A stretch of DNA of 35,644 bases from Candidatus Thorarchaeota archaeon (GTDB taxonomy: Archaea; Asgardarchaeota; Thorarchaeia; Thorarchaeales; Thorarchaeaceae), in assembly GCA_004524565.1 (NCBI GenBank), contig SDNZ01000010.1, positions 1 to 35,644 of the forward strand, read 5' to 3'. This document shows, in pieces, positions 1 through 35,644 of the stretch. The notes under the pieces were generated by a model that was given only the letters and a program-made list of their open reading frames with translations, did not search any database and was not told the DNA's origin. Positions within the stretch are counted from its first letter, which is position 1. Every line of letters starts with the position of its first letter. The translations under genes were made by a program, and so were the position numbers.

Positions 1-3000
1 GCTACAGCAGTCGTTGATTTTGGTCTTGATGAAGAAGGTACCGGAGGGGCTAATGCAGGAGCTGATGTAATAATTACATTCAGAGAGAGTCTGACGCCAG
101 CTATCTTTTCAGAATTTAATTTCTCAATCAGTCAGGATGGTTTTGATTTCAAGCAGATTCCTTCTGACTCGATGGAGATCATGCTTGGAAATAATCACAA
201 GCTCTTGATTGATGTGGATGAAGTTCTTGTTGAGAATAGATTTGACTGGTTTAGATATGCAAAGGTTTCGGTCTATAATAGTGGTAACTATTCGATCAAC
301 TCAATGGAACTAGTACAGGTTTACAATCTCATTACGGATGCGTTGTCTTTAGCCATTGGACCTCTCCGAAGAAATGGCGATGCATATGGGCTCGGACTAG
401 ATGAACCCAACAAAATCGTAGTAGCAACAACGATTGGTGAGTTCTACTGCATAGGCTACGAATCCGGAAAGTATAAGGTTCTATGGGAATCGTATGAAGA
501 TGAACGCTATTCTCTAGGTTCATACGTTTGGGATATCGAGCATATTGTATCAGTTGCAGAGGTTCCCGTCTTCAATGATATTGGATCTTTGAACAATATA
601 AATCCCCATATCGGAGGTTACAACTCGTGGACGTACGGAGTTCCTAGTCCAATATCAATGGGGGGTAATGGTCAACCGTACTATATTGTAGGAACCGATG
701 CGAGTATAGTAACCGCTCTAGATGTATCTGGAGAAACAGATTTCTCTATGACTGGAAGGTTGTCCGCAACATTATCTCCACATGACTATACATCTGCAGA
801 AGTTGTCAATCTCTGGCCTGCAACACCTCAGGGGCTCATGCCGATGGTTGTAGTTGGCGGATTCAGTCCTGATGGAAGATATGCTGATCCCACATCGTGG
901 AGTAGCAGATCCAACATTATGTTCTACTACCGCAACACTCCATTTGAAGACTTTATGGAGTTAGGTTCTATCAAGAGCTTTGACTGGACCGGAGAAATCA
1001 CGCAGATTCTGTCAATGTCGCAGGCTACACCTCGGATGAGTTTTGCTGACTATGATCATGATGGTGATCTTGACATGGTTATATCAAATGGTTTTGTGTA
1101 CATGGCAAAGAACATGTTCACTGAAACAAGCGCTCAACTCTTCCAATTTCAACCGGGCTATTTTGACGAAATCAATCTCAAAACTGGAGCTAACCTCTGG
1201 GGACAACCACAATGGGTGGATATCAATGGTGACGATGTTCTTGATTTGGTTCTTAATTATGATAGTAAATATGGAGCTACTTGTTTCTTAAACAAGGGTA
1301 CACACGCGACTCCTGACTGGTCTGAGGATAGACGCATATTCAACAACCCTGACACGGATACTGCAATGACACTGCTGAAGCTCAGAGATATCCGACTTGT
1401 ACCAAATACTGGTGGATATACTCTCCAGAATATGGCTGATAGTGCAGGTATTGAATTGAATGGGGACTTCTCACTTGCTGCCTATCAAGAAGATACGGGG
1501 TCTCTCAGATGGGCACTTGCTCATTATGATGCCATCGACACTTACCTCACTGCATCATATCCACGTGTTTCAAGGATTGATTTCTGCTTGATGAAAGGAG
1601 AATCATTCAGAAATCTTGGTTATCATATGCACGAGTCATGGAATACCGATTTTGACCTAGAGGATTGGACATTGACAATTTCATCTGGCGATTTGGATGG
1701 AGATGGACGGGGAGAGATTATAGTAGGTGACTACGACAACAATGTGTATGCATTTGAACATCTTTCAAATGCTACCTACAAACGAATGTTCCGTTCACTC
1801 GACCTTAATCACACCGAGATTAGTGATTCCAGCCCCTATGCATACCAACAACTTGAAGGGATATCTGGTGAATTCAATAGGCGAATTTGGGACCACGCGA
1901 AACATCTCTTGACTGGTACTGATCTTGACCAGGATGGGTTAGCTGAACTAGTAATCACTAGCGACTTACAAGTCTATATCTATGAGGCGACGGGAATAGA
2001 TGACACCATTAGGCTTGCATACTCTTTCGACCTAAGAAACCTTGGGTATTTGAACGAGGAATCCGATGCATGGGAGGAAGTAACGGAGATAACTGCAATC
2101 GAAGCTGGAGTTGACATGGACAGTGATGGTCGTAGAGACCTCATTGTTGCGGTAGGACCTTTCCTATTTGTATTCAACATTGATACAGATTCCTTCAATG
2201 GACTCGAACTCAATGACTACTTTGGAAGAACTGGTGATCTTGAAGGCAGATACTATCTGCTTGGCAATCCTGAAGGTGCAGATCCATACCAGGGGGCTGA
2301 TATCCGAAGTCTGGCTGTTGGTGATACCGACAACGATAGTCACCCAGAGATTATACTAGGCGGAGTTTATGACACTAGAGTTTCACTCCAAGATGGATTT
2401 GCGTACATCTACGAGTGTTGGGGTGGAACTTTCCAGAAAGTATGGGAAGCTCCTCCAGATATTGTTACATCGAATCCAGTTAGTGTAGTTCTAATTGATG
2501 ATCAAGACTATGACTCAAACCTTGAGGTCATCATTGGTCACTCAAAAGGATTTGATATTATGGAGTGGGACTCGAGTTCTGAGGACTACATCAACGCAGC
2601 GAAGGTCACCTCTTCGCCCAATTATCCCAATGTACAACTGGAATCTATCCTATTTCCTGGAATTGATACCATAACTTTCACTAATCGATGTGCCAATGAC
2701 ATGGCATATGCTATAGGGAATTCAGATGACCTCGCAATAATGGTTCTTGTTGATAACGAGCAACTCTACATGAAGGGACTAAATACAACTTCACTTCAAG
2801 TCATGTCAGCACCACTTGTGCCATTCATCAGTCAAACTATATCTGGTGACTATAATGACGTCACTGTTGTATCTGAGGTTCAACCCTCAATTACGAGTAA
2901 TGACAACGCAATCTGGCTAACTTGGAAAGCTGAGCGTGATTATGGACAATTTGATTTCTGGGTGTCTAGAATCGGTGTTGGTGATACGTGGTGGAGTGAT

Positions 3001-6000
3001 CCTGTACCTGTAAGGAATAATACTGAAAGCCTAGCAAGTAGAAATCATCCTGAGGTGTTTGTATACAATTCGACACATATCGGAATCATATACGTCAAAA
3101 ATGACATTGACACCTCAGAAGCATATTACTACCTAATGAAAGAAGACCTCTCAGAGATAAGCGATCCATATCTTCTAACATTCCCAGGGTGGGAATCCTT
3201 CGATATACAGAAGATTTCAGCTATCAAAATGCCAAATGGTGATTTCGAGATTGCTATGTCAGCAATTAACACACTAACGAGTAAGGGTGACTATGATATA
3301 TGGTCGTTACACTCTGATGCTCACTTCGACTTTAACAACAGCCTACCTCATAGAGCCACTGATTCTCACTACGATGAGATGTATCCTGATGTTGATTATT
3401 TAAGAAGTAACGGTAATCCCATAGTAATAGCATACGAGGTTGGTGGTGCATCATTTGAGAAACGATCTGGAATGGTGGCAAGTATTGACAATGGCAGTAC
3501 TTGGAGCGATCAGAACACACTCAATACATATCCCGATTATCTAGACAAATTGGAATATCCAGGGTTTCCAGGTCTCTTGTACTATGATATTGGTGGGATG
3601 CCATATCATGGTCCTATGACATACTCGCCTAGCGTGCTAGGTCATCTTGATACAGGGTTTCTATACCTCCAAGCTTTCAACATATTCGATTTTGGTGGAT
3701 CACCACAGCCTGATGTTATTTGGGGATACAATCCCTCTGGTGATTGGGTCGACAACCACCTTCGTGATGTTACAAACATGGTAGTAGGTGATACTGATTC
3801 AGATGGCAGACGTGAAGTAATAGTGTCATACGATTCGACATTTGCAGTCTATGAGATGGTTCATTCCACTAATGGGTCTGGATATATGACATACCAAGAA
3901 GCATATCTTTCAGACCCCTTCATCTTTGACATAACAGGGCTCACAGTTTATGACTCAGATAATAATGGATGGGAGGAGATTGGTGTGTCTTGTGAACGGG
4001 GTGAGGTGTTCATCTGGGAGTACAGAGACCCCTCTCATGGTGCAAGTGATTTCAGAACCTCTGATACTACTTCTTCACTCCAGCTCTTTGGTGGTGTGAT
4101 TGGGTATGTTCTAGATAGTGGAGATATCGATGGTGACTCAAAGAATGAGGTCGTATTCTCAGTATTGACAGGTTCACCTCGAATGAGTCTCTACATGATA
4201 GATGATGATGGTACAATAGGCTGGAATGTCACTCATGATACTACGTTAGCATCATTGGAATTATCCGATCTTGATGGTGATGGTCTGCAAGAGATTATTT
4301 GTGTTCAGTGGGGAGAACAATTCCTTCTTGCTTATAGTGGAGTTGATGGGCATTTGCTCTGGAATTGCACAGTATTCAGTGATGATATCGATGACTTAGA
4401 TATCGGAGATATTGACGGTGATGATATCAAGGAAATAATTGTTGGTTCTGGAGATGGTATTATTTGGGTTGTCAATAGTACTGGGGCCCTCTGGCATAGC
4501 GAAGCAGTAGATACTGGAACTCTCTGGGGACTCACCATAGGTGATTTCACAGATGATGATACATTGGGGGTTGCCTATGCCAACGCTACCTATGCTGTCA
4601 AGGTCATCAATCCATTGGATGGTACGCTTCTCTATGAATCACCAAATGATATGGTTGGTCATAGCTCTGGACGTCAACCAATGGAGGCATATGACTTCAA
4701 TTTGGATGGCTATGATGATGTTCTCTTTGGCAATAATATCATGATGCGAATGGTTGATGTAATATCAGGCTCGATCTTCTATAACTCCTCCGTGCAAGCA
4801 AGACTGATGAAATTGATAATTGATGACTTTGATGGGGATAATACTGCTGAGGTCTTCGTTCTTACGAAAGATGGCGGTGCCTACCTTGTTGAAGCTGGCA
4901 CATTACGAATGCAATGGCACTACGATTCCCTGCTTATTACACCAGACTCGTATGATTACTTCTCTATCAATGCAGCTTCTGGCTACTTTGGTGGCACTGG
5001 TGGTATAGATATAGCAATCAACGTCAACAGTACTCAGTTGGCTGTTATCGATGGTCGGAGTGGTCTTCCATTATGGGTGAATTTCATTGAAGATAATCTT
5101 GGATTACTAATCTCTGCTGATTTTGATGACAACGATGTGGACTCAGTTGTGACCCTTTACTGGAACTATCCTACAGAACCAACTTCTTCGTACCTTGTAA
5201 CATTTGATGGCATTGACTTCACAGGCCCTTCAATAGAACCTCAATATGTCCCACACATTCCGTATTGGGATGAGGATGTCGGGTATACGATACAGGGTAC
5301 TTGGGCTGCTGATTTGGATCAAGATGAGTATGATGAGGTGTTCATAAGGTATGATGACGATCGATTAGCAATTTGGGATACATATACTAACACAAGAATT
5401 ACAAGCATCTCTAGTGGCGATCACATAGACATGGTTCGATTTGGTGACATTGATCACTCCGGTAATGTTGACTTTGCTTTCCGTATCGATGAAGACACGA
5501 TTGGATTGGCAGAAGGAGAGACCTTTGCAAAACTCGGATACATCTATGCTCCAACAGGATTCGAAGTTGTTGATTACTACATAGGGAACTTCAATGGCTT
5601 ATACCTGGGTGATGAGATAGTCGTTCTCTTTGAAAAACCATTAGGTTCGGAGGCATATCTTGCCTGGTATAATTATGGCACCTTGCGATATATATCAAGT
5701 ATCAACTCTACTGATGATCACAACCAACTAGCTGTGGGCCACTTCCGGGGCACAGGTTTCTTGGATGTTGTTTTTGGTGGAGATGAGAATATTGCTCGTG
5801 TATACAACGGTGGTACTGGTGCTTATCTGTGGGAGTATAATATGTACACAGATATTGAAGAGATTGTTGCAGGTTACTTCAATGATGATGGGCACGAAGA
5901 TTTTGCGTTGAGTTCTGGTGTGCAAGTGAGAGTAATAGATACAAATCCCTTAGTAGAGGACCAGATGTATTCTGTATCACCAGGTGCATCCATACGTGAG

Positions 6001-6543
6001 GTCCACGCCGCAGACTTGTATCTAAATGATGGTGTTGATGAATTAGTATTGAATGTCCGATTCCATGGAGTCCTGGGTTATGACAATACAAGCTCTATTG
6101 TTTGGAGATATGATGCTCTTCTAAGCTACCCAACAATCGAACCATGGTCACACTATTCGACCTGCGTGTTTGGCGATATGAATGGTGACAGCCATACAGA
6201 TATGGTCTTCACCAATTATGAATATATCAACGTCATTGATGGGCATACAGGTGACTTCCTATGGCACTATGTCCGAAACGCGTCGGTACTAGGTCCAGTG
6301 ATTGGGCATTTTGATGGCCCCAGTTCGAAGGACTCGCTGGATATTGCAGCATATAGCGGTTCACATCTCTATATTATATCTGATAACCAGAATCCATTAC
6401 CTCCTCCTCTACCTATGAGTGGATTTCTAAATTCGAATGCAGAATTTTCACGACTGGTTGTTACAATATCGCTGACTGGAATCCTTGTAGCATTCACACT
6501 TTGCATCATTGTTTTGCATATTAGGAGGAGAACGGTGAAATAG
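1..6543 (+). CDS. Giant FG-GAP/VCBS-repeat surface protein with C-terminal membrane anchor (5' end outside window)
   Basis: The reading frame is open from base 1, so the first ATG at 172 is internal and the N-terminus, with any signal peptide, lies upstream; 2180 residues are visible. Many calcium-binding FG-GAP/VCBS-type loops of the form DxDxDGxxE are seen, for example DLDGDGRGE near 1690, DLDGDGLQE near 4268, DIDGDDIKE near 4408 and DFDGDNTAE near 4825, as in integrin-alpha-like beta-propellers. The middle part has a sialidase-like Asp-box (SIDNGSTW near 3482). The C-terminus (about 6445-6540) is a hydrophobic helix followed by RRRTVK, a typical anchor with the bulk of the protein outside the cell. 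Several propellers are likely. Role is inferred: cell-surface adhesion, recognition or S-layer-associated structure. Ligand unknown. Confidence 0.9.
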   Translation, partial: ATAVVDFGLDEEGTGGANAGADVIITFRESLTPAIFSEFNFSISQDGFDFKQIPSDSMEIMLGNNHKLLIDVDEVLVENRFDWFRYAKVSVYNSGNYSINSMELVQVYNLITDALSLAIGPLRRNGDAYGLGLDEPNKIVVATTIGEFYCIGYESGKYKVLWESYEDERYSLGSYVWDIEHIVSVAEVPVFNDIGSLNNINPHIGGYNSWTYGVPSPISMGGNGQPYYIVGTDASIVTALDVSGETDFSMTGRLSATLSPHDYTSAEVVNLWPATPQGLMPMVVVGGFSPDGRYADPTSWSSRSNIMFYYRNTPFEDFMELGSIKSFDWTGEITQILSMSQATPRMSFADYDHDGDLDMVISNGFVYMAKNMFTETSAQLFQFQPGYFDEINLKTGANLWGQPQWVDINGDDVLDLVLNYDSKYGATCFLNKGTHATPDWSEDRRIFNNPDTDTAMTLLKLRDIRLVPNTGGYTLQNMADSAGIELNGDFSLAAYQEDTGSLRWALAHYDAIDTYLTASYPRVSRIDFCLMKGESFRNLGYHMHESWNTDFDLEDWTLTISSGDLDGDGRGEIIVGDYDNNVYAFEHLSNATYKRMFRSLDLNHTEISDSSPYAYQQLEGISGEFNRRIWDHAKHLLTGTDLDQDGLAELVITSDLQVYIYEATGIDDTIRLAYSFDLRNLGYLNEESDAWEEVTEITAIEAGVDMDSDGRRDLIVAVGPFLFVFNIDTDSFNGLELNDYFGRTGDLEGRYYLLGNPEGADPYQGADIRSLAVGDTDNDSHPEIILGGVYDTRVSLQDGFAYIYECWGGTFQKVWEAPPDIVTSNPVSVVLIDDQDYDSNLEVIIGHSKGFDIMEWDSSSEDYINAAKVTSSPNYPNVQLESILFPGIDTITFTNRCANDMAYAIGNSDDLAIMVLVDNEQLYMKGLNTTSLQVMSAPLVPFISQTISGDYNDVTVVSEVQPSITSNDNAIWLTWKAERDYGQFDFWVSRIGVGDTWWSDPVPVRNNTESLASRNHPEVFVYNSTHIGIIYVKNDIDTSEAYYYLMKEDLSEISDPYLLTFPGWESFDIQKISAIKMPNGDFEIAMSAINTLTSKGDYDIWSLHSDAHFDFNNSLPHRATDSHYDEMYPDVDYLRSNGNPIVIAYEVGGASFEKRSGMVASIDNGSTWSDQNTLNTYPDYLDKLEYPGFPGLLYYDIGGMPYHGPMTYSPSVLGHLDTGFLYLQAFNIFDFGGSPQPDVIWGYNPSGDWVDNHLRDVTNMVVGDTDSDGRREVIVSYDSTFAVYEMVHSTNGSGYMTYQEAYLSDPFIFDITGLTVYDSDNNGWEEIGVSCERGEVFIWEYRDPSHGASDFRTSDTTSSLQLFGGVIGYVLDSGDIDGDSKNEVVFSVLTGSPRMSLYMIDDDGTIGWNVTHDTTLASLELSDLDGDGLQEIICVQWGEQFLLAYSGVDGHLLWNCTVFSDDIDDLDIGDIDGDDIKEIIVGSGDGIIWVVNSTGALWHSEAVDTGTLWGLTIGDFTDDDTLGVAYANATYAVKVINPLDGTLLYESPNDMVGHSSGRQPMEAYDFNLDGYDDVLFGNNIMMRMVDVISGSIFYNSSVQARLMKLIIDDFDGDNTAEVFVLTKDGGAYLVEAGTLRMQWHYDSLLITPDSYDYFSINAASGYFGGTGGIDIAINVNSTQLAVIDGRSGLPLWVNFIEDNLGLLISADFDDNDVDSVVTLYWNYPTEPTSSYLVTFDGIDFTGPSIEPQYVPHIPYWDEDVGYTIQGTWAADLDQDEYDEVFIRYDDDRLAIWDTYTNTRITSISSGDHIDMVRFGDIDHSGNVDFAFRIDEDTIGLAEGETFAKLGYIYAPTGFEVVDYYIGNFNGLYLGDEIVVLFEKPLGSEAYLAWYNYGTLRYISSINSTDDHNQLAVGHFRGTGFLDVVFGGDENIARVYNGGTGAYLWEYNMYTDIEEIVAGYFNDDGHEDFALSSGVQVRVIDTNPLVEDQMYSVSPGASIREVHAADLYLNDGVDELVLNVRFHGVLGYDNTSSIVWRYDALLSYPTIEPWSHYSTCVFGDMNGDSHTDMVFTNYEYINVIDGHTGDFLWHYVRNASVLGPVIGHFDGPSSKDSLDIAAYSGSHLYIISDNQNPLPPPLPMSGFLNSNAEFSRLVVTISLTGILVAFTLCIIVLHIRRRTVK

Positions 6544-6615
6544 ACAATATCAAAATGCATTAGGAACTTCGCTATCAAAAGCAAATTAAGGAGTCATATC
6601 TGTACTAATGCATAC

Positions 6616-7569
6616 ATGAACCGGGAGTTCTTCAATCTGTTTAGTACTCGACTAAAACAAACATTAGATGCTGGTACCTTCGCAATTACTGGCGAGATTA
6701 GTCCCCCAAGAGGTGCTGATTCCAACCTTGTCATTGAAGGGACCAAGTTGATTGCAGATTATTGTGATGCTATCAATATTACGGACAACGTTAGTGGAAT
6801 TCCCACAATGAGTAGTACAGCATGTGCACGTCTTGTTTTAGAAACAGGTGCAGAACCAATAATGCAAATATCCACCCGAGATAGAAATAGAATTTCGGTA
6901 GAGAGTGAACTCTATGGTGCGTATGCATTAGGAATTAGGAATGTTCTCTTTATCACCGGTGATCGTACAATATTAGGTGCACATTCCAACGCAAAAATGG
7001 TCTTTGATATTGACTCTATCCAAGCACTCCAACTCTCAAGTCATCTAATGCGAGGTACTGATTTTGATGGGGGGGAACTAGAAGGAACTCCTAAGTTCTT
7101 CATGGGTTCTACTTTCAATCCTTATGCGGATTCAATCGAAATGGAACTTCAAAGAACTGAAATGAAGCGAGATGCGGGAGCAGAATTCTTTCAGACACAA
7201 GCAATTTTTGATACTGATAGGTTTGAATTTTTTATGGAATCAGCTAGAGATTTGAAACTCAAGGTTTTAGCAGGCGTAATACCCCTCCGAGGACCATTGA
7301 TGTCTCGCTTCATGAACGAGAACGTACCTGGTATCAACATTCCTGAAAAATATATCAAACGCCTCGAATCCGCTGGCAAAGGTCTTAAGGAAGACGAAGC
7401 CAGAGCAGCTATGCTAGAAGAAGGATTGCTCATTGCTTCGGAAACTATCAAGACGATTCGAAAAATCAGAGGAATCCACGGTCTTCACTTGATGAGCATA
7501 GGAAGGGAGGAGAGTATTCCCGAACTCATCAAACGAGCAGGGCTCTCCCCAAGGATTAGAAAGGTGTGA
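6616..7569 (+). CDS. metF: Methylenetetrahydrofolate reductase family protein (MetF-like)
   Basis: A 317-residue TIM-barrel flavoprotein of the MetF family, which reduces methylene-tetrahydropterin to methyl-tetrahydropterin. Visible family signatures are the early EISPPRGAD segment (substrate/FAD side, the Glu being the catalytic acid in MetF), the NITDN strand, the FITGDR turn after the third strand and the GAEFFQTQ strand. Length fits single-domain MetF (about 290-320). It is the first gene of a tight group with MtrH- and MtrA-like genes 7 bases downstream, so it probably supplies or consumes the methyl-pterin used by them. Whether the pterin is folate or methanopterin cannot be read from the sequence. 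A Shine-Dalgarno-like AAGGAG lies at 6588, too far from this ATG to be convincing; no better in-frame start is seen. Confidence 0.88.
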   Translation: MNREFFNLFSTRLKQTLDAGTFAITGEISPPRGADSNLVIEGTKLIADYCDAINITDNVSGIPTMSSTACARLVLETGAEPIMQISTRDRNRISVESELYGAYALGIRNVLFITGDRTILGAHSNAKMVFDIDSIQALQLSSHLMRGTDFDGGELEGTPKFFMGSTFNPYADSIEMELQRTEMKRDAGAEFFQTQAIFDTDRFEFFMESARDLKLKVLAGVIPLRGPLMSRFMNENVPGINIPEKYIKRLESAGKGLKEDEARAAMLEEGLLIASETIKTIRKIRGIHGLHLMSIGREESIPELIKRAGLSPRIRKV

Positions 7570-7576
7570 AACTATC

Positions 7577-8494
7577 ATGTTTGTCTTCAAAAAGGAACAA
7601 CATACGTACGATTTTGGTGGAGTTACCATAGGTGGACATCCTGGAGAGAATCCCACAGTACTGATCGGAGGTCTCTTCTTCAAAGGTCAACCAATTGTTG
7701 AGGATACCCGAGATGGCACATTCAACAAGACTCTAGCATTGGAATGGATTAACACTGCCAATACTATGACAGAGAAGACTGGGCATCCTCTTATGATTCA
7801 AGCCTTTGGACGTACGCCAACAGCGATGGAAAATCATCTCTCATGGCTCTCAGAACATTTCGATGGTCCGATCTTGTTCGAATCCACAAACGCGAATGCT
7901 AGGATAAGAGCTATAGAATATGCTGATGAAACTGACTTAAGCAATCGAGTGATTTACAACTCTATCAACCTCTCAATGAAAGATGCTGAAAAAGATGTAT
8001 TGAAGAAAAGTGCTCTAAACATGGCTGTTCTACTCGGATGGTCTCCCCGTGCTACGTCTCTTCCTGAGAGAATGAAAACAATAACTGATATGTTCGAACT
8101 TTCCAAAGAACTTGGTATGGAAAAAGTTCTCGTTGACCCTGCAACAATGCCTGTTGGCGCTGGATATGGCTTAGAACATCGCACTATTCTTGCTGTAAAA
8201 TCAGAACTAGGTCTACCAACGTGCCTTGGTCCCCATAATGCACCCTCTGCATGGCGTTTTCTCAAAGAATCCGGATTTGACGATGAATCCACTCAAATGG
8301 CTACTATTGTCGCATCCACAGTGGTTTCTCAGGTCCTTGCTACAGATGCTATAATGTATGGTTCCATGATACGAACCAAAGAAGTATTTGCAGCTGTTGC
8401 ACTCATATCGAATGCAATGGCAACAGCTGTTGCAGAAGCTAACAATGTACTTGGTATAGAGCGGGACATCTTCGATCCCCCAACTTATGATTAG
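7577..8494 (+). CDS. mtrH: MtrH-like methyltetrahydropterin:corrinoid methyltransferase, copy 1
   Basis: A 305-residue homologue of subunit H of tetrahydromethanopterin S-methyltransferase, the subunit that moves the methyl group between methyl-H4MPT and the corrinoid of MtrA. It begins MFVFKKEQHTYDFGGV, the typical MtrH opening, and keeps GGHPGENPTVLIG, the VIYNSIN segment, DPATMPVGAGYG and the GPHNAPSAW segment, which are spread as in pterin-binding methyltransferases. An AAGGTG ribosome-binding site precedes the ATG by 10 bases. It lies between the MetF-like gene and the MtrA-like gene. In methanogens MtrH works inside the eight-subunit membrane complex MtrA-H; the other membrane subunits are not in this window, so a soluble two- or three-part methyl-transfer system is the simpler reading. 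Confidence 0.9.
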   Translation: MFVFKKEQHTYDFGGVTIGGHPGENPTVLIGGLFFKGQPIVEDTRDGTFNKTLALEWINTANTMTEKTGHPLMIQAFGRTPTAMENHLSWLSEHFDGPILFESTNANARIRAIEYADETDLSNRVIYNSINLSMKDAEKDVLKKSALNMAVLLGWSPRATSLPERMKTITDMFELSKELGMEKVLVDPATMPVGAGYGLEHRTILAVKSELGLPTCLGPHNAPSAWRFLKESGFDDESTQMATIVASTVVSQVLATDAIMYGSMIRTKEVFAAVALISNAMATAVAEANNVLGIERDIFDPPTYD

Positions 8495-8505
8495 GAGGTC
8501 AATCA

Positions 8506-9192
8506 TTGAGTAAAAATCATGAATGGCCACCGGTTCCAGGTGATTTCGAAGTTAAAGATCCTTCACACTGTGTAGCAATTTGCACCCTTGGGAAAAAACT
8601 CGAGGTTTCTTGTGAATGTGCTATCATTGGGACTTGTAAGACTGAGAATATTGGCATTGAACGAGTTATAATCAATGTAATCTCAAATCCGAATATTCGC
8701 TTTCTGATATTGACTGGTCCTGAGGTTCCAGGTCATCTGACTGGTCGGACTCTTAGTGCACTTCACAAGAATGGGGTTGATTCAAAGACTAGAAAAATTA
8801 TCGATGCTGAGGGTGCTATTCCATACATTGAGAATGTTCCACTGGAAGGAATTGAACGATTTCGAGAACAAGTTGAACTCATAGAGATGATCAATACTCT
8901 TGACCCTCTGGAAATCGAAGGAAAAAGTATTGAAATCGCTAAACGAAATCCTGGTCCTTTCTCAGAGACCGCAATGTGGATTGAATTTCAAGCTTCGTCC
9001 AGCGAATCTAGGAAACCAAGAATTACTGCAGACACAGTGCTTCTTCCTGAATTTGGAACAGTATTCGATTATTCATCATCATTAGTAACAAAATCTGAAT
9101 CACACTCAGTAATTACTGAGCATCCAACTCCTATTGTTGTTGAAGTTAGAACGAGTGATTCAGGTACACTTCTCATTGGAAAGGAGGGATAG
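8506..9192 (+). CDS. mtrA: MtrA-like corrinoid protein, soluble form
   Basis: A 228-residue homologue of the corrinoid-carrying subunit A of tetrahydromethanopterin S-methyltransferase. The core is well conserved: EWPPVPGDF at the start, CAIIGTCKTENIGIE, NVISNPNIRFLIL and PEVPGHLTG; His77 in the last motif is the likely counterpart of the cobalt-ligating histidine (His84 in studied MtrA, an assignment from memory of the family). The C-terminal membrane helix that anchors methanogen MtrA is absent: the protein ends in a polar segment. The start is TTG at 8506, chosen because a strong AGGAGGT lies at 8493-8499 and the protein then begins at the expected point. It sits between two MtrH-like genes with gaps of 11 and 4 bases. 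Confidence 0.9.
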   Translation: MSKNHEWPPVPGDFEVKDPSHCVAICTLGKKLEVSCECAIIGTCKTENIGIERVIINVISNPNIRFLILTGPEVPGHLTGRTLSALHKNGVDSKTRKIIDAEGAIPYIENVPLEGIERFREQVELIEMINTLDPLEIEGKSIEIAKRNPGPFSETAMWIEFQASSSESRKPRITADTVLLPEFGTVFDYSSSLVTKSESHSVITEHPTPIVVEVRTSDSGTLLIGKEG

Positions 9193-9196
9193 TGCT

Positions 9197-10132
9197 ATGT
9201 TCGTATTTGAGAAAGAACAAATCATCTACAATATCGGCGGTGTGAAAATTGGTGGTGGTCTTGGAGAGACTCCAACAGTTCTTGCTGGAACCATATTCTA
9301 TGGTGGTCACAAAATCGTAGATGATGTGAAGAAAGGTGTATTCGATAAGGAAAAGGCAACTGAACTCATAGCCAAACAGGATGAAATGTCTTCAATGACT
9401 GGTAATCCTGCGTTGGTTCAGATATTTGCAGAAACCTCGGAAGCTATGCTTAGGTACATTGATTTTGTGACAGACCTTACAGCAGCTCCATTCCTCATTG
9501 ATTCAACTGAGGCTAGTGTTCGTATAGCTGGATTAAAGCATGCTGAGGAGGTTGGACTACTTGACCAAGCAGTCTATAATTCTATCAATGTGTCCATATC
9601 AAAAGAAGAATTATCACAACTCGGTGAGATCCAACATGAATGTGCAATAGTTCTAGCATTCAATCCTCAGGATTCCACAATAGCTGGAAGAAGAGCGGTT
9701 CTGGAAAAAGGAGCATTGGAACAGGACAAGGGTCTCTTAGAGTTATGCAAGGAAATCGGAGTAACAAAACCTCTACTCGATACAGCTGTAACTGCAATGG
9801 GTGCCGGAGCTGGTTCAGCAGCAGCTTTCACTTTTGTATGTAAAACGGTCTATGGTCTACCAACAGGTTCTGGCGTTCACAATGCCCCTGCTTCGTGGTC
9901 ATGGTTGAGAAAATACAAGAAAATCAATAGAGACGTATTTCAAACTGCAGATATTGCATCTAACCTGATTGTTCAAATGATGGGAGCGGATTTCGTGTTA
10001 TACGGTCCCATTGAGAATGCAGAGAGAGTTTTCCCAGTTGTAGCAATGGGCGACACTTTTACAGCAGAATCTGCATACCTCGAGTTTGGAATTGAGCCTG
10101 GACCTGATCATCCATTTAAAAAATTATTATGA
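9197..10132 (+). CDS. mtrH: MtrH-like methyltransferase, copy 2
   Basis: A 311-residue second MtrH-family protein, starting MFVFEKEQIIYNIGGV. The start at 9197 is preferred over an upstream in-frame start at 9134 because it has GGAGGG at 9184-9189 and matches the other MtrH start. It is clearly diverged from copy 1: DTAVTAMGAGAG replaces DPATMPVGAGYG, and GVHNAPASW replaces GPHNAPSAW. The pterin-binding TIM-barrel family is the same. Two MtrH paralogues around one corrinoid protein suggest either that each serves a different methyl donor or acceptor (for example a pterin and a methylated compound) or that they form a heteromer; the sequence does not decide. Its stop overlaps the next start (ATGA). 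Confidence 0.9.
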   Translation: MFVFEKEQIIYNIGGVKIGGGLGETPTVLAGTIFYGGHKIVDDVKKGVFDKEKATELIAKQDEMSSMTGNPALVQIFAETSEAMLRYIDFVTDLTAAPFLIDSTEASVRIAGLKHAEEVGLLDQAVYNSINVSISKEELSQLGEIQHECAIVLAFNPQDSTIAGRRAVLEKGALEQDKGLLELCKEIGVTKPLLDTAVTAMGAGAGSAAAFTFVCKTVYGLPTGSGVHNAPASWSWLRKYKKINRDVFQTADIASNLIVQMMGADFVLYGPIENAERVFPVVAMGDTFTAESAYLEFGIEPGPDHPFKKLL

Positions 10133-11532
10133 TGGTGAAGAGCAATTTGCAACAAGTCTTGAAACCTAAAACGATTGGAATATCCTCACTTCGAATGGGT
10201 CCGTTCTACACTGTTGCATCCGTTGAACTTGGAAATACTACTACCAAAGCTATCATTGTTTCTACGAACCTAAAGACCGCTGAAATCTTTGAGATTGAAA
10301 AAGAGGTGCGAATGACACGAGATGTTAGACCCCCAAGAGCGGGTGAGGAAATATTTGGTGAAACTGTCTTTGGTGTCCAATTAACTCAGGAATCTGTCGC
10401 TGAGATGATATCCAGTATCCTAACTTCAGTTATTTCAAAGTCCAATCTAAACATTGAACGAGATCTGCATTTTGTTGTTCGCTCCACAGGAGTGACTGCG
10501 GGATTTGCTAGTCCAGAAGAAGTAGGATCGATTGTCAAGGCTCTTGCAGATGGCTGCCTTCAAGCTGGAGTTCCACCACGAAAAATGACTGCGTCAATAA
10601 CGCCTGAACAACTCCCACCAGGACTACGTGACTTCACATGGTTGAAGAAGGTCTATTTCGACGGAGCCATTGCGTCATCTCTTCCTCCTGCAAATACTGA
10701 GATAGTTGCAAATGAGATGGAGGGCGAACTAGTCACAGCAGGACTCAAGGGAGCAGTAAAGGGAACTAATATAGATTTCAGAAACCCTGTGATGACACTG
10801 GACTTTGGAACTACACTTGCTGGAAGGATCACTGACCGTGGTTTTCCCTACGCAAAGACAATAGGATCCTTTGCTGGTCTAGCAGGTGCAATACCTGATG
10901 CAATTGTTCGAGGTGCTGGCTTAGCTCAGGCAGGGACCGGCTGTGTTCTAGATGTACTCCCTGCTGGAACAACTAATCCTACTAAGATTGATCCGATGAA
11001 TGTTTTCGATGCACATGATCTTATTACTGTGGAGCGCGTACCCGAATCCGCCTCTCGATATGGAACCGTTCCTGTTAATCCAAAAGCAGCAAATGAATCC
11101 GATGTTGTATTGATAGGTGTAGATGCTAACTTAGAAAAAATGGAAAATTTTGGTAGAACATTATCTGAAGGATATACTTTGGATTACTTACATGAAGTTA
11201 TAGATGGAATACAAGCTGGAGTTGTGGAGCGGATCCTAAAGGTTGCCGAATCTGAAAATCTTGTTCTCGAAGATACCTCACTTGGTCTGACCGGACGAGC
11301 AATAACAACAGGTACCAAACCCGACCGCATTGCTAAATATCTGAAATTAAGTTCGGGTGAATTCTGGACTGATGCACATCAGATAGTGTTTGTTGAAGAT
11401 GGACTGGCTATGGGTGCCGCTGTTGCAGCTAGATGCATGAATTCTATGGGCACTACAAAACATCCAATGGGTGGTAGAAAGGGTGACCGTTGTATCATGG
11501 CTGAACGAATGAAGCTTCAAGGTAAGAAGTGA
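10129..11532 (+). CDS. Methanogenesis marker 14-like ASKHA-fold protein
   Basis: A 467-residue protein that I recognise as the methanogenesis marker protein 14 family. It has the ASKHA ATPase signatures: VELGNTTTKAI at residues 32-42 (phosphate loop 1, with Glu where Asp is common) and TLDFGTTLAG near residue 224 (phosphate loop 2), plus a glycine-rich end. The start codon overlaps the stop of the MtrH gene, so the two are probably translated together. ASKHA proteins include ATP-dependent reactivators of corrinoid methyltransferases (RamA, RACo types are functionally comparable) and EutA; a reactivating role for the MtrA-like protein here is an inference from gene order. A second ATG at 10132 is an alternative start. 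Family use in non-methanogens is the odd point. Confidence 0.8.
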   Translation: MMVKSNLQQVLKPKTIGISSLRMGPFYTVASVELGNTTTKAIIVSTNLKTAEIFEIEKEVRMTRDVRPPRAGEEIFGETVFGVQLTQESVAEMISSILTSVISKSNLNIERDLHFVVRSTGVTAGFASPEEVGSIVKALADGCLQAGVPPRKMTASITPEQLPPGLRDFTWLKKVYFDGAIASSLPPANTEIVANEMEGELVTAGLKGAVKGTNIDFRNPVMTLDFGTTLAGRITDRGFPYAKTIGSFAGLAGAIPDAIVRGAGLAQAGTGCVLDVLPAGTTNPTKIDPMNVFDAHDLITVERVPESASRYGTVPVNPKAANESDVVLIGVDANLEKMENFGRTLSEGYTLDYLHEVIDGIQAGVVERILKVAESENLVLEDTSLGLTGRAITTGTKPDRIAKYLKLSSGEFWTDAHQIVFVEDGLAMGAAVAARCMNSMGTTKHPMGGRKGDRCIMAERMKLQGKK

Positions 11533-11576
11533 AGCCTTTATTTTGCTACCTGATTCACTATGTCTAGGTTTCCATT

Positions 11577-12356
11577 ATGCAAATCTTTCCTATTAAAACA
11601 CGAATCATCAGTCAGGTAGATAATGTTGTAGACATTCTTCTAGAAAGTCTAGAGATATTAGGAATTACTCTTTTGGATAATGACATCATCACCATAGCTG
11701 AAACCCCTCTTGGGACGACGGAAGGCCAGGTGGTAAAACTATCTGAAGTTGAGGTATCTGAGGAGGCAAAAATCCTTGGAGAAAAATATGAGATTCTTCC
11801 AGAAGTTGCAGAACTGATTCTCCAGGAAGCTGATGAGATTCTTGGAGGAATACCTCGTGTTGTCCTAACAATCAAGAATAATACTCTCATGGCAAATGCT
11901 GGTGTAGACAAATCTAATATTCCTCCCGGATATGCTTCTCTCCTACCAATTGATGCTCGCGCTAGTGCAGATAGTTTGCGCTCAGAAATTAAAGAAAGAA
12001 CTGGGAAATCTGTTGGAGTCATGGTGATAGATAGCAGAACGCAACCCCTGCGACTGGGTAATATAGGAATGGCATTAGGTGTGGCAGGGTTTCGGCCGGT
12101 TGCTGATGACCGCGGTCGACATGATCTTTTTGGAAATGAATTGAGGATTACTCGACGAGCCATTGCCGATAATCTTGCATCTGCTTGCACTGCTGTGATG
12201 GGCGAGTCGGATGAATCTGTTCCAATCGCATTAATTCGAGATGCCCCCGTGGAGTTTGTGGATCAATCATTTGATTCTTCTGAGATGTGGATGCCTCCAG
12301 ATGAATGCATGTACATGGCAATCTTCGATCAGTGGCGAAAAGATGCTTCGAAATAA
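11577..12356 (+). CDS. cofE: Coenzyme F420-0:L-glutamate ligase
   Basis: A 259-residue protein of the CofE family, which adds glutamate residues to F420-0 using GTP to make coenzyme F420-2. It matches in length (about 250) and has the family segments FPIKTRIISQVDNV at the N-terminus, TIAETPLGTTEGQVV, an NAGVDKSN motif, RIT-RR close to the C-terminal third, and the DDRGRHDLFG loop typical of CofE. The gene starts 44 bases after the marker 14 gene on the same strand and may belong to the same transcript. Its presence shows F420 biosynthesis, which fits a methanopterin/F420-type C1 metabolism. No clear Shine-Dalgarno is seen ahead of the ATG. Confidence 0.95.
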   Translation: MQIFPIKTRIISQVDNVVDILLESLEILGITLLDNDIITIAETPLGTTEGQVVKLSEVEVSEEAKILGEKYEILPEVAELILQEADEILGGIPRVVLTIKNNTLMANAGVDKSNIPPGYASLLPIDARASADSLRSEIKERTGKSVGVMVIDSRTQPLRLGNIGMALGVAGFRPVADDRGRHDLFGNELRITRRAIADNLASACTAVMGESDESVPIALIRDAPVEFVDQSFDSSEMWMPPDECMYMAIFDQWRKDASK

Positions 12357-12509
12357 CTAATGAGGGCATTCAAACTAGCAACTTAATTAGTAAGGTCCAT
12401 ACTTAGTAGCAGTACAGAATAATGAGTGTGGTACGTGTCCATCAAAGAAAGAAAGAAAAGGACCATAGAGATGTCATTCACACTCGGTGGAGTATACGCA
12501 GGAGCAATA

Positions 12510-13892
12510 ATGAACTTGGCAAAGAAACGAGTTTTAATCGATGTAGCTACAGCAGGTGCATCCGGAGACATGTTCCTATCCGCCTTAACTGATCTCATCG
12601 GAGAAGCAGATGTTCTATTGCCTGTTGCTGCAAGTCTACTAATATATGATCCCTCATTTCGATTAGCCATAGGTACCAAGGAGCATTCGGGAAATACCGG
12701 TAGAGTTCTGCAAATAACTCGAAATCCAACAATACGACTTAGTCCTAGTTCTATGATGGAAGTTCTTCAAGCTGTAGCAGAAGAAGTGGAGTTATCATCA
12801 AAGGCTAAGACCTTCGTGAAGGATACCATGACGGTGATTCTTCAGGCTGAGAGTCGAGCCCATAACAAACCAATCGATGAATTGCATCTTCATGAAACAG
12901 GAAGCATTGATACGGTCCTTGATATCGTTGGTACAGCATATCTGCTGGAACGTGCTGGTCTGTTTGAAGATACAGAGATAATCTCTACGCGAGTTGCAAC
13001 AGGAAGTGGTATTATCTCCACTGAACACGGTGATCTTGAAGTACCCGTACCAGCGGTAGCTGAGATTCTTGTAGTTCATGATATGCTATTCCATAATGGT
13101 GCTGCTGAAACAGAGGTTCTTACTCCAACTGGTGCAGCAATTTTAGCTACACTTGCAACTGAATATGTAGATTCGGTTGAAGATTTCGTATCAAAGAATC
13201 AAGGAGTAGGTTTTGGAACAAGAAACCTTGGCGATGTTCCAAATATGATGAAGATAATCGTGGGCGAAGTTGTTGTTTCTGAGGATGCAAAATCCGAGAG
13301 ACCTTCGAAACCTTCGAAAGATGAACCTAAGAAGACAGCTTCTAAGACTGAACCCAAAGAGGAAGTAAAACCAGTTGAAGTCACTAAATCAAAGACCGAG
13401 GAGCGAATAGGTGTGCTAGATGAGTGGAATGCAGATGAAGTAGTCGTTATCGAAACGAATGTTGATGATGTTGATGGTGAAACTCTAGGAACGCTATTCG
13501 ATACTTTGCTCGATGAAGGGTTGGCTTATGATGTAGTCATCATTCCTGCGTTTGGAAAGAAAAATAGACCCTGTCATATAGTGAAAGTCATTGCTCCCAA
13601 GACTGGACTGAAGGGTATCGCAGAGGTCATGATACGACAGCTGGGAACAATTGGTGTCCGTTACACTACCTGGGAACGACTGAAGGCCACTCGCGAGACC
13701 CTTGTCTGTTCTCTTGAGATTGATGACAAGGAATACATGGTTCGCGTAAAGGTTGCAAGAACAAGAAATGGGAGTATAATCAGTATCAAGCCTGAATCCG
13801 ATGATATGATTCGGGTATCTCGTGAAACTGGTATTCCAATTCGTGAACTTAAACCACGAATTGCAATGCAAGCACATGCAGTCAATGAGTAG
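12510..13892 (+). CDS. larC: LarC-type nickel insertion protein (nickel-pincer cofactor biosynthesis)
   Basis: A 460-residue LarC/DUF111 protein. LarC inserts nickel into the pyridinium dithiocarboxylate nucleotide in a CTP-dependent reaction. The N-terminal domain shows VLIDVATAGASGDMF and LHLHETGSIDTVLDIVG; the C-terminal domain shows IETNVDDVDGETLG and FGKKNRPCHIVKV. Between them is a charged Lys/Glu/Pro-rich linker (codons at about 13280-13410) of low complexity. In some bacteria the two halves are joined by ribosomal frameshifting; here they are in one frame. The ATG at 12510 is preferred over upstream in-frame starts (12426 GTG, 12471 ATG) since GGAG lies at 12501 and the protein then begins where the family does. 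LarB and LarE are not in the window. The last 11 bases overlap the polymerase gene on the other strand. Confidence 0.9.
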   Translation: MNLAKKRVLIDVATAGASGDMFLSALTDLIGEADVLLPVAASLLIYDPSFRLAIGTKEHSGNTGRVLQITRNPTIRLSPSSMMEVLQAVAEEVELSSKAKTFVKDTMTVILQAESRAHNKPIDELHLHETGSIDTVLDIVGTAYLLERAGLFEDTEIISTRVATGSGIISTEHGDLEVPVPAVAEILVVHDMLFHNGAAETEVLTPTGAAILATLATEYVDSVEDFVSKNQGVGFGTRNLGDVPNMMKIIVGEVVVSEDAKSERPSKPSKDEPKKTASKTEPKEEVKPVEVTKSKTEERIGVLDEWNADEVVVIETNVDDVDGETLGTLFDTLLDEGLAYDVVIIPAFGKKNRPCHIVKVIAPKTGLKGIAEVMIRQLGTIGVRYTTWERLKATRETLVCSLEIDDKEYMVRVKVARTRNGSIISIKPESDDMIRVSRETGIPIRELKPRIAMQAHAVNE

Positions 13893-16152
13893 TCAACTGC
13901 AACTGATCTGGATCTCTATCTTTTGATGGTGTAAGGTATTGAGCTGGTATTAGATTCTCAAAAGCTCGTTCACATAGTTCTGCATATGCTTCAGGGTCAT
14001 ACCTGGTGGAGCTGTCAAATAACTCTAAAGCGCATACCCTTCGAATTGGATTCTCTGATCCTGCGTCAGTCATAACATACCTGACCTTTTGCCCAGCGTG
14101 AAGTTCCTTTCCTGCTTTGACCAGCTGGCGAGCTACAATTGCAGCTCTTGATGTGGCACGATACTCGTTGGGCTCTCTCGTTAGGGTGTTGTTCAAAATG
14201 AGGTCTCGAAGGTCCACATCTTCATCATGGAGTCGGTCGATGTAACTCTGACAGACTGCGTAGGCATCTGGAATTCGCTCCAGGAAACCTGCTTTATCAT
14301 TGGCTCGTGCAAGAATCTTGATCATGGTCATCTGACAGTCTCCAACATAGAGACAGGTATCCCTGCGTCGGGTTTCGATTCCGCGAGTCTTGATGCCTCC
14401 GTTTCTGTATACCCCATAGTATCGATTCAGTGGAGCGATAGAAGGATGAAGGCGTGATGATGGAATGACCATCCATTTGTAAACGCCTTTCGGTGACATC
14501 GAAATATTCACTTCTCCGGTCACCCGTCTGCAAAATTCTTTGACGTTCTCGTGAGAGATATCTCCCTTCAACCATACCGAGTCGACTATCCCATGGATCA
14601 TTTCTAGGCCCATTGCTTCTCCGATGTCCTGAGTCTTGAGCATGACCTCTCTGGCGAGGGCTGTGACTGCAGTATGTGCTTCAACTCTTCCAAACTTGGC
14701 ATTCTTGAAACCTAGATATCCAAAACAGGAAACCAATATTCCCTTCAGAGTATTCTGGATCAATTCGTATTTCTTTGCATCATTTCCCTCTTCTATCAAT
14801 CTCTTGAGGTCTGTTCGTCTGTTGACAATCATCTCCAAGGACTTTGATACTATGCCTCTCTTTCGAGTACATAGTCTGAAGTTGAGTTCGGGAACAGGTA
14901 TACAGTACTCCTCATTATACGGGCAGTCCGTCCTAGTACAGATAGTTTCAGGGCTGATATTTCTAGTGACCATGAGCGTAGGGTACATCGATGAGAAATC
15001 GCACTCTGCAATGTTCTCATAGATGTCTGGCCTTGGCTGAAGTATCAGACCACCTCTATCAATGGCCGCCAGTTCATTGATTGACTTGAGAAACTCGGGG
15101 TTCTTCTTCACTGGTGGAATCAGTATATCCATCTTGAAGGCATTATAGTACTGAACAGCGGCATTCACTGCACCAATGGTCATTCGGGAAACTCGTTGCG
15201 GTCTTCCAAGAGCAAGTCTGCAGCTCTCTGCCACTCCCTCCAATCCTACTGGCGAATAGAAGTGCATGCCCGTCTTTCCTCTGTCAATATGGATTCTCCC
15301 ATTCAAGATGACCTGAGTTCCAGACCTGTATACGATTCGATTGTATTGCCAGAATGACTGTGGTGCTCCCTGTGTAACTCTCAGTGGCTTTCCATCACGT
15401 GAGAGAATCAGATCCATTCCATTTGCCTTAGCTCGAATACTGAGATATTTGAAGAGTTTCTCATCTCCGCCTCTGCTGATTATCACATCCGGGTCGATTC
15501 TATCGAGGGTTTCTTGGAACTCCCTGAGGATTTCCCCCTCATCTTCATCATCGATACGAATCGTATTGTCCCTGTGATAGACCTCGATGTGATGTATTCT
15601 ATCTTCCATACTCGGAAATATCTGATCCGTATCTATGAGTACTTCAAAGTCTATCTCTTCGAACTCCGGAAGGTCGTACTCAGGATCGTCACGGTCATCA
15701 AGACATTCGATGCGTACAATCTCATCGTTCTGTAGGTCAAACTCTACATTTCCGAAGGCAAACAAGTTCTTCTCTATGAAGAGTTGTTGTACTGCATCAA
15801 TATCCGCATGGAATACTGTGGCTCCGGGCAGTATCTCTAGGTCCGCTGCTACTTCTCTCTGTGCTTCTGGTGTAGTGAGAATCTGTAGCACTGGGGTCTT
15901 CTCATCATCGTAGACGCTGACAAATTTCTTCACTATCTTCGAGTCCACAATCTTGGGATGCTCGAGAACTGACCGAATAATCTGCGGATCACTCCAGTCC
16001 CCACTTCGGATCATATCTGTACTGACGAATATCGACGGATGGAATCCACGGTAGGTATATCCTCGTGTCTTGCCCGCGTGCTTGATCCACAGGGTCAGTG
16101 CTTCCCGCTCATAGTCGATATTTGCATCCAAGAGCCAGCCAGTCTTGCTCAT
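13882..16152 (-). CDS. polB: Divergent archaeal family B DNA polymerase
   Basis: A 756-residue family B DNA polymerase. Motif A is DFSSMYPTLM (catalytic Asp385). Motif B is KGILVSCFGYLG (470-481), with Val in place of the usual Asn of NSxYG. Motif C is HGIVDSV (520-526): the first Asp of the usual YxDTDS is Ile but the catalytic second Asp (Asp524) is kept. KTRGIETRRRDT of the thumb is kept. In the exonuclease domain a DFE (168-170) may stand for the DxE motif Exo I, while Exo III is not recognisable. Four Cys between motifs A and B (405, 410, 417, 428) could bind metal. These losses recall the archaeal PolB2-type polymerases, which are thought to work in damage bypass, but group membership is an inference. 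The start overlaps the stop of the upstream 91-residue gene (TGATG), and the 3' end overlaps larC by 11 bases. Confidence 0.9.
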   Translation of the reverse strand: MSKTGWLLDANIDYEREALTLWIKHAGKTRGYTYRGFHPSIFVSTDMIRSGDWSDPQIIRSVLEHPKIVDSKIVKKFVSVYDDEKTPVLQILTTPEAQREVAADLEILPGATVFHADIDAVQQLFIEKNLFAFGNVEFDLQNDEIVRIECLDDRDDPEYDLPEFEEIDFEVLIDTDQIFPSMEDRIHHIEVYHRDNTIRIDDEDEGEILREFQETLDRIDPDVIISRGGDEKLFKYLSIRAKANGMDLILSRDGKPLRVTQGAPQSFWQYNRIVYRSGTQVILNGRIHIDRGKTGMHFYSPVGLEGVAESCRLALGRPQRVSRMTIGAVNAAVQYYNAFKMDILIPPVKKNPEFLKSINELAAIDRGGLILQPRPDIYENIAECDFSSMYPTLMVTRNISPETICTRTDCPYNEEYCIPVPELNFRLCTRKRGIVSKSLEMIVNRRTDLKRLIEEGNDAKKYELIQNTLKGILVSCFGYLGFKNAKFGRVEAHTAVTALAREVMLKTQDIGEAMGLEMIHGIVDSVWLKGDISHENVKEFCRRVTGEVNISMSPKGVYKWMVIPSSRLHPSIAPLNRYYGVYRNGGIKTRGIETRRRDTCLYVGDCQMTMIKILARANDKAGFLERIPDAYAVCQSYIDRLHDEDVDLRDLILNNTLTREPNEYRATSRAAIVARQLVKAGKELHAGQKVRYVMTDAGSENPIRRVCALELFDSSTRYDPEAYAELCERAFENLIPAQYLTPSKDRDPDQLQLTTH

Positions 16153-16427
16153 CAGGGGGTGGTCTCCTCAAGTCGTTGTTCCAATGCCTCCACCCTCTTT
16201 GTAATATCCTCTAGATGTCCCAGCATCTCAAGAATTGCTGATAGTAGAATCACTTCTACAATACGCGGGGTCACAATCATTGTGCCTGCATCTGCATACC
16301 CTCTTGCAGCGTCAAAGATGCGATCGAAGTGCTTTCTCTGGGATGGTCTGAGCGTGCGCCGGAACTCCTTCCAGCGTCCTTCTTCGATTCTGATACCATC
16401 TCTGAATGTACGAACCGTTCGTCCCAC
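16152..16427 (-). CDS. Small polymerase-associated protein, function unknown
   Basis: A 91-residue protein in front of, and overlapping, the polymerase gene (stop and start share TGATG), so the two are translated together. It starts with GTG; a GAGG precedes by 8 bases. No methionine start in frame lies upstream before an in-frame stop. The N-terminal half is basic and helical (RTLRPSQRKHFDRIFDAARG), the C-terminal half a hydrophobic helix followed by a heptad-like acidic helix (LEDITKRVEALEQRLEE) that should form a coiled coil. I do not recognise a family. A DNA-binding or polymerase-partner role is an inference from the basic residues, coiled coil and operon. Palindromes at its 5' end suggest it might regulate itself. 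Confidence 0.75.
   Translation of the reverse strand: MGRTVRTFRDGIRIEEGRWKEFRRTLRPSQRKHFDRIFDAARGYADAGTMIVTPRIVEVILLSAILEMLGHLEDITKRVEALEQRLEETTP
16410..16422. repeat. Perfect palindrome at start of the polymerase-partner gene
   Basis: ACGAAC-C-GTTCGT, six bases on each side of a central C, covering codons 2-6 of the 91-residue gene. The sequence GAACCGTTCGTCC (16412-16424) recurs exactly at 16512-16524. Confidence 0.6.
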
Positions 16428-16511
16428 GTTTGCATCCTCATAGTTGGCATGTCTGAGTATATCTTTCAGCCCTCATACAGTACCTCCGCTGATTGTGGGT
16501 TTTACTGGATA

Positions 16512-16530
16512 GAACCGTTCGTCCAAACGG
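16512..16530. promoter_or_regulatory. Second operator-like palindrome and hairpin upstream of the polymerase operon
   Basis: GAAC-C-GTTC (16512-16520) repeats the core of the palindrome at 16412-16420, exactly 100 bases away, and overlaps a possible hairpin CCGTT(16515)-AACGG(16530). It lies 85 to 103 bases upstream of the GTG start of the small gene, in the region expected to hold the operon's promoter. A protein-binding site is an inference. Confidence 0.4.
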
Positions 16531-16609
16531 ATGCCAGCGAGGGGGACAGTCTCCCGAAAGTAAACATGCTTAATAGTTGGTTTTCATGTGCAATGTGGGG
16601 TTAAATGGC

Positions 16610-17629
16610 ATGAAACGTGTGTCGTTGTTAGTTATTGCTTGTCTATTTGTAGTGTCTCTATCCAGTATGACTCTGGTAGATGGTGCTATTGGACTTCAAT
16701 GGAGTTTTGAAGAAGGTGATTTCATTAACTATCGGTTCATTTCTGATGGGATGGTTGAAGATGAAATTATTAGTTTTAGAATCGACTCTCCCCTGCCAGA
16801 ATGGTGTGAATTACCTCCTGATACATACAATCTCGGTGCACTTGATGATTGGATGGAAATCCCATTAGTAACTGTAACTGGGTTTATCCCCTTTGGTAGT
16901 TCCACTACTGAAGTTGATGGGTTTGAAAACATCTTTACCTATGGTGGATTGGCAGCAGGATATTGGTGCAGGTTTGCGGTTCCATCTGGTATTTCTAATG
17001 ACACCTATGCGTCATTGGTTGAAGGGTGGACCGATGGGCCACATGGAACAATAGAAACTCATATTGTCCAGCCTGATTACCAAAAGCAATATACCTACTG
17101 GGGTTTTGAGTACGGATTCGAGTTTTCGGATACAATCTACAATGTCACAGCTTGGTATTTTGCCGCTACTGCTGCAATGGGTAGATTGGCTAATGTAACG
17201 ATTTTAGGCCATGATAGTATCACTGAAGAGCAAACCCATCATCTGATGATGGTGACTGATTATCACGTACCAACAATATCGTCTCCAAGTGATCTTAATT
17301 TCACAGTTGGAACAACCGATGTGGAAATCCGCTGGGCTTCCTATGACAATGGTCCTTATGGTTATGAAGTGTTTAGAAACGACACTCTGTTTCAATCGGG
17401 AGATCTTGATTTGTACCATCAAAGTATCACGATCAGTCTTGACGGTCTCGATGTTGGTGTCTGGAACTACACAGTAGTGATTACTGATTTCTTGCTGAAT
17501 TCTGTATCAGACACTGTTATAGTGACGGTGAAAAGTAGCTCAATTCTTAGCCCCGAAATTCTCTTGATTGTTGGAGGTGTAGGTGCAGTTCTGGTTGTTG
17601 GTGTTGTTGTGATGAAACGACGCGGATAA
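16610..17629 (+). CDS. Signal-peptide surface protein with Ig/FN3-like domain and C-terminal membrane anchor
   Basis: A 339-residue protein. The start at 16610 is chosen over the upstream in-frame ATG at 16577 because it gives a clean signal peptide (MKRVSLLVIACLFVVSLSS). A long extracytoplasmic part with several NxT/NxS sites follows; near residues 220-310 an Ig/FN3-like beta-sandwich domain is seen (SPSDLNFTVGTTDVEIRW, then YEVFRNDTLFQSG, then VWNYTVVITDFLLN), a type common in archaeal surface proteins. The C-terminus is a hydrophobic helix (ILLIVGGVGAVLVVGVVVM) and KRRG, so the domain faces out. No catalytic motif is recognised; a role at the cell surface is inferred. It lies 146 bases ahead of the first GTPase gene but with a different character. 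Confidence 0.8.
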   Translation: MKRVSLLVIACLFVVSLSSMTLVDGAIGLQWSFEEGDFINYRFISDGMVEDEIISFRIDSPLPEWCELPPDTYNLGALDDWMEIPLVTVTGFIPFGSSTTEVDGFENIFTYGGLAAGYWCRFAVPSGISNDTYASLVEGWTDGPHGTIETHIVQPDYQKQYTYWGFEYGFEFSDTIYNVTAWYFAATAAMGRLANVTILGHDSITEEQTHHLMMVTDYHVPTISSPSDLNFTVGTTDVEIRWASYDNGPYGYEVFRNDTLFQSGDLDLYHQSITISLDGLDVGVWNYTVVITDFLLNSVSDTVIVTVKSSSILSPEILLIVGGVGAVLVVGVVVMKRRG

Positions 17630-17775
17630 TCTACTGATGACTATATGTGAACAACAGTACAAATACCATTGATATTCCATATGCTGTTCAATCAGAATAC
17701 ACTCAAATACTGGAAAACTCAAATAGCGCGTTAGTATTCGATGAGAGAGGATACTAAAAACTCAGGTGGCAAAAG

Positions 17776-18342
17776 ATGGTCACTGCACTATTCAAAGTTG
17801 TACTCATGGGTGACGGAAGCGTCGGGAAGACCAGTCTCCGTCGAACCTACATGGGCGAAGGTTTCAGAGCTAATTATATGATCACCATCGGTGCAGACTT
17901 CGCCGTTAAGAAGATGTCACTTGAAGGTGGTCATGAGGTGTCGATTCAAATTTGGGATCTGGCAGGCCAGGAGCACTTCAAGAGTGTCCGCTCTACCTTC
18001 TATAAAGGAGCTCAAGGAGCATTAGCAGTGTACTCTACAGTTGAGCGAGGATCTTTTGATAATCTCATGAACTGGGTGGATGAGTGCTGGACCAACGCTG
18101 GTAAGAAGATCCCAATAGTTCTCATTGCTAACAAGACCGACCTTAGAGACCAGTTTAAAGACAATCCCGTGATGGCACAGACAATCGTAACAACAGAAGA
18201 GGGGCAGAAACTTGCAGATAGCATTGCAAGTCAAGGTGTAGTTACTTCCTTCCTTGAGACCAGTGCAAAGACTGGACAAAATGTAGAAGCTTCATTCTTA
18301 GAATTAGCCATCAAAATTCTCGAAGCTGGCGGTTTGGCTTAA
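17776..18342 (+). CDS. Ras/Rab-like small GTPase
   Basis: A 188-residue small GTPase of the Ras superfamily. All G boxes are intact: GDGSVGKT (G1, residues 12-19), Thr37 in TIGADF (G2), WDLAGQE (G3, with Gln65 for hydrolysis), NKTD (119-122, G4) and ETSAKTG (G5, about 161-167). The WDLAGQEHFKSVR segment is close to Rab (WDTAGQERF). There is no C-terminal Cys, so no prenylation as in eukaryotic Rabs; membrane attachment would need a partner. AGGTGG at 17764-17769, six bases before the ATG, fixes the start. Its 3' end is three bases from the convergent HEAT-repeat gene. Role is inferred: a switch in intracellular organisation, with the Roadblock gene at 21545 a candidate regulator. Confidence 0.95.
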   Translation: MVTALFKVVLMGDGSVGKTSLRRTYMGEGFRANYMITIGADFAVKKMSLEGGHEVSIQIWDLAGQEHFKSVRSTFYKGAQGALAVYSTVERGSFDNLMNWVDECWTNAGKKIPIVLIANKTDLRDQFKDNPVMAQTIVTTEEGQKLADSIASQGVVTSFLETSAKTGQNVEASFLELAIKILEAGGLA

Positions 18343-18345
18343 ACG

Positions 18346-19572
18346 CTATTCACCATTCATGTCAACAATATCTAGGTCTCTGAGAATTGTTTCATAGACA
18401 TCGCTTGCTGCAGAGTGAAGTATCTCATTGTTATTAGAAAAAACATCAATTCGTAATTTCGAAATGTTATCTTTCAGAGTTCCAACAACTGTTAGAGTGA
18501 CTGCAAGAACATTTTCTGAGAATGTACTCCTAGCTATTCCTGCTATGACTCCCATGAACGTGTTTTCCCGCTCCATCTCTTCGTTTTGAAAGACATAGAG
18601 GTTCTTGGTTTCTAAAATGCCATGCAAGGATTTGTAGACCTCTCTTGCTTCGGCTCCTATCGTATGTTCTCTGTTCCACTTTTCCATATCCGATTTCATA
18701 TGAATGAAATCATCTGCTCCCATTTCATAAGGTGCAAATTGGTTGTAGATAGACCTGATGAAAACATTACCCGCTTTTGCAGCAAGGTCCTCTCCGTTAT
18801 CATCAACAAGACGGACTGAGGTAATTATTTCGCCTTCAATACATTCGCCTCGAATCTTGAATCCAAAGATCAACGATCCTGAATCGTTTGGCTCTATCTC
18901 TTCAATCAATTGAGTTAGCTCGTCCATTGGACTAAGACATTCATTTGGAAATGCAAGGATAGATACACTCACTTCATAGATGGAAGTCTGTCCCTCATTC
19001 TTGATTGTGATTCCATATTCCAAAGTTTCCGATGTTGTTGTGTAATCATTTATGACGAGGACATCGTCGGTTGTTCGAAGAGGAATAGTATCTGTTTCAA
19101 GGAGAATTTCCGTAGGATCTTCCCTTGAAACTGGAATATATGGACTATCAGGAGCGTGTTCTCCATACTTCTGTAACCATTCTATTGCGTAGGCAACGGT
19201 TTCTCTGACACTTTCTGTATTGTCACCTGTATACTTCTCAAGTATTGGAATTGCATCAAGTCTTCGTGTGTACGCTAACATACCCGCAGCAACAGTCCGA
19301 ATATCTGCACTTTCGTCATTAAGTGCAATATCAAGGGATTCGAATGCATCCTCACCCCATTCTCCTAACCTACACACAGCTAATAGTCGAGTGTCTTTGT
19401 CCCCTGTTAGAGCTGCATCCTTTGTTGCCTGAATACTCGTGATATCCTCCAACATATGTGCAATTTTATCCTCTGTTTGATTCAAAACTTGTTTTACAGC
19501 TTTTTTGAGACGTCGAAGTGATTCGCCACCTCCCAACGCCCTTGACAAGTTCCTGTCAGACTTTCTGGACAA
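18346..19572 (-). CDS. HEAT-repeat protein with appendage-like C-terminal half
   Basis: A 408-residue protein. Residues 1-50 are basic, then charged helix. Residues about 55-135 hold HEAT-like helical pairs (TRLLAVCRLGEWGEDAFESL, IRTVAAGMLAY, SVRETVAYAIEWL). Residues about 165-260 look like a beta-sandwich (EYGITIKNEGQTSIYEVSVS, then SLIFGFKIRGECIEGEIITS). Residues about 280-400 are an alpha/beta domain with an ADDFIHMKSDMEKW helix and strands VLAVTLTVVGTL and LRIDVFSNNNEILH. HEAT solenoid, Ig-like sandwich, then alpha/beta platform is the order found in adaptin and COPI appendages, but sequence similarity is too weak for me to claim homology. TTG start with GGAGG six bases upstream. The gene faces the small GTPase and shares a 160-base divergent promoter region with the WD40 gene. 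Confidence 0.8.
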   Translation of the reverse strand: MSRKSDRNLSRALGGGESLRRLKKAVKQVLNQTEDKIAHMLEDITSIQATKDAALTGDKDTRLLAVCRLGEWGEDAFESLDIALNDESADIRTVAAGMLAYTRRLDAIPILEKYTGDNTESVRETVAYAIEWLQKYGEHAPDSPYIPVSREDPTEILLETDTIPLRTTDDVLVINDYTTTSETLEYGITIKNEGQTSIYEVSVSILAFPNECLSPMDELTQLIEEIEPNDSGSLIFGFKIRGECIEGEIITSVRLVDDNGEDLAAKAGNVFIRSIYNQFAPYEMGADDFIHMKSDMEKWNREHTIGAEAREVYKSLHGILETKNLYVFQNEEMERENTFMGVIAGIARSTFSENVLAVTLTVVGTLKDNISKLRIDVFSNNNEILHSAASDVYETILRDLDIVDMNGE

Positions 19573-19732
19573 AGGTTACCCTCCTGACTCTCCCTTTTTC
19601 TAGGATATTTAATGATTATTGGCCTGAATAATCTGATGGTGTTAGATAATACACCTTTTGATGCCGTACTCGCAACACTTTTACGCACTCCTAAGTTCGC
19701 CTCATTGTGAATCAGCCCTGTGAGGGAATCCC
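19573..19732. promoter_or_regulatory. Divergent promoter region between HEAT and WD40 genes
   Basis: 160 bases without a gene. AT-rich TATTTAATGA at about 19606-19615 suits a TATA box for the HEAT gene on the minus strand; Shine-Dalgarno GGAGG for that gene is at 19580-19585 and GAGGG for the WD40 gene at 19721-19726. The two genes may be controlled together. Confidence 0.45.
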
Positions 19733-20854
19733 ATGGAAAACCAGGATCAGAATATCTTCTTGAAACCAACTATCCTCAGGCAACAGGCTGAACATGGCGC
19801 AGATATCACGCGAAGATTCGCAATGAATCGCGTTGGGCGCATGTTTGCCGCAGCACTTCAGGATCGAAGTATTAGACTCTTTGCTGCTGAAGATGCTGAA
19901 GAGATGCAGGTCATGCAAGATGATTTCCTGAGCACGTCTCTGGCATTCAGTCCAAAAGGAGACATAGTTGCCTCTGGAACTGTTGAGCGTGTTGTAAAAC
20001 TCTGGGATATTCGCTCGGGTGAATGTGTTGGGACGCTTGAAGGTCATACGTATCCTGTTCTCTCATTATCATTCTCTCCAGATGGTAGTAAACTTGTATC
20101 AGGTAGTGGTGATACAACTCTGATCATTTGGGATATGGATAATCAATCTCAGATGCGTCGAATGAAAGGGCATGGGTTCTACGTAGTCGCTGTTGATTGG
20201 GACCCTAATGATAACAGAATAGTTTCCGGCTCGGTAGATGCGAATATCTGTGAATGGGATTCAAATACTGGCGAGATGATCGCGCGTCATTCTGAACATC
20301 GAACAGCAGTAAGAGAAGTCCGCTTCAATCCCAACGGAACTAAACTTGTTTCAGGTTCATCTGACCTGACCATGGTGCTTTGGGATTCTACATTCAAACC
20401 AATGAAAGTTGATAGAACTCTCCAAGCTCACGAGAGCGAGGTTCGCGCTCTTGGTTTTAGTCATGATGGGAAATATCTCGCTTCTGGCTCTTCTGACAAG
20501 ACAATATTACTTTGGGATATGGACACTCTTCAAGTTCAAGGTCAAGCCTCAACAATGGGTGAAATCGATGGAATCGAATGGTACCCAAATCAGCATGCAT
20601 TCATCACATCTGATGGCACAGGAGCAATCCTTCGATGGGACGTCGAAGATATGGGTGCAATGTTGCACCCTTTCCAAGAACTACTCACTGAGATTGAAAC
20701 TGCCAATGACCCAAATCGACGGGATGAATTCATTCAGAAATTTGATGAGATTTCTGGAAGATATGACGAAGCAACACTACAGACAAAGAACATGTTCTAC
20801 GTTGTCTGGCAATGCAAACGAGCATTAGGAATACTCAAGGGTAGTGTGAAGTAA
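19733..20854 (+). CDS. WD40-repeat beta-propeller protein
   Basis: A 373-residue protein made almost only of WD40 repeats. Clear blades end in KLWDI, IIWDM, CEWDS, VLWDS, LLWDM and LRWDV, with FSPDG or FNPNG and GS-D-T turns between, giving six or seven blades over residues about 25-315, enough for one closed propeller. The last 60 residues (after LHPFQELLTEIE) are helical and polar. There is no signal peptide or membrane segment, so it is cytoplasmic. WD40 propellers are protein-binding scaffolds; in eukaryotic coats they pair with helical solenoids. Here the solenoid candidate is the divergent HEAT gene next door. The gene ends eight bases from the convergent Rab-like GTPase. Confidence 0.95.
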   Translation: MENQDQNIFLKPTILRQQAEHGADITRRFAMNRVGRMFAAALQDRSIRLFAAEDAEEMQVMQDDFLSTSLAFSPKGDIVASGTVERVVKLWDIRSGECVGTLEGHTYPVLSLSFSPDGSKLVSGSGDTTLIIWDMDNQSQMRRMKGHGFYVVAVDWDPNDNRIVSGSVDANICEWDSNTGEMIARHSEHRTAVREVRFNPNGTKLVSGSSDLTMVLWDSTFKPMKVDRTLQAHESEVRALGFSHDGKYLASGSSDKTILLWDMDTLQVQGQASTMGEIDGIEWYPNQHAFITSDGTGAILRWDVEDMGAMLHPFQELLTEIETANDPNRRDEFIQKFDEISGRYDEATLQTKNMFYVVWQCKRALGILKGSVK

Positions 20855-20862
20855 TCGAGGTA

Positions 20863-21411
20863 CTAGAACGCAGGCTCTTTCGGTCCAGCTTTCGAATCGT
20901 CAATCATTTTCCTGCATAGATTTACGTAAGCTTCTTCAACGTTCTCTCCAGTCAATGCACTAGATTCCACGTACAGGAATCCATTTTCTTTTGCATAGGC
21001 TTCTCCATCTTCTTTGGTAACCGCTCTACTATCGACTAAATCTATCTTGTTAGCAACCACAACGAGTGGAATTTTTCCTCCAGCGTTTGCGAAGGTTTCT
21101 TCTTTCCATCTATCAATATTGAGAAAGGTTCTCCGTCTGGTCACATCATAGAGCAAAAGACCTCCCCTTGCTCCTCTGTAGAATCCTTGTCGAACAAACT
21201 CGAATCTTGGCTGGCCTGCTAGATCCCAACATTGCAACGTAACATGCGCATTGATATCGGGGATGTCTAATCGTTTGACCGCAAAGTCAGCACCGATGGT
21301 TCGCTTGTAGTCTGCATTGAAGGAGTCCTGTGTGAACCTTGCTGTCATCGCGGTTTTACCTACTGCACCGTCCCCTAGCATCACAATTTTGAAACGGAAT
21401 TCAGCAGTCAT
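20863..21411 (-). CDS. Rab-like small GTPase
   Basis: A 182-residue Ras-superfamily GTPase. G1 is GDGAVGKT (residues 13-20), G2 is Thr38 in RTIGADF, G3 is WDLAGQPRF (62-70), G4 is NKID (121-124), G5 is ESSALTGENV, close to Rab (SALTGEN-type). The residue after the catalytic Gln is Pro rather than Glu. The C-terminus (SKAGPKEPAF) has no Cys for lipidation. The ATG at 21411 follows AGGAG by nine bases, and a TATA-like ATTTAAAT lies at 21450-21457 on this strand. It is divergent from the Roadblock gene, over a 133-base shared upstream region, and convergent with the WD40 gene. It is clearly diverged from the GTPase at 17776, with a different effector-loop surrounding. Confidence 0.96.
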   Translation of the reverse strand: MTAEFRFKIVMLGDGAVGKTAMTARFTQDSFNADYKRTIGADFAVKRLDIPDINAHVTLQCWDLAGQPRFEFVRQGFYRGARGGLLLYDVTRRRTFLNIDRWKEETFANAGGKIPLVVVANKIDLVDSRAVTKEDGEAYAKENGFLYVESSALTGENVEEAYVNLCRKMIDDSKAGPKEPAF

Positions 21412-21544
21412 GTGTATAAGCTCCTAATCATTTGAAAGGGGGCAATCTCATTTAAATCTCTACTGTGAATGAAGACAGTCTCATATGATTTAATAGGGAA
21501 CCGCGCAATTTGACAATTAGTCTCTAGTTAGATGGTGTATCTGC
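21412..21544. promoter_or_regulatory. Divergent promoter between Rab-like GTPase and Roadblock genes
   Basis: 133 bases. TATA-like ATTTAAAT at 21450-21457 (minus strand, about 40 bases before the GTPase ATG) and ATTTAATAG at 21488-21496 (plus strand, about 50 bases before the Roadblock ATG). A GTPase and its likely regulator would be co-controlled. Confidence 0.5.
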
Positions 21545-21928
21545 ATGGAAAGACCTGATTATCGTGAACTTCCCAAGATCCTTGAACGAATGAATAACGA
21601 GGGTGGATACTACGCCTCAGTTCTAGCTCGAGGGCAGGGACTACTGGTTGCCTCTGCTACTTCTCCAACAACAAATCAAGATGTGGTAGCAGCAATGTGT
21701 GGAATGATCGCTGAGGTTGCAGAACGAGTCAGGAAAGAGCTGCTTCTTGGCGATGTGCGTGATATTAGCCTTAGATGTGCTGAAGGAAAAGCTGTGTTCA
21801 AGAGAGTTGGCGCACGTGGCGATGATATTCTCATTATCGGAGCACTCATGGGCAAGAGAGTTCGTTATCATTCACGTGCAATAGGTAAAGCTACTACAAG
21901 CATTCGAAAGCTTATGGGCTACAAATAG
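21545..21928 (+). CDS. Roadblock/LC7 domain protein
   Basis: A 127-residue single-domain protein of the Roadblock/LC7 family (MglB-like), whose members bind and control small GTPases as dimers. Family features are the early helix (LPKILERMNNEGG), the strand YASVLARGQGLLVASAT, the helix with VVAAMCGMIAEVAERV, and the final ILIIGAL strand. Length is that of a lone Roadblock domain with a short basic tail (RAIGKATTSIRKLMGYK). It starts at the first ATG after a GATGGTG ribosome-binding site. Divergent from the Rab-like GTPase, so it is a candidate activator or scaffold for it; this is an inference from family and position. Confidence 0.88.
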   Translation: MERPDYRELPKILERMNNEGGYYASVLARGQGLLVASATSPTTNQDVVAAMCGMIAEVAERVRKELLLGDVRDISLRCAEGKAVFKRVGARGDDILIIGALMGKRVRYHSRAIGKATTSIRKLMGYK

Positions 21929-22016
21929 CATAATCTGCGTCTTACACGTCCTCAAAACATTCAAGTGACTAATTCTGCATCAGACATTGCCATTAGTCAA
22001 CCTAGGAGAGCGCGAC

Positions 22017-22346
22017 TTGAATACTAAGCAGGATGTAACTACATCAGATAACAATGACGACCGGGTTGAGGTTGTCCTCTTCAAATCTGATACATGCGCT
22101 TTTTGTCCAAGGGCTGAGGAAGTGGTTCGAGAAACAATTGACGACTTTGGACCTGATACTTTCAAACTAATAATCATCAATGTGAGTGAAGAACCAGAGC
22201 TAGCAGAAAAGTACGGCATCTTTGCCCTACCTACTGTGATGATATCTGGAGTTTCAATCACTGGTATCCCTGAACCTGAGATGTTGATGAAGATGATACT
22301 AGGAGCCAAAGTCATGTCAAAAAGGAAGAGTGAGTCAAATGAGTGA
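22017..22346 (+). CDS. Thioredoxin/glutaredoxin-like protein
   Basis: A 109-residue redox protein (if TTG at 22017 is the start) of the thioredoxin fold with the CxxC motif CAFC (Cys27, Cys30) in VVLFKSDTCAFCPRAEE, then ILPT-like FALPTVMISG, the cis-Pro loop. The TTG at 22017 has AGGAG at 22004-22008, so it is preferred over TTG at 21987, which has no ribosome-binding site. Its end overlaps the KaiC-like gene by eight bases, which suggests co-translation. It resembles the redoxin at 30630 in size and motif. Substrate unknown; electron transfer to the neighbouring ATPase is possible but unsupported. Confidence 0.85.
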   Translation: MNTKQDVTTSDNNDDRVEVVLFKSDTCAFCPRAEEVVRETIDDFGPDTFKLIIINVSEEPELAEKYGIFALPTVMISGVSITGIPEPEMLMKMILGAKVMSKRKSESNE

Positions 22347-23085
22347 CTATGAAATTGATAGAGTAAAGACAGGTATTCCTGGTCTTGATGAGCTGATTGA
22401 GGGTGGTTTCCCACGAGGCGATACCATTCTCATTGCAGGTAAAGCAGGAACTGGTAAGAGTATTCTTGCTACGCAGTTCATCTACAAGGGTGCCACGGAA
22501 TACGATGAACCTGGTGTGTTCGTTACATTGGAGGAACCTCCTCACTTGATCAAAAGAAACATGCTTAGATTTGGAATGGATCTGGAGGCTCTTATCAAAG
22601 AAGGCAAGATTTCCATTGTTGACCTCTCTCCTTCTAAGGAAATTACACCGGTAACAATTGGTGAATATCCAAGTTTCGATCTCTCCGGCTTGCAAGCAAT
22701 CATCATGAATCACATCAAGAAGGTGGGTGCCAAGCGAGTTGTTTTAGATACTCTATCGATTATGGCATACAAATTCAGAAGCCGTGATATTCTCCGTGAG
22801 GAATTCTTTAAACTGGCTGCAATGATAACAAGAACTGGATGTACACTCATTATTACAAGTGAGATTCCCGCTCAAGATCAGGGCTTGGGTGTTTTTGATA
22901 TCGAAGCTTTTTTGGCATCGGGTGTTATTGTACTCTATAACGAGAAAATCTCAGACACCTCACGTTCTCGCTCAATTGAAGTTCTCAAATTAAGGGGTTC
23001 AAAACATAGTTCGAGAATTCATTCTATGAGGATTACAGACGAAGGTATAAGAGTGTGGCCGGGTGAGATAAGTCCAGGACATTGA
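22339..23085 (+). CDS. KaiC-like RecA-superfamily ATPase
   Basis: A 248-residue single-domain KaiC/RadA-type ATPase. It opens with the family segment RVKTGIPGLDELIEGGFPRGD, then Walker A GKAGTGKS (34-41), the two catalytic Glu (Glu65, Glu66 in VTLEEPP) and a Walker B-like RVVLDTLS. Single-domain KaiC-like proteins in archaea bind ATP, form hexamers, and often act in signalling or as DNA-repair or motility accessories. The ATG at 22339 is preferred over GTG 22330 by position; it overlaps the redoxin gene. The next gene, a second KaiC-like protein, starts 10 bases after its stop. Confidence 0.92.
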   Translation: MSDYEIDRVKTGIPGLDELIEGGFPRGDTILIAGKAGTGKSILATQFIYKGATEYDEPGVFVTLEEPPHLIKRNMLRFGMDLEALIKEGKISIVDLSPSKEITPVTIGEYPSFDLSGLQAIIMNHIKKVGAKRVVLDTLSIMAYKFRSRDILREEFFKLAAMITRTGCTLIITSEIPAQDQGLGVFDIEAFLASGVIVLYNEKISDTSRSRSIEVLKLRGSKHSSRIHSMRITDEGIRVWPGEISPGH

Positions 23086-23095
23086 TGGTCAGGAA

Positions 23096-23809
23096 GTGAA
23101 TACGACGGATAGTTCAGGTGGGATAATCCCTACTCCTGCAAAGGCAACTCCTATGATTAGCGACCTAGTCAAATTCGGTCAGCTGACGCAGGTATCATAC
23201 ATGCTAGTAGGTCCACTTGGTTCGGGTAAAACAACCTATGCAGAAGCCTTCCTGGCAGAAGGCATATCCCAAGGATTTCCTGCAGTTTTTGTCACAACAG
23301 ACGTCTCTCCTAGAGTGATTCGAAATGATATGAGTCGCCATGGTTGGACTACTGAAATTCAAGAGACCTCTGGTCAGTTCGTCTTTATAGATGGCTATTC
23401 TGAACGAATGGGCGCGCCAAAAATTGGTCCTGCTCGATCACTAGCCAAAGTTGATGATATCAGCGAATTGGGAATTGTGCTCTCTGAAGTTTTGGAAGAG
23501 CTTGTTGTTGCTCGAGTTGTCATTGATAGTCTTTCGACTTTGATTCTTCATTCGAATGAAGCTACCATGCCAAGAGCAGTGCAACGTCTTAGTGGAAGAA
23601 TCACACAGAGTTCCCATAGTATCATGTACATTCTTGAGGATGGAGTTCACGACGAAAAGACCTATGCAACATTCTCGTACCTGGCGGATGCAGTACTACG
23701 GTTTCGCATCAATGACAGTGGGAACCTGCCTAAACACGAAGTTAGAATGGAACGGATGCGTGGAACTGAAACTTCACGAGAGTGGCATGACTTTGTAATA
23801 GAGAGATAG
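23096..23809 (+). CDS. KaiC-like ATPase paralogue lacking the catalytic glutamate pair
   Basis: A 237-residue RecA-fold protein related to KaiC. Walker A is GPLGSGKT (39-46), and a VVIDSLS strand fits Walker B, but the Glu-Glu pair of the neighbour is replaced by VTTDVSP (about 66-72), so it may bind ATP without normal hydrolysis, like ArlH/FlaH-type members. It follows the active KaiC-like gene by 10 bases, and the pair may form mixed hexamers. The GTG start is uncertain: the only ribosome-binding sequence is too close, and ATG at 23153 is an alternative. A pair of one active and one degenerate KaiC-like ATPase is the notable feature. Confidence 0.85.
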   Translation: MNTTDSSGGIIPTPAKATPMISDLVKFGQLTQVSYMLVGPLGSGKTTYAEAFLAEGISQGFPAVFVTTDVSPRVIRNDMSRHGWTTEIQETSGQFVFIDGYSERMGAPKIGPARSLAKVDDISELGIVLSEVLEELVVARVVIDSLSTLILHSNEATMPRAVQRLSGRITQSSHSIMYILEDGVHDEKTYATFSYLADAVLRFRINDSGNLPKHEVRMERMRGTETSREWHDFVIER

Positions 23810-23869
23810 TTTTCTGTAAACCTTTAAAGCGATACGTGCTCGTTTTTCAATAGTAAGGAGTGATTATTA
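23810..23869. promoter_or_regulatory. Promoter of the helical-repeat gene
   Basis: TATA-like CTTTAAAG at 23822-23829, then AAGGAG at 23855-23860 nine bases before the GTG start at 23870. It suggests a separate transcript from the KaiC genes. Confidence 0.5.
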
Positions 23870-26167
23870 GTGGAGTCCATACTTCAAGCAACACTGAGAG
23901 ACATACTGATTGCTAGTCTCTCACTTGATGATGGATTATCCAAAATCCAAGGGATATCTTTTCGTAATCCCGAGGAAGCTGATGTACTATACGATATAGC
24001 TCGAGCTATTGAAGAGATACTTCTACGGCGCCCTGGTCTGGCTAATGCAAAATTGACAGAATTAGTTGTCAGAATGTCATTCAATGAGAATAGAGTACTT
24101 CCAGAGATGCTTATCCTATTCGACACTCGATACACAAGTAGTCACAGGCGTTCAGAATGTGAACTTAGTCCTGATATTGAAGCAATCCCCCGGTTAATCG
24201 ATATTCTTGGAGAGTTGTCTCAAGCAGTCACATCAACTATCCGTCTGAACCTTCGTCCCGTTCTTCCATTCTTGAGTGATGAGGTTCTAATGGCTCTAAA
24301 TGCAATCTATGACCGGCGTCATGATGCTACTGTTTCTTTGGCACTTCACGAAGTTCATTATCTCGCATGGATACTTGTCGAAGCAGGATTCTTTGAAGGT
24401 GCAGAATTACTACTGAATCGGTTGATAGAGATATCCACCGAGGTCGGTGATGATGAGTTCACATTTGAAGTCACATTTGACTACGCATGTGTTTTGACCG
24501 AACTGAAGATGTTCGGTGCATCTAGAAATATTCTCAATGATCTTGAAAAGTTTGCTAGACGAAGCAACGATTCTCTTAAACTTGCAGAAGTCACACTTCA
24601 ACTGGGCGTAAACGAAACCCGTGATGATTCAGTTGATTTCAAAGTAGCTAGAAACCTCGGTGATAAAGCCTCAGAATTCTATGATATGGCTCTGAAGGAT
24701 GGATTCATCAGTCGAGACGAAGTCGGTCTGGCACATCTGGTGATTGGTTCAAGTATATTAGCAAATGGTTGGAGAGAGGGTATGTCCAATGCTGTTGAAC
24801 GACTTGAACTTGGTTTAAGGATCTATGATAGCATTGAGACCAAGACACCTACTCAAATGATTCATGTATTTCGTACATTAACTGGACTTGGTTTTGCTCA
24901 TGGATTAATGGGTGACCACGATAATATGAGTAAAGGAATTGAGTATCTGACCAATGCAAGGGAAATCCTTGAGCAGTACAAGAACTCCTTTTCCAACTAC
25001 GAGATTGAGTCATCGAGAGTTGAGAATGCTATTGGTTGGCTGTGTCTCTCAACTGAATCTGATGAATTCTGGGAAATGGGCATTGAATCATTCAAACGTG
25101 CTAATGAAATTCGGGAGAAGTTATTGATTAGTGGTCTAATTTCTGACATAGAAATATTGGGAACTCGAATGGGGCTTGCATTATCTATAATGCGTTCTGC
25201 TGAACGAAGTGATACGGAAGACCCACAAGAACCCATCAGGGATATCATTGCTCAATATGTACCACTTTTTCCTACTGATTCACGAGCTTATGAAGAGATA
25301 GCGATTTCGACTTTCGATCTTGTCTGGCTTCTTGCGCGTCATGGTGGAACCTTGCCACCACGACTTCGTCGTCTATTGGATGATGTTGATAGAATGCTGG
25401 AAGATGCAGATACGGATTCGATATTCATTCAAGGTGTGTCACTGGTCTTTCCTTACTTGGAAAATTCATGGAATACTCTGCTCGAACGTTCCAAGAGAAT
25501 GACCGACAGTTCGAATCATCTTGCTGATGTATCAAAAATTATCGCTGCACTAGCTATATCCAAGATTAATCTAGAAGCACTGAATCTCGAACTTACTTCC
25601 CGAGTCAAACCTGCTGTTGATGACCAAGTGCTACGTATTGATGCTTTACTAGCACAATATTGGTTAGGTCAAACATACCTCATACAGACCATTCGCGCTT
25701 TCTATGATAACAAGGACTATTCCGATTTGGCTTCGGGATTATATGCTGCTGCAATAGCATTCAACGAAGTGCTTGATATTGATTCTGATTTTGGTGAATC
25801 TGTTGAATTCATCAAAGCTACATCTGCCTCAATGGCTCAAATGTTACACAAATTCTCGTTGACCTTAGAAAACCAATATGCTGCATATATTGACCGTTCT
25901 AAGTTCGCTGGAACAATATCCAATATTGATGAAACCCAATATGCATTCATTCTTACTGAAGACTGGTTAGGACTCGTTAAAATCGCAAATGCATACCTAC
26001 AGATGGTCGAACAATCTGAGCTGGTGGAAGCCCAACCATATCTTAATGCGGTATTTTCCAATATTAATCGAGCGCTGAGGATGATGGACACGGTGTCTCT
26101 TGTTGACAGACGTGTATTGGCACTTCTCGGAGCCGAAATGAACCGTCGTTATTATCTGAGAATGTGA
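23870..26167 (+). CDS. Large alpha-helical (TPR-like) protein, function unknown
   Basis: A 765-residue protein, GTG start with AAGGAG nine bases upstream. It has no signal peptide or membrane segment and reads as an array of amphipathic helices throughout, with TPR-like pairs (for example LHEVHYLAWILVEAGFFEGAE, LLNRLIEISTEVGDDEF, LYAAAIAFNEVLDIDSDF). No enzyme motif is seen. An alpha-solenoid scaffold is the best description. It stands five bases from the convergent EF-2-like gene. It may be functionally tied to the preceding KaiC pair or be independent; the gene has its own promoter, so the tie is weak. Confidence 0.7.
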   Translation: MESILQATLRDILIASLSLDDGLSKIQGISFRNPEEADVLYDIARAIEEILLRRPGLANAKLTELVVRMSFNENRVLPEMLILFDTRYTSSHRRSECELSPDIEAIPRLIDILGELSQAVTSTIRLNLRPVLPFLSDEVLMALNAIYDRRHDATVSLALHEVHYLAWILVEAGFFEGAELLLNRLIEISTEVGDDEFTFEVTFDYACVLTELKMFGASRNILNDLEKFARRSNDSLKLAEVTLQLGVNETRDDSVDFKVARNLGDKASEFYDMALKDGFISRDEVGLAHLVIGSSILANGWREGMSNAVERLELGLRIYDSIETKTPTQMIHVFRTLTGLGFAHGLMGDHDNMSKGIEYLTNAREILEQYKNSFSNYEIESSRVENAIGWLCLSTESDEFWEMGIESFKRANEIREKLLISGLISDIEILGTRMGLALSIMRSAERSDTEDPQEPIRDIIAQYVPLFPTDSRAYEEIAISTFDLVWLLARHGGTLPPRLRRLLDDVDRMLEDADTDSIFIQGVSLVFPYLENSWNTLLERSKRMTDSSNHLADVSKIIAALAISKINLEALNLELTSRVKPAVDDQVLRIDALLAQYWLGQTYLIQTIRAFYDNKDYSDLASGLYAAAIAFNEVLDIDSDFGESVEFIKATSASMAQMLHKFSLTLENQYAAYIDRSKFAGTISNIDETQYAFILTEDWLGLVKIANAYLQMVEQSELVEAQPYLNAVFSNINRALRMMDTVSLVDRRVLALLGAEMNRRYYLRM

Positions 26168-26172
26168 ACTCT

Positions 26173-28269
26173 TTATTCAACTCTAATATTCGGATTCTTT
26201 GGACTTCGATATCCCCCTGCACGAGCTCCCCATGTGGCCCATCCAGATGTTGATGTTCGTATCTCATTTGCAAGCCCAAAAGATTCTCTGACCGGGATTT
26301 CTGCATCGATCCTGAAAAGACTTCTTTCTGAATTAATCTCAAGAATTTGCCCTTTTCGCTTTGCAAGTATTGCTGATAGAGTTCCTATGTGTTCTTCAGG
26401 TGCACTGATTTCCAATTTGATCCATGGCTCTAACAATATGGGATTTCCACTCATAACACTCTTCCTGATAACATCAAGAAGTGGTTGAGTGATTTCTCTC
26501 CAAGAGGTCTCAGGGGCGGTGTACTTCAATTCAGCTTTGACAATAACAACCCATAATTTTCGCATCTTCTCCCCATTAATCGGTCCATTCTTGATCATAG
26601 TTCGAAAAGCTTCTCTAATCCATTCTACCTCTTCTCCAAATGGATTAACTTTCCCTGAGGCATCAACAAGCCAGCAATTCGATATTGGATCTTTATCGAT
26701 ACTAGTTCCTAACTCCTCGGGTGGATTCTCACCAGTTGGTATCAACACCTTTACTGAGAAACTACTTACTTCTTCAGCTTCAGAAGAATACGTTTTTCCA
26801 TCGGTCGTTATCTGTTCCCGTAATAGAACCATCGGAGTCCCTAGAATTACATCTATCCCAATACGTGCTAGTTTCTCCACAGTAATCTCAACATGAAGTT
26901 CTCCAGCACCTGAAAGTAGCATCTCTCCAGTTTCTGGATTTACTTCAAACTCAAGAGCTGGGTCCGACTTGACATATTCTGCTATAGGTTCAGGAATTAT
27001 TGCAAGATCTGACAGATTCTGAGGTTCAATTGTGTATGTTACGACTGGTTCCATGGGATACTGTAATCCCGTCATCGGGACTATGCTTTTAGCTTTTAGG
27101 CTAACGAGTGTATCACCAACAGCGATATCTTTGATTCCTGTAATGAATGCAAGATTTCCCGCAGGAATTTCAGGAAGGTCAACTCTAGTTTTTGACATTG
27201 AGAGACCTATCTGAAGCGATTTCACTTCCTCTCCAGTTCTAAGATTAATGAGTGGTTTTGCTCTTTGCAATGTTCCAGAGAACACACGAACCGCTGAAAC
27301 TGTTGATGCATGTCTATCTGGTTGAACATCTCCTACAAGACAGATACACGGTCCTTTGGAGTCGCATGTAGTTAGGGCTTCTCCCTCTTTTGAATCAATA
27401 TCTCCTTCCCAAAATGAGGGGATTCTATATTTTTGAGCAATGATTGGATTTGGAAGAACTCTCACCACCGAATCAAGAATGACTCTTGACACAGGATAGG
27501 TATTCATCAAATCTTTGCGTTTCTCTTGCCTGTAGATGACTTCTATTTCCTCAAGAAGCTCAATAAAGGCATTGACAAGATCTGCAGAAGATTTACTCCC
27601 TCCAGTTCTTTGTTTCAAGGTCTCGATATCGATTCCCCATTTATCTAGAGCTGAGCCAACGCTGAGTGATCCCTTATTGAAAGAGACCTCCCACTTCTCC
27701 AGTAGATCATCACCCAGATATTTTCCGAGCATTGCATTGAATTCTCTGACTACTCGATTGATCTCTTCTGCAGTCTTGCGACCGCTAAGTTTTCTCTCTC
27801 GTAGGAGTCTATCTACTTTGTTCACGAATAAGATGGGTTGTACAAGCTCCTGCATTGCTTGTCGAGCCACGGTTTCCGTTTGAACCATTATTCCCTCTAT
27901 GGCATCCACAACTATGATTGCACCATCAGTCAGTCGCAATCCACGTGTCACATGACTAGAGAAATCAATATGACCTGGAGTATCGATGAGATTGATAAGA
28001 TGTTCTTGATTATTCTTTGAATGAATAATTGAAATTCCAGATGCTTTGATTGTTATTCCACGTTCTTGTTCAATGAGGTCATAGTCCAGCAATCTTGCTG
28101 TAGCTGCAACTTCTTTTGAGAGAAGTCCCGAAGCTGCTATTAGCGAGTCTGTTAACGTAGTTTTCCCATGATCAATATGCGCAATAACTGTGACATTCCT
28201 TATTCTCTCTGTTTCTGTCACTAACTCTGCAGCACGTTCTTTTACGAACTTCTTATAGATATGGGACAA
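26173..28269 (-). CDS. Elongation factor 2 paralogue without the diphthamide histidine motif
   Basis: A 698-residue translational GTPase of the EF-2 type. G domain is intact: AHIDHGKT (P-loop), RGIT (switch I), DTPGHIDF (G3), NKVD (G4). It is about 30 residues shorter than usual archaeal EF-2 (about 730). The domain IV tip, where EF-2 has HxDxxHRGxxQ with the diphthamide His, reads KYTAPETSWREITQ (residues 582-595) with no His, and the C-terminal end (GWATWGARAGGYRSPKNP) lacks the usual long tail. Such paralogues with an unmodified or changed tip are known in Asgard and Korarchaeota, beside a canonical EF-2; that this is a paralogue rather than the only EF-2 cannot be checked here. Start is TTG; a TATA-like ATATAATTA lies about 20 bases upstream, suggesting a leaderless message. 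Confidence 0.92.
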   Translation of the reverse strand: MSHIYKKFVKERAAELVTETERIRNVTVIAHIDHGKTTLTDSLIAASGLLSKEVAATARLLDYDLIEQERGITIKASGISIIHSKNNQEHLINLIDTPGHIDFSSHVTRGLRLTDGAIIVVDAIEGIMVQTETVARQAMQELVQPILFVNKVDRLLRERKLSGRKTAEEINRVVREFNAMLGKYLGDDLLEKWEVSFNKGSLSVGSALDKWGIDIETLKQRTGGSKSSADLVNAFIELLEEIEVIYRQEKRKDLMNTYPVSRVILDSVVRVLPNPIIAQKYRIPSFWEGDIDSKEGEALTTCDSKGPCICLVGDVQPDRHASTVSAVRVFSGTLQRAKPLINLRTGEEVKSLQIGLSMSKTRVDLPEIPAGNLAFITGIKDIAVGDTLVSLKAKSIVPMTGLQYPMEPVVTYTIEPQNLSDLAIIPEPIAEYVKSDPALEFEVNPETGEMLLSGAGELHVEITVEKLARIGIDVILGTPMVLLREQITTDGKTYSSEAEEVSSFSVKVLIPTGENPPEELGTSIDKDPISNCWLVDASGKVNPFGEEVEWIREAFRTMIKNGPINGEKMRKLWVVIVKAELKYTAPETSWREITQPLLDVIRKSVMSGNPILLEPWIKLEISAPEEHIGTLSAILAKRKGQILEINSERSLFRIDAEIPVRESFGLANEIRTSTSGWATWGARAGGYRSPKNPNIRVE

Positions 28270-28300
28270 TGTGGTTTAACCCGCCTTCTAATTATATCTT
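28270..28300 (-). promoter_or_regulatory. Leaderless-type promoter of the EF-2 paralogue
   Basis: ATATAATTA at 28287-28295 on the minus strand, with no Shine-Dalgarno before the TTG at 28269. The space suits transcription starting at or close to the start codon. Confidence 0.4.
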
Positions 28301-28867
28301 TCACTTAATGATAACAATCAGTTCATTACATTTTGAACACTGGAACTTTACGGATTTGTCATCGCGCGACATCTCATTCTTGAGTGGTTGTCCACATTTG
28401 CAAACGTATCCTATTAGTCTGGCTGGATTTCCAACGACGAGACCGTGTGCAGGTACATCTTTTGTCACTACCGCACCGCTCCCAATCATGCAGTATTCGC
28501 CTAGAGTAGTATTGCAGACTATAGTTGCATGAGCTCCAATCGAAGCACCTTTCTTGACCAATGTCTTGAAGACTTCCCAATTGTCACCAAAAGCCCGGGG
28601 ATACATATCATTTGTAAATGTCATGTGTGGTCCACAGAAAACATCATCCTCTATGGTTACTCCATGGTAAACTGAAACGCCATTCTGGATTTTTACATTG
28701 TTTCCTATTACAACATCACCATCAATGTATACATCTTTGCCTATATTACACCCCTTACCTAATTTTGCAGTACTCCTCACATGAGCAAAGTGCCAGATAC
28801 GAGTTCCATCTCCAATATCTGCACCTTCATCAACAACAGCAAGTGGGTGAATGAATACGTCTGTCAT
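28301..28867 (-). CDS. UDP-2-acetamido-3-amino-sugar N-acetyltransferase-like hexapeptide transferase (WbpD/WlbB type)
   Basis: A 188-residue left-handed beta-helix (hexapeptide-repeat) acyltransferase. Rows such as IGDGTRIWHFAHV, IGKDVYIDGDVVIGNN and VVTKDVPAHGLVVGNPA, and the FTNDMYPRA loop typical of WbpD/QdtC-type sugar N-acetyltransferases, are all present. A small Zn-ribbon-like tail (CKCG-CSKC) follows. The enzyme would make an N-acetylated amino-sugar nucleotide for surface glycans. The ATG at 28867 is preferred over GTG at 28876; neither has a ribosome-binding site. It ends 31 bases before the EF-2-like start on the same strand. No other glycan gene is adjacent. Confidence 0.88.
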   Translation of the reverse strand: MTDVFIHPLAVVDEGADIGDGTRIWHFAHVRSTAKLGKGCNIGKDVYIDGDVVIGNNVKIQNGVSVYHGVTIEDDVFCGPHMTFTNDMYPRAFGDNWEVFKTLVKKGASIGAHATIVCNTTLGEYCMIGSGAVVTKDVPAHGLVVGNPARLIGYVCKCGQPLKNEMSRDDKSVKFQCSKCNELIVIIK

Positions 28868-28902
28868 GAGCTTCACTAAGGAAAAGATGCATCGTTGCTG
28901 TG

Positions 28903-29517
28903 TTAACTCTTACTCTTCCCACGAGTCTTCTTCGATACAGTAGGATTTGCCCAAAGAGTTCCTCTGTATGTAATTGTGTTAGGACAACCAACACACTTGT
29001 TAATTGTGTATCTACTGCATGATGCACAATCCATCTTACAGGGCCCTTTGGTTGATCCTGTCTGGGTGGGGGATAAATCTAACTGGAGGTATTGAGGAAT
29101 CAGTGGTGCATTTCCAAACCATGTTTCTGATTTTCGAATACCTGGCTCAGTTCTCATACTACAAGTTCCTAGTATAGATTCAAGGCTCCATGTATCTTCT
29201 GCAATCATCATAGCAAAGAGATTGTAAGTGCCCGTGACTGGAGCGAACATCAATAATCTTGGACAATTGGCATACTTCTTCTTGATCTTTTCAGCTACGT
29301 CCATATTCTCAGTCTCTAATCCCAGGAATAGTACCTTTGTATCTACAGCTTCCGAATTGACTCCTGCACTAATCTTGACAAGATTAGCCTTAACTAGTTT
29401 GTCGAGTCTTTTGCTTACTGCGACATGGGACATCCCAAGTGACTTCCCAATTTCAGAAAGACTTGTTCGACCATCTTTTTGCAATATGGACACGAGTTTT
29501 TTATCAGTATCATCCAT
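28903..29517 (-). CDS. Lrp/AsnC-type transcription regulator with C-terminal Cys-rich tail
   Basis: A 204-residue protein. The first 60 residues are a winged helix-turn-helix of the Lrp/AsnC type (LVSILQKDGRTSLSEIGKSL, then HVAVSKRLDKLVKANLV). The middle looks like a ligand-binding alpha/beta domain (FAPVTGTYNLFAMMIAE). A tail unusual for the family follows: CX3CX2CX7CX2C (Cys160, 164, 167, 175, 178) with a CVGCP motif, a likely Zn or iron-sulfur site. A redox- or metal-responsive regulator is suggested, by inference. GGAG precedes the ATG by about 10 bases. Target genes are not known; the neighbouring thymidylate synthase and acetyltransferase are candidates. Confidence 0.85.
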   Translation of the reverse strand: MDDTDKKLVSILQKDGRTSLSEIGKSLGMSHVAVSKRLDKLVKANLVKISAGVNSEAVDTKVLFLGLETENMDVAEKIKKKYANCPRLLMFAPVTGTYNLFAMMIAEDTWSLESILGTCSMRTEPGIRKSETWFGNAPLIPQYLQLDLSPTQTGSTKGPCKMDCASCSRYTINKCVGCPNTITYRGTLWANPTVSKKTRGKSKS

Positions 29518-29611
29518 TTTTCATTTACTCCATGAAATGAAGAGGTACTTACATCCTGTAACTACAGGGCACCATCGAGTTAAAGGACTATTTGAATGCC
29601 GCGGATTGAGC

Positions 29612-30268
29612 TTACACTTCCTCAGCCTTGCTCCAATCATTCTTGTAGATATGTGCATTGACCGAAAGAGTAGTTACTGTACCTTGCGTCAGACCAGTCT
29701 TGTTTGAAACATAGGTGAGAAGTTCACCTAGTGCATATACATTAGCAGGCCATGCTCCATACATATCATTGGAACGAATCATTACTGATAAATCCAACAA
29801 TCCTTCTCGAACCATGAATACGAAATGGTTCAGGCATGGGACCTCATCCACAATAGTGTCTTTTCGTGGGTCCCATGTAGTTGCTATTGCTCGCCTAGAA
29901 TTTGGGCTCTCTTTGAGCTTCGCAATTACATAGTCTATTTGATTGATTTCATCTCCCCATGCATTGAGTCGCTCACCATATGTATAATCAAAATCCATTC
30001 TATCAGGATTCAATAATTGGGTAGCGTATTTTTCTTTTAGTACTCCTTCACTGAATGGATATTTCTTACTCACTCTATCTATGTATGGATCTGCTATGTG
30101 GATCATTACATTGTCGAGCCATCTGGTTCCACTACCTCGCTCATCAACACGAATCATTCCACCATCCATGATCTTCCTAACCACACGAATCCAGCCGTCC
30201 TGCGGACTCTTCGCTTTCAGATACATAGGCATGCTGTTGTCACCATCTTGGATAATTGCTTCCTCCAA
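29612..30268 (-). CDS. thyA: Archaeal-type thymidylate synthase
   Basis: A 218-residue thymidylate synthase of the ThyA family in the short archaeal form (about 220). The active-site Cys is in VPCLNH (Cys145). Phosphate-binding Arg125-Arg126 is in SRRAIATTWDP, and the nucleotide-binding RSNDMYGAWPANVYAL and HIYKND segments are present. It methylates dUMP to dTMP using methylene-pterin; in archaea methanopterin may be the donor, which would tie it to the one-carbon genes at 6616-11532. The start is TTG at 30268 with GGGAG just upstream; the spacing is short, so an alternative start is possible. No dihydrofolate reductase lies nearby. Confidence 0.9.
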   Translation of the reverse strand: MEEAIIQDGDNSMPMYLKAKSPQDGWIRVVRKIMDGGMIRVDERGSGTRWLDNVMIHIADPYIDRVSKKYPFSEGVLKEKYATQLLNPDRMDFDYTYGERLNAWGDEINQIDYVIAKLKESPNSRRAIATTWDPRKDTIVDEVPCLNHFVFMVREGLLDLSVMIRSNDMYGAWPANVYALGELLTYVSNKTGLTQGTVTTLSVNAHIYKNDWSKAEEV

Positions 30269-30500
30269 CAGCTCCCTATTCTAGCTTTTGTCTTCGATTG
30301 TATTTTGTTCATGTTGTCGGAATTTCGAAAATGTTCCGCGCCAAACAAAACGCTGATTTGTTTCATCTATTGGTACATCTTACTAGATACTTGTTCAATA
30401 TAGTGCCCGTAAATTGCAAAATTCCAGTCATTAGCCTTGTTATTTGATGCGGATTTTGTATGACCTTAAGTAGTAGATAACGACGCTCAGGGATGGAACC
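30269..30500. other. Gap before the reductase operon: no gene seen
   Basis: About 230 bases between the thymidylate synthase and a small ORF at 30501. AT-rich, with no tRNA-like or coding pattern that I can support. The promoters of both flanking units should be here. Confidence 0.5.
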
Positions 30501-30629
30501 ATGTACGCCACTTCATTTCCCAGAAATGCGTTAGAGCTTGACCACAGACTGACTCCAGCCGTGGCAATGCTTTTATTCCAAGAACGTCAAATAGTCATTT
30601 ACCCCCTTCTAGCCGGGAGGGAAAATTGA
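30501..30629 (+). CDS. Small ORF (42 residues) in front of redoxin and ribonucleotide reductase
   Basis: Starts with ATG at 30501, with AGGGA at 30489-30493 seven bases upstream, and encodes 42 residues (MYATSFPRNALELDHRLTPA at the start, LAGREN at the end). The TGA at 30627-30629 directly abuts the GTG start of the redoxin gene, the arrangement of translationally coupled genes. It might be a real small protein, a leader peptide controlling the reductase operon, or chance. Codon usage is not decisive. No family is recognised. Confidence 0.4.
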   Translation: MYATSFPRNALELDHRLTPAVAMLLFQERQIVIYPLLAGREN

Positions 30630-30941
30630 GTGATTCATACGCCGGGAGGACTAGCTACGAAGCCGATTCTATACTTGTTCACACAAGACAATTGTGTCAA
30701 TTGCCCTGCAGCAAAAGCTGTGGTCGACGAAGCCTTCAACGGGTCAGACAGTGTCCAGGTGAAAACTGTGGATCTGAATAAGATGGACCCCGACTTTGAG
30801 TTCCTACTTCTGGAACATCAGATATTCATTGCTAGCACTCCATCTATCATACTTGAGAATAACGGCAACATGAAATTACTCTACAGCGGGAAAGTTCCTG
30901 ATATAGATGATATTCGAAGGGAGGTCCAAGACTTCGCATGA
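30630..30941 (+). CDS. Glutaredoxin/thioredoxin-like protein of the reductase operon
   Basis: A 103-residue thioredoxin-fold protein with CxxC motif CVNC (Cys22, Cys25) in LFTQDNCVNCPAAK and the cis-Pro loop STPSIIL. GTG start with AGGGA about eight bases upstream. Its stop overlaps the start of the anaerobic ribonucleotide reductase (ATGA), so it is translationally coupled to it and is the likely electron donor that re-reduces that enzyme's cysteines. This role is an inference from gene order; NrdH-type and glutaredoxin-type donors are known for reductases, though class III enzymes mostly use formate. Confidence 0.88.
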   Translation: MIHTPGGLATKPILYLFTQDNCVNCPAAKAVVDEAFNGSDSVQVKTVDLNKMDPDFEFLLLEHQIFIASTPSIILENNGNMKLLYSGKVPDIDDIRREVQDFA

Positions 30942-33079
30942 CTGACATTCGCAGCACACTGACTGATGTGGAGGATCTTCGCATGAGAGAGAAGAAGATG
31001 CCCAAGGTTCGTACAACCAGCAGTACAATGGAGTCCTTCGATGCAGGCAAGATTATCGACAGTCTAGTTCTTGAGGCTGGTCTTCTTCAGGCGGATGCTC
31101 AACTTATAGCTGTCAGAGTTATGGACAGAATAGTTGCTTCTGGAATCAAATTCCTCTCTGGTCCCCTAATCCGTGAGATGTGTAACAGTGTTCTTGCTGA
31201 GATGGGCTTTGAAAGAGAACGAGTCCTCTATACTCGTGTGGGAATCCCAATGCATGACCTTGGTCTACTCATCAATAATCCTAGTGCTCACACTTCTAAT
31301 GCTAATTTAATGCGTAATCCTGAAACCATTGCAAAACTAGTCCACGACCAGGTGATGGAACAGCACACATATCTGTCAATCCCACCACACCTTGCTGATG
31401 CGCATCTTCGTGGTGATATCTACATCAAAGATAGAGAATACTTTAGCACACGTGATTATTGTGCAACCTGGGATATGCGACAAGTTCTCAAACTTGGTAT
31501 TGCACCTGACGGTCTTGGTGGTATGCACTCGAGTGCTGCAGGTCCAGCACAGCATCTCTCCGTGGCAATGAACCATGCAGCAATCTGGTTGGCTGCAGCT
31601 CAGAGTTCCTTCGCAGGTGGACAGGGTTATTTCTACTTCAACACATTCTTGGCTCCTTACATGAAGGGGCTCTCTTACAAGAAGATCAAGCAATCTGCAC
31701 AGCAACTTATTTTCACCCTCACTCAGCAATATGTTGCTCGTGGTGGTCAGGTCATCTTTAGTAGCGTGGACCTTACTCCTGGCATTCCGAACATTATGAA
31801 GAATGTTCCAGCCGTCCTACCTGGAGGAAAAGAGACCGAGGTCACCTATGGTGATTACGAAGATGAAGCTCGTATGTTCTTCAATGCTTTCATGGAAGTC
31901 ATGATCGAGGGTGATGCAAAGGGTAAGGGATTCGGGTTTCCAAAACCAAATATTGTCCTGCGTAAAGAGTTCATGGGTCCAGAGAATGATGAATCTTGGC
32001 GGCTTGTTGCGGAACTCACTGCAAAGCATGGCTCTCCCTACTTTGAGAATTATCTGAACTGGCGTTCATCTATTGAGGCTGGTTGTAGCAGCTGTTGCTC
32101 ACACCTATGGACTGCCAGCAGTGATGAAGAACTCGAGGAATTCCTCAGCGGCAATATGGTGTTCGGAGCTTCGCAGATGGTGACGCCTAACTTCGGTCGT
32201 GCTGCCTGGTTAGGTCGTGCAGATGAGGACCATTTCTTTGAGAAGGTCGATGCTTTTGTAGAGATGTCCAAGGAGGTCATTCTTGAAAAGAAGCGACTTA
32301 TGGACAAATTGATCGCTAGCGGTAGTGTTCCCTTCTATACCCAACCCAAGCCCAATGGAGAACCCCTGATTGACATGAGCACTCGCGAGTTCCTATTAGG
32401 CACTGTCGGGTTTGATGAGATGGCTCATGTTCTTACTGGGTATCAGCTTCATGAACAAGAGGGAACCCGGTTTGGAATCAAGGTCCTCAAGCATCTGAAG
32501 ACCAAAGCGAAAGAGTTCGAGGAAGAGACAGGTCTCCACTTTGGAGTCACCCGAACTCCTGCAGAGAGTGCAGCTGGTAGACTTGCTGTCAAGGATTACA
32601 AAGCATACCCTGGTATGAGGAAATATCTCAAGGGTGATGCTCCACACGTTTACTACACTAACAGTACAACTCTAGATGTCAGCGCCAATCTTCCATTGAG
32701 TAATAGGATTAAGACTGAGGGAATGTTCCATCCGTGGATGGATGGTGGTGCTCTAACACATGTGTATCTTGGAGAAGCAAATCCTGATCCTGATGCTCTC
32801 TGGGAACTGACCAAGAAAATTGCTACATCCACTTTAAACAGCTACTGGAGCTTCACAAAAGATGTTTTGCAGTGCGGTGCGTGCAACTATCAGGCTGGCA
32901 TAGATTGGAAACGAATCAAGTTCTCTTCTGTTGATGATCTCACTCGTGTTCCGTGCCCAAGATGTGGCCATGTTGGTGTGGAGATTTTTAGTAGGATAAC
33001 CGGTTATTTACAGTCACTTTCGAGCTTCAATCCTGCCAAAAAGCAGGAGTTCTTGGATAGACATAGGTACACACTATAG
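30938..33079 (+). CDS. nrdD: Anaerobic ribonucleoside-triphosphate reductase (class III)
   Basis: A 713-residue class III ribonucleotide reductase, which makes deoxyribonucleotides from NTPs using a glycyl radical. Residues about 1-100 are a regulatory ATP-cone-like start (VRTTSSTMESFDAGKIIDSL). The catalytic barrel has the conserved FNTF, and a Cys-rich GCSSCC stretch. The C-terminal zinc site is C646/C649/C673/C676, followed by the radical Gly689 in RITGYLQS. Oxygen-sensitive, so it marks an anaerobe. The activase NrdG is not in this window. The upstream redoxin overlaps by four bases. A formate-linked or redoxin-linked reduction path cannot be told apart from this sequence. Confidence 0.96.
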   Translation: MTDIRSTLTDVEDLRMREKKMPKVRTTSSTMESFDAGKIIDSLVLEAGLLQADAQLIAVRVMDRIVASGIKFLSGPLIREMCNSVLAEMGFERERVLYTRVGIPMHDLGLLINNPSAHTSNANLMRNPETIAKLVHDQVMEQHTYLSIPPHLADAHLRGDIYIKDREYFSTRDYCATWDMRQVLKLGIAPDGLGGMHSSAAGPAQHLSVAMNHAAIWLAAAQSSFAGGQGYFYFNTFLAPYMKGLSYKKIKQSAQQLIFTLTQQYVARGGQVIFSSVDLTPGIPNIMKNVPAVLPGGKETEVTYGDYEDEARMFFNAFMEVMIEGDAKGKGFGFPKPNIVLRKEFMGPENDESWRLVAELTAKHGSPYFENYLNWRSSIEAGCSSCCSHLWTASSDEELEEFLSGNMVFGASQMVTPNFGRAAWLGRADEDHFFEKVDAFVEMSKEVILEKKRLMDKLIASGSVPFYTQPKPNGEPLIDMSTREFLLGTVGFDEMAHVLTGYQLHEQEGTRFGIKVLKHLKTKAKEFEEETGLHFGVTRTPAESAAGRLAVKDYKAYPGMRKYLKGDAPHVYYTNSTTLDVSANLPLSNRIKTEGMFHPWMDGGALTHVYLGEANPDPDALWELTKKIATSTLNSYWSFTKDVLQCGACNYQAGIDWKRIKFSSVDDLTRVPCPRCGHVGVEIFSRITGYLQSLSSFNPAKKQEFLDRHRYTL

Positions 33080-33085
33080 TGACAT

Positions 33086-33454
33086 TCATTCAGGCTTATT
33101 TCTGATGTAAGCTATAGTTTTTCCAAGTTCCTCAAAGTTACTGAAGGTAATCAGAGACATGTTGATTATCATTATTCCAATCAAGAATGAATCTATTCGA
33201 GCGTATAGAAAGAAAATTCCAATTAGCAAGAAATATGCACAATTGACTAGAAACAAAATCACTAACAAACTAGTTTGATTTCCATCTTGTTTTAGAGGTC
33301 CTTTCTGTTGTGCCTTGTATCCAGCGAGAAAACCCAGACCACTCAGTAATGGAATCAACAAATATCCAAGAGGTTGCACAAGAAAAACTAGGGCAATCTG
33401 AATGAAACCACATGCAGTATTGACAATGACAAGTGCTGCTACACTCCTCTTCAA
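33086..33454 (-). CDS. Small four-helix membrane protein, unknown
   Basis: A 122-residue protein with about four hydrophobic helices (VAALVIVNTACGFIQIALVF, PLGYLLIPLLSGLGFLAGY, SLLVILFLVNCAYFLLIGIF, FLIGIMIINMSLITF). No motif is recognised. The start is TTG at 33454 with no clear ribosome-binding site, so the N-terminus is uncertain. It is convergent with nrdD, seven bases away. Function unknown. Confidence 0.65.
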   Translation of the reverse strand: MKRSVAALVIVNTACGFIQIALVFLVQPLGYLLIPLLSGLGFLAGYKAQQKGPLKQDGNQTSLLVILFLVNCAYFLLIGIFFLYARIDSFLIGIMIINMSLITFSNFEELGKTIAYIRNKPE

Positions 33455-33621
33455 TCACTACCCACCACAGTTATTGAAATCAAAATGTGCTTGTAAACTT
33501 CACCATCCGCAATTTTCTAGCAGCTTCAATCCTACAAATCATCAACTAGTCAATTTTGACTTCATTGGTTCAGTTAGTGTGCAAACTTATATGGATAGAA
33601 GAGATACTATGAAGCAGGTGG

Positions 33622-34890
33622 TTGGAAGTGGTTTCGAAAATTAAAATCATAGCTATACTATCATGTACTATGTTGCTTGTTGGTCCAATGATGCTCTATG
33701 TATCAGACTTCACCAATCTTCAACATACTACTAATGATGATGTACTTATTGTAACCTTTGATCAAGATGATGCAACTCGAAAAGCAAAGAGAATAATTGA
33801 ATATAGTGTTGAACTTCGGAATGATGCTTTGAATAAACCGTCGAGTTCAATTGCATCCATTGATCAACCAACGAAGCAAGTTGAAGATACAACTCTAAAT
33901 CCAAAGATTAGGATGAGTAGTATATCTGTTTCTGCAGATAATTATGAAAATGCACTAGGTAAACATAGAACTAGTGTTCTTGTTATTGTTGCTCATGGTT
34001 CTGAGGAGGGTATTATTGACCAGGATGAGATCATCTCCTGGAGTGAGATTACAGAAAGGGTCAGTGAAATGGACCCGTCGCGAGTAATTATTGCAGCTTG
34101 TCACAGCAGCACACCTGCTGCATCTCTTTCAGATGGATTTGGTTTCGCTGGAAGTGTTGATGCAAGAATGGCTGCATACTTGACATCTGCGCTGCTCCTA
34201 TCATCTTTTGACGGGTTTTCAAAATTAGCAGGCTCTCATTTCAATGCAGGAATGGATTACGGTCTCCGTGCATCATCAGAGGAGATTGATCCATTGCCCC
34301 TTGGTGAATTCCCGCCATGGTGGAATCCTTGGAAGCTTGCTTGGATTGTAGTTATGGCCACTGTATTTTATACAATTTCCCCAGTTACTGCTCCTACAAC
34401 ATATGCACAGATTGCAATGCTAGCATTGGGAGTTTCAGGATTAGCCATGCTCATTGGAATTCTTGGTGGCATTGTTTACCTAGGTGCTGGTATTCTCATT
34501 CCACTTCTTCCTCCTGATATGGCTGAGTGTTTCCAGCTTGTCCAGAACTTAGCAGGAACTATTGCAGGTCTTATTGGTGGTGGTATAGCCGCCTACTTGA
34601 GTGGTGCAAGCTACCCTGGTCTCATTAATTTCTTGAATAATTTGTATGCAATGTGGGTCGGTCGTGCAGCTGCGGAAACTGCTACAGCTGCAAATCCTGA
34701 ACCAATCTCACGTGGTTTACTCGCACTTTCTGCGGCGACGCTCTTTGTTACGGCGATTGAGTTCATTTTCAATTTTGGTTTGACTGTAACAGCTCCTTCT
34801 CCCCCACCGCCGCCGCCGTCAATCCAATCTGATCCCCCGCCACCAATTAGCGGTGGTGGCGATAAAGGTGGTACGGTTTCTATTGTCTAG
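33622..34890 (+). CDS. Membrane protein with caspase-fold (CHAT/C14-like) domain and polyproline tail
   Basis: A 422-residue protein. An N-terminal hydrophobic helix (residues 8-27) is followed by a domain with the clan CD peptidase dyad pattern: LVIVAHGSEEG (His125) and VIIAACHSS (Cys160), each after a hydrophobic strand, as in caspase-fold and CHAT proteases. Several membrane segments follow (about 237-255, 262-296, 309-328, 365-388). The C-terminus is proline-rich (APSPPPPPPS, then DPPPPIS, 391-410). The catalytic domain could face out or in, since the number of helices is uncertain. Start TTG 33622; GTG 33628 is an alternative with GGTGG upstream. The dyad call is by pattern, not alignment. 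Neighbours are membrane proteins of unknown function. Confidence 0.7.
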   Translation: MEVVSKIKIIAILSCTMLLVGPMMLYVSDFTNLQHTTNDDVLIVTFDQDDATRKAKRIIEYSVELRNDALNKPSSSIASIDQPTKQVEDTTLNPKIRMSSISVSADNYENALGKHRTSVLVIVAHGSEEGIIDQDEIISWSEITERVSEMDPSRVIIAACHSSTPAASLSDGFGFAGSVDARMAAYLTSALLLSSFDGFSKLAGSHFNAGMDYGLRASSEEIDPLPLGEFPPWWNPWKLAWIVVMATVFYTISPVTAPTTYAQIAMLALGVSGLAMLIGILGGIVYLGAGILIPLLPPDMAECFQLVQNLAGTIAGLIGGGIAAYLSGASYPGLINFLNNLYAMWVGRAAAETATAANPEPISRGLLALSAATLFVTAIEFIFNFGLTVTAPSPPPPPPSIQSDPPPPISGGGDKGGTVSIV

Positions 34891-34907
34891 GTAGTAGATG
34901 ATTTTCC

Positions 34908-35644
34908 ATGGGTCATGAATATGCTTCAATGCAAAGGATGTTGAATCAACTCAACAAACCCCCTCCCAACGTGGGCAGATTAGTAGAGATGAATGCAATA
35001 TGCATGATGATTCTCATTCCTGCTCTTTTGCAAGTAGAACGAATTGCATATTCTAGTCCTGATGGATATACTTCTGTGCCGCTCGCAGTTGGTGCATTTG
35101 CCCTTTTGTTTTTAGTCGCAGTATTAGAGATGGTCATTGCTATAGTGGTTTTTTCAGGAATCGGTTGGATGATGAATGTCCCCGGTTTTTTTGCTATTGG
35201 TGTAATTAAAGAGTTGGAGGGATCAGAAGATTGCTACAGAAGTGTGCATGTAGGATTCTATCGAAGGACACAAGGAAGAATCCTTTTTTCTGGACCCGTT
35301 CTTACTGTAGGTTTGGTTCTAGGTGGCTACATGTTATTTGAAAGGTTGTCAACAGGTGTGGTACTGTATTCCATCACAGCTACAATGTTAGCACTGCTCA
35401 TAATTCCATCCCTCTCAGCCAATATCTTGATAGGATTCATAGCACGAATGAAACAGAGAAAATGGGAAACAATCTCTGATACCCAGATATACAACGATGT
35501 TGAACTTAAACGTCAGAAATTTCCACAACTATCCTCAGTTCCATCAGTAGATGAGATGGAAGAGATTTTGCGAAATGCAAAGATTGGTGATGCTGTTGCT
35601 CAATCTGATGCAAAAATCATCGATCAAGTTATAGGTCAATCAAC
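34908..35644 (+). CDS. Multi-helix membrane protein (3' end outside window)
   Basis: Open from ATG 34908 to the window end (245 codons visible, no stop). About four hydrophobic helices are visible (ICMMILIPALL, VGAFALLFLVAVLEMVIAIVVF, GPVLTVGLVLGGYMLF, SITATMLALLIIPSLSANILIGF), then a polar helical tail (MEEILRNAKIGDAVAQSDAK). The short N-terminus ahead of the first helix has NKPPPN. No family recognised. It starts 17 bases after the caspase-fold gene, so the two may be co-transcribed and act together. No ribosome-binding site of note. Confidence 0.7.
   Translation, partial: MGHEYASMQRMLNQLNKPPPNVGRLVEMNAICMMILIPALLQVERIAYSSPDGYTSVPLAVGAFALLFLVAVLEMVIAIVVFSGIGWMMNVPGFFAIGVIKELEGSEDCYRSVHVGFYRRTQGRILFSGPVLTVGLVLGGYMLFERLSTGVVLYSITATMLALLIIPSLSANILIGFIARMKQRKWETISDTQIYNDVELKRQKFPQLSSVPSVDEMEEILRNAKIGDAVAQSDAKIIDQVIGQS

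Follow-up and report, generated by a model that had tools for sequence, protein, structure and literature searches.

A five-gene operon encoding a MetF-type reductase, two MtrH proteins, MtrA and methanogenesis marker 14 (MetF-MtrH1-MtrA-MtrH2-marker 14) is, judged by its recurrence in sequenced relatives, a fixed feature of Thorarchaeia, the Asgard class to which the uncultured archaeon analysed here belongs. We propose that it specifies a soluble 'Mtr core' in which methyl groups would travel on a protein-bound cobamide, with neither sodium pumping nor methane production. Among known organisms, Asgard archaea stand closest to eukaryotes, and the way they handle C1 units is relevant to models of how eukaryotes arose. 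An earlier reading of this DNA made from its letters (the sequence-only reading) had suggested a soluble cobamide methyl-transfer route; such a module, in a genome where neither Mcr nor MtrE could be detected, is supported here, while the interpretation as a whole is partly supported. In outline, the retention of MtrA and MtrH by Thorarchaeia without Mtr or Mcr has been published already (PMC9635834).

Operon layout and conservation

The window, meaning the whole stretch of 35 644 nucleotides that was analysed, carries all five genes on the plus strand at 6616-11532 (Table 1), where the sequence-only reading had put them, and its intergenic spacing was likewise confirmed: 7, 11 and 4 bases, then a 4-base overlap. 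The start codon of mtrA is TTG, preceded by the Shine-Dalgarno sequence AGGAGGT; the Shine-Dalgarno sequence of mtrH2 overlaps the end of mtrA. Promoter and terminator scans and an Rfam search gave no useful result.

Table 1. The operon and its conserved downstream neighbours
Product	Coordinates	Strand	Evidence
MetF-type methylene-pterin reductase	6616..7569	+	317 aa; PF02219 3.2e-33; PRK08645 C-terminal half
MtrH1, MtrH-family methyltransferase, pterin site altered	7577..8494	+	PF02007 3.2e-73; under TIGR01114 cut-off
MtrA, predicted soluble cobamide carrier	8506..9192	+	PF04208 1e-57; under TIGR01111 cut-off
MtrH2, methanogen-type methyl-H4MPT:cobamide methyltransferase	9197..10132	+	PF02007 1e-119; TIGR01114 403.7 bits vs cut-off 271.4
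Methanogenesis marker 14 (DUF2114, arCOG04866)	10129..11532	+	TIGR03285 571 bits vs cut-off 274; PF09887
CofE-like F420-0:gamma-glutamyl ligase	11577..12356	+	PF01996 4.9e-68; TIGR01916 184.5 bits vs cut-off 180.65
LarC nickel-pincer cofactor protein	12426..13892	+	PF01969 6.8e-91

The same gene order was found in 17 of 19 same-family neighbourhoods, the genes lying -4 to 23 bases apart, and each of the 13 genera in the GTDB family keeps it where contigs permit, with two exceptions. It is identical on contigs named Candidatus Thorarchaeota, the operon's close relatives. Since order and tight gaps recur in this way, the arrangement is not due to chance. Comparison with a close relative gave dN/dS of 0.07-0.22 for the five genes, a range at which all of them, on sequence grounds, are under purifying selection. 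The operon is nevertheless dispensable, because it has been lost from G036, a same-family genome that consists of one contig. Conserved synteny extends 3′ into the CofE-like ligase, possibly acting in glutamylation of F420 or of a pterin side chain, and then into LarC, which we regard from its position as a co-conserved neighbour, with no functional tie to the operon implied.

MetV (PF12225), the Fe-S partner of MetF, is encoded directly upstream of metF in about half of the relatives and is missing from the window's contig. About 16 relatives had a Mer above the cut-off and about 15, almost all of them, also carry the operon; this coexistence led us to reject MetF as a simple Mer replacement, though the window's own genome has no Mer over the cut-off.

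An Mtr module without its membrane part

Neither McrA (PF02249) nor MtrE (PF04206) was detected in any of 59 genomes, the window's own included, while both methanogen controls were positive for MtrE. MtrE represented MtrCDE in the genome search; the earlier claim that mtrB-G and McrA are absent thus holds for two genes, MtrE and McrA. Nor did either of these two turn up to suggest mtrB-G and mcr in the same genome, the combination that would make the operon's products ordinary subunits of the classical complex. A plain Mtr remnant with its remaining subunits encoded elsewhere was rejected, since MtrE was found in no genome.

Canonical MtrA is recognised at its cobamide site by His84, Glu54 and the motif GAIP(F/Y)xEN (PMC4915002). 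In the MtrA of the operon, Lys45-Thr46-Glu47, His77 and GAIPYIEN are conserved among 18 orthologues, His77 and Glu47 matching the cobamide-ligating His84 and its partner Glu54. The AlphaFold2 (AF2) model of MtrA retrieves 5laa and 5l8x with Foldseek. No C-terminal transmembrane helix was found; the hydropathy maximum (19 residues) is only 1.26 and lies in the core, at residue 23. The C terminus instead carries a conserved extension, residues ~173-228, that AF2 models as beta-rich with low confidence there. From sequence and model, MtrA is predicted to be soluble, with this extension in place of the membrane anchor, a replacement that we report as new.

Two unequal MtrH proteins

The sequence-only reading had listed two MtrH paralogues. 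Both are present, but they are not equivalent: MtrH2 is of methanogen type, and MtrH1 comes from an ancient clade in which the pterin site is altered. In our tree MtrH2 is sister to methanogen MtrH (support 91/87), whereas MtrH1 forms its own clade (support 100/100).

Of the canonical pterin residues Asp103, Asn129, Asp196 and Asn230, all occur in MtrH2 (D103 in 18/19 sequences), while MtrH1 always has Glu103. With Methanosarcina mazei (T32, D103) as reference, all 20 MtrH1 sequences carry G32 and E103, a pair seen in 0/54 other homologues, and all retain N129, D196, N230 and H229. Since one of the 20 comes from G042, which belongs to another family, T32G/D103E is old and maintained. MtrH2 usually also keeps the Arg/Lys/Lys patch that M. 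mazei MtrH has in its tail (PMC12774963); MtrH1 lacks the Lys-Lys patch, an argument weakened by G042, whose MtrH1 tail is partly basic (KKTIK). We report as new both the methanogen (H4MPT-type) pterin site kept by MtrH2 and the separate, ancient MtrH1 clade with its altered one.

The homodimer interface of MtrH grips MtrB via Asp5 and Arg211 (PMC12774963). These positions are divided between the two Thorarchaeial proteins: position 5 is Lys/Arg in MtrH1 (19/19) and mostly Glu/Asp in MtrH2, and position 211 is Arg in MtrH1 (19/19) and mostly Ala/Ser in MtrH2.

Marker 14 as a candidate reactivator

The AF2 model of marker 14 (pLDDT 82, pTM 0.86) has an ASKHA fold, and Foldseek places ASKHA proteins among its top matches, namely RACo (4c1n/3zyy), hexokinases and Qri7, with RACo scoring no better than hexokinases or Qri7 (TM about 0.3). 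By sequence, marker 14 had no match in the PDB, and among Pfam domains only DUF2114 was returned, with none of the RACo domains (Fer2, RACo middle, RACo C-terminal). The model thus predicts an ASKHA ATPase. RACo restores the oxidised cobamide of other corrinoid proteins. A true RACo adjoins the other, MtgA-type MtrH of these genomes, an arrangement mirrored by marker 14 beside MtrH and MtrA. In Methanobacteriales, too, the marker 14 gene lies behind mtrH, and marker 14 had been linked to Mtr earlier (PMC4153887). By fold and by analogy with RACo, we propose marker 14 as an ATP-driven reactivator of the MtrA cobamide. Marker 14 is conserved in methanogens with Mtr, and the operon offers a simple system, soluble and expressible, in which to find its function.

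Proposed methyl relay and its alternatives

In the relay that we infer, methyl groups would pass from MetF to methyl-H4MPT, MtrH2, MtrA and finally, at MtrH1, to a second carrier. The methyl-pterin would be made by MetF, together with MetV in genomes that encode it; MtrH2, its H4MPT-type site unchanged, would exchange methyl groups with the cob(I)amide of soluble MtrA; and MtrH1 would perform a second half-reaction, passing the methyl group between MtrA and a carrier of another kind. This carrier is most probably a further pterin, for instance H4F, in which case the C1 pools of H4MPT and folate would be connected. Accidentally oxidised Co(II) would be returned to the active cycle by marker 14 with ATP, in the manner of RACo. 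This soluble, Na+-uncoupled scheme, with its second carrier and its reactivation step, we hold with about as much confidence as doubt.

The remodelled active site of MtrH1 points to a new methyl partner and specifically predicts a new methyl carrier, which can be tested. That MtrH1-MtrA-MtrH2 shuttles methyl groups between two different C1 carriers (H4MPT and H4F, or a novel acceptor) in a cobamide-dependent way is a more tentative suggestion; we know of no earlier description of such a reaction. If true, it would explain why a fragment of a sodium pump and the marker 14 repair ATPase were kept after methanogenesis was lost. Thorarchaeota have been reported with both H4MPT and H4F branches (PMC6737245); the window's own genome, with Mer below the cut-off, possibly has a single-pterin system. 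The second carrier may be H4F or another acceptor, or MtrH1 may only scaffold.

The last of these, which has a real though minor chance of being right, would make MtrH1 a structural partner in an MtrH1-MtrH2 heterodimer, with catalysis left to MtrH2 alone and the beta extension of MtrA docking at the MtrB site of canonical Mtr. The split of the MtrB-holding positions 5 and 211 between the two proteins fits this, as do the absence of MtrE and the new extension, and T32G/D103E could impair catalysis, so that MtrH1 would serve as a scaffold. However, invariance of N129, D196, N230 and H229 in MtrH1 exceeds a scaffold's needs.

Methionine supply we consider unlikely as the main role of the operon. 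Here methyl-MtrA would donate its methyl group to homocysteine, standing in for a missing methionine synthase, much as MtrA has been proposed as methyl donor to MesA in methanogens (PMC7857596). None of 37 same-family genomes has the MetE/Mes core (PF01717), the Hcy S-methyltransferase (PF02574) or, with a custom profile, a MesC-like protein; that profile was built because PF01717 misses the Methanosarcina acetivorans control, and the window's own genome is 86% complete. MesC as the methionine synthase was therefore rejected, and following up two weak matches to its profile uncovered a divergent Mes-like family, which no more than 3-4 same-family genomes possess. Most Thorarchaeia thus apparently lack, as far as their sequences tell, any recognised methionine synthase, a puzzle that the operon may help to resolve, and HcyBio (homocysteine biosynthesis) is encoded by the window's own genome and eight others. 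Yet the operon has no zinc-thiolate (homocysteine) enzyme, no zinc site is apparent in MtrH1, where most of the pterin contacts persist, many genomes with the operon lack HcyBio and may be methionine auxotrophs, and three genomes encode a divergent Mes-like protein elsewhere.

Far less probable is methyl entry, with the operon feeding methyls of methylated compounds to the Wood-Ljungdahl pathway: related MtrH-corrinoid pairs of Asgard archaea and Bathyarchaeia have been discussed in this role (PMC11291895, PMC7886697), but no MT1 gene occurs in the operon or its conserved neighbourhood, the same family has for it a separate MtgA-type MtrH, accompanied by RACo and a B12-binding protein and, in a single genome, by an MtmB-like gene, and MetF inside the operon suggests a pterin-derived methyl group. 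The sequence-only reading had methyl groups moving into or out of the C1 pool; its methyl-transfer module stands, but it named no acceptor, and entry from methylated compounds is unsupported with no MT1 encoded in the operon. Soluble methyl-CoM formation, proposed for the MtrAH of Sifarchaeia, Jordarchaeia and Freyarchaeia (PMC9723677, PMC11291895), is just as improbable, given that the CoM-binding cavity is a feature of MtrCDE and MtrE is absent, that no MtaA-like gene lies in the neighbourhood, and that methyl-CoM has no use when Mcr is absent.

Relation to known systems

With canonical MtrA-H, the Na+-pumping methyl-H4MPT:CoM methyltransferase of methanogens, the operon shares the cobamide-ligating His of MtrA, the H4MPT-type site of MtrH2 and the adjoining marker 14 gene, as in Methanobacteriales; it differs in having no MtrE or Mcr, an MtrA predicted to be unanchored, a second, remodelled MtrH and an included metF. 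An Mtr core without the membrane pump may reveal the capabilities of MtrA, MtrH and marker 14 on their own.

Adam et al. (2022) reported canonical MtrA and MtrH without other subunits in Thorarchaeia, very probably the same system, and tied a marker, 'm26', to Mtr; the operon, metF/metV, the divergent MtrH1 and the MtrA extension are undescribed in the accessible parts of that article (PMC9635834).

ANME-1-type MetF(V) replacing Mer (PMC9012536) is likewise an archaeal MetF with MetV, in a group reported to include Asgard sequences, but Thorarchaeial MetF sits inside the MtrHAH operon and many relatives keep Mer too. The MtgA-type system of MtrH, corrinoid protein and RACo follows a similar logic of soluble pterin:corrinoid methyltransferase plus reactivator, with features of its own: a B12-binding fold (PF02310), a true RACo with Fer2, a D75/S32 pterin site and, once, an MT1-like gene. 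A Pfam search found no PF02310 corrinoid protein or MT1 within the operon.

The MtrAH fusion of Freyarchaeia, Atabeyarchaeia and other Asgard archaea (PMC11291895) also combines MtrA and MtrH without Mcr or the Mtr complex, whereas the Thorarchaeial operon has separate polypeptides, two MtrH and marker 14; its MtrA and MtrH are unfused ORFs, each with a stop codon and its own Shine-Dalgarno sequence. In most other members of the phylum, MtrA matches fall in open frames of 509-586 aa, with lower scores.

Operon layout and gene calls

The 3.13 Mb genome under study is 86% complete, and the window is one entire contig of it (G000:C59). Its GTDB relatives are mostly named Candidatus Thorarchaeota, a few being labelled Lokiarchaeota or 'archaeon'. 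All five genes of the methyl-transfer operon proposed in the sequence-only reading were found, with spacings of 7, 11 and 4 bases and then a 4-base overlap (see table). MtrH2 and marker 14 have strong family matches; for MtrH1 and MtrA the family match is clear, yet falls under curated equivalog cut-offs. Purifying selection acts on all five genes (dN/dS 0.07–0.22, reference G013), and the genome's single MtrA and two MtrH copies all lie within the operon. That reading also noted no McrA or MtrB-G in the window; at genome scale, McrA (PF02249) and MtrE (PF04206) were each found in 0 of 59 genomes, both methanogen controls being positive.

Coordinates of the features discussed (window positions unless a contig is named)
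Feature	Position	Strand	Remark
FG-GAP repeat protein	172-6543		2123 aa, C-terminal hydrophobic segment
MetF	6616-7569	+	
MtrH1	7577-8494	+	
MtrA	8506-9192	+	TTG start preceded by AGGAGGT
MtrH2	9197-10132	+	ATG start; Shine-Dalgarno site within mtrA 3′ end
Marker 14	10129-11532	+	DUF2114
CofE	11577-12356	+	
LarC	12426-13892	+	
Eukaryotic-signature genes	17776-21928		
Ras-family GTPase	17776	+	
WD40 protein	19733		
Ras-family GTPase	20863	-	
Roadblock/LC7 protein	21545		
Divergent Mes-like proteins			388-392 aa; no Pfam match, weak PRK06052
Mes-like	L201:1414-2589	-	
Mes-like	L203:1438-2601	-	
Mes-like	G012:C425:7599-8756		

Conservation across Thorarchaeia

Neighbourhoods of about 16 kb were compared from 19 genomes of the same family (Thorarchaeaceae) and one from another family. 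Of the 19, 17 preserve the full order MetF-MtrH1-MtrA-MtrH2-marker 14-CofE-LarC with a convergent PolB after it, and the named contigs L104–L132 show the same order over their extent. The operon occurs, at least in part, in all 13 genera of the family. Genome G034 is missing metF at the locus. The single-contig genome G036 retains just 43 residues of marker 14, adjoining CofE-LarC (L052, G036:C1:468500-484500); the operon has therefore been lost there, apparently by natural deletion. Counting this remnant, marker 14 is found in 35/37 same-family genomes; those in which it was missed, G020 and G029, still encode mtrA and the two mtrH genes, the second of these being incomplete where the contigs appear to stop. 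Upstream of metF, about half of the neighbourhoods have the Fe-S protein MetV (PF12225), preceded in most by HflX; the FG-GAP repeat protein occupies this place in the window.

MtrA and the two MtrH proteins

Eighteen MtrA orthologues keep the His that ligates the cobamide, the Glu that partners this His and the GAIPYIEN motif (PMC4915002), and the core matches 5laa and 5l8x. No C-terminal membrane helix was found in MtrA; in its place is a conserved C-terminal extension, some 55 residues long, predicted with low confidence to form strands in the AF2 model. MtrA of G042, from a different family, has this extension too.

The pterin site of M. mazei MtrH comprises Asp103, Asn129, Asp196 and Asn230, with Thr32, Gln75 and His229, and Arg239/Lys242/Lys243 form a pterin-tail patch (PMC12774963). 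In MtrH2 the site is retained, and usually the patch as well. All 20 MtrH1 sequences, that of G042 among them, carry Gly32 together with Glu103; the 54 other homologues compared (methanogen MtrH, MtrH2 and MtgA-type) never show this pair. A maximum-likelihood tree sets MtrH1 apart as its own clade (support 100/100, stem 1.33) and joins MtrH2 to methanogen MtrH (91/87); the third MtrH copies found in Thorarchaeia lie among MtgA-type proteins. The separate clade and universal Gly32/Glu103 mark MtrH1 as an old, maintained variant and not the product of recent duplication. Asp5 and Arg211, the MtrB-holding residues at the MtrH dimer interface, are divided between the paralogues, a split that suggests an MtrH1-MtrH2 heterodimer.

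Methyl carriers and methionine

MetF and MtrH2 point to methyl-pterin on one side of the transfer. Methionine was tested as the destination on the other. The operon contains no homocysteine enzyme; PF01717 and PF02574 are found in 0/37 same-family genomes, and a MesC-like profile has no match there. A divergent family resembling core methionine synthase (Mes) occurs in 3–4 of the 37 and in G052; it has the homocysteine-site Ser and Asp and the Zn-site Glu and Cys, with His-x-His in place of the usual His-x-Cys. Most Thorarchaeia thus have no recognised methionine synthase (PF01717, PF02574, MesC-like), although nine of the 37 genomes, ours among them, encode HcyBio (homocysteine biosynthesis). 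Mer exceeds the cut-off in about 16 relatives and nowhere in our 86% complete genome. Both H4MPT and H4F branches are reported in Thorarchaeota (PMC6737245), and ANME-1-type MetF, with Asgard sequences among its relatives, is a proposed H4MPT-acting enzyme (PMC9012536). These facts are best fitted by a relay in which methyl groups would pass between two carriers through MtrA, with a putative second carrier at MtrH1.

Marker 14 and a proposed role in corrinoid reactivation

Among 51 non-Thorarchaeial marker 14 contigs, 35 have mtrH, always upstream on the same strand and in 23 of them within 400 bases, in agreement with the reported link of marker 14 to Mtr and its absence from Methanomassiliicoccales (PMC4153887). 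The marker 14 model has a predicted ASKHA fold (pLDDT 82, pTM 0.86) with RACo among its best matches, no better than hexokinases or Qri7. Beside the MtgA-type MtrH of Thorarchaeia, a complete RACo adjoins in locus L228 and a same-size gene in L227 and L230, all three with a B12-binding corrinoid protein nearby; in one genome (G034; locus L227) MtmB-like and aldehyde:ferredoxin oxidoreductase genes are also present. Mainly because this pattern of MtrH, corrinoid protein and ASKHA protein recurs with RACo, marker 14 may by analogy be a reactivator of MtrA.

Relation to previous work

PMC9635834 already describes canonical MtrAH in Thorarchaeia, other subunits being absent, and connects a marker, m26, with Mtr, so the system as such is known. 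The present analysis adds the operon with its MetF/MetV part, the changes in MtrH1, the extension carried by the soluble MtrA, the parallel to RACo and the gap in methionine synthases. Elsewhere on the contig, eukaryotic-signature genes include two Ras-family GTPases, a WD40 protein and a roadblock/LC7 protein.
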